Assembly (NCBI GenBank): GCA_022483465.1
Contig: JAKVNF010000002.1
Coordinates: forward strand, 806,001-870,000
From: Lachnospiraceae bacterium
Lineage (GTDB): Bacteria > Bacillota > Clostridia > Lachnospirales > Lachnospiraceae
Direction: 5' to 3'
Length of the DNA stretch: 64,000 nucleotides
Shown here: positions 1-64,000 of the stretch, piece after piece
How the letters are laid out: each line of letters begins with the position of its first letter
Position numbering within the stretch: the first letter of the stretch is position 1
Made by a program: the position numbers and the translations under genes
Notes under the pieces: generated by a model
The model's input: the letters and a program-made list of their open reading frames with translations, nothing else
Database searches by the model: none
Told to the model about the DNA's origin: nothing

Positions 1-756
1 ATAGCAGGGGCGGAAAACAGGAACAACATTATTGGTTTCGCTGTATGTACGCACTGCCGTATCTTCCACCTCTGGGTGTTCCATATAATCCAGCAGTGCG
101 TTGTATTCGTCGATCAGATATTGATCATCTTTCGGAACCAGCAATGGCATCGGGTCAAGTCCATCCATATGAACCACAAGACGCTCCGTTTCCTTATCGA
201 CTTTGAGAACGATAATACGATTGATTTCTTTCGCCCGCATTACAGGCAGATCGCCTCGCTTATAGAAGTGGATATTCTTCCCATTGGAGTACAGGACTTT
301 TTGAATGCCCTGCCAGATATTATCCGCACTGGTAGCAGCAAGAACAGAAGGAATCTTGTGGCCTTTTGCCGCTTCCTGCATTAATTTTTGAACCTCAGAT
401 TTTGAGACCTGAAATTTACGCTGCATTGCAGCCATCTGATTGGCAGTATGTTTTCTTGCCTCATCCAGCTGCTGATACGCATCGGATTTGGGATTCAGCT
501 TGGCAAGATGCTGCTTCTTCCACAGATAGTCTTTCTGAAGAGCACGATATTTCCGCGTACGCTTGAGCTGATCAATCCGTTTGCGCATGATGGCTATCGT
601 TTCATTATCAGCTCTGCGCAGGGTATCGTTTTTGGAGAAAGTATGCCGTTTGTTGTCTTCATCTATGTCTGCCTCAAATGCGATAACATGGCGAGGGCAT
701 AAAAACCGATAAGCAGTACGATTCTCATTTTCCAGTCTGAAACGCTTGAATCCCAT
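1..756 (-). CDS. TnpB-like (IS605 OrfB superfamily) transposon protein, N-terminal part, runs off window edge
   Basis: An open frame of 252 codons starts at ATG 756 behind a strong AGGAGG (about 764-769) and is still open at base 1, so only the N-terminal part is visible. The protein begins MGFKRFRLENENRTAYRF. It has a long basic helical stretch (about residues 55-125) and then a segment around residues 140-175 (DNIWQGIQKVLYSNGK, RGDLPVMRAKEINR) resembling the wedge region of clostridial TnpB/OrfB-type proteins. A RuvC half would lie beyond the edge, so the nuclease assignment is an inference. Upstream lie a 26-codon ORF and, at 994-1018, a 25-bp inverted repeat end shared with the MITE near 27.8 kb. 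Terminal inverted repeats are atypical for IS200/IS605 elements, so another transposase family remains possible. Confidence 0.5.
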   Translation of the reverse strand, partial: MGFKRFRLENENRTAYRFLCPRHVIAFEADIDEDNKRHTFSKNDTLRRADNETIAIMRKRIDQLKRTRKYRALQKDYLWKKQHLAKLNPKSDAYQQLDEARKHTANQMAAMQRKFQVSKSEVQKLMQEAAKGHKIPSVLAATSADNIWQGIQKVLYSNGKNIHFYKRGDLPVMRAKEINRIIVLKVDKETERLVVHMDGLDPMPLLVPKDDQYLIDEYNALLDYMEHPEVEDTAVRTYSETNNVVPVFRPCY

Positions 757-814
757 ATGCCGTCCTCCTGATAGAAAGGAGTTGTCTTGCTTGTTGCATT
801 ACAAATGTGTCGGA

Positions 815-895
815 TTATTTTGAAGTTAAGAGAATCTTAAGATCCGAATCGGAGAGGTTGTTTACTACAGCCAGTATGCATTCGATGTTACCCAT
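815..895 (-). CDS. 26-aa leader ORF of the left-edge transposon
   Basis: ATG at 895 is preceded by AGGAGG and followed by 26 codons (MGNIECILAVVNNLSDSDLK, then ILLTSK) and TAA at 815-817. It lies in the leader of the TnpB-like gene, 58 nt before its start, inside the transposon end. The good ribosome binding site suggests it is translated. It might be a regulatory leader peptide or a small accessory protein. I do not recognise the peptide. Confidence 0.4.
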   Translation of the reverse strand: MGNIECILAVVNNLSDSDLKILLTSK

Positions 896-993
896 AGTCG
901 TGTCCTCCTGACACGACTATTATAGGTCAAGTCCTAAAAGGGCGTCGTACATTCAAATGTACAAATCCGGAAAAACTTTTGGGATCGCTACTT

Positions 994-1018
994 ATCAACC
1001 CGTTTCTTTACTAACGCC
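994..1018. repeat. Terminal inverted repeat of the left-edge transposon
   Basis: The 25 bases here match the ends of the MITE at 27647-27954 with one mismatch to its left end. Read on the minus strand they start GGCGTTAGTAAAGAAACGGG. Similarity to the MITE left end continues inward through a GCGATC block. The element containing the TnpB-like gene therefore probably ends at 1018, and 1019-1026 would be the target duplication if this family also makes 8-bp duplications. The other end is outside the window. Confidence 0.7.
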
Positions 1019-1039
1019 TCTTCAAAATTTCTTCATTTT

Positions 1040-1087
1040 GCGGGCGGCTTACCGGGGCAAGCCCCGGGGCTTGAACCCGCCGCCCGC
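1040..1087. repeat. GC-rich inverted repeat between transposon end and holA
   Basis: GCGGGCGGC (1040-1048) pairs perfectly with GCCGCCCGC (1079-1087), and the interior contains a second palindrome (ACCGGGGC / GCCCCGGG). It lies just downstream of holA. It could act as a terminator or RNA stabiliser, but no proper U-tract follows on the minus strand and only a weak one (ATTTTA) on the plus strand. Confidence 0.5.
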
Positions 1088-1104
1088 ATTTTATGTCACC
1101 GCAC

Positions 1105-2139
1105 TCAGGCGGTATTCTGGGAATTTGCGGCGATCAGGCGCTCCACCGCGATCTGCGGGTCCGCCTTGCCGCTTCGAAAGTCCATGCCTGCCTGGATGCA
1201 GGCATCCAGTGCCTGCACCAGGCTCTCTTCCTGATAGTAGCGGAGCATGGGACAGATCCTGTGGGAGAAGACCCAGGGATTCGCCCCCATCAGCTGCGCC
1301 GCCTCCCGCTCCGGGTGGGACCGCAAAAGCTCCTGCGCCTGCAGGAGCTGCCCGTACTGCCTTGTCATCAGGGACAGGATGACAGGCGGCGGGGTCTGGA
1401 GTTTCAAAAGATCCATGTAGATCTTCATCGCCCGGTCCGGGTTCTTCTCCCCGATCGCCGAGATCATGTCGAAGATCTGATCCCGCACCAGCGGGGAGGA
1501 GATCGTCAGGATGTCCTCTTTTGTGATCTCCTCCCGCTCTCCGGCATAGCTCACCAGCTTCCGGACCTCATTCTCCACGGTCAGCATGTCCGTTCCCACG
1601 TAGGAAAGGAAAAAGGCCAGGGTCTGCGGGGCAATCCGGTGTCCCTCCCGGCGGAAGCGCCCTGCGGTCCAGGCCGCCATGTCGCGGTCGCTGGGGGTCT
1701 CACAGTTCAGAATAAAGCCGTACTTTTTGATCTGCTTGTAGAGCTTTGTGGTCCCCTTGGGCTTCTCCTCCACAAAGATCAGCACCGTGGTCTCGGGAAT
1801 GTCCTTGATGTACTCGGCCAGGTGCTCCGCCTCGGACCCGCCCCGGTTTCCCCAGAGGAAGGTGTTTTCCAGGACAATCACCCGCCGCTCGGCAAAGAAG
1901 GGCATGGTCTCCGCAAGGCCGATCACATCGTGGGCAGTGAAGCCGTCCCCGGTGTAGTAGGCGGCATTCATCTTGTCACCGCCGGCAAGCACCGCCTCCC
2001 GGAGCTTGTCCCGGTTCTGGGTGCGAAGGTAGGCCTGCTCCCCACAGAGCAGGTACACCCGCTGGAAGGCCTGCTCTTTGATCTGTCTGTTCAGTTCCTC
2101 CTGCGCTTCGCGCAGGCCGGACTCCTGTTTCTTCGCCAT
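1105..2139 (-). CDS. holA: DNA polymerase III subunit delta
   Basis: The product is the delta subunit of the clamp loader, which opens the DnaN sliding clamp for loading on primed DNA. From ATG 2139 (AAGGAAGGA upstream) it has 344 residues, the usual family size. The N-terminal AAA+-like region contains LLCGEQAYL near residue 20, where HolA proteins have a degenerate nucleotide site, followed by MPFFAERRVIVLEN. The middle carries a lid-like helical region (VENEVRKLVSYAG), and the C-terminal collar domain contains DRAMKIYMDLL and ILSLMTRQYGQLLQAQELL. The frame is open to 2286, but the ATG at 2139 has the best ribosome site and fits family starts. It is divergent from thrS and stands alone. Confidence 0.93.
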   Translation of the reverse strand: MAKKQESGLREAQEELNRQIKEQAFQRVYLLCGEQAYLRTQNRDKLREAVLAGGDKMNAAYYTGDGFTAHDVIGLAETMPFFAERRVIVLENTFLWGNRGGSEAEHLAEYIKDIPETTVLIFVEEKPKGTTKLYKQIKKYGFILNCETPSDRDMAAWTAGRFRREGHRIAPQTLAFFLSYVGTDMLTVENEVRKLVSYAGEREEITKEDILTISSPLVRDQIFDMISAIGEKNPDRAMKIYMDLLKLQTPPPVILSLMTRQYGQLLQAQELLRSHPEREAAQLMGANPWVFSHRICPMLRYYQEESLVQALDACIQAGMDFRSGKADPQIAVERLIAANSQNTA

Positions 2140-2333
2140 ATCCTTCCTTCCGCTATCTTTCACAGCTTGCACCATTGTATCATGAACCACAGAAAGAGCA
2201 CATGCGCAATCTGTAAAATTCAGCACAGAGTGTGTGAAATTTCGGAAAGAAGGGGCTGCCCTGCCACAACATGCGGCCGGGTGCATGCGGAAAAGGATGC
2301 CGGATCTGCCCGGTTTTGCGCAAAAAACGACGC

Positions 2334-2362
2334 TTTACTTTTCCGATTCCGGGGCATACAAT
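2334..2362 (+). promoter_or_regulatory. thrS promoter
   Basis: TTTACT (2334-2339), a 17-bp spacer and TACAAT (2357-2362) form a sigma-A-type promoter about 400 bp before thrS. Transcription would start near 2369 and produce the T-box leader. Confidence 0.6.
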
Positions 2363-2404
2363 GCCCTTGTTGCGGGAGAGATTCCGCAACACTGCATCAC
2401 ACAA

Positions 2405-2640
2405 AGCGTTGACGAGAAGAGTAGGTCGATCCGCTGCAACAGAGACGGGTACAGTTTGCTGAGAGTGCCCCTGCGAAAGATCCTCTGAAGACCATCTCCG
2501 AGCGGCCCCAATCCGGCCCGGTGATTCCGTTATCATCCAATCAAGTGGTCCTGTGCACTGCACAGGATAAGCAGGGTGGAACCGCGTAACAGAACTTACG
2601 CCCCTGCCGGAGGAGCTTCCTCCGGCAGGGATTTTTTGTT
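2405..2640 (+). promoter_or_regulatory. T-box leader riboswitch (tRNA-Thr)
   Basis: The conserved T-box AGGGTGGAACCGCG lies at 2573-2586, directly before a strong intrinsic terminator, as in aminoacyl-tRNA synthetase leaders. Upstream is a structured stem I region with GAGAAGAGTAGGTC near 2413. The probable specifier is ACC (2491-2493), a threonine codon, which matches thrS downstream. Uncharged tRNA-Thr would pair with the specifier and the T-box bulge and so favour antitermination. The 5' boundary is approximate. Confidence 0.92.
2601..2638 (+). terminator. Regulated terminator of the thrS T-box
   Basis: CCCTGCCGGAGGA pairs with TCCTCCGGCAGGG, followed by ATTTTTTGTT. It is the attenuator alternative to the T-box antiterminator. 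Confidence 0.92.
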
Positions 2641-2755
2641 ACCCCATACATGTGCAGTCGGTACCGGCGCCGCCCCTGCGGACCCGGCACCAAAATCAAT
2701 CTGGACACCGCCGGTCGCGGCAGTCCCCGGGTAGGACCCGGAAGGAGAAGAACCT

Positions 2756-4639
2756 ATGGAACACGAAGAATACCTGAAGCTGTACCGCCACTCTCTGGCA
2801 CACATCCTGGCAAAGGCTGTCATTGAGCTCTACGGGAAGGATGTGCAGTACGCAATCGGACCGCAGATCGAGGACGGCGCCTACTACGATTTCGTCCTGC
2901 CGGAAGGCAAGACGATCTCCGAGTCGGACTTCAAGGCCATTGAGGACCGCATGCACGAGATCATCAAGCGCAAAGAGCCCTGGACCAGAAAGGAAGTCAC
3001 AAGGGAAGAGGCCCTCTCGATCTTCAAGGATCAGAAGTTCAAGACCGAGCTCATTCAGGACCTGCCGGCAGATGAGAAGATCACGGTGTACTACACCGGA
3101 GATGACTACGTCGATCTGTGCAGAGGACCTCACGTCGAGAACTCCCAGGAGCTCCTGGGCGCTGCCTTTAAGATCCACAGCGTCTCCATGGCTTACTGGC
3201 GCGGCGATGAGAAGCGGGACCACATGACCCGTGTCTATATGTACGCTTTTCCCTCCAAGGATGAGCTCAAGCAGCACATCAAGATGATCGAGGAGGCAAA
3301 GGAGCGCGATCACAAGAAGATCGGCGCCCAGCTCGAGCTGTTCATGTTCAACGAGACCGCTCCGGGCATGCCCTACTGGCTTCCCAGAGGATGGAAGATG
3401 TACAAGGCACTGCTCGCCTACTCCCGTGAGGTTCAGGAGCGCCACGGCTACACGGAGATCGCAGCGCCGCTCATCAACAACAAGAAGCTCTGGCTGGTCT
3501 CCGGCCACTGGGCACACTACCTCAACAACATGTTCATCGTCCCCGGCTTTGATGGCTACACCAAGGCCGATGTGAACATCGCAGATGTGGTGGAAAACCC
3601 CAAGGATGAGACCGAGGAGCCCAAGACCGTCAAGATTCAGGCTGGCTCCCTGATCTACAACCGCGAGAACATCGACACCATGGCGGCTAAGCCCATGAAC
3701 TGCCCCAACGCCATGCTGACCTACAAGAGAAAGAACCGCTCTTACAAGGAGCTCCCGATCCGCTACAGCGAGTACGACGTGCTGCACCGCAAGGAGAAGT
3801 CCGGTCAGATGAACGGCCTGTTCCGTGTGCAGGAGTTCCGTCAGGACGATGACCACACCTTCGTCATGGAGTCCCAGATCAAGAGCGAGATCGCAGACAT
3901 CATCTCCATCGCAGACGAGGTCTACAAGACCTTCGGCGTGACCTACCGCGCTGAGCTCTCCACCCGTCCCGATGACTACATGGGCGATATCAATGTCTGG
4001 AACCAGGCAGAGAAAGATCTGAAGGAGATCCTCGACGAGAAGTACGGCGAGGGCGGCTATGAGATCAATGAGGGCGACGGCGCCTTCTACGGCCCCAAGA
4101 TCGACCTGCAGATCAAGGATGCCATCGGCAGAGAGTGGCAGTGCGGCACGATCCAGCTCGACTTCCAGCTGCCTCACAACTTCGGCCTGACCTATACCGC
4201 TGAGGACGGCACCCAGCAGATGCCCGTCGTCATCCACCGCGCCATCTACGGCTCCCTGGAGCGGTTCATCGGCATCATCACCGAGAACTTCAAGGGCAAC
4301 TTCCCGTTCTGGCTCTCTCCTTACCAGGTCGGCATTGTCCCGATCCGCACGGAGCACAACGCCTATGCCAAGAAGGTCGAGGATCTTCTGCGTGACAACG
4401 GCATCCGCGTGGAGGCTGACTACAGCGACAACAACATGAAGACCAAGATCAAGACCTTCCGTGGCTACAAGGATCCCTATGTTCTGGTCCTTGGCGACAA
4501 GGAAGCGGCGGAGAACACCGTCTCCATCAACATCCGCGGCAACAAGCAGCTCAACGGCGTGCCGCTGGATCAGTTCCTGGAGCTGTGTAAGAAGATGAAC
4601 CGGGAGCACAGCCTGGAGCTGGTGGATCACCTCGACTGA
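2756..4639 (+). CDS. thrS: Threonyl-tRNA synthetase, form without TGS domain
   Basis: The enzyme charges tRNA-Thr with threonine. The 627-residue product begins (MEHEEYLKLYRHSLAH) directly in the editing domain, with the HxxxH motif HSLAH, and later DLCRGPH supplies the editing Cys and His. The class II catalytic core has the three zinc ligands in the expected order: Cys316 (MNCPNAM), His367 (QDDDHTF) and His494 (VVIHRAIYG). The motif 3 arginine lies in GSLERFIG, and an anticodon-binding domain ends the protein. The TGS domain that normally occupies the first ~60 residues is absent, while an acidic insertion (about 270-300, ADVVENPKDETEEPK) enlarges the core. Start ATG 2756 follows GAAGGAG. 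Expression is controlled by the T-box leader. Confidence 0.96.
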   Translation: MEHEEYLKLYRHSLAHILAKAVIELYGKDVQYAIGPQIEDGAYYDFVLPEGKTISESDFKAIEDRMHEIIKRKEPWTRKEVTREEALSIFKDQKFKTELIQDLPADEKITVYYTGDDYVDLCRGPHVENSQELLGAAFKIHSVSMAYWRGDEKRDHMTRVYMYAFPSKDELKQHIKMIEEAKERDHKKIGAQLELFMFNETAPGMPYWLPRGWKMYKALLAYSREVQERHGYTEIAAPLINNKKLWLVSGHWAHYLNNMFIVPGFDGYTKADVNIADVVENPKDETEEPKTVKIQAGSLIYNRENIDTMAAKPMNCPNAMLTYKRKNRSYKELPIRYSEYDVLHRKEKSGQMNGLFRVQEFRQDDDHTFVMESQIKSEIADIISIADEVYKTFGVTYRAELSTRPDDYMGDINVWNQAEKDLKEILDEKYGEGGYEINEGDGAFYGPKIDLQIKDAIGREWQCGTIQLDFQLPHNFGLTYTAEDGTQQMPVVIHRAIYGSLERFIGIITENFKGNFPFWLSPYQVGIVPIRTEHNAYAKKVEDLLRDNGIRVEADYSDNNMKTKIKTFRGYKDPYVLVLGDKEAAENTVSINIRGNKQLNGVPLDQFLELCKKMNREHSLELVDHLD

Positions 4640-4684
4640 GGCCGGATCAACTCCCATCACAACAGAAATCTCTCAGCACTGCTG

Positions 4685-4718
4685 CGGCTGCTGCCCATCT
4701 GGGCGGCAGCCGTTTTTT
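4685..4718 (+). terminator. Terminator after thrS
   Basis: CGGCTGCTGCCC and GGGCGGCAGCCG form a stem with loop ATCT, followed by TTTTTT. Confidence 0.88.
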
Positions 4719-4899
4719 GCTGCACAAAACTGAGCCCTCGTAATTGTCATAGACTTACAAAAAAGCGGCGCGGAAAGAAGGGCTGGTGGCAGCATGGCGC
4801 TTCCTGGAGTATTCTTCTTTCCGAGGGCTGTCTTTCTGCGCGCTCCCTCTTCTGCACATCATTTCCCATCCCACCTCTCCCATCTCAGGAGGCTTTTCC

Positions 4900-7176
4900 A
4901 TGCGCCGTCCCCTCGCCTTTGCCTGCGCACTCTTTGCCGCAGCGATCTGTCTTTGTCTCTCCCTCTGGGTCCCGGAGGGAAACCGCTACCAGACTCTCCG
5001 GGGGCAGACAGTCATCCTCTCGGGCACCGTCTCCTCCAAGGAATACAAGTGTCAGGAGGATGGAAGCCGCAGGCTCCTTGTCACGATCCGCTCGGTGCGC
5101 TTTGTGTCCGGCAATGACGCTGCCCAGGATCCTCGCTTCTCGGTTCTTCTTCGCATCACGGCACCGGAGACCGGCCGCGCCCGGGAGGACATTCAGGCCC
5201 CCATCGGAAGCCGGATCACCGCATCGGGAACGCTTCGCTGCTACAGTCCTGCCACCAATGAGGGCTGCTTTGATGCGCTCTCCTACTACCGCTCCCTGGG
5301 ACTTGGCGACTTCTCCCTCTCCGGGGCAAGCCTTCTTTCCTCTGACGGAAACCGGGATGTCCTGCGGGATCTTCTGTACCGCCTGCGCCTGCGCCTCTCC
5401 GAGGTGCTGGATGCCTGCCTGTCCGCAGACAGCGCTGCGGTGATGAAGGCCATGCTCCTGGGGGAGAAGGGCTACCTCTCCCAGTCCACAAAGGACCTCT
5501 ACCAGGGCGGCGGGATCATCCACGTGCTGGCCATCTCAGGGCTCCACATCTCCTTTGTCGGCATGAGCCTGTACCGGCTGCTGCGAAAGAGGCTGGGTGC
5601 CGGCCGCACCCTCTCCTGTCTTGCCTCCTGTCTGGTGATCGTCCTCTACTGCCTGATGACCGGCTTTTCCGTCTCCGCCTTTCGGGCGGTCTTTATGTTC
5701 TGCCTGCACATGGCGGCGCTCCTTCTGCACCGCACCTATGATATGGTGACTGCCGTCACCCTGACAGGCGCACTCCTCCTCGTCTCGGAGCCCTATCTCT
5801 TCTGCCAGTCCGGCTTCCAGTTTTCCTTTGCGGCCGTCCTCTCCCTCTGCATCCTGCTTCCCGCTTTCACTCCGGAGCGGGGAAAGCCGGATCTTTTTGA
5901 GCGTGCCGGGCAGGCACTATCCGTGAGCGCCGGCACCTTTCCGGTCTACCTGGTCACCTACGGCTACTGGCCCTGGGTGAGCCTGATTCTGAATCCCATC
6001 ATCCTGCCCCTGATGTCAGTGCTGTTGCCGGCGGGCTTTCTGGTGCTCCTCATCGGAAGCTTTTCTCTGTCCGCAGGGAGAGCTGCCGGTCTTTTGCCGG
6101 AAGCTCTTCTTCTGTTCTGCGAAAAGCTCTGCACCCTGGCACAGTCGATTCCGGGGCATCTGCGCATTCCCGGAGCCCCCGCTCTCTTCCTTGTAATTCT
6201 GTTCTATGCACTCCTGGGCGTGCTGGTCCTTCTGCATGACCGGATTCCCTCCGCAGGGAAACTGCTCTGGCTTCTTGGCTGCGTGGGGCTGCTTCTGATC
6301 CGGAATCCCGCCGGCTGCACCGTCAAGGCCGCCGATGTGGGACAGGGGGACGGAATCCTCATCGAGGCAGATGGCCGGGTGATCGTGATCGACGGCGGCA
6401 GCACCTCCCAGACGGATCTCGCAAGGTACCGGCTGGATCCGCTCCTCTGCCACGACGGTGCCGGCACCATCGACGCCTGGATACTCACCCACGACGACAC
6501 AGATCACTGCTCGGGTCTCGTGGAGATTCTGGAGGACAATGGGCGAAGCGGCATCCGAATCAAGCAGATCCTCTTGCCGGACATCGCAGAAGAGACGAAG
6601 TCCGACAACTACCGGACGATTGAAAAAGATGCGGCAGCCGCCGGGGTCCCCATCTCCTACCTTCGTGCAGGCATGACACTCAGCAGCGGAGCGCTCTCCC
6701 TGTACTGCCTTCACCCGGAGGCCGGCTATACCTGCGAGGATCCCAACGAGTACAGCACGACCCTCCTACTGCACTACGGGAACTTCAGCGCCCTCCTCAC
6801 CGGGGACCTGGAGGGCGATGGGGAGACCGACATGCTCAAGTACCTCTTCTCTCACCAGGCAGAGGTCATCTCCCACGGCGGGCGGTTTGACGCCTCCGGT
6901 CGGCTCCATGTCACCCTCCTCAAGGTTGCCCACCATGGCAGCAGCGGCGCCACCAGCGAGGCCTTTCTGCAGAAAGTCACCGCAGACCTTGGCGTCATTT
7001 CCTGCGGTGTGGACAACGAGTACGGTCACCCTCACAAGGCCACCCTGGAGCGGCTGCAGGCCGCAGGAATTCCTTGGTATGACACCCGCTACAGCGGAGA
7101 GGTGATTTTTCACACAGACGGAAAAAAGCTCTCCGCCCGAAAAATCGGAGGAGAGCTCTATGAAACAGGGTCATAA
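4900..7176 (+). CDS. comEC: ComEC/Rec2 family DNA-uptake channel
   Basis: The product resembles the inner-membrane channel that carries single-stranded transforming DNA into the cytoplasm. Domains in order are two N-terminal membrane segments with an OB-like region (about 1-170), the Competence domain with many membrane helices (signature HVLAISGLHISF near residue 210) and a C-terminal metallo-beta-lactamase-like domain from about residue 475 (ADVGQGDGILIEADG, THDDTDH, KVAHHGSSG). The metal-binding motif THDDTDH is intact, so the lactamase-like domain may be active as a nuclease. The frame opens at 4786, but ATG 4900 has AGGAGG at 4887-4892 and gives a normal N-terminal helix, so I prefer it (758 aa). 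No other competence gene is in the window. No clear terminator follows. Confidence 0.92.
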   Translation: MRRPLAFACALFAAAICLCLSLWVPEGNRYQTLRGQTVILSGTVSSKEYKCQEDGSRRLLVTIRSVRFVSGNDAAQDPRFSVLLRITAPETGRAREDIQAPIGSRITASGTLRCYSPATNEGCFDALSYYRSLGLGDFSLSGASLLSSDGNRDVLRDLLYRLRLRLSEVLDACLSADSAAVMKAMLLGEKGYLSQSTKDLYQGGGIIHVLAISGLHISFVGMSLYRLLRKRLGAGRTLSCLASCLVIVLYCLMTGFSVSAFRAVFMFCLHMAALLLHRTYDMVTAVTLTGALLLVSEPYLFCQSGFQFSFAAVLSLCILLPAFTPERGKPDLFERAGQALSVSAGTFPVYLVTYGYWPWVSLILNPIILPLMSVLLPAGFLVLLIGSFSLSAGRAAGLLPEALLLFCEKLCTLAQSIPGHLRIPGAPALFLVILFYALLGVLVLLHDRIPSAGKLLWLLGCVGLLLIRNPAGCTVKAADVGQGDGILIEADGRVIVIDGGSTSQTDLARYRLDPLLCHDGAGTIDAWILTHDDTDHCSGLVEILEDNGRSGIRIKQILLPDIAEETKSDNYRTIEKDAAAAGVPISYLRAGMTLSSGALSLYCLHPEAGYTCEDPNEYSTTLLLHYGNFSALLTGDLEGDGETDMLKYLFSHQAEVISHGGRFDASGRLHVTLLKVAHHGSSGATSEAFLQKVTADLGVISCGVDNEYGHPHKATLERLQAAGIPWYDTRYSGEVIFHTDGKKLSARKIGGELYETGS

Positions 7177-7693
7177 TTTACGTATAGCTTCTCATCAGGT
7201 CAAATTTCGTCTTACACTTCAATGAGCTGAAACTTTCAGATATGTGCCACAGCATTGACACTGCAGCATGTGCTGAGCTCTGTAAGGGATGGGCCGAACA
7301 ATCTGTGGAAAAACCATGTATCTTTTCAATCTCAGAGATTCTCTTCTTTGCACCGCCTCCTCCGGAATTATATGTCCGAATTGTCCCGGCCACAACGGGT
7401 ATTGTGCATCCGACCACTGATAGCGTACCTTGTACTTTGCTGATTGCAAATGTGGTATCTTTTCTTCTTTCTGCAGATGTCTGCTCACAACATAGGACAG
7501 CACTGTCTGTTCTTTGAAAAACCGCAAAAGGTATTGATGTCAATCTGCTCTTGGTTCGGAATCTCTCTGCTCCGTATTGAGCAATTCTATCAATATAAAA
7601 ATAGGAACCATGTTTCACGCAATCTGCTTCATGGAATCTTTATCCCTCTTCTCCTCGGTTATGCTATTTTGGAGATTTCAGTAACTCCGTGAC
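7177..7693. other. Gene-poor stretch downstream of comEC
   Basis: No convincing gene is visible. Overlapping short frames exist on the minus strand (7178-7618 and 7219-7527); one ends in a CQCCGTYLKV zinc-ribbon-like string, but their residue make-up is erratic and they may be decayed remnants. I see no clear RNA gene here. Confidence 0.4.
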
Positions 7694-7894
7694 TTACTCT
7701 GTCCGAAGGTTACGCAAAAATGTCTTCGATACTCCAAGTGGATATTCTGGACTCTGCACGAAATTTTCAGAGATATCTTTCTTTCCGGATATTACACAGC
7801 TGACATATGCAGGAGTAACCCCAATCCTTCTAGCAAACTCTCCCGAGAGATGCCGTTCTTCAAACAGATTGCAAATTGTCGTTCTTGGATGCAT
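7694..7894 (-). CDS. Small Xre/HigA-like helix-turn-helix protein, possibly a remnant
   Basis: The 66-codon frame has a recognisable helix-turn-helix at about residues 17-42 (EFARRIGVTPAYVSCVISG, then KK) and a tail (LGVSKTFLRNL) like the end of HigA/Xre-type antitoxin domains. No toxin partner is visible, the ATG lacks a good ribosome site and the surroundings are degenerate, so it may be the relic of a larger gene. If expressed, it would be a DNA-binding regulator. Confidence 0.4.
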   Translation of the reverse strand: MHPRTTICNLFEERHLSGEFARRIGVTPAYVSCVISGKKDISENFVQSPEYPLGVSKTFLRNLRTE

Positions 7895-8035
7895 GATTAA
7901 TCATAGGATATATCAGTTTTTATTGTGGCGATTATCATCAACTTCTAATCATTGATGTTCAGGACCAATTCCCTGATAACGTTACCAGTCAGTTAAAAGT
8001 ATCATAATGAAAGCCACCATCTTAAGATTGTAAAT

Positions 8036-9904
8036 TTAATCGTTTTTTCTTAAAACAGTTAATTGAAAATCTGTATCCGAATGATAAATTCCAAGATTTT
8101 CCTTTTCTGAAGCCGCGGTGTCGCGAATAATTTCCTCCAGCTTAGGGGATTCCCCATCGGATACATCGGTACAGCAATAGATTTCTTGATACTCATCTAG
8201 TAAGTGTGAAATGTCGTCGTATTCCACAAAAGATAAGTTGCCATAGACGTCTTCTGTCAGCTTATTGCGCGGGTCCTCTATATATTTCTCTTTGTCTTCA
8301 TAAATAATGACATAGCAAGGATTATTAGTTAAATACGAAATGCTGCTTCCTGTATGTCCAGATTCAATGATAACAGGGATTTCTTCCTGCAATTGTCCGA
8401 ATTCTTTCTGCAATGCAACAGCATTGTTTCTATCGCGAATTGTATGGAAAGTATTCGTTCCTTCTGTATACAAGCCAATAATTATAGTAATAATTACCGC
8501 AACAGCTTTAATAGACGCGTCTTTAAGATTATTCACGCCGAAGCAGAAACACAGCCATAGGCCACCAAGTGCAGGGAGAAGATACCGTGTTTCCATAATT
8601 GGTCTCATGACGGCAGATGTTATTACGCCAAATGCAAATACAAAAAGAATCGGGAATAGCGAAATGCTTCTTTCTTTATTCAGCGGCCCGCTTTGAAACA
8701 CATAAAGAAATATAGGGAACATGCTAAAAGCGCCAAATATTGCAATTATAAAGCCAATATAATCGTTGACACCAAGTTTTGAAATCCAATAATTGTCTGA
8801 CACTTGTGTAACTTGCTTTTCTAGCACAGATAGCCACGGCAGATAGAGTACAACGCTAAGCAAGGCAGATAGTGTCCATCTCTTATAATACTTCTTCTGA
8901 ATCTCTCCTTTTTCCGTAGTACTAATTTGTTTTCTGTGATCAACGAATGGTGCGAAAAGAAGAATCAAATATAATGAAAATACCGCTATACATGCAAAAT
9001 AATGAGTATAGGATGCAGCAATTGAGAACAAAGACAAGAGAGTCCAAGCTGTTCTACTATTGCTGTTTGCAATTTCAATTGCAGCCAGCACTGCGAGCGT
9101 GACAAATAGCAACGCCCAGCTGTACATACGAATCTCCGAATAATAATCGGAAATCAATGGCATGCTGGTCATACAGAATGCAAACATTTCTCCTGTTAAG
9201 TCTGAGAAGCGCTTAGCAATATAGGTATATGAAAGAATAACAAGCATTATTTCTGGTATGAACGAGGTGAATGCTGCTACAGCAATAGAATGTTCTGTGT
9301 ATAACAGCTTCATAAAGAATTTTAAAATAATGTAGTAAAGAGGCGGATGAACATCTCTTGACGTTAGCAGAACCACATCGTGAAAAGGATGCTCAACAAG
9401 GCTCAAAGAAAAAGCTTCATCGTTCCAAATGCTCGGAACCGTGCATTCTAGTGCCTTCATGACAAGTGATGCCATTGTGGCAGCGAATAATATTATTTTA
9501 AGCGATACATGTAATATATTTTCATTCTTCGTCGAGATAGTCGAGTATCGAAATGAAAAAAGCTTTAACGTAAACGGAAAAGAGAGTATGCAAAGTAAGC
9601 ATGTCAGGGCAATCAAAAAGAAGGTGCGATCAATATCCAAACGATCTGCTACTTTCTGTATTTTCCCGTCTCCAAGATGTTGAATGTAGAAATACGTTCC
9701 TCCAACAATAAGAGAAATAGACGCACATAGCTTCGTCTTAATATCAGTCAGTCCATGATATCCTTTAGCTATTAGCACTCCTGTCAGTAATGATAATGCT
9801 GTCATTACAGCAGCAAGACTGTACCCTCTCACATTATCAGGAACAAACAGCAGAATGAAGAAGCACGAAGAGATATCAAGTACTATCAGTTTATTAACTT
9901 TCAT
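8036..9904 (-). CDS. GT-C fold membrane glycosyltransferase-like protein
   Basis: This 622-residue polytopic membrane protein has about a dozen hydrophobic segments. The first extracytoplasmic loop contains WNDEAFS and, shortly after, RDVHPPLYY (about residues 160-195), the acidic loop and following motif typical of PMT/ArnT-like GT-C transferases that use polyprenyl-phosphate sugars. A soluble C-terminal region of about 130 residues (ESGHTGSSISYLTNN onward) resembles the extracellular domain of such enzymes. It probably modifies a surface glycan outside the membrane; donor and acceptor are unknown. The gene is markedly AT-richer than holA or thrS, which suggests transfer. It lies downstream of the tmRNA terminator as a separate unit. 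Confidence 0.75.
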   Translation of the reverse strand: MKVNKLIVLDISSCFFILLFVPDNVRGYSLAAVMTALSLLTGVLIAKGYHGLTDIKTKLCASISLIVGGTYFYIQHLGDGKIQKVADRLDIDRTFFLIALTCLLCILSFPFTLKLFSFRYSTISTKNENILHVSLKIILFAATMASLVMKALECTVPSIWNDEAFSLSLVEHPFHDVVLLTSRDVHPPLYYIILKFFMKLLYTEHSIAVAAFTSFIPEIMLVILSYTYIAKRFSDLTGEMFAFCMTSMPLISDYYSEIRMYSWALLFVTLAVLAAIEIANSNSRTAWTLLSLFSIAASYTHYFACIAVFSLYLILLFAPFVDHRKQISTTEKGEIQKKYYKRWTLSALLSVVLYLPWLSVLEKQVTQVSDNYWISKLGVNDYIGFIIAIFGAFSMFPIFLYVFQSGPLNKERSISLFPILFVFAFGVITSAVMRPIMETRYLLPALGGLWLCFCFGVNNLKDASIKAVAVIITIIIGLYTEGTNTFHTIRDRNNAVALQKEFGQLQEEIPVIIESGHTGSSISYLTNNPCYVIIYEDKEKYIEDPRNKLTEDVYGNLSFVEYDDISHLLDEYQEIYCCTDVSDGESPKLEEIIRDTAASEKENLGIYHSDTDFQLTVLRKND

Positions 9905-10047
9905 AATAGTTCCAAGCTGTCGATATCTACTTATCTATCCTTAACTGGGCATTCCCACAAATTCCGCTTGTAAATACCCCGAAGAATTTTATCGACACAG
10001 TTACTATGTTTACAATTTGGGTCAGCAAAATGTCAGGAAATAATGCA

Positions 10048-10086
10048 AAATAAATCCCGCCTCAGACTGCTCCGAAGCGGGATTTT
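10048..10086 (-). terminator. Terminator after tmRNA
   Basis: On the minus strand AAATCCCGC and GCGGGATTT form a stem immediately after the tmRNA 3' end, followed by ATTTTG. Confidence 0.75.
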
Positions 10087-10452
10087 CGTGGATCTGAGGG
10101 GGATCGAACCCCTGTCCAAAATGACGTCGCAACGCCTTCTACATGCTTATTCCGCCTTCGTATCTGAACCGGGAGCAAGCGAACGAACTGTTCCAATTCG
10201 GGCTGGCATAAATCTTGGGACTGCTTTCTGACAGCTTGTCTTACAGTCTGCAGCCACTACCTTTTAACCTTACAGAATACAGCGGCGATATCTGCTAAGG
10301 CTTGTCGTTCCTTTACAGGAGCTTGCTGCGATTAGGCAGCCATTGCATAATCGTTGTTAGCGGTTATTGTTTGGTCCCGTGATAACGCAGGCTTGACCAT
10401 CTGCGGCATGCTTCTCGATGTTTCCTCACCCTGTCGAAACCAGATCAGACCC
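10087..10452 (-). ncRNA. ssrA: Transfer-messenger RNA (tmRNA)
   Basis: The RNA rescues stalled ribosomes together with SmpB. The 5' end GGGTCTGATCTGG and 3' end TTCGATCCCCCTCAGATCC pair as the acceptor stem (GGGTCTGA with TCAGATCC, one G-U), and the T-arm GGACAGGGGTTCGATCCCC is intact. The resume codon GCT (10359-10361) opens the tag reading frame ANNDYAMAA followed by TAA (10332-10334); a nonpolar AA C-terminus is the usual proteolysis signal. CCA is not encoded after the discriminator. The 5' end lies about 24 nt downstream of the promoter -10, consistent with RNase P processing. Confidence 0.95.
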
Positions 10453-10475
10453 ATGAGAATGTTTCCTGTGCGATT

Positions 10476-10503
10476 ATCATAGCAGAACGCGCCAATAACG
10501 CAA
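10476..10503 (-). promoter_or_regulatory. tmRNA promoter
   Basis: On the minus strand TTGCGT (10498-10503), a 16-bp spacer and TATGAT (10476-10481) lie just upstream of the mature 5' end. Confidence 0.65.
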
Positions 10504-10675
10504 GTGGCTTTTTTCGCATTATTCGGTGATTTAGCACAACAGTATTATTTTATTCCATAGGTATATTCATGCTTTAGGATATTTTATTGAGTAATACATT
10601 ATAATGCAATTTAATATAAACCGCTTGCGCTATGATGAATATTAACTGGGCTAATATGTGCCCGTCTCTATGCAA

Positions 10676-12292
10676 TCAGTAGTACCGGGCTACAGGTTCC
10701 TCGATGGCAGGTATGTCAATGCAGGTGCTGTTTCTAATATACAGGGTCATGGATCCGCAAGGAACTTTCGTGAAATCTGTTAAATCCAGATCCGGATCAA
10801 ATAAAAAATGTCTATCCCTTCTGTTTGCAGTTACAATTACATCAATGGAATCCAGATCTGTACTCTGCTCCCTGTAGCCTGACAGATATCCGTATGAATC
10901 ATAGTTGAACGCTTGATTTATCGTCTTTGCATCCTGATGCCAGTACCAGACATTATCCACTCCGTGAAGACGAAGCCAGTACTTGATCATCAAATTCCCT
11001 TCTTCGTCCGGACTAAAACAGGTCATGATACGAATGCTGTCATCCCCACCATGTTCCTTTGATATCTCCTCAACTGTTTCCATCGCTGTAGTGAGGCTTT
11101 TACCGCTGAATCGAAAGTAGTCTGCCTCAACCAATGCCCCCCGAAGATTTGCAAGCAGAAGTCCGATCAGCAGAATATAATACAGCTTCTCTCTCCTACC
11201 ATGAGAGAGTACCCGGTGTGGAATGAACAATACAAATATCGCTGCATATCCTACTGCCCAAGGCAGGATATAACGTTCTGTCATATCGCGGATATACAGA
11301 ACCATCTGCGGCAGAATAAAGCTCAAAAATAGGAGTCCCTCCCGCCAGTATGCTCTTGCCCGATCCCAGAAGGAAAAGAATATAAATAATAGTAGAAGTG
11401 AAAATAAGGCATACCAACGAAGATCCGTTGTCACCGAATGAATAACGCCATTTACAATTGAAATGTCCGATGAGGCGGATACATTTCGGTTGTAAACCAC
11501 TGCCCAGATCAGCACGAGCATCGTGATAAAAAGTACCGTAAGGGACGCACAAAGAATCCGTCTCCCGGTCTTATGTTCGGTGGTCAATGCCTTTGAAAAC
11601 CCAATTGATTCTGGTCTCCCCCTGTATATTGTTAAACAGACTAGAAACGGCACGGTCATGATATAGGACTCTTTGTACAGACTCATGCATGTCGCAAGAA
11701 CGAGTGTCAAAATAAGGTCCGATATCCGATACCAATCTAGGTAGCGAAGTAAAAACAATAATGTAAGTGCCAGAAGCAGAGTTCCGAAATTCTCCTGCGG
11801 ACCCATCTTCCATACTGCGGCCATTTGGTAGCCGATTATTGAAATAAAAGAAAAGAGGAAACTCAGAAATCTACCATTTCCCGTTCTTCGACCGAGGTGA
11901 TAAAGAACTGTCATTGTGCTTGCAGCAATGAAACCTCTGCATACGGAGATAGCTATGGTATCGATACCAAATACCGCCACTGTCAATACCCGAAGTATGT
12001 AATAAAGTGGGCGGAACCGCCTTGTGAAATCATATGCCAGCCAAGATCCAATCGTTTTGGGAATACTCCAATGCTGATCTTTCAGTAAAAATTCCATTTC
12101 CGCGAATTCATGATCATCCACGTAATGAAAGCCAGAAAATAATGTTCCCTTGCCAATCAAAATTGCAAAAACAATCGCACAGAACAGCAAAAATGAAATT
12201 ACCGTCTCTTTAACCTGTTCTCCCTCTATTTTGTGGTTCAAGTTCCCTCCAAAACGATGATTCTCCTCAAATAATGCTTTGGGCCGATTCAT
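10676..12292 (-). CDS. Polytopic membrane protein, GT-C glycosyltransferase-like
   Basis: The 538-residue product starts at ATG 12292 behind GGGGGGAGA; a TTG-started extension to 12316 is less likely. It has an N-terminal membrane segment followed by YVDDHEFAEMEF (about residues 50-62), an acidic first loop typical of GT-C transferases, then roughly ten further membrane helices and a C-terminal soluble part. The family is not identified precisely. A surface glycosylation role is inferred from fold and from the many glycan genes in the window. It sits between smpB and ssrA, which are usually adjacent or nearly so, and is AT-richer than smpB and rnr, so it looks like an insertion into a conserved block. 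Confidence 0.65.
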   Translation of the reverse strand: MNRPKALFEENHRFGGNLNHKIEGEQVKETVISFLLFCAIVFAILIGKGTLFSGFHYVDDHEFAEMEFLLKDQHWSIPKTIGSWLAYDFTRRFRPLYYILRVLTVAVFGIDTIAISVCRGFIAASTMTVLYHLGRRTGNGRFLSFLFSFISIIGYQMAAVWKMGPQENFGTLLLALTLLFLLRYLDWYRISDLILTLVLATCMSLYKESYIMTVPFLVCLTIYRGRPESIGFSKALTTEHKTGRRILCASLTVLFITMLVLIWAVVYNRNVSASSDISIVNGVIHSVTTDLRWYALFSLLLLFIFFSFWDRARAYWREGLLFLSFILPQMVLYIRDMTERYILPWAVGYAAIFVLFIPHRVLSHGRREKLYYILLIGLLLANLRGALVEADYFRFSGKSLTTAMETVEEISKEHGGDDSIRIMTCFSPDEEGNLMIKYWLRLHGVDNVWYWHQDAKTINQAFNYDSYGYLSGYREQSTDLDSIDVIVTANRRDRHFLFDPDLDLTDFTKVPCGSMTLYIRNSTCIDIPAIEEPVARYY

Positions 12293-12459
12293 GGGTACTC
12301 TCCCCCCTATAACCAATTAATATTGCCATTTGAATGTATTCAGGTTTCGACTTTTTTCACTCTGTAGTAATACGTCTCTTGTTATCGTACTGCATTGGAT
12401 CATTCATATAGCATTCAGCTGCTGTTCTCGCTCTGTGCTTGCTCTGCGTGATCAGTAGA

Positions 12460-12927
12460 TCAGTACTTCATGACATCCCGATAATTGCGCTCCATCTCTC
12501 TCGTGATGTCGCGCTTGCGGATGTCCTGGCGCTTGTCATAGCTGTGCTTACCTTTTGCAAGGCCGATCTCGATCTTCACCTTGCCGCGCTTAAAGTAGAC
12601 GGAGAGCGGCACAATGGTGTATCCGTCCTGCTGCACCGCTTGGGCGAGCACGCGGATCTCCGTCTTGTGCAGAAGGAGCTTCCGTTTGCGCACCGGGTCC
12701 CGGTTGAAGAGGTTCCCGTGATCATAGGGGGAGATATTCATCCCCTCAATCCAGGCTTCACCCTGATCGATCTCCACATAGGCCTCCTTGACGGAGACCT
12801 TCCCCTGCCGGATGGACTTGACCTCCGTCCCGGCCAGGGCGATGCCGCACTCATATTTCTTCTCTATAAAGTAGTCGTGGTATGCCTTCTTGTTGTTGGC
12901 AACCAGCTTAATGCTTTCCCCTGCCAT
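12460..12927 (-). CDS. smpB: SsrA-binding protein
   Basis: SmpB binds tmRNA and places it in the A site of stalled ribosomes. The 155-residue product shows the family motifs NKKAYHDYFIEKKYECGIAL near the N-terminus, GTEVKSIRQGKVSVKEAY, GMNISPYDHGN and the basic C-terminal tail KGKHSYDKRQDIRKRD. Start ATG 12927 has AAGGAAAG upstream and overlaps the end of rnr by 20 nt, which indicates coupled translation. Its RNA partner lies about 2 kb further along the same strand. Confidence 0.96.
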   Translation of the reverse strand: MAGESIKLVANNKKAYHDYFIEKKYECGIALAGTEVKSIRQGKVSVKEAYVEIDQGEAWIEGMNISPYDHGNLFNRDPVRKRKLLLHKTEIRVLAQAVQQDGYTIVPLSVYFKRGKVKIEIGLAKGKHSYDKRQDIRKRDITREMERNYRDVMKY

Positions 12928-15139
12928 TGTTCTTTCCTTTTCCAGAGCGGGAACCATTGTTCCTGTTGTTCCCGTTCCCGCCATTCTTCATCGGGAAGAA
13001 GGATTTTCCGCCCTGATTTCCCTTCTTCGGCTTTCCGCCGTCCTGACGGAACGGCTTCCTGCTGTTCTTATCAAATTTCCTGCCGCCACGGTCTCTGCGC
13101 CCGCCGTTTGCTGCAGGCTCCATGCCGTCGATGGCAAAGTCGATGGTACGGGCAATGATGTCGCAGGCTGCGCACTTGACCTTCACCGTCTGTCCCAGCT
13201 CAAAGGTCTTGCCGGTGTGCTCTCCCTTCAGGATGTAATTCTGGTCATCAAACTCGTAGTAGTCGTCTCCCATCTCGGCAACAGGCACCATGCCCTCCAC
13301 CGTGTTGGGAAGCTCCACATACATGCCCCAGCCGGTGAGGCCGGAGACCTTGCCCTCGTAGACCTCGCCGAGGCGCTCCTTCATGTACTCGGCCTTCTTC
13401 TGCTTGTCGGTCTCCCGCTCTGCCTCATCCGCTCTGCGCTCCATAGTGCTGGACTGCTTGCAGACAAAGGGCAGGATCTCGTTGTAGTGCTCGATCCGCT
13501 TCTCATCCAGCTTTCCGTGCAGATACTCCTTGATGATCCGGTGAATCTGGGTATCGGGATACCGGCGGATCGGGGAGGTGAAGTGGCAGTAGTACTTCAG
13601 TGCCAGGCCGTAGTGGCCGCCGCACTCCGTCGTATATTCTGCCCGCTGCATGGACCGCAGTGTCATGGTGCTGAGCATGGCCTCTTCCGGGGTTCCCTTG
13701 ACCTTCTCCAGAAGGTTGCGGATCTCCAGCGGAGTCACCTCGGAATCGCTTCCCTCCAGCTTATAGCCATAGTTGCCGATGAAGGTGCGCAGGCCCTGGA
13801 TCTTCTCCTCCAGGGGCTGGCCATGGGTGCGGTACACAAAGGGGATCTTTCGCTCACAGAAGGTCTTGGCCACGGTCTCGTTGGCCGCGATCATGAAGTT
13901 CTCGATCATCTGGGTCGCATCGTTGCTCTCGTGCAGGCGGATGTCCAGGGGCTTTCCATTCTCGTCCAGAATGATCTCCGACTCCTGGAAGTCAAAGTCG
14001 ATGGAGCCGCGCTCGGCGCGCTTCTGCTCCAGCATCTTCGCCAGCTTCAGGCCCCTTCTGAGCATCCGGCAGAGTTCCAGTGCCCGGGTCTTGGTGGCGG
14101 TGTAGCCCTGCATCTTCAGGGCATTCTCGATCTCACTGTCGTCCTTTTCCTCAAAGAGCTTCATCACGCCGGGATAGGACAGCTTGGCATCGCTCTTGAC
14201 GATGGTCTCCACCACGCGGGAGTCCACCAGATTTGCCTTCTCATCAAAGTCCATGATGCAGGAGAGCGCATAGCGGTCCTCACCCTGATTCAGGGAGCAG
14301 ATGCCGTTGGAGAGCTCGTGAGGCAGCATCGGAATCACCCGGTCCACCAGATAGATACTGGTGGCACGGTTGAGGGCCTCCTTGTCCAGAGGGGAGCCTT
14401 CCTTCACGTACTGCGCCACGTCTGCGATGTGCACGCCCAGGCGATAGCCGGTCTTCGTCTTTTCGACCGAGATTGCGTCGTCGATGTCCTTCGTGTCCGG
14501 TCCGTCGACCGTGACCGTGGGAACTTTTCTCCAGTCCTCTCTCCCCTTGGCGGCGGTATCCTGATCCGCCTTCACATCCACGTAATCCGGGATGTGGGAG
14601 ACCTCCTCCTTCACGTCGTCCGGGAACTCCCCGGGCAGATCATAGGCGCGGATGATGGACAGGATATCCACCCCCGGGTCATCCATGTGTCCCAGGATCT
14701 CGGTGATTCTGCCCTGTACCGGCTTATTCGGGCTGCCGTAGTCCGTGATCTTCACCACGACCTTGTGGCCGTTCACGGCTCCCATGGAGTCCTGGCGGCT
14801 GACAAAGATATCCGCATGGATCTTGCCGTTGTCCGGGGTCACATAACCCGCCTTGTTCTCTCTCGTATAGGTTCCGACCAGGGACTTGGTTCCCCGCTCC
14901 AGAATCCGGGTGACCTCCGCCTCCTGGCGCCGCTCCCCTTTTCCGATGGGTGCGGAGTTCCTCTCCCGCTCCGGCAGGAGCCTGACCTGTACCGTATCAT
15001 GATAGAAGGCGCCGCCTGTCCGGTCCGGGGGAATGAACAGATCCCGGTCCATCCCGTCCACGCTTACAAATCCAAAGCCTCTTGCGTTGGACTCAAATAC
15101 ACCCTCTAGATATACGTCTTTGCTGCTGTTGTTATTCAA
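12908..15139 (-). CDS. rnr: Ribonuclease R
   Basis: This 3'-5' exoribonuclease degrades structured RNA and takes part in trans-translation quality control. Domains in order are cold-shock-type RNA-binding domains (about 10-160, GVFESNARGFGFVSVDG), the RNB catalytic domain with the acidic cluster DGPDTKDIDDAIS, the HFTSPIRRYPD signature and a C-terminal S1 domain (GEVYEGKVSGLTGWGMYVEL). A last ~60-residue tail is rich in Gly, Asn, Lys and Arg and is probably an RNA- or SmpB-contacting extension. The N-terminal winged-helix region of many RNase R proteins is absent. TTG 15139 has GAGGAG at the right distance; the frame also offers ATG 15193 without a ribosome site. Confidence 0.94.
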   Translation of the reverse strand: MNNNSSKDVYLEGVFESNARGFGFVSVDGMDRDLFIPPDRTGGAFYHDTVQVRLLPERERNSAPIGKGERRQEAEVTRILERGTKSLVGTYTRENKAGYVTPDNGKIHADIFVSRQDSMGAVNGHKVVVKITDYGSPNKPVQGRITEILGHMDDPGVDILSIIRAYDLPGEFPDDVKEEVSHIPDYVDVKADQDTAAKGREDWRKVPTVTVDGPDTKDIDDAISVEKTKTGYRLGVHIADVAQYVKEGSPLDKEALNRATSIYLVDRVIPMLPHELSNGICSLNQGEDRYALSCIMDFDEKANLVDSRVVETIVKSDAKLSYPGVMKLFEEKDDSEIENALKMQGYTATKTRALELCRMLRRGLKLAKMLEQKRAERGSIDFDFQESEIILDENGKPLDIRLHESNDATQMIENFMIAANETVAKTFCERKIPFVYRTHGQPLEEKIQGLRTFIGNYGYKLEGSDSEVTPLEIRNLLEKVKGTPEEAMLSTMTLRSMQRAEYTTECGGHYGLALKYYCHFTSPIRRYPDTQIHRIIKEYLHGKLDEKRIEHYNEILPFVCKQSSTMERRADEAERETDKQKKAEYMKERLGEVYEGKVSGLTGWGMYVELPNTVEGMVPVAEMGDDYYEFDDQNYILKGEHTGKTFELGQTVKVKCAACDIIARTIDFAIDGMEPAANGGRRDRGGRKFDKNSRKPFRQDGGKPKKGNQGGKSFFPMKNGGNGNNRNNGSRSGKGKNNGRGKH

Positions 15140-15252
15140 ACCTTCTCCTCTGCCGGCAGTCCTCTCCGGCATTCTCTGATGTTCTCCCGTCATATGTCGA
15201 CGCTATTATATCGTATCTTCTCCGTCTTTCCTCTGCTTTTCGTTTCCAGGGC

Positions 15253-15288
15253 AAAAAAAGGCGCTCCGTTCAGAATCGAGGGAGCGCC
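15253..15288 (-). terminator. Terminator between secG and rnr
   Basis: GGAGCGCC-type arms (15259-15266 and 15281-15288) form a stem with a seven-T run on the minus strand. It would end the secG transcript, so rnr probably has its own promoter or depends on readthrough. Confidence 0.85.
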
Positions 15289-15313
15289 GCACTTACAGAT
15301 ATAAGGTTCCTTG

Positions 15314-15553
15314 TCAGAACAGACTCATGTCGAGAAGAATGCACAGGGCAAAGAGAAGCACCACAAGCAGTGTAGTGAACTTCACCAGTCGTCCCTCCAT
15401 GGAACGGCCCTTATTCTTCCCCCAATAGGTCTCTGCGGTTCCGGCAATGGCGCCAAGGCCGTCCTGCTTGCCTTCCTGCATGAGGACAATGATCGTCAGA
15501 ACGACGCTCACAATGATCAAAACAATGGTCAGGATCGTACGGATTACGCTCAT
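15314..15553 (-). CDS. secG: Preprotein translocase subunit SecG
   Basis: SecG is the small auxiliary subunit of the SecYEG channel. The 79-residue product has two membrane helices (residues 3-22 and about 55-74) joined by a loop containing LMQEGKQDGLGAIAG and ETYWGKNKGRSMEG, the typical SecG pattern. Start ATG 15553 is supported by size and by a purine-rich site (GGAAAGAGAC) upstream; the longer frame to 15628 adds residues not seen in the family. secG-rnr-smpB-ssrA is a conserved order in Firmicutes. Confidence 0.93.
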   Translation of the reverse strand: MSVIRTILTIVLIIVSVVLTIIVLMQEGKQDGLGAIAGTAETYWGKNKGRSMEGRLVKFTTLLVVLLFALCILLDMSLF

Positions 15554-15640
15554 CTTAGTCTCTTTCCTTCCACTCTGCCGTATCCTGTGACAGGGAGAAA
15601 ATCCACAAGGGCACAGTTTCTCTTTCACATACGGACGTTA

Positions 15641-18226
15641 TCATACAATACTTTGCCGCTTCCCGCAAGGATTTTCTGAAAACAGTGGCAAAACCGCGAG
15701 CAGCAAAATCACGGTATAGGGGTTGCACAGCTGGAAGATCCACTCCACCAGTCCGGTCAGCAGGTACCCGGAAAGGGCCAGCAGCACAAACAGGGCATAC
15801 CAGCCTCCCCTCTTCCGATAGGTCCGGATGGCAAAGGCAAACAGCAGGATCAGGGCCGCAAGGCCCACGATTCCGGTGGGAATGCCGCAGTCATAGGCCA
15901 GCTGCAGTGCCGTGTTGTGGGCATGGATCGCCAGGCTCCCGTCCGGCAGCACCGCGTTCATGCTCTCGTATCCTGTCAGATTCAGTTGGGACAGATAGGC
16001 CTTCCAGATCGCAATCCGGCCGTTGGAGTAGTCGCCGTTCTCCAAGTCGCTGGTGGAGGCGGTGTTGATCTGCCCCGCCTCAGCCAGAAGCGGGGAGGTA
16101 CTCCTGACAAAACTTGGGACCGGTGCAGGCGCATCATTCATCGCAAAGAGCCGCGTGTCGTAATGGAGCACCGTCTGATCCCAGTCAAAGTGCTGGAAGA
16201 TTCGGGTTCCCAGCTCCCCTCCCAGGATCCGGTCCCCGATGTCCCGCACCAGGACCTCCACAGACATAAACCACCGGGAGTCCGGGCGCATGTGGCGGTT
16301 CACCTCATCCGGATAGGGCTCCACCTCCTCAAAGTGCTGCGGATCCCGCACTGTGACAGGCACAATGCGCTGTAGGGTAAAGACACAGGGGAAGGTGATC
16401 AGAAAGACCAGTGCGAGGGTCAACAGGCCCCGCAGGGGCCGGAGCACCCGCCTCCTGTCCCAGAGCCCTACCAGGCAGGCAAGGAGCACGAGAAGGACCA
16501 GTCCCCCGATGCCTGCCCGGGTGACCGTCATCAGCATGTAGGAGGAGGTTGTGCCAAAGAACAGGGTCTCCTTCCAGATCAGGGACAGCTTTTCGGAAAA
16601 CGGCCTGCCCTTCATCCGGTACAGCGCGGGGAGTTTGCTGACAAGGAGCGCTGCCGAGAGTGCCGACACCGCCAGCAGGTAGTAGCTGGTCACCGTGACC
16701 GTGTGGAACGTCATGGAAAACCGCGAGTAGACCCAGGCAAAGTAATAGCGGTGGACCAGGGAAAAGGCTGCCGTCAGGGCAAACTGGAGGGCGATGGCCG
16801 CCTTCAGGTCATCCGCCCATCGGTTCTTCTCCTCCCAGAGCAGGAAGCGCAGCACAAGCAGTGCGGACACCAGGACCAGGATCCCCATCCAGGTTCTGCC
16901 GTTTCGGAAGAAAAGCAGCAACACGGCAAACACCGCAAATATCACCACGAGGGGACGATTCCAAGGAACGCGCGTCTTCGGATCATCCGGGTGCTTTCGT
17001 GCCCCCACAAGGGTCCGGAAAAGGGCTGTCACCGTGGCGGTGACCGCCATGACGCCCGCCGTGACGGCCGCCCCGAGGACAAACAGAATCAGGTTTTTAA
17101 AGCCCTGTTCCGGGTCCGTCGAGTCCACCGCATGGGAGAGGCCGTACCAGATGGCGTATACGGCGCCGCACCCACCCGACACCGGGACCAGGATCCTGGC
17201 AATGCCGGAGAGCCGTCCCATCAGCAGGATCACCAGGAACAAAAACAGCAGCATCCGGTACTCGGCGTAGGCGTGGATCAGGTCATTCACCGCATTCATG
17301 TAGTCGCAGGATGCGGCCAGGGCCATGGCGAGGAATAGGATGATCAGAAGGTGGGAAAGCGAGATGTTCTTTCCGCGCTCCTGGTCACTCCTTTTGTGCC
17401 AGAATCCGTACATCAGAAGCACCCAGGACAGGGCAAGACCGATCTCATAGGCAATGCAGTCCAGCGGCCGGTCGTCATAGATCCGCAGAGGGAAAACCGC
17501 AATCATCCCCAGCACGGTAAGAACCGTAGCCGGCGGCGTGACCACCGCGCGGAGGGCATGAAATACCGTGGTCTCCCGGTTTCTTCCGGGCTTTTTGTAG
17601 TACCAGAGGGTCAGGAACAGTGCCGCCAGCGTGGCAAGGGCGATGCCGCACATCAGAAGAAGGGAAGTTCTCTTCGGGAGCGGAATCCTGTAGTGCAGCC
17701 GGGTGGCCACCGCGTATCCATCCACGCCGGTGTCGTGATAAAAGCCCGACTGGTACCAGATCGCATCCTCCCGGTCCGGAATGGAAACGGACTCATATCC
17801 CGACCGGAACACCGCATCCTCGTTGGCATAGAGAATGTAGATATAGGTGTCCCCGGGCACGGTGTCCACATCGATGGGGAAGGACACAAAGCCCTTCTCT
17901 CCGGGCAGTGCCTGCTCCTCCTCTGCCAGGTTCTCCAGGGAGCCGTCCGACTTGACATGGAAGAGCCGCAGGGTAACGGTCCCGTCCTGGTCCACCTCTT
18001 CCACCCAAGTCTCCAGGGTGTCCAGATGGCTGTACTGCGCTGTGAAGTAGTCCCCGGCGTCGTTGTCGGCATCGACCGGATCCGAGGCGGCAAGGATGGT
18101 CCCCTCCCCTGTCAGCGTGGCGGTGGTGGTGAACAGCCGCAGCGGGTACACCGCAAACAAAAACAATATCCCAATCAGCAGGATGAGAAACACTGCTGCA
18201 CTCTTTTTTGTGATACTCTTGTCCAT
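15641..18226 (-). CDS. Large O-antigen-ligase-like (Wzy/WaaL type) membrane protein
   Basis: The 861-residue protein starts at ATG 18226 behind AAGGAA. One N-terminal helix is followed by an extracytoplasmic domain of about 150 residues (FTAQYSHLDTLETWVEEVDQ), then some 14 membrane helices. Near the C-terminus, AIHAHNTALQLAYDCG matches the HN-containing loop of O-antigen ligase/polymerase families. It may polymerise or ligate a surface polysaccharide; substrate unknown. The extra N-terminal outer domain is unusual for plain ligases. It lies directly upstream of secG with an 87-bp gap. Confidence 0.7.
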   Translation of the reverse strand: MDKSITKKSAAVFLILLIGILFLFAVYPLRLFTTTATLTGEGTILAASDPVDADNDAGDYFTAQYSHLDTLETWVEEVDQDGTVTLRLFHVKSDGSLENLAEEEQALPGEKGFVSFPIDVDTVPGDTYIYILYANEDAVFRSGYESVSIPDREDAIWYQSGFYHDTGVDGYAVATRLHYRIPLPKRTSLLLMCGIALATLAALFLTLWYYKKPGRNRETTVFHALRAVVTPPATVLTVLGMIAVFPLRIYDDRPLDCIAYEIGLALSWVLLMYGFWHKRSDQERGKNISLSHLLIILFLAMALAASCDYMNAVNDLIHAYAEYRMLLFLFLVILLMGRLSGIARILVPVSGGCGAVYAIWYGLSHAVDSTDPEQGFKNLILFVLGAAVTAGVMAVTATVTALFRTLVGARKHPDDPKTRVPWNRPLVVIFAVFAVLLLFFRNGRTWMGILVLVSALLVLRFLLWEEKNRWADDLKAAIALQFALTAAFSLVHRYYFAWVYSRFSMTFHTVTVTSYYLLAVSALSAALLVSKLPALYRMKGRPFSEKLSLIWKETLFFGTTSSYMLMTVTRAGIGGLVLLVLLACLVGLWDRRRVLRPLRGLLTLALVFLITFPCVFTLQRIVPVTVRDPQHFEEVEPYPDEVNRHMRPDSRWFMSVEVLVRDIGDRILGGELGTRIFQHFDWDQTVLHYDTRLFAMNDAPAPVPSFVRSTSPLLAEAGQINTASTSDLENGDYSNGRIAIWKAYLSQLNLTGYESMNAVLPDGSLAIHAHNTALQLAYDCGIPTGIVGLAALILLFAFAIRTYRKRGGWYALFVLLALSGYLLTGLVEWIFQLCNPYTVILLLAVLPLFSENPCGKRQSIV

Positions 18227-18292
18227 GTATTCCTTACTGTCCCAGTGTGCCTGCCTCCGGGATCCACAAAATCCTATACCCATGTCTGCGTT

Positions 18293-18305
18293 CCCGATTC
18301 TACCA
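18293..18305 (+). repeat. 13-bp direct repeat, left flank of IS30 element
   Basis: CCCGATTCTACCA occurs here and again at 20022-20034 in the same orientation, bracketing the IS30-type gene. It may be a target duplication, although IS30 elements usually make shorter ones. Confidence 0.6.
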
Positions 18306-20021
18306 GGTCGATTGAAATCCGATGTTCCAGTTTGAAGAGGTAACTTCCGCTTTTTCCTGATTTGCAGCCGGAACCTCAGATTTTTGCTGCCTGCCCCTGT
18401 ACAGCAAACCTGAAAACGGCTATAACTGGGGCATAGAAACGACCGTTTCTAAAAAAATGCGTATCTTCCAAAGAGGTCGAACCTGAAATCCGAAATTCGG
18501 AACTTTTAAGTTCCACCCCTGCTTCTGGTGCATGGAGTGGTCTTTCAGGCTGATGCTCCGACCGATACGTATTACTTCAACAGCTCAGGGCTCAGGTTGA
18601 TTTCATCAGAAGGAATCTGCCTGAGCCCGAGTTTGTTCAGTACATCTTTCCCATACATGAATTCAAAGACTTCGTAGGGACTTTTGTTCCCCAAAGTCAG
18701 TCTCTTGTAAGAATTGATGTGTGACATCATCATCGAGATCTGTTCCTGCGTATAAGGAGTTATATCGACTCCCTTATGGATAACGCGGCGGATCATTTCG
18801 TGACGCACCTCACAGCTTCCTTTCTGATAGGGTGCAGAAGCATTACAGTAAAACATATGCGTGCGCTGGTTCCCGTTGGCATCAAACTCGATATGATGAG
18901 GGTCCGAGAACTCGCTTCCGTTATCTGCCAGCAGTATGGGAAACAGTTTCATAAAGGTCTCCGGCAGCAGCTCGAGATAGAGCTTGTCGAAGATATCGTC
19001 TACTGATTGGGCATCGTTGTGGTCACGGCGAATGGCCAGCTGAAGGCCGCATGCTGTGAAGGTAATGGTGAGCAGCACAGCTCCGCCTTTAACGCCTTCT
19101 ACAGAATCAAGCTGGACCACAGGAGTATCCGGGTGTTCTGCCAGGTACCGCTTGTAATCCTCCAGAGTGCGTCCCTGACGGCATTTCGGATCGACCTTGA
19201 TGGTATCCGGACGTTTACGGCGGGGCCTCATCCTCACTTTACGGGGCATATCAATGTTTCTGGCAGAGAAAATCCCGGCATCCATGTATGTGTAGAGCGT
19301 CCTTTCACTGACCATGAGCTCTGCCTTGTGATTCAGGCAGATATGGTGGAGTGACTGTCCCTGCCTCAGCAGCGGCGAAATGATGTCATCCAGCCGCTTC
19401 TTCTCATCGTCAGAAAGAGCAATACCCTGGCGGGCTTCCTGCAGAACACTGGTGTATTCTGTCTGGGCTGCGGCAGCGTCGTAAAGGCGCTTTTCCAGTG
19501 TACAGGTACGCTTGTCCTTACAGCCGTTGCAGACGTAAGGCGGTTTGGAAAGCCTGGGGCATGTTTCTTTTTCGTACATGATGCAGTGATCAACACATCT
19601 GCTGCAGACCGAGCAGAAACGGAAGCGCTGTCTGGTCTGCGGGCAGCTGTCACACACCGCGGACAACTGACAGCTCCTGCGTTTGGCACAGTCATTGAAG
19701 GGGCGCCCGTAAGCACCGGTCTTTTTATATACCAGGTGAGAGCGTACCTCTTTGGAGATAGTGGTGCAGTCCTTGCCAAGAGCTTCACCGATCTCTTTGA
19801 ATTTCTGCCCGTTGTTAAGCCCGGCCTCTATGCTGAACCGGTCTTCACTGCTCATATGCTTATACTTGTCCATATGGTCCTCCTGTTCTGGTCGGAGCAA
19901 CAGGTGGAGACCAACGTGGGCTATTATAGACTTTTCGGAAGGATTAAGTTCCAGCCATCCTTCAGAAGGATTAACTTCCGGTTTTAAAATTTGCTGGCGG
20001 AACTTCGTTTAGCAATTCACA
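18306..20021 (-). mobile_element. IS30-family insertion sequence (bounds approximate)
   Basis: The stretch between the two 13-bp direct repeats holds one IS30-type transposase gene and about 270 bp and 150 bp of end regions. The ends show an imperfect inverted match (CGATGTTCC near 18320 against CGAAGTTCC read inward near 20008) and several AAGTTCC or AACTTCC boxes on both sides. No other gene is present in the flanks. Confidence 0.7.
18572..19873 (-). CDS. IS30 family DDE transposase
   Basis: The 433-residue product begins at ATG 19873 with AGGAGG upstream. It has an N-terminal helix-turn-helix (FKEIGEALGKDCTTISKEV), a cysteine-rich zinc-binding region (about 60-125, CDSCPQ, CSVCSRC, CNGCKDKRTC), a second DNA-binding segment (LHHICLNHKAELMVSERTLY) and a DDE catalytic core with QLDSVEG, LADNGSEF and the glutamate in KGSCEVRHEMIRR. 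All three catalytic acids are present and the frame is intact, so it may be active. The cysteine-rich insertion is typical of the clostridial IS30 subgroup. Confidence 0.93.
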   Translation of the reverse strand: MDKYKHMSSEDRFSIEAGLNNGQKFKEIGEALGKDCTTISKEVRSHLVYKKTGAYGRPFNDCAKRRSCQLSAVCDSCPQTRQRFRFCSVCSRCVDHCIMYEKETCPRLSKPPYVCNGCKDKRTCTLEKRLYDAAAAQTEYTSVLQEARQGIALSDDEKKRLDDIISPLLRQGQSLHHICLNHKAELMVSERTLYTYMDAGIFSARNIDMPRKVRMRPRRKRPDTIKVDPKCRQGRTLEDYKRYLAEHPDTPVVQLDSVEGVKGGAVLLTITFTACGLQLAIRRDHNDAQSVDDIFDKLYLELLPETFMKLFPILLADNGSEFSDPHHIEFDANGNQRTHMFYCNASAPYQKGSCEVRHEMIRRVIHKGVDITPYTQEQISMMMSHINSYKRLTLGNKSPYEVFEFMYGKDVLNKLGLRQIPSDEINLSPELLK

Positions 20022-20034
20022 CCCGATTCTACCA
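20022..20034 (+). repeat. 13-bp direct repeat, right flank of IS30 element
   Basis: Second copy of CCCGATTCTACCA, 25 bp upstream of the rpsT -35 box. Confidence 0.6.
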
Positions 20035-20058
20035 TACCGTGAAAACCCCGAAAAGTGT

Positions 20059-20087
20059 TTGACATCCCGGTTTGGTGCCTGTATCAT
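20059..20087 (+). promoter_or_regulatory. rpsT promoter
   Basis: TTGACA (20059-20064), a 17-bp spacer and TATCAT (20082-20087) make a near-consensus promoter for rpsT. The IS30 element inserted just upstream of it without disrupting it. Confidence 0.85.
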
Positions 20088-20179
20088 AGCGATGTATGCG
20101 CCAGGGTTCGTCCGTGTCAACACTCTGGACATCATTCGAATGATTCAATACGTGTGTTTCATGGAGGTAATTACGAAAT

Positions 20180-20443
20180 ATGGCAAACATCAAATCTGCC
20201 AAGAAGAGAATTCTGACTAGCAACAAGAAGGCGGAAGCCAACAAGGCTGTGAAGACTGGCGTCAAGACTGCCGTTAAGAAGGTTAATGTTGCAGTGGAGA
20301 GCGGCGACAAGGCTGCTGCTCAGGAGGCACTCAAGGCTGCTTCCTCCACCATCAACAGAGCTGCATCCAAGGGTGTGCTTCACAAGAACACCGCTTCCCG
20401 CAAGGTTTCCCGCCTTTCCGAGAAGGTCAGCAAGCTCGCCTGA
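20180..20443 (+). CDS. rpsT: 30S ribosomal protein S20
   Basis: The 87-residue, Lys/Ala-rich product begins ANIKSAKKRILTSNKKAEAN after Met, the classic S20 N-terminus, and is helical throughout, with the terminal motif LHKNTASRKVSRLSEKV. S20 is a primary binder of 16S rRNA. Start ATG 20180 follows GGAGG with normal spacing. It is a single-gene unit with its own promoter and terminator. Confidence 0.97.
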   Translation: MANIKSAKKRILTSNKKAEANKAVKTGVKTAVKKVNVAVESGDKAAAQEALKAASSTINRAASKGVLHKNTASRKVSRLSEKVSKLA

Positions 20444-20478
20444 GTTGATCGGACTGCTGATTTCATAACAACAAGAAG

Positions 20479-20517
20479 AGCCCATCGCTGTACCCTCTTA
20501 CAGCGATGGGCTTTTTG
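20479..20517 (+). terminator. Terminator after rpsT
   Basis: AGCCCATCGCTGTA pairs with TACAGCGATGGGCT, followed by TTTTGTTG. Confidence 0.92.
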
Positions 20518-20560
20518 TTGTCGAGAATGACTCGTTTTAAGAATGGCTCCACGGGCCTCT

Positions 20561-20875
20561 TCAGTGGCGGTCCCGGCGGACCCGCGGGCGCATGTCTGCG
20601 CCGCAGTTCGGGCAGAATTTATAGTAGTCCAGATCCTCCGCCGCGATGATCTCCCGGCAGTTCGTGCACTCCAGGAACTGAGTCCCGGTGCCATCCTGGT
20701 AGTCCGAGGGCGCCCAACGCCCCGTCCGGACATTTGGCCGCATGCGGACCGTCGGTGCCTTCCGGATCAGCTCCTCCACATCCTCCGCGTAGTACTCCTC
20801 TTCCGTGAGGATGCCGCCATCCGTCTTCAATTGTGCAAGTTCCTGCATCAGTCTGTCTGCATCAATCGGTCTCAT
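20561..20875 (-). CDS. Small zinc-ribbon protein
   Basis: The 104-residue protein begins MRPIDADRLMQEL and has an acidic helix (YAEDVEELIRKAPTV), then a zinc-ribbon-like C-terminal half with CTNCREII and CPNCGADM separated by about 18 residues. Proteins of this layout are common in Clostridia and in their phages, with no assigned function that I know. A GGAG site precedes the ATG. It is convergent with rpsT and may be a lone cargo or phage-derived gene. Confidence 0.65.
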   Translation of the reverse strand: MRPIDADRLMQELAQLKTDGGILTEEEYYAEDVEELIRKAPTVRMRPNVRTGRWAPSDYQDGTGTQFLECTNCREIIAAEDLDYYKFCPNCGADMRPRVRRDRH

Positions 20876-21012
20876 GCCACTGTACTAACTCCTTGCTCCC
20901 CTTATCGAGCACCTTACTGATTCTTGGTTGCGTCCTTACTCTGCCGTTGCGGCAGGCACTCTCTCCGCCCCCGCGCCGGCATCTGCTTCAGACTCTCAGT
21001 CTGTCATCTCTT

Positions 21013-21717
21013 TCAGAAGAAATATGGTGTTCCGTTGATGACCAGCCCGTAGATTCCCACCTGCTCTGCCGCTGCCTTGTCGGCATCGGAGATCTCCGGC
21101 TTCACTGCGTCACTGGAGTCCACCGTCACGTATAAAAAGCCCTTGGCTGTGCTCTCCAGCGTAAATGCCTGGTGCGCATTGTCTGCCGTCACGGCAAACG
21201 CCGCAAGCGGGGTTCCCTCTGCATCCGACAGAAGGCCTACCGTCGCATCATTCAGCGTCTTTGCCGTCCCGATGGTGCCGTCCGCCAGTGCGACCGAAAT
21301 GGAGGTCGTCTGCACTGCCATCTTCTCTTCTGTCTTCCCTTTCGGGTTGACACGGACGGTCACGCATCTCTTGTAGGAATCATCGAGGAATTCATAGTTA
21401 TTGTCCCTCGGATAAAACCAGAAATAGACGGTGGTGGATTCCTCATCCGCCCCCACGTACAGCGTCACGGTCTGATTGCCGGCGAGTCCGGTGTATCCGA
21501 TCTTGGTGTCCTTGCTGGTGTTGCCCGTGACAAAGACGCTGTAGCGGTTGGTGCAGAAGACACTCAACTGCTTCGTCTCTCCTGCGCCGATGGTCAGATA
21601 GGTTACGCCAAAGTCAAAATCTGCCGTCTCCTCCGCCCTTGCCGGCATCACTGCTGTCAACAGCACTGCCGCCAGGCAGATTGCCATCGTCACTGCCCTT
21701 TGAATTCCTTTTCTCAT
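21013..21717 (-). CDS. Secreted protein of unknown function
   Basis: A Sec signal peptide (MRKGIQRAVTMAICLAAVLL, cleavage probably after PARA) precedes a 205-residue mature domain rich in beta-forming residues, Thr and Asp. The part after the signal (TYLTIGAGETKQLSVFCTN) and the alternating strands suggest an Ig-like or jelly-roll surface domain. No enzyme motif, sortase signal or lipobox is seen. ATG 21717 follows GGGAGG. I do not recognise the family. Confidence 0.6.
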   Translation of the reverse strand: MRKGIQRAVTMAICLAAVLLTAVMPARAEETADFDFGVTYLTIGAGETKQLSVFCTNRYSVFVTGNTSKDTKIGYTGLAGNQTVTLYVGADEESTTVYFWFYPRDNNYEFLDDSYKRCVTVRVNPKGKTEEKMAVQTTSISVALADGTIGTAKTLNDATVGLLSDAEGTPLAAFAVTADNAHQAFTLESTAKGFLYVTVDSSDAVKPEISDADKAAAEQVGIYGLVINGTPYFF

Positions 21718-21906
21718 AGGTACCTCCCATTGTGTGAAAGATAAGGTGCTGTATCGTCATCATACGGCATCCGATCTCGAATCACAAATCCGGTGCACTG
21801 TGAGAAAGGGAAATTGTGCAGTTCGTACAGGTGATTTGACGACAACTTATTGGAATCCTGCCCATCCGGGTAGCATGGGCCGGATTCATGCCCTGCTGTC
21901 TGGGTT

Positions 21907-22887
21907 TTACTGCGGTCCTGCAAAGTTGACCACGGCATCTTCCGGCTCTTTCACCGGATCTGCACTCTCACCGTGGAGCACAATGCCCTCTCCGCCGTCA
22001 TATCCCTGGAAAGGCTCGGAGGCGACGGTCGCCGTGACCTCATACCAGTTGCGCTCCTTCAGCTCATCCTTCTTGTCATACCGGCAGGGATAACCGATGA
22101 ACTGCATGTCCTGCGCGCAGCAGGTCATGCACATTCTGCCGGGAACATAGATGTCCTTCGGCAGATCATCCGGAATGGCACACATGCCGACAAACTTCAC
22201 CTTCTTGCCCTCGTACCGGTCCGGGTGCTCCATCGCATCCAGGTACCAGATGCCGTAATCCATGCCCTTGGTCAGATCGATGACCGGAGCATTGACATCG
22301 AAGGGAAGGTCCTCCTCGGTGGTGAGATCGATCTCTCCCTCCTTGTCCTCGAAGACCAGATCTGCCTGGGGGCAGATTGCCTTCACGTTCCGCTTGTACT
22401 TGATCAGCGTGTCCTCATCCACGTCATCGCAACGGTTGAACATGACCAGCTCCGAGTTCTTGAGCTCCTCAAACAGAAGGGAGCGCATGGCAAGGTTGGA
22501 GTAGTACATGCCAAACGTGGAGGCATCGATGCAGGTGATCTGCTGCTCCATCGACATTCCCGCGGGCAGGGTCATGTTTTTGTAATTCCACATGCCGTTC
22601 CACTCGATGAGGATGCGCTCCGGCTTGTGCTTGTTGGCAAGCTCCGTGAGCATCGCCGGCGTAAAGTCCTTCTCGTCCTCGATCCGCTCCAGATCAGTAT
22701 TGGTCTCCTTCAGGAGCTTGTCGCTGTACTCCACCTCGCCGTCCTCGCACAGGATCAGCAGCGTCTTTCCCTCTGTCTGGAAATAGGGCTGGCCAATGGT
22801 GTAGATGTAAAAGCTGGACTTTCCGCTCTCGAGAAAGCCGTTGATCATGTATACCGGGATCGGATTCGTTTCCTGTTTTCCGAACAT
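21907..22887 (-). CDS. G3E-like GTPase fused to a YcgQ/TIGR03943-like domain
   Basis: The 326-residue protein starts at ATG 22887 (GGAGAAG upstream). The N-terminal half is a CobW/G3E GTPase: Walker A GFLESGKSS near residue 18, RILIEWNG as the switch region and NRCDD in place of the usual NKxD. The CxCC metal motif of canonical G3E proteins is missing. The C-terminal ~110 residues (GKKVKFVGMCAIPD, MCMTCCAQDMQFIG, WYEVTATV) resemble the soluble half of YcgQ/TIGR03943 proteins, which accompany zinc-regulated YcgR-type permeases. A metal-allocation role is inferred. The next gene upstream is a second G3E GTPase, and the pair is probably an operon. Confidence 0.7.
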   Translation of the reverse strand: MFGKQETNPIPVYMINGFLESGKSSFYIYTIGQPYFQTEGKTLLILCEDGEVEYSDKLLKETNTDLERIEDEKDFTPAMLTELANKHKPERILIEWNGMWNYKNMTLPAGMSMEQQITCIDASTFGMYYSNLAMRSLLFEELKNSELVMFNRCDDVDEDTLIKYKRNVKAICPQADLVFEDKEGEIDLTTEEDLPFDVNAPVIDLTKGMDYGIWYLDAMEHPDRYEGKKVKFVGMCAIPDDLPKDIYVPGRMCMTCCAQDMQFIGYPCRYDKKDELKERNWYEVTATVASEPFQGYDGGEGIVLHGESADPVKEPEDAVVNFAGPQ

Positions 22888-22989
22888 CGTATTTCTTCTC
22901 CTCTTCAGCAAAAGGGCACCTGACCGATTCAGATGCCCTTCCATTCGATGTACTTTTCTGTTGCTATGATATTTCTGATTCCTGCAGAA

Positions 22990-24138
22990 TCAGTTCTTTG
23001 CCTTCTTGAAGAGCTTCTCCAGGTTCTCCTCATTCAGATGGGAACCGATGACGCAGATCTTTCCGGTCACATCCGCAGCGCCGGTTCTGACCTGCGGCTC
23101 ACCGGGCACATAGTCGAAGTGCACCCAGGTGCCATCCGTCTGCGGAAGCATGCCCTTGGAGCGCAGGATCACACCGTAGGTGTCGCTGTCATCGAGCTTC
23201 TCCAGAAGGCCCTTGACCTCGTCCATGGAGTACTTGTTGGGTGTCTCCATGCCCCAGCTCTCAAAGACCTCGTCTGCATCGTGATCATGGTCATGATCAT
23301 GTCCCTCATGGTCGTGATCGTGGTGATGCTCCTCGTGATCATGGTCGTGGTCATGATCGTGATGATGCTCGTGCTCTTCGTCCTCGTCATCATCGTCGTC
23401 ATGGTGGACGTGATAGACGGTGTTGCCGTCCTCATCCGTCACATGCTCGCCGTGCTCATCGTGGTGGTGATGATGGTGATGGTGCTCCTCATCTGCCGCC
23501 ATAACCTCCTTGAGGATCTCTGCCTGCAGATCAGATCTTCCCTCGATGGTATCGAGGATTTCCTTTCCGTCGAGTTCTGCAACAGGGGTGGTGATGATGG
23601 TGGCCTTCTTGTTGTGCTCGCGGATCAGGGCAACCGCCTCATCGATCTTCTCCTGGGAGGCCTTGTCGGTTCTGGTCAGCACGATGGTGCCGGCGTTCTC
23701 GATCTGGTTGGTGAAGAACTCACCAAAGTTCTTGAGATAGAGCTTTGCCTTGGTGCAGTCCACCACAGTCACGGCGCTGTTGAGCTTCATGCCGGGAACC
23801 TCTTCTGCCGTCTTCTCGATGGCGCGCATCACGTCGTCGAGCTTGCCGACACCGGAGGGCTCGATCAGAATGCGCTCCGGTGCATAGGTTGCGCAGACCT
23901 GCTTGAGGGAGGCGTTGAAGTCTCCCACCAGGGAGCAGCAGATGCAGCCGGAATTCATTTCCCGGATCTGGATGCCGGACTCCTTGAGAAAGCCGCCGTC
24001 GATGCCGATCTCGCCGAACTCATTCTCGATCAGAACCACCTTGGTTCCTGCCAGTGCATCCTTGATCAGCTTGCGGATCAGGGTTGTCTTGCCGGCTCCG
24101 AGAAAGCCGGATATGATATCTACTTTTGTCTCTGCCAT
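22990..24138 (-). CDS. G3E (CobW/COG0523) metallochaperone GTPase with long His-rich linker
   Basis: The 382-residue product starts at ATG 24138 behind GGGAGG. It has Walker A GFLGAGKTT, the metal site GCICC near residue 66, ILIEPSGVG and LTRTDKAS (TRTD in place of NKxD), followed after residue 210 by an extraordinary His/Asp/Glu stretch with about 30 histidines in some 75 residues. A CobW C-terminal domain (GVILRSKGML to the end) closes it. Such GTPases move zinc, cobalt or nickel to client proteins; the His tract would bind or buffer metal. No zinc regulator or transporter is adjacent, so the metal is unknown. Confidence 0.88.
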   Translation of the reverse strand: MAETKVDIISGFLGAGKTTLIRKLIKDALAGTKVVLIENEFGEIGIDGGFLKESGIQIREMNSGCICCSLVGDFNASLKQVCATYAPERILIEPSGVGKLDDVMRAIEKTAEEVPGMKLNSAVTVVDCTKAKLYLKNFGEFFTNQIENAGTIVLTRTDKASQEKIDEAVALIREHNKKATIITTPVAELDGKEILDTIEGRSDLQAEILKEVMAADEEHHHHHHHHDEHGEHVTDEDGNTVYHVHHDDDDDEDEEHEHHHDHDHDHDHEEHHHDHDHEGHDHDHDHDADEVFESWGMETPNKYSMDEVKGLLEKLDDSDTYGVILRSKGMLPQTDGTWVHFDYVPGEPQVRTGAADVTGKICVIGSHLNEENLEKLFKKAKN

Positions 24139-24207
24139 ATGTGTATTACCTCCCAATCTATCTATCGGTTCTCCGGCGTGATGCTGCATTGCCGGAGATC
24201 TGTGTGC

Positions 24208-24909
24208 TCAGTGATTGACCTTGAAATAGCTGTACATGGCGTCCGCCGGAATGGCGAGCAGGGTGCCATTCTCCTCGGTGATCAGGGTGCCAAGGTAGTT
24301 TCCGGTGGTGTCATAAAGACCCGCTCCCTCGGAGGTGCCATCCATGCTGCCCCCTGCCGTCAGAAGGGCGATGTCATATCCATCCACCACCGCGCTGCGC
24401 GAGGTGAAGGTTCCCTTCTGCAGATTGCCCGCATCATCGAGCCAGACGACCTCAGAACCAGCCTCTTTCTGATAAAATATGTCCTCGGAGTAAGTGCTGT
24501 CGCTCTTTCCGTCTGCCTGGACACTCACGATTCCGATATCCTTCTCCTCGTCGGTACTGCCCAGGGTTCCGCTGTAGGAACTGCCGTCGGAAAAAGTCAC
24601 CTCAGAGCTGTCATCGAAATCCCGTACCACCCCTTCGGTGGAGATGAGATACACCGTATCCGAAGCATTCTTCCTGCCCGTGGAGACCAGCATGACTGTT
24701 CCCCTGCCGGTTCCGGAGGGGGTCTGGATGGTCACCTCCCAGGGGGTGATCCGGGAAACCAGCTCCGCATCCGTGAGATCCTGTGCCCCCTGGATCACAC
24801 CGGTCTGAATCAGAATCAGGCGGACGACAAACATGGAGCTCACAATCACCACCGTCAAAAACAGGCGGATTCGCTTTTGCTTCTTTGTTGTCTTCTTTCC
24901 CTCAAACAT
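24208..24909 (-). CDS. Membrane-anchored trypsin/HtrA-like fold lacking the catalytic triad
   Basis: A short basic N-terminus and one membrane helix (about residues 14-36) precede an extracytoplasmic domain of about 190 residues. Its layout follows an HtrA-type protease: SGTGRGTVML as the first strand pair, VTFSDGSSYSGTLGSTDEEKD, DIGIVSV, then a late GAGLYDTTGNYLGTLI. The histidine expected in the first lobe and the GNSGGP serine loop are replaced (STEGV, EGAGLYD), so it is probably a non-catalytic binding or sensor protein. The fold assignment is inferred from pattern only. It is followed by the G3E gene pair on the same strand. Confidence 0.55.
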   Translation of the reverse strand: MFEGKKTTKKQKRIRLFLTVVIVSSMFVVRLILIQTGVIQGAQDLTDAELVSRITPWEVTIQTPSGTGRGTVMLVSTGRKNASDTVYLISTEGVVRDFDDSSEVTFSDGSSYSGTLGSTDEEKDIGIVSVQADGKSDSTYSEDIFYQKEAGSEVVWLDDAGNLQKGTFTSRSAVVDGYDIALLTAGGSMDGTSEGAGLYDTTGNYLGTLITEENGTLLAIPADAMYSYFKVNH

Positions 24910-24966
24910 GCGGCATCCGGTCTCCCAAAGAGCTGCCCCATGGGCAGCTTTGTGCGCTATAAATGT

Positions 24967-25325
24967 GAGCAGAGCGATAAGCCGGGTTCTGTCGTTGGAC
25001 GATCATCTTTCCAGGACCTGCGTTACCGCAGGCCTCAAGCGGCCAACCCGAACGCTCTCCGGGCCGGATTCAAACGCGTTCGTACCGGGGATATCCCCGG
25101 TTTCTTGGCCTTGCTTCGGATAGGGTTTACATGGCTCTCTGCATTACTGCAGGGACGGTAGTCTCTTACACTGCCTTTTCACCTTTACTCCGCCAAGGCG
25201 GAGAAGTATATCTCTGTTGCACTTTCCCGGGAGTCGCCTCCGCCGGCCGTTAGCCGGTATCCTGCCCTGTGAAGCCCGGACTTTCCTCACCTGCCTTGCG
25301 GCAGCCGCGATCGCCTGCTCTGCTC
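24967..25325 (-). ncRNA. rnpB: RNase P RNA, bacterial class A
   Basis: Read on the minus strand, the RNA contains GAGGAAAGTCCGGGC near its 5' part and ACAGAACCCGGCTTATCG near its 3' end, the conserved P4-forming regions. The ends GAGCAGAGC and GCTCTGCTC pair as P1. The P15 region with GGTAA lies between. The total of about 359 nt fits class A. The RNA is the catalytic part of the tRNA 5'-processing enzyme. Confidence 0.96.
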
Positions 25326-25335
25326 ACAGTGGTAT

Positions 25336-25364
25336 AAGATAACACAGGGCGTTTTGAGATTCAA
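25336..25364 (-). promoter_or_regulatory. rnpB promoter
   Basis: On the minus strand TTGAAT (25359-25364), a 17-bp spacer and TATCTT (25336-25341) lie about 11 nt before the RNA 5' end. Confidence 0.65.
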
Positions 25365-25483
25365 ATAAAAAAATTGTGAAGGGAATAATTGTGTGCAATT
25401 CAATTGACTTCTCTGCTCATCTTACCGGTTTCCCGGCATTTCAGGATGTAACAGCCGTTACTCTATAATTTCATGCCCTGAAC

Positions 25484-25517
25484 CAAACAAAGGCTCTCCG
25501 GATCCGGAGAGCCTTTG
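25484..25517 (-). terminator. Terminator after the seven-repeat secreted protein
   Basis: AAAGGCTCTCCG and CGGAGAGCCTTT form a perfect stem (25490-25516), followed on the minus strand by GTTTGG. Confidence 0.75.
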
Positions 25518-25529
25518 CGAAAAATCCTA

Positions 25530-27410
25530 TTACTCTGTCGTGATGCTGATCGCGTGCAGGTAAGCATCACTGCCGCGCTCAATTTCGACCTTGACCTTCT
25601 TGCCTTCTTTGAGGATACGGCAGCTGGTGGTATCTGTGGTGCCATCGATCTTGATCTTCATGACGCCGCCGTTCACATCCAGGTTGAGCATGTTGATCGC
25701 ACTGCCGGAGGCAACGGTTCCCTCCACGGTGGTCTTGGTGGAGGCATCCAGAGTGCCCGCATTGCCAGGATAATTCGGAGAGAGGTCAATCAGTTTTGCT
25801 GCGTGCAGATAAGCATCCGATCCCTTGTACACGGCAACCTTGCAGCTCTGTCCAGCCACCAGAACCTTGCAGTCCGTCATATTGGAACCGGAATCCAGGC
25901 GGATCTTGTAGTCCTGATCCGAAACCCGCAGAATCAGGAAGTCCTCACTGGAGGAGCTCTGAATGGTCCCAGTGACCACAGTCGTGGTCTGTCCGGTCAG
26001 CATGCCGCTGTCTCCGAGGGTGGCCGCACCGCTGCTGCCGGAGCCGGAGGAGTTGTCCACCAGACTGGTGGCATGCAGGTAGGCATCACTGCCTCTTGCC
26101 ACCTTTGCCGTCACCGTGATGCCCTGCTTCAGGACGCGGCACTTGCTGCAGTCGGTCTTCTGATCGATCTTGATCTTCATGGTGTTGCCGCCGACGTTCA
26201 GGTACAGGAGGTTCTGGTTGGTGCTGTCCTCGACGGTGCCCGTCACTTCAACGGCACTCGAGGAATCCACGCCGTCCGCACTGCCCTGGGCATTGGAGGA
26301 GAGATCCGTGAGCTTCTTGGCGTGATACTGGGAATCGGAGCCGATGTAGATCTCCGCCTTCACCGAGTAATTGGCCACGATCACCGGGCAGGCGGAGTAA
26401 TCCGTCGAGTCATCCAGATAGACATCATAGGTGCCGTTGGATGTCTGAATGATGATCTTGGTCTCGTCAGAACTCGTCGTCACACCGCCGCTGATCGTCA
26501 CGGTATTCACGTTGTCCGTGGAACTGCTGGTGCTGCTGGAAGAGCTGGATGAGGACGAAGAAGGGCTCTGCGTCCCGTCCGTGATCTTGATTGCATGGTA
26601 GTAGGCGTCATTTCCTCTGCCGATAACCGCCGTAACCGTCTTTCCGGAATACAGAACACCCGAGATCGACACATCGGTTGCGGTATCCCACTTGAGCTGA
26701 TAGGTGCCGCTGGATGTGCTCAGATAGATCACGCTGTTGGTGGTGGCAGACGTCACCGTTCCACTCACAGTGAGCAGGCTGGTCAGATCCACGCCGGAGG
26801 CGCCGCTGATGATCTTGGTTGCGTGCATGTAGGCGTCATCCCCGCGGTAGACGCTGGCGATCGCGGAGTTTCCGGCAACCAGGGTGCCGCACTTCGAGAG
26901 ATCGCAGTCGGAATCGATCTTGATCACCATGTCTCCGGAACTGGTGGAGAGATACAGCGTGCTGTTTGAGGTATCCTGCTTGATGGTTCCTGTCACGTCC
27001 GTCGTCTGCTTCGAAGCGCTGGAGCTGGTTGACGTCGTGGACGTGGAAGAGCTCGAGGAGCTCGAACTCCCGGAGGATGCCGAGGAGGAATTAAACCTTG
27101 CCACATGCAGGTAACCGTCGGAGCCGTTGTAAACCTCGATCTCCGCGGTATATCCGATCACCAGCGTGGTGATTCCGTTAAAATTGGTGTCGGAATCCAT
27201 CTTGCACTGATAGGTTCCCTCGCTGGAGGACAGCAAAAGAAGGGAGGATGTAGTTCCCTTCGCAATGGTTCCCTTGACCGTGACGGTGTTCACCGTGCTC
27301 CCGCTGGTGAGCTTGATCTCCTCCGCATGGGCGGGGAAAGCCGGTATTGTGACAGAAAGGAATCCTGCTGCCGCGGCAGCGAGGATGATTTTCCATGTTC
27401 CTCTTCTCAT
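25530..27410 (-). CDS. Secreted protein of seven OB-like beta repeats
   Basis: From ATG 27410 the 626-residue product has a signal peptide (cleavage after AFPAHA) and seven imperfect repeats of about 60 residues. Each follows the plan VTGTI...LYLSTSSG...IKIDS.TD...C..L..G..V.A.VYRGSDAYLHATKI. The linkers are rich in Ser and Thr; those after repeats 1 and 3 are almost pure Ser. The layout of each repeat is like DUF5666-type OB-fold domains. A pair of cysteines or a single cysteine recurs in several repeats. There is no sortase motif, so it is probably released or wall-associated by charge. It may bind glycans or other polymers; this is speculation. It has its own strong promoter and terminator. 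Confidence 0.7.
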   Translation of the reverse strand: MRRGTWKIILAAAAAGFLSVTIPAFPAHAEEIKLTSGSTVNTVTVKGTIAKGTTSSLLLLSSSEGTYQCKMDSDTNFNGITTLVIGYTAEIEVYNGSDGYLHVARFNSSSASSGSSSSSSSSTSTTSTSSSASKQTTDVTGTIKQDTSNSTLYLSTSSGDMVIKIDSDCDLSKCGTLVAGNSAIASVYRGDDAYMHATKIISGASGVDLTSLLTVSGTVTSATTNSVIYLSTSSGTYQLKWDTATDVSISGVLYSGKTVTAVIGRGNDAYYHAIKITDGTQSPSSSSSSSSSSTSSSTDNVNTVTISGGVTTSSDETKIIIQTSNGTYDVYLDDSTDYSACPVIVANYSVKAEIYIGSDSQYHAKKLTDLSSNAQGSADGVDSSSAVEVTGTVEDSTNQNLLYLNVGGNTMKIKIDQKTDCSKCRVLKQGITVTAKVARGSDAYLHATSLVDNSSGSGSSGAATLGDSGMLTGQTTTVVTGTIQSSSSEDFLILRVSDQDYKIRLDSGSNMTDCKVLVAGQSCKVAVYKGSDAYLHAAKLIDLSPNYPGNAGTLDASTKTTVEGTVASGSAINMLNLDVNGGVMKIKIDGTTDTTSCRILKEGKKVKVEIERGSDAYLHAISITTE

Positions 27411-27466
27411 AAATCCCTCCGGACAGGTCCTGATTCGACCTGGCAAATGGCTTGGCTTAGAATCCC

Positions 27467-27495
27467 ATTATAGCGATTCCCGCATGGCACCGCAA
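27467..27495 (-). promoter_or_regulatory. Promoter of the seven-repeat protein
   Basis: On the minus strand TTGCGG (27490-27495), a 17-bp spacer and TATAAT (27467-27472) lie 57 bp before the start codon. Confidence 0.75.
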
Positions 27496-27646
27496 ATCCA
27501 TCTGTGAATAACGCAAGATTTTTTCGCTGGTTTGCTACTGTCCCAGCGATGCTGCGATCCGGCGAAATTCTGATGCTCCGCCGTATTATCAAATCACGCG
27601 AGCTGTTTGAAATTCCAGAACATTTCACATCCTGATTATTTCAAAT

Positions 27647-27954
27647 GGCGTTAGTTAAGAAACGGGTTGATAAGCGATCGCCTAGCATGAGACCACTAAT
27701 CCCTCACTTTGAGCTCGAGCTGGGTACACTTCTATCCGTGCTGTGTTGCATCATGTAACAAAGTATCACCTAGATTGCCTAAAAGCATACACCTACTTGC
27801 CGAGCATGTGACTATAAATAACAAGATAGGCATTATGCAGAGAAGAAAAGAGCTCCAAATGGGGATTCTATATCTTCATCAGACATTATCGCGTCGAGAG
27901 TTCACCATGGAGGTTGTGGTATGGAACCCATCAACCCGGTTCTTTACTAACGCC
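27647..27954. mobile_element. 308-bp MITE with 25-bp inverted repeats and 8-bp target duplication
   Basis: The ends (27647-27671 and 27930-27954) are inverted repeats matching at 23 of 25 positions (GGCGTTAGT, A or T, AAGAA, A or C, CGGGTTGAT). TTTCAAAT directly abuts both ends (27639-27646 and 27955-27962) as an 8-bp target duplication. No coding frame of note lies inside. The left end also matches the end of the transposon at 994-1018, including interior bases, so this is a non-autonomous derivative mobilised by that family. Confidence 0.88.
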
Positions 27955-27987
27955 TTTCAAATTCCAATCTCTCTCCCGCAGACCGTC

Positions 27988-29649
27988 TCAGACCGGGAAG
28001 CACCCGCCTCCCACAAACTCCCTGCAGATAGAATTTGCAGGAACCATGGCCGTATCCACACCCACAAAGTAGTCCAGGAACTTCAGGAGGCGCTTTGCCT
28101 CATAGTATTCCGGGTCATCTTTGGTGATACTGTACAGGAGTGGTTCTGCAAATTGTTTGAGCACTGCCTGCTCATAGATCAGAACCGAGTTGAACACTGC
28201 GTCCACGTTGTTCTGGAACGGGAAGATATACTTCTCCTCTCCGTCCCGGACCTTGGCCCACTCCCGAATCGTCATCTTTGCCGTCTTCGCCCGGGTGCGG
28301 TAATCCCGCACGATCCGGCGGAGGAGTCTGGTATCGCTGGTGGGAATCCGGTTGTGTGCATCGATGTTGAGGCTGGTCAGAGCACTGGTGTAGATCCGAT
28401 ACTTGTTTTCATTGGGGATTGCGACAGTGGACTTGGGATTCAGTCCATGGATGCCCTCAATGATCAGGATGTCGTCCGGGCCAAGCTTCATCTTGTTGCC
28501 GTCATACTTGCGGTGTCCGACCTTAAAGTCGAAGGTGGGAAGTTCCACCTCCTCCCCAGCAAGCAGATCCGTCAGGTTCTCGTTGAACAGGTCCAGATCC
28601 ACAGCTTCCAGCACGTCATAGTTATAGTTTCCGTCGATATCCACCGGGGTCTTGTCGCGGTTCACAAACCAGTTGTCCATGGACATGATGTGGGGATGCA
28701 TGCCAAAAGACCGAAGCTGAATGGAGAGCCGATGGGCAAAGGTGGTCTTCCCGGAGGACGAGGGGCCTGCGATCAGCACAAAGCGCACATCCTTCCGGCT
28801 GTGGATCTCCTCCGCGATGTTTCCAATCCGGCGCTCCTGCAGAGCCTCCTGCACCAGGATCATGTCGGAGATATTGCCCTCACAGATCCGGTCGTTCAGA
28901 TCGCCAACGGTGGAGATGTTCACCAGCTCTCCCCATCTGGTGGAGAGCATCAGCTGGTCGTAGATCTTTTCCTCGTTCTGGAGCGGCTGGAGTTCATCCG
29001 GCCGGTCTTCCTCCGGGAGATTTAACAGCATTCCCTCCTTGTAGGCGGTTACCTCAAAATGCTTGACGTACCCGGTGGAGGGCAGCATGTATCCGTAGTA
29101 ATAGTCATAATAGCCGTCCAGGCAGTAGACGTTGATCGTGGAGCTGTTGCGGTATCGGAAGAGCTTTTCCTTGTCCGTCATCCCCTGGTGATGAAAAAGC
29201 GCAATCGCATCGTCAAGGGGATAGGTCTTCTTGACGATCGGAAGGTTTTTCTCCTGCAGGGCATGCATGGCCTCGTTCAGTTTTTGGATCAGTTCATCGG
29301 TCACTTTGGTCTGTCCGATGACCGAGATAAAATAGGCATTTCCCAGCGTGAACTCCACCTTCAGGGAGGCATGCGGGGCCGGCATATCCTGTGTCACTTC
29401 CTGCCAGGCGCGGACCAGCATCATGATGGCCGTGCGCGCATAGGCCGCATGTCCTGCGGGATCCTTAGTGGTGATCAGATTGATCGCCCCATCCCGCTCG
29501 AGTTTCTTGGACAGCTCCCGCATCTTGCCGTTGAAGTAGACAAGCGCAATGTGGTTTTCGTACTCAGGCTGAAACTCCGCCACGATGTTCTCATAGGTGG
29601 TTCCCCTGGGATAGGATCTCTCCTGTCCGTTCACGAATACTGCCGGCAT
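27988..29649 (-). CDS. Nucleoside (uridine-type) kinase with N-terminal TGS/ThrRS-like editing domain
   Basis: From ATG 29649 (AAGGAG upstream) the 553-residue protein has an N-terminal TGS domain (about 1-62, VNGQERSYPRGTTYENIV) and a region like the second domain of threonyl-tRNA synthetase (about 63-240), then a P-loop kinase domain with IAGPSSSGKTTFAHRLS near residue 290, MSMDNWFV and IIEGIHGLNP. The C-terminal half resembles uridine kinase/phosphoribulokinase. Such fused kinases are widespread in Firmicutes and phosphorylate nucleosides; the substrate is not shown by the sequence. It follows nif3 by 64 bp on the same strand. Confidence 0.88.
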   Translation of the reverse strand: MPAVFVNGQERSYPRGTTYENIVAEFQPEYENHIALVYFNGKMRELSKKLERDGAINLITTKDPAGHAAYARTAIMMLVRAWQEVTQDMPAPHASLKVEFTLGNAYFISVIGQTKVTDELIQKLNEAMHALQEKNLPIVKKTYPLDDAIALFHHQGMTDKEKLFRYRNSSTINVYCLDGYYDYYYGYMLPSTGYVKHFEVTAYKEGMLLNLPEEDRPDELQPLQNEEKIYDQLMLSTRWGELVNISTVGDLNDRICEGNISDMILVQEALQERRIGNIAEEIHSRKDVRFVLIAGPSSSGKTTFAHRLSIQLRSFGMHPHIMSMDNWFVNRDKTPVDIDGNYNYDVLEAVDLDLFNENLTDLLAGEEVELPTFDFKVGHRKYDGNKMKLGPDDILIIEGIHGLNPKSTVAIPNENKYRIYTSALTSLNIDAHNRIPTSDTRLLRRIVRDYRTRAKTAKMTIREWAKVRDGEEKYIFPFQNNVDAVFNSVLIYEQAVLKQFAEPLLYSITKDDPEYYEAKRLLKFLDYFVGVDTAMVPANSICREFVGGGCFPV

Positions 29650-29713
29650 GCCATTCTCCTTCCGTCTGTATATTCTCCTGTCTGCTGCCTGCTGACATCT
29701 GCTCCGAATTTGA

Positions 29714-30496
29714 TTACACCTCGTGGAACGGCTCCTCATCCCGCGCCGTCACCACCTGGAGCGACGGGATTTCCCGCTGCAGGTACTCCTTCATGTAGGG
29801 GACAAAGAGCTTCTCCACACCGTAGTGGCCCGCATCGATCACGGCGATTCCCTTTTCCACGGCATCCAGTCCCACATGGTGGGTGATATCCCCGGTGATC
29901 ATCACGTCTGCACCCTTCTGCAGGGCAAGATCGATCTCATCCTTCCCGGAGCCGGGCATGATTGCGGTCACCACAATCGGGGTCTCCGGATCCCCGTAAT
30001 AGCGAACGTGCGGGATACCGAAGTTCTCCTTGACATAGACCGCGCACTCCTGCAGTGTCATGTGCTCCGGAAGCTCTCCGATGCGTCCCAGGCCCTCATG
30101 GGAGATCGAGTCCTGGTAGGTGACATCCAGAACATCCGGCTCGATCAGCCGCAGGCGGTCTGCCGCCTCCGCCGCCATGGCGGAGACATCGAAATTCGTG
30201 TGCATCGCAAAGCAGGCCATGTCGTTTGTCAGCAGCTTGACAATCCGCTTGCCAATGAAGTCGGTATCGGTCACGTGTTTGATGCCGCCAAACAGGAGCG
30301 GATGATGGGTCAGCACCAAGTCCGCCCCGACGCGGACGGCGTCCTCAATGACCGCTGACGTGGCATCCAAAGCGATGTAGACGGTTCCGATCTCCTTGTC
30401 GGTCCGGCCTGCCTGCAGGCCGGGATTGTCCCAGCTCTCTGCAAAAGAGGGCGGGCAGAACTCATCCAGCTGTGCAATCAAATCCCGTAAGATCAT
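29714..30496 (-). CDS. Nif3-like dinuclear metal-centre protein (YqfO family)
   Basis: The 260-residue product carries the metal ligands of the Nif3 fold: LVLTHHPLLFGG, AMHTNFDV, GDITHHVGLDA and DAGHYGVEKL. It is the compact form without the PII-like insert. Members are often annotated as GTP cyclohydrolase I type 2, but the physiological role is unsettled. ATG 30496 follows AAAGGAGAGG. It starts 5 nt after trmK, the usual gene pair in Firmicutes. Confidence 0.92.
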   Translation of the reverse strand: MILRDLIAQLDEFCPPSFAESWDNPGLQAGRTDKEIGTVYIALDATSAVIEDAVRVGADLVLTHHPLLFGGIKHVTDTDFIGKRIVKLLTNDMACFAMHTNFDVSAMAAEAADRLRLIEPDVLDVTYQDSISHEGLGRIGELPEHMTLQECAVYVKENFGIPHVRYYGDPETPIVVTAIMPGSGKDEIDLALQKGADVMITGDITHHVGLDAVEKGIAVIDAGHYGVEKLFVPYMKEYLQREIPSLQVVTARDEEPFHEV

Positions 30497-30501
30497 ATCG
30501 A

Positions 30502-31359
30502 TTACCTCTCCTTTGAAACCAGCTCGTGATGCAAAAACACCAGTGCCTGCACCATTCCAATCTCTCCGCGAAGCTCCTCCATCCGGTTTCCGGCGTGACT
30601 GCTCTGCGCCTCCTTCTGAAGAAGCGACTCATACACTCCAATGTCCTTTGCCAGGGTCTGCATCAGGTACCGGTCCAGGGCATCTGCTCCTCCTGCAAAG
30701 TAATCCGCAAGGAGGGCCGGCCCGTAGGTCGTCTCCGCATAGCGGCGAAAATTCTGATCCCGCAAAAGCGGCAGCACCCGCTCCCGGTTGGCCGCGGCCT
30801 CCCCGGCAAGATCGGTGCCCTGCAGCTGCTGTGACAGCTGTTCCCAGTCGGGGCAGACCATCTGCTCGCCCGGGACCGCGCGGATCACAGGATAGAACTT
30901 CCCATCCTCCTCCACCAGACACTCCCTGCGGATTCCAATGTTCTCCTGGTATAAAAACTCCCGCACCTGCCAGGGCTCCCGGTGCGGGCTCAGGATGAGT
31001 TCCCGAAAGTCCAGCACCTTGTCGATGTCCCGCTCCAGGAGGGAGCGCAGCAGCATCCCGCCCATGCCGGCGATGATCAGGGTATCCGCCTCTCCCTTCT
31101 GGTACTTTGTAAGACCGTCCGACTTCCGGATCTCGCACCGGCCGGTCAGCCCGGCCAGCTCCAGATTGGTCTTTGCGATCTCCAGCGGTCCGTCGGCCAC
31201 GTCAAATCCAAGAGCCCTTTCACAGATTCCGTCCTGCAGGAGCCGGATCGGCACGTGGGCATGGTCCGTTCCCACGTCCAGGACCCGGTTTCCCGGCGTC
31301 ACCATCAGACAGATCGTCTCCAGGCGTTTGCTCAAATGTATGCTCATGCTCGATTCCAT
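30502..31359 (-). CDS. trmK: tRNA (adenine(22)-N(1))-methyltransferase
   Basis: The 285-residue product resembles TrmK, which methylates A22 of tRNA with S-adenosylmethionine. The Rossmann SAM site NRVLDVGTDHAHVPIRLL is near residue 25, followed by DVADGPLEIAKTNLEL and DTLIIAGMGGMLL. The C-terminal part is a coiled-coil-like helical domain. ATG 31359 has AAGGA close by; ATG 31347 (MSIHLSKRL) is an equally possible start. It lies 13 bp after dnaG. Confidence 0.9.
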   Translation of the reverse strand: MESSMSIHLSKRLETICLMVTPGNRVLDVGTDHAHVPIRLLQDGICERALGFDVADGPLEIAKTNLELAGLTGRCEIRKSDGLTKYQKGEADTLIIAGMGGMLLRSLLERDIDKVLDFRELILSPHREPWQVREFLYQENIGIRRECLVEEDGKFYPVIRAVPGEQMVCPDWEQLSQQLQGTDLAGEAAANRERVLPLLRDQNFRRYAETTYGPALLADYFAGGADALDRYLMQTLAKDIGVYESLLQKEAQSSHAGNRMEELRGEIGMVQALVFLHHELVSKER

Positions 31360-31372
31360 TTTGTCCTTGTTC

Positions 31373-33241
31373 TCAGCTCTTGAGGTGGAAGGTCTTCTGC
31401 TGCAGCTGGGCAAGCTGTTTTCTCGCCTGAATCATCGCCTTGAGGGCGGCGGGGTCGGCGGTGTTCTCCATCAGCCGATCCAGCTCCTGGCGCTTAATGG
31501 CAACCAGCACATCCTTCAGCGCCTTCTCCCGCTCCCGAGTGTCCGAGATGCCGAGGAGATGCTCCTCAAACATCTGCGCTGCCTCCTGCTGATCCGCCTG
31601 CTCCTCAAAGGAGGCAATGACACTTCCAGGGTTTACCGGCTTGGAGAGGGCATCGCCGCTCGCCTCGCTCAGGGCATCCCCGTAGTACCGCCCCAGGAGC
31701 TTCAGGTACTTCTCCGCGGTCTGCCGGGGAATCCCCTCTGTGAAGTCCTCCGCCGAGATGTACTCCCGAATCTGGGGATACACCTCCGGACTGTCGGAGA
31801 GCCAGGTGAGCAGAAGCCGCTCGTTCTTTCTCTGGGCCCGCTCCACCTTGGAGAGCTTTCGCTCCTTTGCGGCAGGTCCGCTCTCCGGCTTCTGCATCCT
31901 GGGAAGCGCTTCGTCCTCTTCCTCCCGCTCAGGCCTTCTGCTGTCCCCCACGCCTGCCAGGTCGTAGGAGGCGACCTCCTTCTTCAGGAGGTCCAGCGGA
32001 ATGTAGTATTTCTGGGCAGTCGCGCTCATGTAGTTGCTGCGGGCGAAGTCATCGGTAAAGCCGCAGAGCTTCTTTGCGATGAAGTGATAGAATTCCGTCT
32101 TCTGGGCGGGATCTGACAGGTCGTACTTCTTCTCCTCCTGGCGCAGCTCGTAGAAGAACGAGTCCTCCGCCTCATCCAGGCGTTTCTGGAAGGCGTCGTG
32201 CCCCTCACCCTTGATGAACTCGTCCGGATCCTTGTACGGCTCCAGGTTCACACACCTGCCGGTCATCCCGGCATCCTGCAGGATGCCGATGTTGCGCAGG
32301 GCCGCCTTCACGCCCGGACCATCGCTGTCGTAGGACAGCAGGACGTGTTTGGTGTAGCGCTTGATCACCTGTGCCTGACCCGGCGTAAAGGCCGTGCCCA
32401 GGGAGGCAATCGCCATGTCAAACCCCGCCTGGTGCTGGGCGATGACATCCATGTATCCCTCACACAGCACAAAGTAATCCGCCTTGCTCTTTCTGGCGAT
32501 GTTCAGGCCGTAGAGGTTCCGCGACTTGTCGAAGATCGGTGTCTCCGGGGAATTCAGGTACTTCGGCTTTCCATCCCCCATGACGCGGCCGCCAAAGCCG
32601 ATCACCCGGTTGGTGGTGTCCATGATGGGGTACATGACCCGGTTCCAGAACTTGTCGTGCAGGCCCCGCTTCTCATCAAAGGCCGCAACGCCGGAGGCCA
32701 GGATGTCATCATCCGCAAATCCCTTTTTGCGCAGCATTGCCACGCAGTCGTTGTTGGCGCCGTCCGCAAACCCCAGACCGAACCGGTTCATCGTCTCCAG
32801 GGAGAGTTTTCTGGACTGGAAGTACTCCATGCCCCGCTTTCCCTTGGGGGAGCGCAGAAGCTTGAAGTAATAGGTTGCCGCCTCCTTGTTGATGGCCAGC
32901 AGAATCTCCCGCTGCTGTGCCTTCTTTTTGGCCTCCTCGGAATAGTTTGCCTCCGGGAGCGTGATGCCGGCCCGCTTCGCAAGGACCTTCAGGGCCTCCT
33001 GAAAACTGTAGTTCTCGTATTTCATCAGGAACGTGATCACCGTTCCGCTCTCACCGCAGCCAAAGCAGTGGTACAGTTGCTTCTGCGGCGAGACGTAAAA
33101 GCTCGGAGAGCGGTCTGCATGGAAGGGGCAGACCCCCTTGTACTCCGAGCCAGATTTTTTGAGAGTGATATACTGTCCGATCACGTCGACGATATCATTC
33201 GCCGCACAGACCTCACTGATTACTTCATCCGAATAATACAC
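31373..33241 (-). CDS. dnaG: DNA primase
   Basis: The product primes DNA replication. The GTG at 33241 with AAGGA upstream gives the family start (YYSDEVISEVCAANDIVDVI) and 622 residues. The N-terminal CHC2 zinc domain has CPFHADRSPSF and CFGCGESGTVITF. The Toprim core has LCEGYMDVIAQHQAG and LSYDSDGPG, and the C-terminal region binds helicase. A basic, low-complexity linker (about 440-485) separates the last domain. In many Clostridia rpoD follows dnaG, but here trmK follows directly. Confidence 0.95.
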   Translation of the reverse strand: MYYSDEVISEVCAANDIVDVIGQYITLKKSGSEYKGVCPFHADRSPSFYVSPQKQLYHCFGCGESGTVITFLMKYENYSFQEALKVLAKRAGITLPEANYSEEAKKKAQQREILLAINKEAATYYFKLLRSPKGKRGMEYFQSRKLSLETMNRFGLGFADGANNDCVAMLRKKGFADDDILASGVAAFDEKRGLHDKFWNRVMYPIMDTTNRVIGFGGRVMGDGKPKYLNSPETPIFDKSRNLYGLNIARKSKADYFVLCEGYMDVIAQHQAGFDMAIASLGTAFTPGQAQVIKRYTKHVLLSYDSDGPGVKAALRNIGILQDAGMTGRCVNLEPYKDPDEFIKGEGHDAFQKRLDEAEDSFFYELRQEEKKYDLSDPAQKTEFYHFIAKKLCGFTDDFARSNYMSATAQKYYIPLDLLKKEVASYDLAGVGDSRRPEREEEDEALPRMQKPESGPAAKERKLSKVERAQRKNERLLLTWLSDSPEVYPQIREYISAEDFTEGIPRQTAEKYLKLLGRYYGDALSEASGDALSKPVNPGSVIASFEEQADQQEAAQMFEEHLLGISDTREREKALKDVLVAIKRQELDRLMENTADPAALKAMIQARKQLAQLQQKTFHLKS

Positions 33242-33267
33242 TGCTCTTCCTTCTCTGTCCTGTCTGC

Positions 33268-34269
33268 TTACTGCCAGCACTTGGGCACATAGATCTCCTC
33301 ATACCTTGCGATGGCAAAGCGGTCTGTCATGGAGCTGATGTAGTCACAGACGATCCGCTCCTTGGAGTCCCCCAGATCCAGCCGATCTATCAGGTACTTC
33401 GGCAGCAGCTCGATGTGTCCGATGTAGTAGCGATAGAGCTGCTCCACCACACCCATCGCCTTTTTCTCTTCCCCTTTTGCCCTGGGATTGGTGTAGACGT
33501 TTTCAAACATGAATTTCCGAAACTTCTGAAAGGCATCATAGATACGTGGGCTCATCTCCACGACAGGCCTGCCGTAGGAGGTGGTGATGATGTCGTGCAC
33601 AAAGGTGTCCAGCCGCTCATCGAGCGTTCTGCCAAGGACATTGGCAATCTCATCCGGCACGTCGTCATCCGTCAGGATTTTTCCGCGGATAGCGTCATCC
33701 ATGTCGTGGTGGAGGTAGGCGATCTTGTCCGAGAACTGAATGACCTTTCCCTCCAGGGTGTGGGGTGTGCCGGCGGTCTGGTGATTCAGAATTCCGTCCC
33801 GCACCTCATAGGTCAGGTTCATCCCCTTCCCGTCCTTCTCCAGGTAGTCCACGATGCGCACGCTCTGCTTCGCGTGGTCAAAGCCCTCGCCGCAGAGCTT
33901 GTTCAGCACCCGCTCTCCGGCATGTCCGAAGGGCGTGTGCCCCAGGTCATGTCCCAGGGCGATCGCCTCCGTCAGGTCCTCGTTCAGGCGCAGTGCCTTG
34001 GCGATGGTCCTGGCATTCTGGGAGACCTCCAGCGTGTGGGTCATACGGGTCCGGTAGTGATCCCCGTCCGGGGTGATGAACACCTGCGTCTTGTCCTTGA
34101 GCCTGCGAAAAGACTTGCTGTGGACAATTCGGTCCCGGTCCCGCTGAAACACCGGCCGCAGATCATCCTGCGGCTCCTCATGGAGTCTTCCCTTTGTCTT
34201 GACCGAGAAGCTGGCCCACGGAGCCAGGATCTCCTCCTCTCGCTGTTCAAGCTGCTCTCTGATCAGCAT
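33268..34269 (-). CDS. dgt: Deoxyguanosinetriphosphate triphosphohydrolase-like protein
   Basis: The 333-residue HD-domain protein carries SKSFRRLKDKTQVF, RMTHTLEVSQNARTIA and GHDLGHTPFGHAGE, the metal-binding His and Asp residues of dNTP triphosphohydrolases, and a distal HHDMDDA motif. It would hydrolyse dGTP or other dNTPs to the nucleoside and triphosphate and so adjust replication precursors. ATG 34269 lies after GGGGGTAGAGGAG; a longer frame starts at 34293 without a ribosome site. It is the first gene of the dgt-dnaG-trmK-nif3 run. Confidence 0.92.
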   Translation of the reverse strand: MLIREQLEQREEEILAPWASFSVKTKGRLHEEPQDDLRPVFQRDRDRIVHSKSFRRLKDKTQVFITPDGDHYRTRMTHTLEVSQNARTIAKALRLNEDLTEAIALGHDLGHTPFGHAGERVLNKLCGEGFDHAKQSVRIVDYLEKDGKGMNLTYEVRDGILNHQTAGTPHTLEGKVIQFSDKIAYLHHDMDDAIRGKILTDDDVPDEIANVLGRTLDERLDTFVHDIITTSYGRPVVEMSPRIYDAFQKFRKFMFENVYTNPRAKGEEKKAMGVVEQLYRYYIGHIELLPKYLIDRLDLGDSKERIVCDYISSMTDRFAIARYEEIYVPKCWQ

Positions 34270-34382
34270 CTCCTCTACCCCCTGCACCCTCATGCAAAGT
34301 TGTCAGACGCCGCAATAAGAAACCGAATCCCTGCCAAGCGGGAACGTTCGAAAAAATCCGTTTCCGCCCCAATTTGGTTTTG

Positions 34383-34411
34383 ATTATATCATAGGGGTAT
34401 AACGGTTTGAA
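34383..34411 (-). promoter_or_regulatory. Promoter of the dgt-dnaG operon
   Basis: On the minus strand TTCAAA (34406-34411), a 17-bp spacer and TATAAT (34383-34388) lie about 115 bp before dgt. Confidence 0.6.
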
Positions 34412-34589
34412 CACAGGGACCGGAAAAGGGCTGATGTCATAGGCCAGGGCGGCAGGAACACAGCTCTGCTGTCGTTCCCTTCGGCTGTAGAAACGCATGC
34501 CAGGCCGCCGCAAGAGCGGGCGCGAAAATGCGCGGCGGTTGCCAATATATTTACACAGATATCTGAATGTTACGAAAACAATTTTGCGG

Positions 34590-34618
34590 TTGACGAACCC
34601 ATATCCGCGCGTTAAGAT
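34590..34618 (+). promoter_or_regulatory. tRNA-Leu operon promoter
   Basis: TTGACG (34590-34595), a 17-bp spacer and TAAGAT (34613-34618) lie about 30 bp before the first tRNA. Confidence 0.75.
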
Positions 34619-34647
34619 ATGTCTTGCTTGCGAGAGATAAATCGCTT

Positions 34648-34731
34648 GCAGAAGTGGCGGAATTGGTAGACGCGCAGGCTTCAGGTGCCTGTCCTGGCAA
34701 CAGGGTGAGGGTTCAAGTCCCTTCTTCTGCA
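34648..34731 (+). tRNA. tRNA-Leu (CAG anticodon)
   Basis: Acceptor arms GCAGAAG and CTTCTGC, a D-loop with GGTAGA, anticodon stem CAGGC/GCCTG with loop TTCAGGT, a long variable arm (CCTGGCAACAGG) and T-arm GGTTCAAGTCC. CCA is not encoded. Confidence 0.95.
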
Positions 34732-34762
34732 TTGCTTTTTTTAAGCAAGTTTTAAATTGAAT

Positions 34763-34846
34763 GCGGAAGTGTCGGAATTGGTAGACGAGCAAGATTAAGG
34801 TTCTTGTGACAGTTATGCCGTGTGGGTTCAAGTCCCATCTTCCGCA
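34763..34846 (+). tRNA. tRNA-Leu (AAG anticodon)
   Basis: Acceptor arms GCGGAAG and CTTCCGC, anticodon stem CAAGA/TCTTG with loop TTAAGGT, a variable arm and T-arm GGTTCAAGTCC. It lies 31 bp after the first tRNA-Leu in the same unit. CCA is not encoded. Confidence 0.94.
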
Positions 34847-34852
34847 GGATTG

Positions 34853-34884
34853 CCGAAGTGATCATCTGATCACTTCGGTTTTTC
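34853..34884 (+). terminator. Terminator after the tRNA-Leu pair
   Basis: CCGAAGTGATCA and TGATCACTTCGG form a perfect stem, followed by TTTTTC. Confidence 0.9.
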
Positions 34885-35044
34885 TTTTGTCTGAATTTGG
34901 CATCCGGGTGCGCCGCTCCGGAAAATTTCTCTTTTTGTCACCACAGGTCTGTTCTTCTCTTAACTTTTGAAGCAGCTCCTCTCTCCTCTTCTGAAGTATC
35001 AATCCGTGTAATCGCCTCCACCCGTAAAACGGGTGGTTCGGGAT

Positions 35045-35188
35045 GCGGGCTATAAGCCCGCTTTACTAGCCAGCGCCTAAAGACGCTGGCTTTCGCTTTA
35101 AAGGCCCTTGGGAGCTTTCGCTCCCTCGGGCTCCGCTCAAGCCTCTTTTGCTTTTATCACCTGGCCGCCCCTAAAGGGGCGGTTTTTT
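35045..35188 (+). other. Row of four small hairpins ending in a T-tract inside the IS200 end
   Basis: Stem-loops occur at 35045-35061, 35068-35091, 35110-35125 and 35165-35182, several with a TAAAG-type loop. The last, CCGCCCCTAAAGGGGCGG, is followed by TTTTTT on the plus strand and so looks like a terminator. It may be a structured RNA of the element or of the opposite strand; function unknown. Confidence 0.45.
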
Positions 35189-35669
35189 ACGTCCTTTCTT
35201 GTGGATCCTTTCCAGGCTTCGCCCCGAAAGGATCCTCGTACTCCTTCACACTCATCTTATCCTGCAGGATGTCTGCTCTCTCCTGATCCCGGATATACTT
35301 CTTTACCGTCGCATCGTTTAATCCCACCGTGCTGACATAATACCCCTCAGACCAAAAGTGCCGGTTCCCAAACTTGTATTTCAGATTTGCGTGCCGGTCA
35401 AACATCATGAGCGAACTTTTCCCCTTCAAGTAACCCATAAACGAGGCTACGCTGATCTTTGGCGGAATGCTTACCAGCATATGCACATGATCTGGCATGA
35501 GATGCCCTTCTATGATTTCAACTCCTTTGTATGCGCATAGATCATGCAGTATCTCCGCAAGGTCCTTCCTGTATTGATTGTAAATTATTTTTCGCTTATA
35601 CTTCGGAGTGAAGACGATATGGTATTTGCACAACCATTTTGTGTGTGCTGCACTATTAGCCTTCGGCAT
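35187..35669 (-). CDS. tnpA: IS200/IS605 family transposase TnpA (Y1 HUH)
   Basis: The 160-residue product is a single-strand transposase. It has the HUH motif HVH in HLMPDHVHMLVSIPP (about residue 60), the strand CKYHIVFTPKYKRKIIY near the N-terminus and the catalytic tyrosine region DATVKKYIRDQE near residue 125. Full length and intact. The mRNA leader forms a hairpin that buries the ribosome binding site, typical of the tight control of IS200 elements. No TnpB gene accompanies it. Confidence 0.95.
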   Translation of the reverse strand: MPKANSAAHTKWLCKYHIVFTPKYKRKIIYNQYRKDLAEILHDLCAYKGVEIIEGHLMPDHVHMLVSIPPKISVASFMGYLKGKSSLMMFDRHANLKYKFGNRHFWSEGYYVSTVGLNDATVKKYIRDQERADILQDKMSVKEYEDPFGAKPGKDPQERT

Positions 35670-35671
35670 CT

Positions 35672-35732
35672 AAATCACCTTTCCTTTCATCAATGGTGGC
35701 TTGAGCACCTCTATTGTAAGGAAAGGTGATTT
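35672..35732 (-). promoter_or_regulatory. Ribosome-site-sequestering hairpin of tnpA
   Basis: AAATCACCTTTCCTT (35672-35686) and its exact complement AAGGAAAGGTGATTT (35718-35732) enclose a 31-nt loop. On the mRNA the GGAAAGGTG site lies in the stem 2 nt before the ATG, so translation should be low. Confidence 0.75.
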
Positions 35733-35840
35733 ATTTGTATAACCTCTTACTCTCACCCGCACAGCGGGTGGTTTACTGCTTCGCAAGGATTCGCTTACTT
35801 CGTAAGCGAATCGCAAGCTCAGCCGACTAAAGTCGAATAC

Positions 35841-35871
35841 AATAAAACAGCTCCGGCATCTGCCGGAGCTG
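35841..35871 (-). terminator. Terminator after feoAB
   Basis: CAGCTCCGGCA and TGCCGGAGCTG form a stem, followed on the minus strand by TTTTATT. Confidence 0.88.
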
Positions 35872-35897
35872 CAAAAGTCAGTCATGGAAGCAGTTGG

Positions 35898-38240
35898 TCA
35901 TATGCCCACTGCCAGGAAGATCGCATGGGCGATAAAGGCAACCACCCAGGCGATGGCACACTGGAAGAACACCACGCCGAGTGCCCACTTGCCGCCAAGC
36001 TCCCTGCGGATAGAGGCGATCGCCGCCACGCAGGGTGTGTAGAGCAGGCAGAACACCAGCATGGTCGCCGCAGTGATCGGCGCAATGGCTGTGGCAATGG
36101 TGCCGCCAAACAGGATCTGCATCGTGGAAACCAGGCTCTCCTTGGCCATAAAGCCGGAGATCAGGGAAGTCACGATCCGCCAGTCTCCCATATCCAGCGG
36201 GCGGAAGATCGGTGCGATGGCTCCTGCCACGATCGCCATCATGCTGTTGGAGGAATCGGTGACAAAGTTGAAGTGGGGATCAAAGCTCTGCAGGAACCAC
36301 ACCACCAGCGTGGCGATCAGAATCACACTGAAGGCCTTCTGGATGAAATCCTTTGACTTCTCCCAGAGGAGCTGTCCCACGTTTTTGGGGCTGGGCATAC
36401 GGTAGTTCGGCAGCTCCATGACAAAGGGAACAGCCTCGCCCTTGAAGATCGTCCGCTTCATGATGAGTGCTACCAGGATGGCCAGCACAATGCCGAGGAA
36501 GTAAAGGCCGGTCATGATCAGCCCGCCCTTTCCCGGGAAGAACGCCGCCACGAAGAAACCGTACAGCGGGATCTTCGCAGAGCAGCTCATGAACGGGGTC
36601 AGCAGGATGGTCATCCTGCGGTCTCTGCGGCTCGGCAGGGTTCTGGTGGACATCACTGCCGGCACCGTGCAGCCAAAGCCGATGAGAAGCGGCACAATAC
36701 TGCGCCCAGAGAGGCCGATTCTTCGAAGAAGCTTGTCCATAAAAAAGGCAACTCTCGCAATGTAGCCGGAGTCCTCCATCAGGGACAGGAAGAAGAACAG
36801 CACCACGACGATCGGCAGGAAGCTCAGCACTGACCCGACGCCGTTGAAGATGCCATCGATAATGAGGCTGTGCAGCCCCTCGTTGACGCCTGCTGCCGTC
36901 AGGCCCTGATCCACCACACCGGAGAGTTTGTCCAGTCCAAAAGCGATGAGATTCTGCAGCGCCAGGCCGATGACATTGAAGGTCAGATAGAACACCACCA
37001 GCATGATCAGGACGAAGCAGGGGATCGCAGTGTACTTGCCGGTCAGGATCCTATCAATCTTCTCGGAGCGGAGCCGCTCCCGGCTCTCCTTCGGCTTGAC
37101 CACCGTGGCCTCGCAGACACGCTCAATAAAGTCATACCGCATGTCTGCGATGGCTGCTGCCCGGTCCATGCCGCCTTCCTCTTCCATCTGGACCACGACA
37201 TGCCCGAGCATCTCCTTCTCGTTCTCCTCGAGGCCCAGCTGATCCATGACCAGCTGATCTCCCTCAATGACCTTGCTGGCCGCGAAACGAAGCGGAAGTC
37301 CCGCCCGTGCGGCATGGTCTTCGATGATGGCCTCCACCGCGTGGTGCGCCCGGTGGATGGCACCGCCATGGTCGTCGGGGGAACAGAAATCCTGGACCTT
37401 GGGCTTTTCCTGGTAGTGGGCCACATGAACTGCATGGCGGATCAATTCCTCCACGCCCTCGTTCTTGGCTGCGGAGATCGGCACCACCGGAACCCCCAGC
37501 ATCTTCTCCATTCCGTTGATATCGATGGAGCCGTTGTTCTCCCGAAGCTCGTCCATCATGTTCAGGGCGACCACCATCGGAACATCCATCTCCAGCAGCT
37601 GCATGGTCAGGTAGAGATTTCGCTCCACGTTGGTGGCATCCACGATGTTGATGATGGCTTTCGGCTTCTCCTCCAGCACGAAGTTTCGGGACACGATCTC
37701 CTCACTGCTGTAGGGGGACATCGAATAGATGCCGGGCAGGTCAGTCACGCGGGTGTTGGAATATCCCCGGATCGGGCCGTCCTTCCGGTCCACCGTGACA
37801 CCCGGAAAGTTGCCCACGTGCTGGTTGGCACCGGTCAGCTGATTGAACAGTGTGGTCTTGCCGCAGTTCTGATTGCCCACCAGGGCGAAGGTCAGAAGCG
37901 TCCCCTCCGGGAGCGGATCTCCATCGGTCTTGCTGTGGTACTTTCCATCCTCGCCGAGGCCCGGGTGATCCGAGAGCGGGATCTCCTGCACTCTCCTGTG
38001 TTTGTTGGTGCGCTCTTTGATCAGATCCACGCCGATCTGCTCTGCATCCGACAGGCGCAGGGTCAGCTCATAGCCGTGTACCTGAATCTCCATGGGATCT
38101 CCCATCGGGGCAAACTTGACGACCGTGAGCTCTGCTCCCGGGATGACGCCCATATCCAAAAAGTGCTGTCGCAGGGCGCCGTCTCCGCCCACGGTGCGGA
38201 TCACCGCATTCTGTCCGATTGTCAAATCCTTCAGTGTCAT
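35898..38240 (-). CDS. feoB: FeoA-FeoB fusion ferrous iron transporter
   Basis: The 780-residue protein imports Fe2+. Residues 1-75 are a FeoA SH3-like domain (MTLKDLTIGQNAVIRTV, HFLDMGVIPGAELTV). After an ~40-residue linker comes the FeoB G domain with GNQNCGKTT, GVTVDR, DLPGIYS and LNMMDE, a helical GDI-like region, then the membrane domain with two gate regions (GFGCTVPAVMSTRTL with its conserved Cys; CLLYTPCVAAIASIRRELG). It is complete. Fusion of FeoA to FeoB is common in Clostridia. A 16-bp palindrome at the promoter suggests repression by a metal-responsive regulator. It is a single-gene unit with its own terminator. Confidence 0.95.
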   Translation of the reverse strand: MTLKDLTIGQNAVIRTVGGDGALRQHFLDMGVIPGAELTVVKFAPMGDPMEIQVHGYELTLRLSDAEQIGVDLIKERTNKHRRVQEIPLSDHPGLGEDGKYHSKTDGDPLPEGTLLTFALVGNQNCGKTTLFNQLTGANQHVGNFPGVTVDRKDGPIRGYSNTRVTDLPGIYSMSPYSSEEIVSRNFVLEEKPKAIINIVDATNVERNLYLTMQLLEMDVPMVVALNMMDELRENNGSIDINGMEKMLGVPVVPISAAKNEGVEELIRHAVHVAHYQEKPKVQDFCSPDDHGGAIHRAHHAVEAIIEDHAARAGLPLRFAASKVIEGDQLVMDQLGLEENEKEMLGHVVVQMEEEGGMDRAAAIADMRYDFIERVCEATVVKPKESRERLRSEKIDRILTGKYTAIPCFVLIMLVVFYLTFNVIGLALQNLIAFGLDKLSGVVDQGLTAAGVNEGLHSLIIDGIFNGVGSVLSFLPIVVVLFFFLSLMEDSGYIARVAFFMDKLLRRIGLSGRSIVPLLIGFGCTVPAVMSTRTLPSRRDRRMTILLTPFMSCSAKIPLYGFFVAAFFPGKGGLIMTGLYFLGIVLAILVALIMKRTIFKGEAVPFVMELPNYRMPSPKNVGQLLWEKSKDFIQKAFSVILIATLVVWFLQSFDPHFNFVTDSSNSMMAIVAGAIAPIFRPLDMGDWRIVTSLISGFMAKESLVSTMQILFGGTIATAIAPITAATMLVFCLLYTPCVAAIASIRRELGGKWALGVVFFQCAIAWVVAFIAHAIFLAVGI

Positions 38241-38279
38241 CTTTCAACCTCACTCCGCCTGACTCTTTCTGTCGCAGTC

Positions 38280-38295
38280 GTTAAATGCATTTAAC
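38280..38295. promoter_or_regulatory. 16-bp palindrome, putative iron-regulator operator
   Basis: GTTAAATGCATTTAAC is a perfect palindrome 5-20 nt downstream of the expected feoAB transcription start. A repressor bound here would block feoAB. The regulator is not identified; DtxR- or Fur-type proteins are the usual candidates. Confidence 0.55.
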
Positions 38296-38305
38296 ATTCG
38301 CATGT

Positions 38306-38333
38306 AGTATAGCACGCCAGGACGGGTACGCAA
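38306..38333 (-). promoter_or_regulatory. feoAB promoter
   Basis: On the minus strand TTGCGT (38328-38333), a 16-bp spacer and TATACT (38306-38311) lie just upstream of the palindrome. Confidence 0.65.
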
Positions 38334-38371
38334 AGAGAGAAGTTCAACGTTTTTAACTTTCCATCAATAGA

Positions 38372-39457
38372 TCAATCAGTCTGATTTTGTGTGAAGATTG
38401 CATCATAGTCATATGTATTATAAAACTTTCTGATGGAGTCTATATATTCTGTAGCATTCTCCTTAGTAATCTCATGTTCTCCATCATGAATACTCTGCAG
38501 AATAATACTGTTCACATTTGGATGATAATGAATGTCATCTGCATAGTTGGAGAGGTCTGTGATCAGATTGAAGTCATCATTGAGAGAATACAGATGAACA
38601 TTTGGGTATTTCAATATTACATCAATGGCATACTCCTCCATATCCACGCGTCTGTCGACCCTACCAGGTCCTGCCTGATTAGCCGAATCCCACCAAAGGA
38701 TGCTGTAAGGTGGAAAAAATAAATCAAAGCGCACATCAGGATACTGCGCAATGGTATCTGTTAGGTTCTGGGTGAGGTTAGTCTGCATGTGTTGATACCA
38801 TTCCTCTGTTTCACTTGGATCAATCGGGTCATCGGATTTCTCTGGCCTCTCATAATGATTAAGAGCTTCTTCATGATTCAGATAAGCATCGGCTTTGGCA
38901 TCCTCGCTGCTGTCATCCTCATGCTCATCCCCACTATGAGAAATTGACGCCACAACGGTCGGAATCATGGCCTCATCCCAAACATCAATATTGTATAAAT
39001 ATCGAACATCATTGAATGGATTCTCGTCATACAGATAATCCGGATATTCCGCAGTACTCGTCCAGTCAGGAGGTGTCACAAACCAAAGTGTATCAACACT
39101 TCTGATGACATGCTTCAAATCATGTTGATGTACGAGTGCGGTCTTCATATTCTCATTCAAAATGTAGAAGCCCTCCCCAAGAAATGTGGTTCGGATAAAA
39201 TTTTCGCCGAACAATTGGGAAGCCTCTTCTTCCGAAAACCCGCTGGTCATGGATGTTCCGATAATCAGCGCATCATAGTCAAAATTGCGCAACATACCAT
39301 TATTGTTATACAGCGCATTTTGTCCTCGATATTCGATTCCTTTTAATGGTTTATGAAAATGATAATATGGATCAACCACGATAACGGCTACGCCCATTGC
39401 AATAATCAAGACCGCCAAAAGAATAACCGTCCCACGAAACCATTTCTTTTCGTTCAC
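38372..39457 (-). CDS. SGNH-type partner protein of MBOAT pair 1
   Basis: The 361-residue protein starts at GTG 39457 (GAGGAG upstream), 9 bp after its MBOAT partner. One N-terminal membrane anchor (about 8-28) precedes an extracytoplasmic SGNH-like domain. IIGTSMTSGF provides the block I serine and DDIHYHPN the Asp and His near the C-terminus. An acidic insert lies at about 175-200. Proteins of this layout (DltD, AlgJ, AlgX) help transfer acyl groups from the MBOAT protein to a polymer. The gene is AT-rich. It is the last gene of the 12-gene MBOAT/SGNH run. Confidence 0.7.
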   Translation of the reverse strand: MNEKKWFRGTVILLAVLIIAMGVAVIVVDPYYHFHKPLKGIEYRGQNALYNNNGMLRNFDYDALIIGTSMTSGFSEEEASQLFGENFIRTTFLGEGFYILNENMKTALVHQHDLKHVIRSVDTLWFVTPPDWTSTAEYPDYLYDENPFNDVRYLYNIDVWDEAMIPTVVASISHSGDEHEDDSSEDAKADAYLNHEEALNHYERPEKSDDPIDPSETEEWYQHMQTNLTQNLTDTIAQYPDVRFDLFFPPYSILWWDSANQAGPGRVDRRVDMEEYAIDVILKYPNVHLYSLNDDFNLITDLSNYADDIHYHPNVNSIILQSIHDGEHEITKENATEYIDSIRKFYNTYDYDAIFTQNQTD

Positions 39458-39466
39458 TTTTTCTCC

Positions 39467-40885
39467 TCAAAAATAAGCATAAATGAAATGGGTCACTCCG
39501 GAAAGTGAAAACAGGCTAACGACAAAAAGCAGCGCGACAATCATCCGATCTAAAAGTACATGCTTTTTTTTACCAGCAATGGCCTGACTGTTCACCGGAA
39601 GCTGTGTCAGGAGACCGGCCAATGTTGCAAAGAGAATCGCAGTCACTGCGACAGGGACAGAATTCGGAACGAGATTGACCAGAATCCTCGGCAGAGATGC
39701 TGCACACATGCTCTGATCCAGGGCGCCCCAGTTTCCGCTCCGAAACAGGGAGAGGACACTTCTCAGAGTATGAAGATCCCCGGCGCGGAACAAAATCCAT
39801 GCAAAATTCACACACAGGAGCGTAATCACTCTTCCAATACCGGAGGGAAGTCTGAATCTTTTGCTGAACGCCTTATGGATCACCGTTAGGATTCCGTGGG
39901 TCATTCCCCAAAGTACAAAAGTAAACGATGCTCCGTGCCATATACCGCTGACAAGGAAAACAATCATGATATTGAGATAGGTCCGAAGCTTTCCTTTTCG
40001 ATTTCCTCCAAGCGGAATGTAGACATAATGCGTCAGAAAACGGGTTAGCGTGATATGCCAACGATCCCAAAACTCCGAGATATTATTAGCACGGTAAGGA
40101 GAATTGAAATTGATTGGCAAATCCAACCCGAGCATTCTGGCAATACCGATGGCCATGTCGCTATACCCGCTAAAATCAAAATAGATCTGCAGAGTGTACA
40201 GGACCGATGCAAACAACATGCTGGAAGCATTGATCTGATCCAGATTGGCATAAGCATAGTCAACTCCACCTCCCAAAGCATCTGCAATCAGCACTTTTTT
40301 GCTCAGGCCAATAGCGAATAATATAAGTCCGGAGGAAACTCGGCCCCAATCACTTTCAAAGTTTTGAAGCAATGGAAAAAACTGTTTTGATAACACAATC
40401 GGGCCGGATGTGATATGTGGAAAGAAAGATGAAAATACGCTGTAATCCAAGAGGGAATATTTATCATTCGGATTATGATATGCATCAACAAGAAAGGCTA
40501 TTTGTTGAAAAGTAATGAAACTGATTCCTGTTGGCAAGAGCATCTGCGGAATTTCGAGATCTGTGAGATGCAGTGCATTGCTAATCGATAATGCAAAGCC
40601 CAGGTACTTAAAGCAAAAAAGGACAAGTACATTGCAGAAAACGGAAAGGTGAAGGATCTTTCTTGCCTGCTGCGGCTTGCTACGGATTAGCCTGTAAAGC
40701 AGATAGTTGACAAGGATTTCTGCCGTGCCAAATGGAAGGTATTTTACCCCACAAAGTGCATAAAAGATTGCAGATGTGGCAAGAAGCCACCATCTGCAAT
40801 CCCGGTGCAAGTGCTGCAGGAAATACTCTCCCACCAGTGAGACCGGCAAAAATACCAGTAAAAATGGGTAGGAATTGAAAGCCAT
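39467..40885 (-). CDS. MBOAT family O-acyltransferase 1 (AlgI/DltB-like)
   Basis: The 472-residue polytopic protein shows the AlgI-type signatures PTGISFITFQQIAFLVDAY, FFPHITSGPIVL, YFDFSGYSDMAIG, SEFWDRWHITLTRFL and the catalytic histidine in VSGIWHGAS, and ends with FIYAYF, a hallmark of this family. It would move an acyl group across or at the outer face of the membrane for transfer to a glycan. It pairs with the SGNH gene directly downstream. Relative to MBOAT 2 and 3, its N-terminus lacks the basic cytoplasmic loop. Confidence 0.88.
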   Translation of the reverse strand: MAFNSYPFLLVFLPVSLVGEYFLQHLHRDCRWWLLATSAIFYALCGVKYLPFGTAEILVNYLLYRLIRSKPQQARKILHLSVFCNVLVLFCFKYLGFALSISNALHLTDLEIPQMLLPTGISFITFQQIAFLVDAYHNPNDKYSLLDYSVFSSFFPHITSGPIVLSKQFFPLLQNFESDWGRVSSGLILFAIGLSKKVLIADALGGGVDYAYANLDQINASSMLFASVLYTLQIYFDFSGYSDMAIGIARMLGLDLPINFNSPYRANNISEFWDRWHITLTRFLTHYVYIPLGGNRKGKLRTYLNIMIVFLVSGIWHGASFTFVLWGMTHGILTVIHKAFSKRFRLPSGIGRVITLLCVNFAWILFRAGDLHTLRSVLSLFRSGNWGALDQSMCAASLPRILVNLVPNSVPVAVTAILFATLAGLLTQLPVNSQAIAGKKKHVLLDRMIVALLFVVSLFSLSGVTHFIYAYF

Positions 40886-40972
40886 CTTTTTAGTCCCTAA
40901 AACAAAGTTCTTTGATTACAGCATTCATGCATTATGAACGTTGCCCATTGCAGTGTATTTTTGATCAGCATA

Positions 40973-41950
40973 TCAGTCTTCCTGGCTCAACATATTTCCA
41001 AGCACATGACTGAATTCTTCTGCCGCCTGCTCGCTGAGATGTCCGAAGCCATCGGCATACTGCGATGTATCACTGTTGAAGACAGATGTGGGCAATTCAT
41101 TCATGTTCCAGAGGGTGACACCGCAGTCCTCTGCAAGGGATTGTAAGTAGGCTTCTGCACTCTGCCGATAGTTGGCGTTGTAGTCGTAATAGACCTGTCT
41201 TCCAACCGGCATCTCCATCAGGATCAGTTCGATCCCATGCTCCTTGCAGTAAGAGGCCATCTTCCGGAGCCAGTAATCCGCCTCCTTCGTCACAGAAAAG
41301 TCGGAGTTGTCCTGTGCAATGTAAACATAGCTCCCCGTAACTGGATCGAACCCCCTGTAGTCCTGATAGGCATCAGGATTTCTCAAATACTCCAGCTTCT
41401 TGGACAGAATCTCCCCCATCCTGCTCAGGTTGTCCGTCTTCAGGGACCAGGGGCTGATGGTCACATGCCAGTTGTACTTCAGACCTGCACAGTAATACTG
41501 CAGCCTGACAGCTCCCAGTGGATAGGCATAATAGTGATTGATTCCATCATCGCGGTCACAGTATGTGGGATCCACGTCGTAAATCACACGCTTTGGCGCC
41601 TGGCCATGCTCTGCCATGAGCCGGATCAGGTAGTACTGATCCATCGGGCCGGACATGGGAATGCTGTAGTTTGCACAGGATTTTCCAGTGACCTTTGAGA
41701 CCGTGTCCGGATCCACACCTGCCCGTGCCATCGATGTGCCTATGATCACATCCTCTGCAGTGTTCTTTGCCGCCTTCTTGATCAATACGCGCATCTGAAC
41801 ATCATCGCAGAGGGCGAGCGTCAGAAAGCCGTTGATCACTGCAAAGATCAGGAGAAACAGAATCACAAACCGCCATCCGGTGTGAACTCTTTTTCCCTTC
41901 GTCTCTGCCGAATCAGCAGCTCCTGCGCTTGTTGTTATCTTCTCTTCCAT
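40973..41950 (-). CDS. SGNH-type partner protein of MBOAT pair 2
   Basis: From ATG 41950 (GGAGGG upstream) the 325-residue protein has a membrane anchor (about 28-48) and an extracytoplasmic SGNH-like domain: IIGTSMARAGVD with the block I serine and YADGFGHLSEQAAEEF with Asp and His near the end. VIYDVDPTYCDRDDG and LILMEMPVGRQVYYDY fit the inner strands. It follows MBOAT 2 by 10 bp. A DltD/AlgX-like acyl-transfer role is inferred from pairing. Confidence 0.7.
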   Translation of the reverse strand: MEEKITTSAGAADSAETKGKRVHTGWRFVILFLLIFAVINGFLTLALCDDVQMRVLIKKAAKNTAEDVIIGTSMARAGVDPDTVSKVTGKSCANYSIPMSGPMDQYYLIRLMAEHGQAPKRVIYDVDPTYCDRDDGINHYYAYPLGAVRLQYYCAGLKYNWHVTISPWSLKTDNLSRMGEILSKKLEYLRNPDAYQDYRGFDPVTGSYVYIAQDNSDFSVTKEADYWLRKMASYCKEHGIELILMEMPVGRQVYYDYNANYRQSAEAYLQSLAEDCGVTLWNMNELPTSVFNSDTSQYADGFGHLSEQAAEEFSHVLGNMLSQED

Positions 41951-41960
41951 TTTCCCTCCA

Positions 41961-43478
41961 TCAGAACTGCGCATAAATAAAGCCGGAAGCAAGTCCGTTG
42001 TTCTGGAAGATCAAGACGGAAAACATCACCCCGTAGTAGACTGCCCATCTCGCAGGACGCGGCAGCGCATCCATCTGCTCAAAAATGCTCTTTTGCCGGA
42101 TCTCCTCCAGCAGACTTTTGACCATCAGCACAAGACAGCCAAAGGCAAGGATCCCCGGCGTGAAGTGAAGATCGACAAAGATCTGTCCTGTGATCTCGTT
42201 CAGATGAAAGTCTGTGAAGGCATGGGTCAGCATGTAGTTGGATTGAGACAGCGTTGTGGGAAAATCCCAGTACCAGCTGATGGTGACCAGAATAAAGGTA
42301 ACCAGAACCTGCAGGAGGTGCAGAACCCGGTTTTGGGATGGATGCGCCGTTCCAAGCAGCGCCTCCAGGGAGATGATTACACCGTTGTACAGACCATAGA
42401 CGAGATACTTTCCGCCCTTTCCATGCCAGATTCCGACCAGAAGGAAGACCAGAATGTTGGCAATGGTCGCCTGGAGGATGGCCGCGCCTTTTCTGCCGAT
42501 GTGCTTCTTTGCTCCTTTGGTCAGTTTCCGCATCCAGCTGGAGACCGTCATGGGATAAAAGACATAATCCTTCATCCAGGTTCCCAGGGTGATGTGCCAG
42601 CGATGCCAGAAGTCAGTGATGGAGCAGGAAAAGTAAGGACGCTTGAAGTTCTCATCCAGATGGATCCCGAAGATCTCCGCCGTGCCGATCACCACATCCA
42701 TACCGCCTGCAAAATCTCCATAGAGCTGTGCCGCATAGAGAAGGGCGGTAACTGCGTAATAAGTTCCTGAGTACTCGAGGTAATTGCTGTTGACCAGGCT
42801 GACAGCAGCACCTGCACGGTCTGCAATCACGAACTTCAGGAAATATCCCCAAAGCATGCGCTGCGCGCCATGCTCCACCTGAACGAGATCCAGCCGATGT
42901 CCTGTGCAGACCATTTTTCCATCGACTTCCGTCTCGCCTGCAAGCTGGAGCATCAGCCGCTCATATCTCCCAATGGGTCCCTGCAGAATCTGCGGAAAGA
43001 AAGACACAAAGAGCATAAACCTTGTCGGATGCTGCTCCGCGCGGGTCCTTCCCCAATAGACGTCAATCAGATATCCCATCGACTGAAACGTGTAGAACGA
43101 GATGCCGAGGGGCAGTGCCCAGGTCCAGACATCAAGATACTTGAGGAAAAACAGCACGCCGAAATTCAGGACAAGGCAAAGAATGAAGACTGCTTTCTTT
43201 TTCTTCCGGATTTCCTTGCGTCTCGCTTTGTTCTCTGCCCCTCTCCCAAGCTGCTTCAGCCCATCTTCCAGGCGATCCAGAAGGCGTGCAGCAAAAAACG
43301 TGGAGAACGTGGTGAAGAGCAGGAAAAAGATGAGTGCCGGGCCATTCAGTAAATAAAAGACATAGCTGAAAATGAGTAGCACAAAATACTGATACCGGGC
43401 GGCACGCCTCGGTATCAGGTAATAAATCACAGCACAGCCTGCTGTGAACAGCAGGTAGGCAATGGATGTAAATGACAT
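41961..43478 (-). CDS. MBOAT family O-acyltransferase 2
   Basis: The 505-residue product starts at ATG 43478 after GGGAG. A long basic cytoplasmic loop (about 75-105, ENKARRKEIRKKKKA) precedes the conserved core PLGISFYTFQSMGYLIDVYWG, FFPQILQGPIGRYERL, LYGDFAGGMDVVIG, TDFWHRWHITLGTWMKDY and the catalytic His in LVGIWHGKG. It ends GFIYAQF. It is closest in layout to MBOAT 3 of this locus (same RWHITLG.WM.DYVFYP block). Substrate unknown. Confidence 0.88.
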   Translation of the reverse strand: MSFTSIAYLLFTAGCAVIYYLIPRRAARYQYFVLLIFSYVFYLLNGPALIFFLLFTTFSTFFAARLLDRLEDGLKQLGRGAENKARRKEIRKKKKAVFILCLVLNFGVLFFLKYLDVWTWALPLGISFYTFQSMGYLIDVYWGRTRAEQHPTRFMLFVSFFPQILQGPIGRYERLMLQLAGETEVDGKMVCTGHRLDLVQVEHGAQRMLWGYFLKFVIADRAGAAVSLVNSNYLEYSGTYYAVTALLYAAQLYGDFAGGMDVVIGTAEIFGIHLDENFKRPYFSCSITDFWHRWHITLGTWMKDYVFYPMTVSSWMRKLTKGAKKHIGRKGAAILQATIANILVFLLVGIWHGKGGKYLVYGLYNGVIISLEALLGTAHPSQNRVLHLLQVLVTFILVTISWYWDFPTTLSQSNYMLTHAFTDFHLNEITGQIFVDLHFTPGILAFGCLVLMVKSLLEEIRQKSIFEQMDALPRPARWAVYYGVMFSVLIFQNNGLASGFIYAQF

Positions 43479-43654
43479 AACTCCCTCGTAGAATTTCTCT
43501 TTGACTCTGCTGAGTTCTCAATTGCTGCCACGCTACGGCCCTTATGATGAGCTACATTGGGAAATGCAGTACGTCATCTATTGCGTGAAATCAAGGACCT
43601 CACGATATGAAGGCCAGACCTGACTATGATTCGTTTCCAGGTACGACAAATGGT

Positions 43655-44812
43655 CTACTGTGCAGTCTTTGTGGACTTCCAATCAACCGTGCTGGGATCT
43701 ACCCCCTCATCGATCGAGTAACCCTGAGAACGGATGATAACGCGCGAGAGCATCTGCGCATACTTTTTCCGGTTCTCCGGTGACATGTGGATGCCGTCCT
43801 CCAACAAGTTGTCCTTTGCATTAGAGGCATTGATATTAAGGCAGTCATAAGGATTCATATAACTGACATTTCCCTGGTTAATCGAAGAGACCACATTTTG
43901 AGCTGCACAGGCATAGTCGTAAAGAGTGCCATATCCGTAATTCAAGGTATTGGAATCTCCGGTATATGTTCCATTATTAAAGAACTGGGCATAACCTGGC
44001 CCGCAGATGACAATCGCCGAATCTGGGAAGGTGCTGCGCAGGCGATAGATAATGGTCTGCAGCGCAGAGCGGTATGCCTTGGACGGATTGGTGGAATCAT
44101 CAATCGGAATCTTGGACAGGAAATCGTTGACGCCATACTCCACAACAAAGACATCGGTCTTGGAGAAGTCACAGCCAGCAAAGACCTTTCTCTGATAATC
44201 AATCTCGGAATACTGCTGCAGGAAATCCGGTGAGACATCCCCCACAATCGCATAGGTCATGCCCAGACCGCCGTCGGACTCCCAGGACTGCAGATCCTGT
44301 CCCTGGGTGAGAGGAACAGCTGCCGTGGTGCCGCCGATGGCGAGATTATACACATTTGCATCGCAGTACTGGGAGATCTGGTAGGCCAGGCCATCATATC
44401 CCTTGTAGTTTCCAAATTGGGAGTCTCCGATGACCACGATCTGCATGGTGGCGTCTGCGCCAATCAGTGTGTTGACACAGTCATCGGTATATTGGATGCC
44501 AAGATCATACGGATTATTCGGATCCCTCTCCACCGTCTCCGTTACAGCCTCGGTCGAAGCCTCCGTGGAAGCTTCCGCTGCTGCCGTTTCCGCTGTGGTG
44601 GAAGCCTCCGCGGCAATCTCTGAAACCGCTTCCGTGCTGGCCTCCGTGGCAGCGGTTGTTTCTGCCGCTGTTGTCTGCTGTATGCTTGCGGTTTCTGCTG
44701 CCTGGTCTGTCTGTTTCTCTCCACAGGCAGTGATCGCAGCGGCAAGTAACCCCGCTGCGATCACCCTGAAAACTTTTCTATTCTTCAATTGTTGTTCTCT
44801 TTCCTCAGGCAT
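43655..44812 (-). CDS. SGNH/GDSL lipoprotein with Thr/Ala/Glu-rich linker
   Basis: The 385-residue protein has a lipoprotein signal with the lipobox ITAC (Cys30), a low-complexity linker of Ala, Thr, Glu and Ser (about 31-95) and an SGNH hydrolase domain: VVIGDSQFGNY (catalytic Ser), NLAIGGTT, VEYGVNDFLS and LEDGIHMSPENRKKY (Asp/His). All four block residues are present, so it is probably an active extracytoplasmic esterase or acyl transfer factor. Its start overlaps the carrier-protein gene by 8 nt; a TTG 24 nt further in (GAGGAAAGAG upstream) is an alternative start. Confidence 0.82.
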   Translation of the reverse strand: MPEEREQQLKNRKVFRVIAAGLLAAAITACGEKQTDQAAETASIQQTTAAETTAATEASTEAVSEIAAEASTTAETAAAEASTEASTEAVTETVERDPNNPYDLGIQYTDDCVNTLIGADATMQIVVIGDSQFGNYKGYDGLAYQISQYCDANVYNLAIGGTTAAVPLTQGQDLQSWESDGGLGMTYAIVGDVSPDFLQQYSEIDYQRKVFAGCDFSKTDVFVVEYGVNDFLSKIPIDDSTNPSKAYRSALQTIIYRLRSTFPDSAIVICGPGYAQFFNNGTYTGDSNTLNYGYGTLYDYACAAQNVVSSINQGNVSYMNPYDCLNINASNAKDNLLEDGIHMSPENRKKYAQMLSRVIIRSQGYSIDEGVDPSTVDWKSTKTAQ

Positions 44813-45032
44813 CCTGGAGTCTCTTTACCATAGCATAGAGTGCCTTTGCACTGTTGAAATTTGCCGGCACAATCTCTGATGCGGGAATTGAGATGTCATA
44901 GGCATCGTTCAGCTCGCTGATGATCTGGAGGATATCAAACGAGTTGAGAATTCCATCGTCGATCAGTGTGGTGCAGTTTGCAAAGTCCACATCGTCCTTC
45001 ACATCTGATAAAATCTGAATCAGTTCATCCAT
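44805..45032 (-). CDS. Acyl/aminoacyl carrier protein (DltC-like)
   Basis: This 75-residue acidic helical protein carries the phosphopantetheine attachment Ser31 in DDGILNSFDILQIISEL. It would hold the substrate activated by the adenylating enzyme three genes' length upstream (46.4-47.9 kb). ATG 45032 follows AAGGAAAAA. Its overlap with the SGNH lipoprotein gene shows coupled expression. Size and helix pattern fit DltC and stand-alone peptidyl carrier proteins equally well. Confidence 0.88.
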   Translation of the reverse strand: MDELIQILSDVKDDVDFANCTTLIDDGILNSFDILQIISELNDAYDISIPASEIVPANFNSAKALYAMVKRLQDA

Positions 45033-45121
45033 GAGATTTTTCCTTTCGTTTCCGTGTATTCTCTCTTTACTCCTGCTGCCATTATCAGAAGGCTATGCCT
45101 GCATTCCCAGGCCGCATTCTA

Positions 45122-46363
45122 TCACATTCTGTCCATGGTGCCGCAGACCGTATTGATGGGACTGGTCTTCTTTGCATCCCTCGCAAGGAGCCAGCTTCCA
45201 TCCGGCTGTACCAGGACAATTTTGGGCAGATTCCTGCTCAAGAACAGGTACATCGCCTCCGTAACAGAATAAGCGCCGATGTTCTCAAATGCAAGCACAT
45301 CCCCAGGACAAAGCTCTGCCATCCTGACCGAGCGCACCAGATCATCGTTCGTCGTGCAGAGGCTCCCGCACAGGGCGTACTCGTGATTCTCATCGTCCTG
45401 TATGCGGCGATATGATACCTCGGCAGGGCTCTGATCCGGATCTCCGTTTCCCTGATAGTGCCGAATCACCGGCAGCTTCATCCCCATCAGCTGGCCCAGA
45501 TAGTTGACATGATGAATCCCCCCATCCGCGATGCAGTAGTGCTTGTCGCCTGCTGTCTTTAGATCCATGACCCGGGTCAGGTAGAATCCGCACTCTGTGG
45601 CCAAAAAGCGTCCCGCCTCCACCGTGAGTTCTGCGAACTTCGCCACGTGCTGCAGCGCAGGGGCCAGTTCTCTGGCAGGAGCCAGGGTATCCGAAAAGTC
45701 ATCTCCCGCAAACAGAGGGACCGGAAGTCCCGGGCCGTATTCCAGTTTCTGCAGGACAAAGCCGTGCTGCTCTCTCACCTCCCGGAACAGGTCCTCCAGC
45801 ATCCGGAGCTCATCCTTCTGCTGATGCAGATCCCGGTTCTTCCGTTGCGTGCCCACAAAGTAGTGAATGCCCACGATGTCGATGCCGGGGTAATCCTGTC
45901 TGTGATCGATGACCGACAGCAGATCCTCCTTCGACATGCCAAACTGCGATCCGTGATTTAACCGAAGCAGCACCGGGATGATTTTGCCCGCCCGCAGGGC
46001 CTCGGCATTCAGAATCTTCACGTGGCGAAGGGACTCTGCGGTACAGCATCCCACTGCATCCCCGATGGCCTGCCGCACATCCCCGGGTTCCTTGTTGACA
46101 CCGGAATACACCACCTTCTCCATCGGGACAGACAGACTCTCACAGATCTCCAGCTCTCCCGGGCTGCATACCTCCAGCCGGTCTGCCGCCTCTGCCGCTG
46201 CCGGGATCAGGAACGGATTTGCTTTTACCGAATAGCACAGGAAAATGTGCTCCCCCAGAATGTCGCGTACTTCCCGGATCCGCCTTTGAAATGCACCTGC
46301 ATCAAACACGTATGTCGGTGTCCCGTACTTCTGCAGGATGCCGATCAGCGTATGATCTTCCAT
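45122..46363 (-). CDS. Fold-III PLP-dependent decarboxylase homologue (LysA/ornithine decarboxylase-like)
   Basis: The 413-residue product has the alanine-racemase-like barrel of diaminopimelate/ornithine decarboxylases. The PLP lysine is in CYSVKANPFLIPAAAEA near residue 48; HYFVGTQ replaces HxHIGSQ, EYGPGLPVPLF sits where the Gly-rich phosphate loop is expected, EAGRFL replaces EPGR, and CGSLCTTNDDL supplies the conserved active-site Cys. These changes suggest a substrate other than diaminopimelate. ATG 46363 lies 9 nt after AAGGG; GTG 46369 is also possible. The gene lies between an adenylating enzyme and a carrier protein, which suggests it makes or trims the amino acid to be activated. 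No dapF or lysine gene is nearby. Confidence 0.82.
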   Translation of the reverse strand: MEDHTLIGILQKYGTPTYVFDAGAFQRRIREVRDILGEHIFLCYSVKANPFLIPAAAEAADRLEVCSPGELEICESLSVPMEKVVYSGVNKEPGDVRQAIGDAVGCCTAESLRHVKILNAEALRAGKIIPVLLRLNHGSQFGMSKEDLLSVIDHRQDYPGIDIVGIHYFVGTQRKNRDLHQQKDELRMLEDLFREVREQHGFVLQKLEYGPGLPVPLFAGDDFSDTLAPARELAPALQHVAKFAELTVEAGRFLATECGFYLTRVMDLKTAGDKHYCIADGGIHHVNYLGQLMGMKLPVIRHYQGNGDPDQSPAEVSYRRIQDDENHEYALCGSLCTTNDDLVRSVRMAELCPGDVLAFENIGAYSVTEAMYLFLSRNLPKIVLVQPDGSWLLARDAKKTSPINTVCGTMDRM

Positions 46364-46380
46364 CTTCACTTTCCCTTCAT

Positions 46381-47910
46381 TTACTTTCCGCCATGATACT
46401 GATCCATCAGTGCATGCCGGTCAATCTTGCCGTTCTTGTTGAGCGGCATCCTGTCAATCTGAATGGTCCGATTCGGCACCATAAAGTCCGGCAGTCTGGT
46501 GCGCAGGTCTTTTTCCAGTTCCTTTTTATCCCGGTCTCCCGTGTAGAACAGAACCAGTTTCTTCTTCTCACTGTCATAGATGCAGCAGGCCCTGGTGACC
46601 CCGTCGCAGGCCATCGCATCGGTCTCAATCTCACCGAGCTCGATCCGGTGTCCCAGATGCTTGATCTGAAAGTCCTTCCGGGACACATAGATGAGATTTC
46701 CCTGCGCATCATATTTGCCCAGATCCCCGGTGCGATAGATCCGCTCCGGCCAGGCCTCATTCAGGGGATTCTGCACAAAGACGGCCTCCGTCTTTTCCCG
46801 CTCCCGGTAATACCCGGCCGCAACGCAGGTGCCGCCGACACAAATCTCACCGACCTCTCCCTCACCGGTTACTTCCTGATCCTGTTCATCCAGAAGGAAT
46901 ACCTTTTCATTCGGGAAGGGCTTTCCCGCCGGGATCACCTCATCCAGGGCATAGGTCTTTGCCGGATCCAACACAAAATAGGTGCAGTTGCAGGTGATCT
47001 CCGTGGGACCGTAGAGATTGACATATGCCGCATCCGGCAGGTACTTTCTCCAGATGTTCAGCTGTTTCACCGGCATCACCTCGCCGCTGAAGAGAACCTT
47101 GTTCACGCTCTCCGGGGTCCGGTACGAAAATCCGTTCATGATAGACACAAAGCACATGGCGCTCACTGCCCAGACCAGGGTGGTGACTGCATGATCAGCA
47201 AGGTAATCCATCAGTGCCGTCGGATTCACAAAGTAGCTCCTTGGAATCAGAACCGTCCTGGCACCGGTGTACAGGCCGCTGTAGATGTCCTTGACGGAGA
47301 CATCAAAGTCAAACGGCGCCTGGTTTCCCATCACATCATCTCTGGTGATGCCGAACGTCTTGTCAAAGATCGGAATGAAGTCGATCACGGAGCGGTGGCA
47401 GACTACCACCCCCTTCGGGATGCCGGTGCTGCCGGAGGTAAAGTTCACGTACAGGGGATCCGTGTCGAGGCAGGTGCTGCGGATGCGGGACAAAACGGCA
47501 GGATCCGCCTTTGGTCTCTGTTCTTCCAGCTCTTCCAGATCGATTACCCGGTACTGCGGTGCAAAGAGCTCTCTTGCCGTCTCCAGGTTCTCATGATCTG
47601 CAAAGATCACCGCGGGATCCAGCTTGGTGATCACCGTCTGCAGCCTCGTCTTTGGCTGACGAAGGTCGATAAAGGAATAGAATCCTCTCGCATAGACCGT
47701 GCCCATCATGCCGATCACCGCAGCAACGCTCTTTTCCATAAAAAATGCCACGGGCCGATTTGCGACGCCGATGCCGGCAAGAGTGGTACCGATGCCCTCC
47801 GCCTGTTCCCGAAGTGCACCCCAGGTGATGCTGCCCATCGGGTCCTCAAAGGCGGCTCTGTTTGGATCTGCTGCAGCCGTATGTTCCAGCCAGTCAAGAA
47901 TGGTGTTCAT
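46381..47910 (-). CDS. DltA-like amino-acid/acyl adenylating enzyme
   Basis: The 509-residue AMP-forming ligase would activate a carboxylate and load it on the carrier protein at 45.0 kb. Adenylation motifs are all present: FTSGSTGIPKGVVV (P-loop), NLYGPTEITC, YRTGDLGKY, GHRIELGEIE and the catalytic lysine in NKNGKIDR. The substrate-pocket motif reads LFSGEVMP, with Ser275 where DltA enzymes have the Cys (FCGEVLP) linked to D-alanine selection, so the substrate may not be D-alanine. ATG 47910 follows GGGGGA; a GTG 12 nt earlier is less likely. It lies 11 bp before the PLP-enzyme gene in one operon. Confidence 0.88.
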   Translation of the reverse strand: MNTILDWLEHTAAADPNRAAFEDPMGSITWGALREQAEGIGTTLAGIGVANRPVAFFMEKSVAAVIGMMGTVYARGFYSFIDLRQPKTRLQTVITKLDPAVIFADHENLETARELFAPQYRVIDLEELEEQRPKADPAVLSRIRSTCLDTDPLYVNFTSGSTGIPKGVVVCHRSVIDFIPIFDKTFGITRDDVMGNQAPFDFDVSVKDIYSGLYTGARTVLIPRSYFVNPTALMDYLADHAVTTLVWAVSAMCFVSIMNGFSYRTPESVNKVLFSGEVMPVKQLNIWRKYLPDAAYVNLYGPTEITCNCTYFVLDPAKTYALDEVIPAGKPFPNEKVFLLDEQDQEVTGEGEVGEICVGGTCVAAGYYREREKTEAVFVQNPLNEAWPERIYRTGDLGKYDAQGNLIYVSRKDFQIKHLGHRIELGEIETDAMACDGVTRACCIYDSEKKKLVLFYTGDRDKKELEKDLRTRLPDFMVPNRTIQIDRMPLNKNGKIDRHALMDQYHGGK

Positions 47911-47937
47911 ATTTTCCCCCACTATGATTTTATGTTG

Positions 47938-49059
47938 TCAGTCGTGTGCAAACTCCCACGGATCATAAAACAGATCTGTGACCTCTTCGCCCGCATCCAG
48001 CCTCTTCAGCGTGGTTCCGAGAAACCGGGAGAACTTCGCAGCACCGGAGCTGTTCAGATGCCCCACATCATGATAATCCGTACCGGAGAGCGCAAACGCA
48101 CTCTCCCGGGTCAGATTGAAATCCAGAAAGGAAAAGCCGTAAGAGGAAAACAGGTCCTTCAGCTCATCCGTGATGGCCGCATAATCTGCAAGGCGATAGA
48201 TATTCAGGTAGTTGGGATACGGGACAACCACCGCGGTGAGTTCGATTCCATTCTCCCTGCAGAAGGCACAGATTTCCTTCAGATTTGTCTCATTTTCCCG
48301 ATTCAGGTCCAGCTCGTGGAAGGTCGAATTCCGCTGCTTTTCGTCCCACGCTGCCGCCTCCTCTAGCGTCACGAAGTGAATGCTCTGGTCCACCACACCT
48401 TCTCCCGGCTCGTATCCATTGGAAAGGCGGTGTCCCGTATCGTCCAGTACTTTCCCCGCAAGCTTTTCCCTGACATTCCGCTTTAGATCTGTGCTCCGGT
48501 TATAGACCCAGGGCGTGAGGAACGTCAAACTTGCCGAGGTCTTGATCCAAACCGGATTGGTGACGAAGGACCCGATCGTCTTCAGATTGTCCGGAAAGGA
48601 TTCACTCCTTGCCCGCGCCATCCACAGAGCCTGTTCTGCCCTCCGGCTGTCTGCCCGTCTCAGTGACAGCACCTCGTGGTCGATTACCAGCAGCACCCGC
48701 TTGATGGCTTTTGTTTCTGCCGCTTCCCGGATGATCTCCCGTGAGGATGCCAGAGACTGCATGTTGGTGGACATGTTGTAGGAGGAGGACCCGAGAGCAG
48801 GATCCAGGTACTCCGGATTGATGCCCTTCAGGCCCTGAGAGGTGCCGACAATAATCGTATCCGGCGGATTCTCTTCCGCCCTTGCCTCATAACCATACCA
48901 CATCTCCTCGGAAGAGCTCCGGTAGGGTTCCATCAAAAAGCACAGGAGCTGATTGAGGCCAAGCAGGATCGCAAGGAAAAGAAGAAAGCCTGCCGCCCTC
49001 CCTGTCCTTGTCCTTCCCTGCGGTGTTCCTGTTCTCTCCTGCGTCTTAGAAGTTTGCAT
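47938..49059 (-). CDS. SGNH-type partner protein of MBOAT pair 3
   Basis: The 373-residue protein starts at ATG 49059 (GGGAGG), overlapping the MBOAT 3 gene by 14 nt. It has a membrane anchor (about 20-42) and an extracytoplasmic SGNH-like domain with IIVGTSQGLKGIN (block I Ser) and DYHDVGHLNSSGAAKFS (Asp/His). VLLVIDHEVLS and LTAVVVPYPNYLNIY fit core strands. The tight overlap with MBOAT 3 points to a working pair. Confidence 0.72.
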   Translation of the reverse strand: MQTSKTQERTGTPQGRTRTGRAAGFLLFLAILLGLNQLLCFLMEPYRSSSEEMWYGYEARAEENPPDTIIVGTSQGLKGINPEYLDPALGSSSYNMSTNMQSLASSREIIREAAETKAIKRVLLVIDHEVLSLRRADSRRAEQALWMARARSESFPDNLKTIGSFVTNPVWIKTSASLTFLTPWVYNRSTDLKRNVREKLAGKVLDDTGHRLSNGYEPGEGVVDQSIHFVTLEEAAAWDEKQRNSTFHELDLNRENETNLKEICAFCRENGIELTAVVVPYPNYLNIYRLADYAAITDELKDLFSSYGFSFLDFNLTRESAFALSGTDYHDVGHLNSSGAAKFSRFLGTTLKRLDAGEEVTDLFYDPWEFAHD

Positions 49060-50626
49060 AGAGAAATCCTCCCGCTGTGGTAGTAAAGACAAAGGACGCA
49101 AAGACCAAAAGGAGGCACATTCCGCTGAAGACATAGGTCCAGCCTGCTGCCCTCTTCAGAAGCCTTCCCTCGCAGTCGATTCCTCTCTCCTTCTGCAGGC
49201 TGACCGCAAGAACCATTCCCGTCCCGATCAGGGCAAGGCCAAAGCTGCCCAGCGTGTTGGTCATCCCACCAAGGCCCTCCAGGATGATGTTCCGGAAGTG
49301 GAAACCAAAATGCGCACCATCAAAGGCCGTGAAGGTCTGGCGGAATGCCAGCATGCAGTCATGGAAGTCATAAATCCGATCAAAGTACCAGCCGATGTTC
49401 ACGATCACAAATGTCCGGAGGACCCGGAACACATGAAAGCCCCTTGATGCGGTATTCATCCGGAGTTTCCCCGCAAGCCACTGCCAGAATGGTGCCGTAA
49501 GATCGCTTAAGGCGATCACAATGCCGTTGTAGAGGCCCCAGAGAAGATAGTGGCTCTGCGCTCCGTGCCAGAGTCCTACAAGAAAGAACACCGCGATGTT
49601 GGCAATACCCGCAGGGATCGTCCTGCCGGCATGTTTCCCAAAGTGCCTGGTGCACCATTTCCCAAGTTTCTGCATTCCCCGGGTCAGCGCCAGCGGATAA
49701 AACACATAGTCCCGCATCCAGGCGCCCAGCGTGATGTGCCATCTGCGCCAGAAATCCCCCAGGGAGACCGAAAAGTAGGGCTGGCGGAAGTTCTGGTCCA
49801 GCTCCACGCCAAAGAGGGCGGAAATCCCCCGGATGATGTCAATGCCCCCGGAAAAATCGGCATACTGCCAGACGGAATACAGGAGGATTCCGAATACCAC
49901 CATGCAGCCAGGCCGGCCTGCCATGTCCCCGGAATCAAAGATTGCAGCGATTGCGGGATTCAGCATGTCGGCGACGGCATACTTCTTCACCAGTCCGAAC
50001 AGCATCAGAAGCAGTGCCCGTTCTGTCCTCTCCCGATCGATTGCATGCGGCGCATACAGAGAAGCGGAAAGGCGGTCATACCTTCCGATCGGTCCCTGCA
50101 GCATCTGGGGAAACCAGGAGACAAAGAGCAGGAAACGGGCAAAATTGCGCTCCGGCGGATACTTCCCACCGTACTGATCGATCAGATACCCCACCGCCTG
50201 AAACGTGTAGAACGAGATTCCAATGGGCAGAAAGATACTCTTTGCATGGAGCAGAACACGGAAGTACTTAAACCAGGCGAGAATGCCGAAGTTTAATACC
50301 ATCACCAGAATCAGGACAATCCGCTTCTTGCGCAGGGTTGCCGCCTTCCATCTTGCTCGGGAAGCGCGGTCCGGTGCTTCCTTTTTCTTCTGCCGATACT
50401 GCAGTTCCAGGCTTGAGAGCAGGATTCCTCCCGCATATACCGTCGCAGCAGTAACCATCAGGAACAGGATGTGAACCTGACCTTGAATCAGATAAAACAA
50501 GAGGCTTCCCGCCAGCAGGATTGTCCACTGATATCGATCTGCTGCTTTGCAGATGCGTGGGATCGCATAGTAGCTAATCGCCAGCAGGACAATCAATAAC
50601 AGATATAGAAAGGAAAAGAGTTCCAA
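49046..50626 (-). CDS. MBOAT family O-acyltransferase 3
   Basis: The 526-residue product begins at TTG 50626 with GGAGA upstream. It has a basic cytoplasmic loop (about 75-102), then PIGISFYTFQAVGYLIDQYGG, WFPQMLQGPIGRYDRL, QYADFSGGIDIIRG, GDFWRRWHITLGAWMRDYVF and the catalytic His in LVGLWHGAQ, and ends GGFLYANF. It is paralogous to MBOAT 2. It pairs with the overlapping SGNH gene downstream. Confidence 0.88.
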   Translation of the reverse strand: MELFSFLYLLLIVLLAISYYAIPRICKAADRYQWTILLAGSLLFYLIQGQVHILFLMVTAATVYAGGILLSSLELQYRQKKKEAPDRASRARWKAATLRKKRIVLILVMVLNFGILAWFKYFRVLLHAKSIFLPIGISFYTFQAVGYLIDQYGGKYPPERNFARFLLFVSWFPQMLQGPIGRYDRLSASLYAPHAIDRERTERALLLMLFGLVKKYAVADMLNPAIAAIFDSGDMAGRPGCMVVFGILLYSVWQYADFSGGIDIIRGISALFGVELDQNFRQPYFSVSLGDFWRRWHITLGAWMRDYVFYPLALTRGMQKLGKWCTRHFGKHAGRTIPAGIANIAVFFLVGLWHGAQSHYLLWGLYNGIVIALSDLTAPFWQWLAGKLRMNTASRGFHVFRVLRTFVIVNIGWYFDRIYDFHDCMLAFRQTFTAFDGAHFGFHFRNIILEGLGGMTNTLGSFGLALIGTGMVLAVSLQKERGIDCEGRLLKRAAGWTYVFSGMCLLLVFASFVFTTTAGGFLYANF

Positions 50627-50700
50627 GACAATCTCCTATCCGTAATTCCGTCAGTCTTTTGCGCTATATACACCGAGCAGGGCGTATCCTTCACCTGTGA

Positions 50701-51663
50701 TCATGAACCAGATCTCTCAATCACTCCCGCCTGTTTCAGATCCTGCAGAAGGAGCGTGGTGCGAAGCGCCTCCCCCTTATTGTTACAGTGGTAAACCGTA
50801 TCATACATATCGTCCCTTGGAAAGAAGTAATCCTCTGGATTGGAGAGATAGGGGATGCCGATCTCCTTCTCCTCTTCCTCCTTCAGGCGCTGAAACTCTG
50901 CGGTGTCACAGTCCACCGCCTCCTCCCAGAGGGGAGGTGCGATAAAGTACACGCTGGCACCTTTGGACTCCACATACTGTTTGAAACATTTCAAGTACTG
51001 CACACTCTCCTCGGAGATAGACACCCCCGTCAGGTCCACCGGGTTGTAGTAATCCTCTCCCTCGGTAAATTCCCCCATGATGCAGTCCGGGCGGTCCAGA
51101 ATCATCCTGCCGTCTGTATCAAAGATGGTGTAGTGGTGATCCTCCCCGGGATTCGCCTCATGCGCCCGCTTGTCCTCCGCATAGGAAAAGAGATAGCCCA
51201 GAATCTGATTCCAGTTTTTCGCCGGCACATACCGGTAGAGGCCGATGTCGTCATCAATGCCGGACATCACCGTATCCGACAGGATGTCTGTAAAGGCACT
51301 CTCCTCCATCCAGTTGTACTCATAGGCAAGCAGGACAATGTCACCCTCGCCGAGATTCGCCTTGACCAGCTCTGTCTGAAACAGATCTCCAAAGCCGGCA
51401 TAGAGCCCCAGATTTGCCACCTGCATCCCAGTTGCCGCTTCCAGTGCCTCCTCATCAATGCCATAGGCACAGTTGGAGCCGCCGGTGATGACAATCTTTT
51501 TTCCGGTCAGGCTCTGATAATACCGGACTTTGTCCTGGATCGCACTCTGGTAGGTATTGGAGAAGACGCCCCGGGGGTACAGCACGATGGCACAGAAGGT
51601 CACAGCAATCAGAAGCACCGCAATGGCCAGTGTACCTATCACATATCCCGCAAACTTTTTCAA
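50701..51663 (-). CDS. SGNH-type partner protein of MBOAT pair 4
   Basis: The 320-residue protein has an N-terminal membrane helix and a divergent SGNH-like domain: IVITGGSNCAYGID (block I Ser) and YDTVYHCNNKGEALRT, where Asp and His fall at the expected C-terminal site. TTG 51663 lies 5 nt after GGGAGG; GTG 51669 is too close to that site. It is the least typical of the SGNH partners; the Asn-rich HCNNKG block resembles DltD-like proteins of Firmicutes. It lies 77 bp after MBOAT 4. Confidence 0.65.
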   Translation of the reverse strand: MKKFAGYVIGTLAIAVLLIAVTFCAIVLYPRGVFSNTYQSAIQDKVRYYQSLTGKKIVITGGSNCAYGIDEEALEAATGMQVANLGLYAGFGDLFQTELVKANLGEGDIVLLAYEYNWMEESAFTDILSDTVMSGIDDDIGLYRYVPAKNWNQILGYLFSYAEDKRAHEANPGEDHHYTIFDTDGRMILDRPDCIMGEFTEGEDYYNPVDLTGVSISEESVQYLKCFKQYVESKGASVYFIAPPLWEEAVDCDTAEFQRLKEEEEKEIGIPYLSNPEDYFFPRDDMYDTVYHCNNKGEALRTTLLLQDLKQAGVIERSGS

Positions 51664-51746
51664 TTCCACCTCCCTGGCCGCAAATGCGGCCGAAAAGGAA
51701 ATCCGTTAAAACAAGAGCCGGTACCCGGCGGATGCTGCCCGCCTTC

Positions 51747-53204
51747 TCAGAACGCAAAGTAGATGAACTTCGTATTGGTTGCCGTATCTCCGGAGCAGAC
51801 CGCAAAGACAGACAGCACAAGAAGCAGGGCAAGGCACAGCATCTGCACAAGGGCCGGGGCACTTCGAAATCTTCGGTATGCGCCGGAGCGCAGCACGTGC
51901 TGCTTGAAGCCGTTTTCCTCTCGGTGGATTTCTCCCCGCCGCAGATACTGGACAAGCAGGAAAAACAGCACCGACAGGAGGGCTGTGGCAAACAGGACAT
52001 TGTCCTTGTCAAACATCTGCTGGGGATAGAATCCTGAAAACATCCAGGGGCGGATCGTAAAGATGCCCTTCAGCATGACCAGCGCCGCCTCCACGGTTCC
52101 GGCACGGAAAAAGATAAAGGCAAGGGAAAACAGGAGAAATACGATCAGTCTTCGGATCCACAGGAGCCATCCCGCATCCTCTCGGATGTGAAGCCTGCTT
52201 CGCAGGCCTCTTCGAAAGCCATCCGTCAGCTCGCCGATGACCAGGAGGATCCCGTTTACGACACCCCAGATCACAAAGTGCAGTCCCTGACCGTGCCAGA
52301 GGCCACTGATCAGAAAAACCACCATGATGTTGCAGTACTTCCTCACAGTTCCCTTTCGGGAGCCTCCCAGGGGAAAGTAGACGTTCTCGACAAACCAATC
52401 ATTCAGGCTGACATGCCAGCGGTTCCAGAGCTCTTTGAGGTTGACGGAAAGGAAGGGATTGTCAAAGTTCCGCTCCACGGAAAAACCGAGCATTGCAGAG
52501 GTCCCGATGGCCATGTCGGAATAGCCGGCAAAATCCGCATAGAGCTCGATGGAGAACAACATCGCCGCAGCAAGATGATAGAGGCCGTTGTAGTAGCCCG
52601 GAGCATCAAAGACATAGGCAACTGCCCCGGAGAGGCGGTCCGCCACGCAGGTCTTGACAAACATGCCCCAGACGAACAGGAGAAACCCGTGAATCAGCTG
52701 CTCCTGATCCGGATTCTTCGGCGATGCAAGCTGCGGAAGAAGGTATCTCGCCTTCTGGATCGGTCCGGAGAGGACAGAGGGGAAAAAGGAGACAAAGGCG
52801 AAGAGGCGAAGAAAGTTGTGCTCAGCCGGGATCCTGTCCCGGTAGACATCCCGCAGATAGTAAGCGGCCTGAAAGATGTAAAAGGAAAGCCCCACCGGGA
52901 GGGAGATGCCGCGGTAGTTGAAGATCTTATATCCGACCAGGATAGCAACCGTCAGGGCAAAGAACAGGGTAAAGAAGCCCCTCTTCTGCTTCGGGCTTTT
53001 CGCCCGCTCGATCAGCAATCCTCCGAGGTAGATGATTCCGGTCGCAAGAAAAAGGAGCACCACTCGGAGCGGGCTCCCCCAGCCGTAGAAGACGCAGCCT
53101 GCAGCTGCCATCACCAGGTACTTATGATCGGGGTTTTTCACCAGTCGGTATGCCACCAGGACAAGGAGAAAAAACACTGCAAATGTCAGGGAAATCAGGT
53201 TCAT
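51747..53204 (-). CDS. MBOAT family O-acyltransferase 4
   Basis: The 485-residue polytopic product has PVGLSFYIFQAAYYLRDVYRD, FFPSVLSGPIQKARYL, LYADFAGYSDMAIGTS, KELWNRWHVSLNDWF, VYFPLGGSRKG and the catalytic His in ISGLWHGQG, and ends KFIYFAF. The PLGGxRKG block shared with MBOAT 1 puts these two closer together than to 2 and 3. ATG 53204 lacks a clear ribosome site. It appears to be the first gene of the 12-gene run. Confidence 0.87.
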   Translation of the reverse strand: MNLISLTFAVFFLLVLVAYRLVKNPDHKYLVMAAAGCVFYGWGSPLRVVLLFLATGIIYLGGLLIERAKSPKQKRGFFTLFFALTVAILVGYKIFNYRGISLPVGLSFYIFQAAYYLRDVYRDRIPAEHNFLRLFAFVSFFPSVLSGPIQKARYLLPQLASPKNPDQEQLIHGFLLFVWGMFVKTCVADRLSGAVAYVFDAPGYYNGLYHLAAAMLFSIELYADFAGYSDMAIGTSAMLGFSVERNFDNPFLSVNLKELWNRWHVSLNDWFVENVYFPLGGSRKGTVRKYCNIMVVFLISGLWHGQGLHFVIWGVVNGILLVIGELTDGFRRGLRSRLHIREDAGWLLWIRRLIVFLLFSLAFIFFRAGTVEAALVMLKGIFTIRPWMFSGFYPQQMFDKDNVLFATALLSVLFFLLVQYLRRGEIHREENGFKQHVLRSGAYRRFRSAPALVQMLCLALLLVLSVFAVCSGDTATNTKFIYFAF

Positions 53205-53344
53205 ATCCAAACTGGCTGTCCCGGAGATCAAGATTATTTCAGAACAGCCGCCTCTTCTCACAGATTTTAAGCCAGAGTCATCTTACCACAGACGTGTACT
53301 AAAAAGGTCTTTGTTGTCTACTACACACCGAAATCTTATTTATT

Positions 53345-55150
53345 TTACACAAGGCTAAATGTCTCCATTTGTTTTCTTTCGGATATGATCACTCCTAGCA
53401 TAATGGGAACAACCAGGATAAAAGGATATGCATACCGCACCAGGCAACAAGGACCCATGAGAACAGTAAAAAGCAGAAACCAGTGGAAAATGAAGAGAAA
53501 TCGATGGGTCCTCTTCATCTCTGAATAAAAGAATACAAAGAGCCAAATATATAAAGCAGGGGCAAATATTTGTGATAGAAGCGGAATCTTCTGATAGTCG
53601 TTGTATGTAAATGCTCGCTCATAGAGTGCTTCCAAGCTTGGCAATTTGCTTTCATGCGTTATGCCAAAACCATTTAAAACGCTTGTCTCAAGGTACCCCA
53701 AACGATCCCCTGGATTTTCATCCCCATAGATAACTGCGCAGGAGGTATCGCCTAAATACCACCATCCCTCCGTCAGGTACAAAAAGGAATCTGTACTGAT
53801 CGCTGGATACCGAGCAAAGAGTTGCATAGAGGTTTTAAAGAACGGAATCACATCTTTCCAAGTGTGAATGCGGTCCAACGATTTACTGGATTTCATATAA
53901 TCAGCAAGATGTGGATCATATGACATATTTTGAGAATTACAGTACTCTTCAATCAGTTCCTTTGTCTCTTCATCTGTCTCTTCCGAATAATAGATTCTTC
54001 CAAATTGCTGTGCTGGAACGCTGAGTGCCTCCGTGATACTGCTCTTTTTCGCATGCAAGCCAACAACCAGTGCCGTGTTGCACCCAAAGTACAGGATCAT
54101 ACAGGCCAAAAGCAGCGCGAAAGTTCTCCATGAAACTTTTCGAAGCAGTATAAATATCAATGCTATACACAGGAATCCCGCAAACGCATAAGAAGCGTTG
54201 TTTCGGAACAGGAGCATTACTGTTGTCGTTATCAGTAAGCCAATGGAAAGCCGAGTTCTCTGTTTCCCGTTGCTTTTATATCTGACGCAGTCTGAATATT
54301 GGATGGCAAGCACCGTATCAAGCAGTACCAGAGCAGAAAACAGAACATCTTTTGTGGAGCTGATTGTGAGGATCGAATGAACTGGGAATAATGCATAAAA
54401 AATGACCATAAGCAAACACAGCAGATGGTTCTCAGTCCTTCGTTTTAGAAACAAAACAGAGTATGCAAATATGGAGGACATCAGTACCATTTGCGCCCAG
54501 TCATAGATTGCTACGCCCAGATTTGAATTTCCTCTCACATAGCCAAATTCAAAACACATCCCCATAAATATTGTATGAATGAGTGGATGCTTCGTGTAGT
54601 ACTCATGATTGATTACCTGCCAGACTTGCCCAGGATCATAATTCCATAGTCCGGGATAATAAGCGAGCCATACCGGCGTCCAGCAGAGTAAAATAACAGC
54701 TGTTATAATCAGACAATAGAGCAACCCATTCGAAGGCATTTTGAATACCTTCACTCTCTCACCATTGGCTGCTATCCATGCAATTGTCTTTAGTATTACC
54801 CGAAGCAGGCAGTAAAATGCAGGTGTCAGAAAGATACACAAAATCACAAACTTTCCCGCCTGCATGATGCCCGAATTTTCAAGTACCGTGTTCGCGTCCA
54901 GATATATTCCTCCCACTGTAGAAACGCTCAACAATACAGAGAGCGTGAAATATCTCTTCCAGTGGGTTTTCCTTACCAAGACGATCTTATACAGATAAAA
55001 CAGGCCAGCCAAAATTATGATGGAAAATATGCCAAGAAATGAAGCAGAAACGTTTTGATACGCAGATACCAGATAGGTGATTACAAAAGATCCTGCAATT
55101 GATAGTAAAAAAAGATAAATTGACCGCATTATTTTATTTTCCATCATCAT
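53345..55150 (-). CDS. Polytopic membrane protein, DUF6020-like
   Basis: The 601-residue protein has about 14 membrane helices. A loop after helix 5 contains YYPGLWNYDPGQVWQVIN and KHPLIHTIFMG, and a later ISSTKDVLFSALVLL, features I associate with the DUF6020 family of clostridial surface-glycan loci. It is probably a GT-C-like enzyme or glycan exporter component, function unassigned. The gene is strongly AT-rich and has no clear ribosome site. It lies upstream of the MBOAT run on the same strand. Confidence 0.6.
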   Translation of the reverse strand: MMMENKIMRSIYLFLLSIAGSFVITYLVSAYQNVSASFLGIFSIIILAGLFYLYKIVLVRKTHWKRYFTLSVLLSVSTVGGIYLDANTVLENSGIMQAGKFVILCIFLTPAFYCLLRVILKTIAWIAANGERVKVFKMPSNGLLYCLIITAVILLCWTPVWLAYYPGLWNYDPGQVWQVINHEYYTKHPLIHTIFMGMCFEFGYVRGNSNLGVAIYDWAQMVLMSSIFAYSVLFLKRRTENHLLCLLMVIFYALFPVHSILTISSTKDVLFSALVLLDTVLAIQYSDCVRYKSNGKQRTRLSIGLLITTTVMLLFRNNASYAFAGFLCIALIFILLRKVSWRTFALLLACMILYFGCNTALVVGLHAKKSSITEALSVPAQQFGRIYYSEETDEETKELIEEYCNSQNMSYDPHLADYMKSSKSLDRIHTWKDVIPFFKTSMQLFARYPAISTDSFLYLTEGWWYLGDTSCAVIYGDENPGDRLGYLETSVLNGFGITHESKLPSLEALYERAFTYNDYQKIPLLSQIFAPALYIWLFVFFYSEMKRTHRFLFIFHWFLLFTVLMGPCCLVRYAYPFILVVPIMLGVIISERKQMETFSLV

Positions 55151-55341
55151 TAATTATTGCAGTTATTTCTTTATTTTCGAAAGTCATTATGATATCAGCA
55201 TAGCCAATTACCCATTGTAATGTGAATATGTCCGGCAAATTTGAATATGTGCGCTGCTATTTGTATTGAATGTTCCTAACGCACTATTTCATGGCTATCT
55301 TAATAAATTGTGCGGAGTGCCAGGAAGGTTAATCTTCAATA
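55151..55341. other. AT-rich intergenic stretch
   Basis: 191 bp of AT-rich sequence without a convincing gene, terminator or RNA. It may hold a promoter for the DUF6020-like gene, but no clear pair of boxes stands out. Confidence 0.4.
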
Positions 55342-56451
55342 CTATTTCGTCTGTCGTGTGCCTTTGTGCATATTAGAAGCAATCATTTTTGCCGTTCTTA
55401 TGACCAATCCTTGCAATGGTTTTATGGCAAGTGACAGTCCAGTACAAATTAGCAATACCCATATCACAATTGGTATTCCCAAATGTGGCGCAAACGCAAT
55501 CCCTTGGAATGTTTTATTTGGCGTAAAAAAGAGCGCCTGTAGGAACCAAATGTTCGAACTGTTTGCTGCAATAGCATCAATCGTCGGGCCGATAAATGTC
55601 AGCTTGTTCTTCAAAGTTCTTCCAATATTCACTGCGCTGTAGATAAATGCTGGAGCATAAATAAAATCTAAGTTCAGCATTTCTGTATTGATGTAGTAAT
55701 GCGCCGGTATGCATGTAGTCAATACAATAGCATTTAGTAAAATATATGTATGTTTTCTAAATATTTTTAAGCAGTGCTCTTGCAGTCTAGAGAACGTCCC
55801 TTCTTTTGCAATAATATATCCCGTCATAACAACCTGTGACCAAAACATGAAATGTTCCGCCCATGAGCCTGTTATCCCTGTCTGTTTAAAAGCAGTCGTT
55901 ATTCCCGTCATCGTTGCCAAAGAAAGTAAGAATTTAATGACGATGTGTCCGTTTTGAAAAATATGCTGGAGAAGAGGAACCGTAATTAGCATTACCTCTG
56001 CATAAAAAAACACATACCAGGCAAAATTGCAGTGAATTCCCGGTCCAAAATTCATGATTCCAGCCAAGTCAAGAATCAATTGTTTTTTATTTGGCATCGG
56101 TTCTCCAGCAATGGCCCCGGCAATATAAATAAACGCAAGTGCAGTCCAATAAGTTAGATAAAATTCTGCTAATTTGCATAACCTATATTTGAGTTTTATG
56201 TATTCTTTGTTAATAAATACCGCATATCCAGTGATAAAAGCAAAGATCGATACGCAAAATCTATTCCACAAACCTATTGTCGCCTCTAGATCTTGTCCAC
56301 CAATAAGATATGTATATTTAGTATACTTCGGTAATACCCAGCTCGGAAATCCCCAAAAATGGTGAACTATCATCATAGCGATAGCGATTGCCTTTAAATA
56401 ATTGCTGGCATTCTTCGTCAAGAATGTATCTTTCTCGAATCTTTCTTTCAT
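55342..56451 (-). CDS. Acyltransferase-3 family membrane protein
   Basis: The 369-residue protein has ten or more membrane helices and begins with a helix carrying IAMMIVHHFWGFP, the histidine-containing motif of acyltransferase-3 (OafA-like) enzymes. The segment IHCNFAWYVFFYAEVML fits the second conserved region. It would O-acylate a surface glycan using a cytoplasmic acyl donor. Low GC content suggests transfer with its neighbours. No SGNH domain is fused. Confidence 0.75.
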   Translation of the reverse strand: MKERFEKDTFLTKNASNYLKAIAIAMMIVHHFWGFPSWVLPKYTKYTYLIGGQDLEATIGLWNRFCVSIFAFITGYAVFINKEYIKLKYRLCKLAEFYLTYWTALAFIYIAGAIAGEPMPNKKQLILDLAGIMNFGPGIHCNFAWYVFFYAEVMLITVPLLQHIFQNGHIVIKFLLSLATMTGITTAFKQTGITGSWAEHFMFWSQVVMTGYIIAKEGTFSRLQEHCLKIFRKHTYILLNAIVLTTCIPAHYYINTEMLNLDFIYAPAFIYSAVNIGRTLKNKLTFIGPTIDAIAANSSNIWFLQALFFTPNKTFQGIAFAPHLGIPIVIWVLLICTGLSLAIKPLQGLVIRTAKMIASNMHKGTRQTK

Positions 56452-56509
56452 TATTTGAGATATCTATTATGCAAGTAATCAAAAGTTCTCTCAACGTACC
56501 ACTTTATTA

Positions 56510-56538
56510 AAAACACTGCAGCCACAGGCTGCAGTGTT
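56510..56538 (-). terminator. Terminator after the DUF3048 gene
   Basis: AACACTGCAGCC and GGCTGCAGTGTT form a stem with loop ACA, followed on the minus strand by TTTAATAA. Confidence 0.8.
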
Positions 56539-56642
56539 GCAAGGTTGCCCTCAATTTTATAATATGTAGTTCAATTATGTGTTAACTTGGAAAATAATAA
56601 TGTAATCATGGTAGGCTTATTCAATTTCCTTACGCATTTCTT

Positions 56643-57650
56643 CTACTCTATTACAAGCTTACTCCAAGTATCGGACGGGCACATGGTGATATAGGTCTTT
56701 CCGCAGTTAACCTCAATTTCTTTCCCCGCACCATCGAAATATCTGGTCTTACCAGTTTGCGTGGACTTAATCCAAGTGACCGGGATCATCTCACCATCCG
56801 TGATGTAATAGCCGATTCCCTGCCCCTGGCAGTTGAACAGCATGTAGCCATTCTTGTCCAGTTGGACCAGATCCACCTCCTGAATGATCACGTTCTTGAA
56901 GGATGGAGTCTTCTTATTCAGGGCATCCACACAGACCTTGCCAAACTCATAGTAGTCATAGGTCTTTGTCTTGCTGTTGTACTTCAGTGTGGACTTATTG
57001 TGGGCATAGGGAAGTGACACACTGGTGCAGGAAACCACACCTGAGCCGTATGCATCCTTCAGATCCACCTCTGAAGAGGCAAAGTTGAAGTGATTTCCCA
57101 CGTTCTTGGTATAGCTGGCGGAGATACCGGCTGACTTCAGCCTCGATTTCACCTGGCCGGACTTGATGTATTCCGTGAACTCCGTGGGCTTTCCATTTTT
57201 AACCCTGGCAAAGCCGCCGGAGAGGTGATCAATCCCAGTGCTCTTGAAATAGGCGTTGTTGTGATACGGTCCGCCATCATGGACAAGCACAGCGTTATAC
57301 TCTGCTGCAGTCATGATGTTGGTGGGTCTCGTAGACCGGGTGTTTCCAATCATAGAGACATTATTCCAATCCTTATAGATGGCCATCAGCCTGGTAACCC
57401 GGCTGTTTGCCGTGGAATTGATGAGCTCGTACACGATATCCGCGTCGGCCAATCCATAGTGGGGATACGCTCTCTTGTCATTGTCAATCATCACTGCGAT
57501 GGGGCGCTGGTTCTGAATAGATGTGCTGATTTGCTCCCCCGTAAGCTCTGAGGAATAGGTCTTTCCCGCTGCCTGTACCGGCATGGACGTAAACGCCGCC
57601 GCAAGGGCAAGCCCTGCGGCCAGAATCATAGATGCTGCTCTTTTCAACAT
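56643..57650 (-). CDS. Secreted DUF3048 (YerB-like) protein
   Basis: From ATG 57650 (GAGGAGG upstream) the 335-residue product has a Sec signal peptide (cleavage near VQA/AGK) and the DUF3048 fold: RPIAVMIDNDKRAYPHYGLA, DADIVYELIN, TRLMAIY, IGNTRSTRPTNIM and the C-terminal GQGIGYYITDGEMIPVTWIK, TYITM. B. subtilis YerB is a lipoprotein; here there is no lipobox, so the protein is likely released or wall-associated. Function of the family is not established. It has its own terminator. Confidence 0.85.
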   Translation of the reverse strand: MLKRAASMILAAGLALAAAFTSMPVQAAGKTYSSELTGEQISTSIQNQRPIAVMIDNDKRAYPHYGLADADIVYELINSTANSRVTRLMAIYKDWNNVSMIGNTRSTRPTNIMTAAEYNAVLVHDGGPYHNNAYFKSTGIDHLSGGFARVKNGKPTEFTEYIKSGQVKSRLKSAGISASYTKNVGNHFNFASSEVDLKDAYGSGVVSCTSVSLPYAHNKSTLKYNSKTKTYDYYEFGKVCVDALNKKTPSFKNVIIQEVDLVQLDKNGYMLFNCQGQGIGYYITDGEMIPVTWIKSTQTGKTRYFDGAGKEIEVNCGKTYITMCPSDTWSKLVIE

Positions 57651-57866
57651 ACTGCCTCCTCTTCCTGCGGATTCACGCTCCACAGATACACGGAAGATTG
57701 TAGGACCTTTCCGGAAGAAAATCCATCATGATTTTCATTTGTACAGGTCCTGTATGCGCTGCCCTGAATAAGCCGTCTTTGATGGACAGGCCATGACGAT
57801 CCACAATCCGCGTTGTCCATGCCTAAGCTACTGTATATCCAGATTTTCCCTCTGGCTGTCCCCTTC

Positions 57867-59381
57867 TCATGCGCTCTTTCCCTGCCTTCGGCCTTGAAAC
57901 AGCTGCGCGGCCATGAGGAAGAACGAGATGTAAAAGAAGGGCATGTTGTAGACCATGTATCTGGTCTGGGCAAAGATCATGCTGCCAACCACAAGAACAT
58001 TGACAACGATGGCAAACAGCACGAGAAGGCAAAACAGCAGGACCAGTCCATCTGCCGGGTCTGAATCTCCCGCCTTTTTGCCTTGATGCCGCTTTCGAAC
58101 AAGCAAAACTAGCTCTGCAAGATAGAGCATATACAGGACAAGTGCTGCGCCTGCAAGGCTCCTGGACTTCCGGAGCACTGTGTTGACAAAACCCTCTGCA
58201 AAACTTCCCCTCCAGAGCTGCAGAAGGTTTGCCTTGTTCTGTCCAAGGAGCGTGTCCTGAATGATCTTCTGTTTCTCATCCACTGCCAGCTCCCGGTGTG
58301 GCTCATCAAGGTTAGGCTCCGCCGCATCAACATATTCCTTGATTGTCGGAATCATGACATTGAATCCGATGATGTCGTAGGACTCCGCATAGTGATCTGT
58401 TCTTGCAATCCAGTCAGAGTCTGCAGGAATGCTGTCATAGGTCAGTCCCTGGTCTTCCATCTGCTGATAAATATCCAGGAAGAGCTCCCGATCCTCCTTA
58501 TTGGTGAACAGATCCGAATCCTCTCTGGTTCCCGTGTAGAGCAGAGTGCAGGCACCGCCCTTGTAATTATGGGTATGGTGCATCCAGACACCATGCATCG
58601 CATAGTTATAGCTGTAATCCAGCAGCGTCATACACAATAAAGCGGCAACAGAGGTCACCACCAGAGAGAGAAAGGTCTTCCACCTGCGGTGTCCGACAAG
58701 ATCGTAAAAGAAGGAGAAACCGCACAGGATGGCGCAGGTGATCATCTCCTGCTTTCGGATGCTCATCATGATAAACATGAGCACAAAGAGAAAGAGGAGA
58801 TCCTTCTTCTGATGCCCCTTGAGATAGAGATAGGTACGTGCCAGGAACAGGTAAAAGAGCGGAATGCACAGGCTCTCTGTCATGATGCATTCCACGTACA
58901 TGGAACCTCTTGCTGCAAAGAAGCGATTTAACAGATCCACGCCCCAGAAGACCAGCGTCGCCACAATATCCCAGAAAATTTCACTGGCATAGACAGGAGT
59001 CTCTTCGCTGCTCTTCTCTTTTCCTGTCGACCGAATGACAATCCGACAGGATTCAGGGAGGACCTTTCCCCTTCCCGGCAGGATCCCGGCGATCACCCTG
59101 GCGGTATACCACACACAGACCGCCATCACCACTGCCTGCAGGATCACCACAGGGATCAGATACCTGGGAGATCCGTAAACGGAAGTTTCCGTGCCAAAGA
59201 TCTTCCGGAACAACGCCAGTAGCAGAGGATAGATCGGTTCCCGAGAGTATTCCATTCCAATGTAAGAGGGGGAATCCTCACAAAGGATGGGTCCGTCGCG
59301 AAAGATGAAAGTAACATAAAATATGAGGTTGATCAACAGACTTGCCAAACTGGCGCAATGTCTATTCTCCAGTTTTTCCAT
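57867..59381 (-). CDS. Polytopic membrane protein of surface-glycan type
   Basis: The 504-residue protein has about ten membrane helices. The first loop, GPILCEDSPSYIGMEYSREPIYP (acidic, after helix 1), resembles the acidic first loop of GT-C transferases, and the central extracytoplasmic region (about 275-380) is hydrophilic. The precise family is not recognised. ATG 59381 has no strong ribosome site. It lies 19 bp after the fusion protein gene and probably belongs to its operon. Confidence 0.6.
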   Translation of the reverse strand: MEKLENRHCASLASLLINLIFYVTFIFRDGPILCEDSPSYIGMEYSREPIYPLLLALFRKIFGTETSVYGSPRYLIPVVILQAVVMAVCVWYTARVIAGILPGRGKVLPESCRIVIRSTGKEKSSEETPVYASEIFWDIVATLVFWGVDLLNRFFAARGSMYVECIMTESLCIPLFYLFLARTYLYLKGHQKKDLLFLFVLMFIMMSIRKQEMITCAILCGFSFFYDLVGHRRWKTFLSLVVTSVAALLCMTLLDYSYNYAMHGVWMHHTHNYKGGACTLLYTGTREDSDLFTNKEDRELFLDIYQQMEDQGLTYDSIPADSDWIARTDHYAESYDIIGFNVMIPTIKEYVDAAEPNLDEPHRELAVDEKQKIIQDTLLGQNKANLLQLWRGSFAEGFVNTVLRKSRSLAGAALVLYMLYLAELVLLVRKRHQGKKAGDSDPADGLVLLFCLLVLFAIVVNVLVVGSMIFAQTRYMVYNMPFFYISFFLMAAQLFQGRRQGKSA

Positions 59382-59400
59382 TTGGTGTAATTCAACAATA

Positions 59401-61692
59401 TCACGTGGATCTGCGAGAAATAAGCAACTTTTGCCTAGATTCAGTCTCGTTGCAGATCATATCCGAGGACGCAAATATGCAAAGTGGCACTACATTATAG
59501 GTGAGTGTGTACATTCGTTCCCCCATGATTCCTACAAGTGCAGACATAACGCCAAGGAATACAAAGTAATAACGTTTTCTCTTTACATTAAGAAATTGCA
59601 TGATAGTAGAAATGGTAAAGAAAATAGCAGAAACAATGATGCCTTCGCGTAGTAGCAACCTGGTATATGAAGAATCGATGTAGAAATAAGCTCCGGCATT
59701 CAAATCTGTATTCTGATAGATATATTGTCCCCATGCCATTGGTTTATATACCATCAACGCTGTCTTTTGGAGCAGTATTCTCGCGGCATATGTACTTGTA
59801 TCAAAATATTTCCCAATAGTATTCTCCAATGGTGCATGTATCCCATCGTAATTCCAGGAAAGTACGACAGAAAGCAAAAGTATCACAAGATATATCGGTA
59901 CGCCCACAATATAATGTATCCATTTTTCAAGCGTTCGGAATACTTTGTTGTGAAGTCTTTCATCCTCGGCGAATCGATATGCAATTGTTCCAACAAGCAA
60001 AATGATTGTCATTACAAGATCGGATTTTCCGCCAATATATCTTTGATTAGCAAAAATTGCAAATCCCATGAGCAATATATCTGCGATTATCCATATTCTC
60101 TCCTTGCTCTTTCTTGACAAGCAATAAGCTGTCAGGTTTGCGATGATGAAACTCGCTAATGTGTTTTTGTGATTAAATCCGAATGCATGTCCAGTCAAGT
60201 TGCTGCTATAGACAACATTATATGGAATATATCCATTCATGCTCAGAAGATAAGCTGATACAATCAACACAAGTCCCGCAATCCAGGCAATTTTACCTAT
60301 GATAAAGATATCAGCCCCGATTGATGCAGCAATGAGCACAAAATAAACATACAAGGAATTATCTTGACGAATGACGGAGAACGCAATAGTAAATCCAATA
60401 AACGTGGACATCATCAGCGGCGCCCATCGTTTGATGCACCGTGTAGCCTTCATGGCAAATACAAACAGCAATATGGCTCCTGAGATCAGTGAAATTTCAG
60501 TTCTTAATTCATATTCGGGATAAAATTGCGATAATAAATCGGGGATCAGTGTCGCATCCAACATGGAAGAACAGTATGCCACGGCCATAGCGACATAATA
60601 TACTGCCTGAAATACTCTGTGATAGCGCTCTGCAAAAATTCGGTCAGCAATTCCGATCCTATTTCGTCTGCTGATTACATTCCAGGACTGAAGGATGGTC
60701 TCACTGAGAGCAAGTTCCAGGCTTACCCTGGCTATCGCAGAGGGAACTAACAGTTTTCCGCTCCATAGAATTGAAAATATCGCATTATTTTCTGCAATGA
60801 GTAGGAGTATAACGGTACGCCGCGCTGTCAGAGCACAAAAGTCACCCAAAAAGCTGACCTGATGCACATATCGAAGTGCAAAGCTCAGTGCATAAATACT
60901 GCAACAGGTAATGACAAAGCCACCGAGTATTCCTGGATAGCTCAGGCCAAACATGTCAACCAACCTGTTGGTAGCAACTCCATAAATTCCGATCACCGAG
61001 CAAACTGCCAGACTACTGTATAGTCTGATACCCGTGATACAGTGCTCAAAATGTTTCAACAAGAGTCCCATACCAGAAAATAGCGTGGCAACAAGCGCAG
61101 TTCCCAGATTCAACGGTAGGAAGATAAAGTGCTTGAATAAGGCAATGCCTACTATTCCGCTCGCCAAGCAAAGAATCATAAGCAGGCAGAATTCATGATT
61201 GATTTTTTCGTTTCTACGAGTCAGGAATACTCTGGTAGATATGACAGAAAATAGGTCGATTAGCAATCTGGAGAAAAATAGTGCACACAAGAGCCAAACT
61301 ACTCCAAACGGAAGAATTCCGCTTAAATCTCGTGGGACACTATAGTAAATCGTTTGGCGCATATTAACCACATATTCATTCCATTTTTCTGCGTTCCCCC
61401 AATACTGAGCTGCAAAATCATACAGTCTTGACAAGAAGAAAAACACATATGAAGGAACAAATAGATACAGGGTATTATGTATGGCGCGGTCCTTCAGTTG
61501 TCTCCAGTTCTTCGCCAAACGCATGGAGTAGCCAGACAAGACAAAAATTGCCGGGTATACAATACCCGTTTGGATTCGATACAAAATCCCCCCCTGTGTG
61601 AAGCTGCTGCTCAGTAGGGTGAAGAGGATCAGTATTCCAATCGCAGATTCCGTCCAATGGCTTGATTGCTTTGTCCTGTTTCCGTTATTCAT
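59401..61692 (-). CDS. Probable fusion of acyltransferase-like N-half and polysaccharide-polymerase-like C-half
   Basis: The 763-residue protein has about 20 membrane helices. Residues 1-330 resemble an acyltransferase-3 type protein (FVLSGYSMRLAKNWRQLKDR, GVVWLLCALFFSRLLIDL), but the N-terminal catalytic histidine expected in helix 1 is not seen. Residues 370-763 resemble Wzy/O-antigen polymerase proteins, with GHAFGFNHKNTLASFI as the HN loop and a late SYTRLLLREG. The combination suggests coupled modification and assembly of a surface polymer; the join is inferred from pattern. The gene is AT-rich. It lies between glmS and the GT-C-like gene. Confidence 0.55.
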   Translation of the reverse strand: MNNGNRTKQSSHWTESAIGILILFTLLSSSFTQGGILYRIQTGIVYPAIFVLSGYSMRLAKNWRQLKDRAIHNTLYLFVPSYVFFFLSRLYDFAAQYWGNAEKWNEYVVNMRQTIYYSVPRDLSGILPFGVVWLLCALFFSRLLIDLFSVISTRVFLTRRNEKINHEFCLLMILCLASGIVGIALFKHFIFLPLNLGTALVATLFSGMGLLLKHFEHCITGIRLYSSLAVCSVIGIYGVATNRLVDMFGLSYPGILGGFVITCCSIYALSFALRYVHQVSFLGDFCALTARRTVILLLIAENNAIFSILWSGKLLVPSAIARVSLELALSETILQSWNVISRRNRIGIADRIFAERYHRVFQAVYYVAMAVAYCSSMLDATLIPDLLSQFYPEYELRTEISLISGAILLFVFAMKATRCIKRWAPLMMSTFIGFTIAFSVIRQDNSLYVYFVLIAASIGADIFIIGKIAWIAGLVLIVSAYLLSMNGYIPYNVVYSSNLTGHAFGFNHKNTLASFIIANLTAYCLSRKSKERIWIIADILLMGFAIFANQRYIGGKSDLVMTIILLVGTIAYRFAEDERLHNKVFRTLEKWIHYIVGVPIYLVILLLSVVLSWNYDGIHAPLENTIGKYFDTSTYAARILLQKTALMVYKPMAWGQYIYQNTDLNAGAYFYIDSSYTRLLLREGIIVSAIFFTISTIMQFLNVKRKRYYFVFLGVMSALVGIMGERMYTLTYNVVPLCIFASSDMICNETESRQKLLISRRST

Positions 61693-61763
61693 CGCGTAAA
61701 CTCATCCAGTTGTCAAATGTATTCTCCAACAGTCAGATATCACTTGTGGAATACACTTTTATT

Positions 61764-61799
61764 AAAAATTGAGGCTGATAGCAGTGTATCAGGCCTCAT
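61764..61799 (-). terminator. Terminator after glmS
   Basis: On the minus strand TGAGGCCTGATA and TATCAGCCTCA pair with one bulged C, followed by ATTTTTAATAAAAG. Confidence 0.75.
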
Positions 61800-61887
61800 A
61801 AAGATTCAAAAATATAATTGCTTTCTCTACCTCATCCTCAAAAATCGCAATTACAGTTGGAGATACGGCAAATCTTCCAAAAGGTTG

Positions 61888-63726
61888 TTATTCTACTGTG
61901 ACACTCTTTGCCAGATTCCTCGGCTTATCAACATCCAGGCCCTTCGCCACGGACAGATAATAGGCAAACAGCTGCAGCGGTACGATGGCCACACTAGTGG
62001 CAAAATAGTGGTTGGTCTTGGGAATGTAAACCGTGAAGTCAGCCGTATCCTCAATGTTGTAGTTTCCGTAAGTGGTCAGTCCCATGAGATAACCTCCCCG
62101 GGACTTGACCTCCACCATGTTGCTGAGGGTCTTCTCATAGAGTTCCGGCTGGGTCAGGATGCCGACCACAAGGGTTCCGTTTTCAATCAGGCTGATGGTG
62201 CCGTGCTTTAACTCTCCTGCCGCATAAGCTTCGGAGTGGATGTAGCTGATTTCCTTGAGTTTCAGGCTTCCCTCCAGAGAGATGGCATAATCAATGCCGC
62301 GGCCGATGAAAAAGACATCCTTTGCGTTTGCATACTTGGCTGCAAACCACTGGATTCTCTCTTTGTCCTCCAATGCCTTTGTGATCTTGTCCGGCAGGCT
62401 GCAGATCTCCTCGATGAGTTCTGCATACTTGGCATCATCGATCTTGCCCCGTGCCTTTGCAAACTGCACTGCCAGCAGGTAACCTGCTGCCAGTTGGGTG
62501 CTGTAGGCCTTGGTCGTGGCAACTGCGATCTCTGGGCCGGCCAGCGTGTAAAACACGTTGTCCGCCTCTCTTGCGATCGTAGAGCCCACTACGTTGACAA
62601 TGCCGAGGGTGCGAACCCCTGCCTCCTTTGACTTGCGCAGTGCCGCCAGGGTATCTGCTGTCTCTCCAGACTGGCTGATGATCACGACCAGAGTATTCGC
62701 ATCCATCAGGACTTTCCGATAGCGAAACTCTGAGGCGAGCTCCACTCGGACGGGAACCTCCACCAGGTCCTCAAACAGGTACTGCAGGGCGACTCCTACA
62801 TGGTAGGCGCTGCCGCAGCCCACGATGTAGATCTGGCTGATTTTCTGAATATCTGCATCGGTGAGGTTCACCGCAGACAGATCAATCTTTCCATCCTTGA
62901 CAACGGAGTTGATCGTATCCCGAACCGCCTTGGGCTGTTCGTGGATCTCCTTCATCATGAAGTGCTCAAAGCCGCCCTTTTCCGCAGCCTTGGCATCCAT
63001 CTTGACCTTGACGAGCTCCTTCTCGATCTCCTCCTGATCGATGTTGTAGAAGGTGACCTTTCCGCGCTCGAGCTTTCCGATCTCGTTGTTGCCGATATAG
63101 TACACACTTCTCGTGTACTTCAGGATTGCCGGCACATCCGATGCGACAAAGGTATCCTCTCCGTCTACTCCGATGATCATCGGGGAGTCTTTTCTCGCGA
63201 CATACAGGGCGTCCGGGTAGGCCTTAAACATGACGGCCAGGGCATAGGAGCCACGAATACGCATCATGGAACGGGACAGGGCATCTACCGGTCCCTGCTG
63301 ATACTTTTTCAGGTAGTAGTCGATCAGGTTGATCGCGACTTCTGTATCCGTATCCGAATAGAAATGGTAGTTGTGCCGGATCAGCTTATCCTTCAGTTCC
63401 TGATAGTTCTCAATGATACCGTTGTGAACACCCACAACCTCATGATCCATAGAGACGTGAGGGTGTGCATTGTTCTCAGAGGGCTCTCCGTGGGTAGCCC
63501 ATCTGGTGTGGCCAATGCCGACGGTGCCCTGCAGAGATAAGCCGTCGTTGGTCTTCTCCTTCAGCGCCTTGAGCCTGCCCTTTGCCTTGACAATCTCAAT
63601 CTCTCCGGCATCATTCCGGACCGCAAGTCCTGCGGAATCATATCCCCTGTACTCCAGCTTTGTGAGTCCATCCAGAAGGATCGGTGCTGCCTGCTTGTGT
63701 CCAATGTATCCGGTAATTCCACACAT
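61888..63726 (-). CDS. glmS: Glutamine-fructose-6-phosphate aminotransferase (isomerising)
   Basis: The enzyme makes glucosamine-6-phosphate from fructose-6-phosphate and glutamine, the first step to UDP-GlcNAc for peptidoglycan and surface glycans. The 612-residue product has the N-terminal nucleophile Cys in MCGITGYIG, the glutamine amidotransferase motifs GIGHTRWATHG and HNGIIENY, two SIS sugar-isomerase domains (GCGSAYHVG, SQSGETADT; GRGIDYAISLEGSLKLKEISYIH) and the C-terminal DKPRNLAKSVTVE. Complete and typical in length. Its ribosome site lies in an inverted repeat; no glmS ribozyme consensus is seen in the visible leader. Confidence 0.97.
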   Translation of the reverse strand: MCGITGYIGHKQAAPILLDGLTKLEYRGYDSAGLAVRNDAGEIEIVKAKGRLKALKEKTNDGLSLQGTVGIGHTRWATHGEPSENNAHPHVSMDHEVVGVHNGIIENYQELKDKLIRHNYHFYSDTDTEVAINLIDYYLKKYQQGPVDALSRSMMRIRGSYALAVMFKAYPDALYVARKDSPMIIGVDGEDTFVASDVPAILKYTRSVYYIGNNEIGKLERGKVTFYNIDQEEIEKELVKVKMDAKAAEKGGFEHFMMKEIHEQPKAVRDTINSVVKDGKIDLSAVNLTDADIQKISQIYIVGCGSAYHVGVALQYLFEDLVEVPVRVELASEFRYRKVLMDANTLVVIISQSGETADTLAALRKSKEAGVRTLGIVNVVGSTIAREADNVFYTLAGPEIAVATTKAYSTQLAAGYLLAVQFAKARGKIDDAKYAELIEEICSLPDKITKALEDKERIQWFAAKYANAKDVFFIGRGIDYAISLEGSLKLKEISYIHSEAYAAGELKHGTISLIENGTLVVGILTQPELYEKTLSNMVEVKSRGGYLMGLTTYGNYNIEDTADFTVYIPKTNHYFATSVAIVPLQLFAYYLSVAKGLDVDKPRNLAKSVTVE

Positions 63727-63735
63727 GATAGAAAA

Positions 63736-63766
63736 ATCTCCTTATTTTTGAATTTCATAAGGAGAT
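63736..63766 (-). promoter_or_regulatory. Hairpin sequestering the glmS ribosome binding site
   Basis: ATCTCCTTAT (63736-63745) and ATAAGGAGAT (63757-63766) are exact inverted repeats with an 11-nt loop. On the mRNA the AAGGAG site lies in the 3' arm, 10 nt before the ATG, so folding would hide it. Confidence 0.6.
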
Positions 63767-64000
63767 CACCACGCACCTGCCCAAGGACTCCGCCAGATGA
63801 TCCGGCAGGGTTCTGCGATCTTTCCCCATGAAATTCCAATCACCAAACTGTCTTGAACAGATGGGACCGTTTCCCTGTCCCCTGCGGAATACAATCCCAC
63901 AGGAAACAAGGCTCCAGAAAGGAGTCGCACATCTCATCTGTTCTGCGTCGTTTGGTGAGTGGGAAAAGATCTGTTACAGTTTTTATTCTGCTTTTTGCTT
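63767..64000. other. glmS leader region, no gene recognised
   Basis: No convincing coding frame, promoter pair or known riboswitch is visible up to the window edge. The conserved core of the glmS ribozyme is not seen. Some short stems exist (for example CCTGCC and GGCAGG around 63775-63812). Confidence 0.4.

Follow-up and report, generated by a model that had tools for sequence, protein, structure and literature searches.

A candidate Dlt-like envelope aminoacylation core with a probable on-carrier decarboxylase in a twelve-gene run of a Lachnospiraceae bacterium

Which groups are moved by a run of twelve consecutive genes in which four MBOAT–SGNH pairs surround an adenylation–PLP–carrier core, and which of the pairs draw on that core? 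The run occupies positions 38372–53204 of the window, the 64,000-nucleotide stretch of Lachnospiraceae DNA analyzed here, and all features below lie on its minus strand. The original prediction had described one Dlt-like machine with a shared loading core and four delivery pairs. The layout it gave was borne out: in the direction of transcription the order is MB1-SG1-MB2-SG2-AMP-PLP-ACP-SGL-MB3-SG3-MB4-SG4. Pairs are numbered 1 to 4 along transcription (the earlier numbering ran from 4 to 1, its MBOAT4 being MB1). The 8-nt overlap of ACP (44805–45032) with SGL (43655–44812), the longest gap of 176 bp (between 43478 and 43655), and the WHG catalytic histidine motif in all four MBOATs were recovered as predicted, as was the 14-nt overlap of MB2 (49046–50626) with SG2 (47938–49059), if SG2 starts at the ATG at 49059. 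All four MBOATs passed the Pfam MBOAT model. The whole genome encodes 11 MBOATs, and the placement of four of them inside an 11-gene span had a frequency of approximately 1.5e-5 in 200,000 random draws, which presume uniform placement across 4,300 genes. Rfam and tRNA scans returned nothing within the twelve-gene run, and all matches in plasmid searches were below 60% identity. Scans counted 27 promoter-like sites (20 expected) and 29 terminator sites (17 expected); a TG-bearing promoter-like site ahead of MB1, at 53261–53233, is unusable as evidence.

The unit kept across relatives consisted of MBOAT, SGNH, AMP, PLP, and ACP, as a rule with a single MBOAT–SGNH pair. Among all 48 loci holding the PLP enzyme, the window included, AMP was located within 3.5 kb of the PLP gene in 45, ACP likewise in 45, and an MBOAT within 2 kb in 39. 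The remaining nine loci had no MBOAT within 2 kb; four of these were at a contig end, and five (L049, L058, L066, L073, and L077) were MBOAT-less though no contig end lay within 2.6 kb of the core. Exactly one MBOAT was found within 7 kb of the core in 31 of the 48 loci by raw count, or 32 when the disrupted gene of L086 counts as a single one, and four MBOATs within 7 kb were found in the window alone. Complete sets were present in Lachnospiraceae, Erysipelotrichaceae, Gemmiger, and Slackia (Actinomycetota). The neighboring genes were little guide to the polymer: ten genes at six loci were mostly housekeeping or unassigned, including valyl-tRNA synthetase, HerA, DnaX, a hydrogenase, a Mur ligase, and a thioester-domain surface protein.

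AMP (46381–47922) is a stand-alone amino acid adenylating enzyme scoring 318.2 on TIGR01733 (cut-off 317.4), and its pocket motifs were present in 42 of 45 rows. ACP, with its phosphopantetheine serine in ILNSFDIL, passed Pfam PP-binding (21.1; cut-off 20.8), and the serine was kept in 45/45 rows. The carrier is DltC-like, which, together with the conserved neighborhood and the DltB- and DltD-like folds described below, supports the predicted Dlt-like machine with a loading core. An ordinary Dlt system for D-alanine, joined by one unusual gene, might be read from the same parts, which resemble DltB, DltC, and DltD, and from the 259 and 270 bits that AMP obtained on the DltA models TIGR01734 and NF003417. 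These scores, however, are far below the cut-offs of 560 and 476, respectively; the TIGR01734 cut-off was reached in 0/117 related genomes versus 2/14 control genomes; and PLP, AMP, and ACP are kept together across families, making the D-alanine system improbable. ACP also missed the DltC equivalogs (32 and 20 bits versus 68 and 52).

PLP (45122–46369) is an alanine-racemase-fold protein whose first match in a single-sequence PDB search was BtrK (117 bits; best diaminopimelate decarboxylase 99). A 16-row profile likewise gave BtrK 205 and diaminopimelate decarboxylase 169, with SbnH (6knk) approximately equal to the latter. The active-site loop carries C-[T/S] in 48/48 core-linked rows, C-T in the window, whereas C-E stands at this place in the six remaining decarboxylases found at these loci and in the LysA-like protein of the genome. 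On TIGR01048 (cut-off 298), the window PLP reached 164–168 bits and the LysA-like protein 269, both below. Identity of PLP with the genome's LysA was rejected because PLP misses this cut-off and has C-T instead of C-E. With BtrK as its closest structure, the C-T signature, and an adjoining carrier gene, PLP is, as judged from sequence, most likely a BtrK-like decarboxylase of a carrier-bound amino acid.

Comparable enzymes act on tethered substrates: BtrK decarboxylates glutamyl-BtrI, and the SbnH substrate is also tethered (PMC7857480), as are those of VinO (3-methylaspartyl-VinL; PMC11284099) and AfcP (aspartyl-AfcK; PMC12186527). PLP could instead act as a decarboxylase or racemase on a free amino acid and supply AMP with monomer, the carrier never bearing the uncut amino acid. 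Its fold is common to diaminopimelate decarboxylase and alanine racemase, and L103, L106, L121, and L123, which lack a PLP gene and have an identical or near-identical pocket, would then source the monomer elsewhere. This is a less probable account, given that the nearest structure is BtrK, that SbnH scores well too, that AfcQ, which adenylates in a comparable trio, fails to activate free beta-alanine (PMC12186527), and that VinN does not accept its acid in decarboxylated form (PMC11284099).

The pocket was also compared in 20 AMP rows from loci with no PLP gene nearby. Four of these (L103, L121, L123, and L125) had pocket segments identical to those of PLP-linked enzymes, and a fifth (L106) was near-identical; the genomes of L103, L106, L121, and L123 gave no PLP match at a threshold as loose as 1e-10, and that of L125 none at 1e-40. 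Since the same pocket occurs in genomes without a PLP match, it does not require the decarboxylase, and a tight pairing of the PLP gene with one adenylation pocket was dropped. Lys at pocket position 239 was likewise set aside as a proof that an acidic substrate goes with the decarboxylase: it is kept in 20/20 of these PLP-less rows and thus does not prove decarboxylation. On inspection of the AMP pocket segments, no arginine to correspond with VinN Arg331 was seen.

The membrane partners of the core were MB2 and SG2. A profile of MB2 had DltB as its sole PDB match at E 0.01, its predicted fold resembles DltB, again the best PDB match, and His 354 and the shuttle tyrosine, Tyr 523, were invariant in 27/27 sequences. 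All four MBOATs of the window end in a C-terminal acyl-shuttle motif, F-x-Y-x-x-F (FLYANF in MB2), which sits in the MBOATs themselves; the ORFs searched, in regard to a separate DltX peptide, were those of 55 aa or more. The AlphaFold model of SG2 (pLDDT 91) had DltD entries as its first six Foldseek rows (best E 1.6e-5, with a TM of only about 0.4), and G72, S74, and H334, including the putative catalytic Ser 74 and His 334, were invariant in 21/21 sequences. A library with TIGR04091 and other curated Dlt models was run on ten of the twelve proteins (all except MB1 and SG1). The DltB equivalog TIGR04091 was reached by none of MB2 (153 bits), MB3 (169), and MB4 (166) against a cut-off of 375, and DltD sequence models were unmatched by SG2, SG3, and SG4.

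We propose, with a probability of roughly 0.55, that MB2-SG2-AMP-PLP-ACP constitutes a Dlt-like envelope aminoacylation system with built-in on-carrier decarboxylation. AMP would activate aspartate or glutamate, presumably via the side-chain carboxylate, and load ACP, on which PLP would strip the free alpha-carboxylate to give beta-alanyl-ACP or 4-aminobutyryl-ACP. MB2 would carry the group through the membrane onto the tyrosine of its own tail, which would stand in for a separate DltX peptide, in line with the acyl-shuttle mechanism of MBOAT systems outlined in PMC12148441; the SG2 serine would accept the group and then esterify a surface polymer. Gene order and its conservation, the families and folds of the proteins, their catalytic residues, and the tree positions were observed; the substrate and product, whether loading precedes decarboxylation, the polymer, and the donor of pairs 1 and 4 are inferred from them. 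Adenylation–PLP–carrier trios are otherwise described, in the papers cited here, from natural-product pathways (PMC7857480, PMC11284099, PMC12186527), and the core could by that precedent make a small molecule or modify a lipid or protein rather than a surface polymer; the MBOAT adjoining most cores and the DltD-like fold of its SG2 partner make this very improbable.

Whether all four pairs are fed by the core was addressed with an MBOAT tree of 67 sequences. MB2 and MB3 (41961–43478; ending FIYAQF) fell in the clade that contains every one of the 41 MBOATs adjoining a core, of which 38 are next to a core with PLP and three next to a PLP-less AMP-ACP core. MB1 (51747–53204; Pfam MBOAT 94 bits; ending FIYFAF) and MB4 (39467–40885; ending FIYAYF) fell outside it, and none of the MBOATs grouping with them was within 2 kb of a core. 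MB2-type MBOATs also occurred in G021, G035, and G059, genomes in which a PLP match is absent. In the two closest genomes (G006 and G040), MB3 relatives adjoin the core; in G037, no core was visible near a 65% relative, which borders a contig end. MB1 relatives were found in G005 and G049, genomes without a PLP match at 1e-40; G049 holds a PLP-less AMP-ACP-MBOAT-SGNH set on another contig.

One core supplying all four pairs, each for a different polymer or position, would suit the dense packing of twelve genes on a single strand and the retention of the histidine and shuttle tyrosine in 4/4 MBOATs. In L046, moreover, a pair of the MB1 type is 5.3 kb away from the core, and outside-clade MBOATs lie approximately 5–9 kb from a core in L040, L041, L042, L050, L052, and L068. 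Against this stand the positions of MB1 and MB4 in the tree, the MB1 relatives in L091 and L092, which lie in glycan clusters that lack such a core, and the MB4/SG4 relative in G040 (L105), which is among glycosyltransferases with the core absent within the 20 kb read. Supply of all four pairs is accordingly unlikely. Of the original prediction, the machine with its core and the sharing of that core by pair 2 are supported and its sharing by pair 3 is plausible, whereas feeding of pairs 1 and 4 is not supported. MB3-SG3 would likely be a second outlet of the same kind. MB1-SG1 and MB4-SG4 are more likely neighbors that handle a different acyl group, probably an acetyl taken from acetyl-CoA; their MBOATs, MB1 and MB4, may be of the plain PatA/PatB type, the acyl-CoA donor being suggested by tree and context. 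Co-variation of SGNH and MBOAT (r 0.88, 59 pairs) was discarded as an argument, since shared descent alone would give it.

The SGNH label is firm for SG2, by predicted fold, and for SGL, a lipoprotein with esterase motifs GDSQ, GVND, and DGIH that scored above the cut-off of Pfam Lipase_GDSL_2 (43.2; cut-off 32.9). SGL counterparts adjoin the carrier in L086, L061, L062, and L102, the last with two ORFs in place of one; SGL may act as an esterase or as an additional acceptor. SG1 (50701–51669), SG3 (40973–41974), and SG4 (38372–39457) were below cut-off for all Pfam families and are putatively labeled SGNH by an N-terminal G-[T/G]-S, a C-terminal Asp/His motif, and MBOAT adjacency. SG1 was assigned by GGSN ... 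YHCNNKG and position, and its closest relatives are partners of MB1 relatives. SG3 has GTS and a GFGH stretch, an uncertain start codon (the frame is open to 41992), and 93% identity to its L102 counterpart. SG4 has GTS and DDIHYHP, and its relatives adjoin MB4-type MBOATs.

The proposed core shares with Dlt (DltA-DltC-DltB-DltX-DltD; teichoic acid D-alanylation) an adenylating enzyme with a dedicated small carrier, a DltB-fold MBOAT with catalytic histidine, a DltD-fold SGNH partner, and presumably the relay from carrier to tyrosine to serine to polymer. It differs in its built-in decarboxylase, in carrying on the tail of the MBOAT the shuttle tyrosine that Dlt has on DltX, in missing the curated DltA, DltB, and DltC models by wide margins, and in having at times more than one MBOAT–SGNH pair. 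BtrI/BtrK of butirosin offers the closest solved structure to PLP and an adjoining carrier, but leads to an antibiotic, whereas a DltA-like enzyme and an MBOAT–SGNH pair occur here; the BtrI carrier is charged by a different kind of ligase. VinN-VinL-VinO, the FlvN pathway, and AfcQ-AfcK-AfcP, in which aspartate or methylaspartate is loaded by its side chain and decarboxylated on the carrier, share the logic of stand-alone adenylating enzyme, stand-alone carrier, and PLP decarboxylase, but yield macrolactams or a lipopeptide and lack membrane transfer machinery. The exosortase A-associated ligase and decarboxylase (TIGR03098 and TIGR03099) share two enzyme types, but scores of 188 and 158 bits here are far below the cut-offs of 592 and 478, and they are not known to have an MBOAT partner. 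PatA-PatB and AlgI-type pairs have F-x-Y-x-x-F fused to the MBOAT, as do all four in the window, but the PatA donor is acetyl-CoA, whereas MB2 and MB3 sit with a carrier core. Carrier-fed MBOATs (Dlt, with DltX) and tail-motif, acyl-CoA-fed MBOATs are treated apart in passages of PMC12148441; the proposed core would unite carrier feeding with a shuttle motif in the MBOAT's own tail.

This tail motif and the most likely role of PLP are additions to the original prediction. Titles and abstracts of open-licence papers yielded no description of a decarboxylase within a Dlt-like system, a weak negative. The amino acid ester known from textbooks for Gram-positive envelopes is D-alanine. If the proposed reading is true, a second ester chemistry, made by on-carrier decarboxylation, would change the view of surface charge in gut Clostridia and of how they resist host cationic peptides. 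More tentatively, gut Bacillota and at least one actinomycete (Slackia exigua) may share a widespread Dlt-like class that places a cationic group, as beta-alanine or 4-aminobutyrate esters, on the envelope via on-carrier decarboxylation of an acidic amino acid. That group would have a more basic amine than D-alanine and, in the case of beta-alanine, probably a longer-lived ester; PLP-less relatives that have other pockets would add other amino acids, so that the envelope ester code would be wider than D-alanine and acetyl. The proposed reading is directly testable by envelope chemistry, because named strains carry the complete five-gene set: Gemmiger formicilis ATCC 27749, Eubacterium ramulus ATCC 29099, Lachnospira multipara ATCC 19207, and Butyrivibrio sp. 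INlla14.

The run at 38372–53204 was confirmed from the ORFs as twelve minus-strand genes, and the 8- and 14-nt overlaps and the 176-bp maximum gap of the original prediction were reproduced with the start of SG2 at the ATG at 49059. The transcription order is MB1, SG1, MB2, SG2, AMP, PLP, ACP, SGL, MB3, SG3, MB4 and SG4, comprising MBOATs (MB1–4) with SGNH-like partners (SG1–4), an adenylating enzyme (AMP), a BtrK-like decarboxylase-fold enzyme (PLP), a carrier protein (ACP) and an SGNH/GDSL lipoprotein (SGL). The MBOAT identity holds for all four proteins, each of which passes the Pfam model. The system is Dlt-like in its working and lies outside Dlt by family models. The four delivery pairs predicted to share one loading core reduce to one well-supported outlet, one likely outlet and two pairs of other origin.

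The PLP protein was matched in 39 of 117 genomes at 1e-40, the window's own genome among them, and in 27 named loci from a collection of genomes at species level, which were retrieved by exact short peptide patterns and are thus biased toward close kin. These 27 loci, 20 further loci from relatives and the window made up a 48-locus set annotated with profiles built on the window proteins. AMP and ACP each lay within 3.5 kb of the PLP gene in 45 of the 48 loci, and an MBOAT lay within 2 kb of the core in 39. In four of the nine MBOAT-less loci (L053, L063, L064 and L069), the contig stops fewer than 700 bases from the core on one side; the other five (L049, L058, L066, L073 and L077) have no such near contig end, L077 having one at 2.6 kb. 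The raw count of MBOATs within 7 kb of the core was one in 31 loci, none in nine, two in six (including L086, where a broken gene is counted twice), three in L046 alone and four in the window alone. These counts indicate that a core with a single pair is what is conserved, four pairs being the extreme case. The closest layout to the window is that of L046 (6021–19180), in which the core is flanked by two MBOAT-SGNH pairs and an MB1/SG1-type pair follows an 861-aa ORF without a Pfam match.

The MBOAT tree comprised 67 sequences (quick search, SH-aLRT support only), with "core-adjacent" meaning within 2 kb; rows from the window carried no adjacency label, and core-adjacent rows were drawn mostly from loci chosen via the PLP protein, not via the MBOAT. 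A single clade (support 99) contained 41 core-adjacent rows, MB2, MB3 and four non-adjacent rows; three of the 41 (L103, L104 and L106) neighbour an AMP-ACP core that lacks a PLP gene. MB1 clustered with four non-adjacent rows (100), and MB4 fell in a 12-member group (99) whose other 11 members are all non-adjacent. The tree comparison therefore links MB2 and MB3 to core-adjacent MBOATs but places MB1 and MB4 outside. Several non-adjacent MBOATs still lie approximately 5–9 kb from a core (L040, L041, L042, L046, L050, L052 and L068), so the window is not alone in having other MBOATs loosely co-located with the core, and these cases count against a clean split of core and non-core MBOATs.

MB3 has 96% identity to genes adjoining the core in G006 and G040, 65% to a gene at a contig edge in G037 (L094; no core seen on that contig), and less than 48% to the remaining relatives listed. 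For MB2, nothing above 40% was found in the assemblies of G006, where the contig ends inside PLP, or G040, where it ends just before AMP. The MB3 counterpart in G040 (L086, 4606–6122) and the SGL counterpart in G006 (L102, 1159–2255) are each split into two ORFs, reflecting either assembly error or decay. MB2-type MBOATs lacking a core were found in G021, in G035 and on a 4.7-kb contig of G059; G039 carries a second MB2-type MBOAT on a different contig from its core. MB1 relatives with 49–54% identity were found in G005, G015 and G049. Those in G005 and G015 have a glycosyltransferase-52 and then an ABC transporter after them, and 3.3 kb ahead of the G005 relative is an unrelated enzyme of the AMP-binding type with 21% identity to AMP. 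Three glycosyltransferases precede the MB4/SG4 relative in G040 (L105), and the relative that belongs to the same genome as the window (L095) has neighbours of similar size.

Against solved structures, PLP matched BtrK best both as a single sequence (117 bits, versus 99 for the best diaminopimelate decarboxylase) and as a 16-row profile (205 versus 169 bits). It scored below the cut-offs of the NCBIfam models for lysA (168 against 298 bits) and exosortase-associated decarboxylase (158 against 478 bits). In the active-site loop, every one of the 48 core-linked rows has C-T or C-S; C-E stands there in the six other decarboxylases found by chance in the same loci and in the genome's own candidate diaminopimelate decarboxylase (LysA), itself under the lysA cut-off. 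Excerpts of PMC7857480 describe the substrates of BtrK and of its allies FigC, SbnH, AcsE and MccE as amino acids attached to a larger entity. Trios made up of a stand-alone adenylating enzyme, a carrier and a PLP decarboxylase have been demonstrated for vicenistatin (excerpts of PMC11284099) and AFC-BC11 (excerpts of PMC12186527), in which aspartate or methylaspartate is loaded and then decarboxylated on the carrier. Based on these two trios, we propose the same order for the window: an amino acid would be loaded on ACP by AMP and then decarboxylated by PLP while carrier-bound.

The AMP pocket segments FDFDVSVKD, WAVSA, FSGE and GP[T/S]E[I/V]TCN were present in 42 of 45 rows, with PheA position numbering set in part from an alignment to LgrA. 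The three deviating rows, L065 (8206–11185), L072 and L074, lack the usual Asp, and form a sub-group ordered AMP-ACP-PLP with the pocket LDYIAAIRD. The missing Asp usually holds the amino group; this sub-group probably has another substrate or binding mode. The 20 AMP rows without a PLP gene nearby showed several other pockets, four being identical to the PLP-linked pocket and L106 nearly so; pocket and decarboxylase are therefore associated, not locked together. Within the genus, 13 PLP-less genomes were queried with PLP at 1e-10 and none gave a match, the same query being positive in 39 of 117. Relatives in this genus (L103, L104, L106 and L117–L123) carry SGNH-MBOAT-AMP-ACP cassettes without a PLP gene and with varied adenylation pockets, which may represent a family of Dlt-like systems loading other amino acids. 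For AMP itself, the substrate would be either Asp or Glu, with no choice between them. General chemistry would slightly favour beta-alanine over 4-aminobutyrate as the putative product, because 4-aminobutyryl esters can cyclise.

Among 71 MBOAT ORF C-termini, 54 carried F-[ILVM]-Y-x-x-[F/Y], 15 had this motif with M, L or Y as the first residue, and two were fragments; the window tails are FIYFAF, FLYANF, FIYAQF and FIYAYF. Excerpts of PMC12148441 describe the Tyr of this acyl-shuttle motif as acetylated in PatA, which passes the group to PatB, and the same motif as carried by DltX in Dlt. DltB was the sole match of the MB2 profile to solved structures at E 0.01 (positions 128–419 of 524) and ranked top in Foldseek on the MB2 model (5.9e-13). 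The shuttle motif lies in the C-terminal part beyond the matched region, which is modelled as further helices, with low confidence for the final seven residues. SG2 matched no Pfam family, and its model (pLDDT 91) had DltD as first match (1.6e-5, TM about 0.4). The combination of a decarboxylase acting on the carrier and a fused shuttle in one Dlt-like system was not found in the open-licence papers searched.

The window's genome (4.3 Mb) contains 11 MBOATs, and an AMP query at 1e-10 matched no second adenylating enzyme in it. On the same strand, a DUF6020 membrane protein (53345–55150) lies just upstream of the run, followed further upstream by an acyltransferase-3 (55342–56451); in L091, too, an acyltransferase-3 is found close to the MB1 relative. 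Downstream are FeoB (35898–38240) and two tandem tRNA-Leu genes (34647–34847), with an ORF between them (35187–35669) that we take to resemble an IS200-type transposase. The window also carries class A RNase P RNA (24962–25326) and tmRNA (10086–10452), both on the minus strand.
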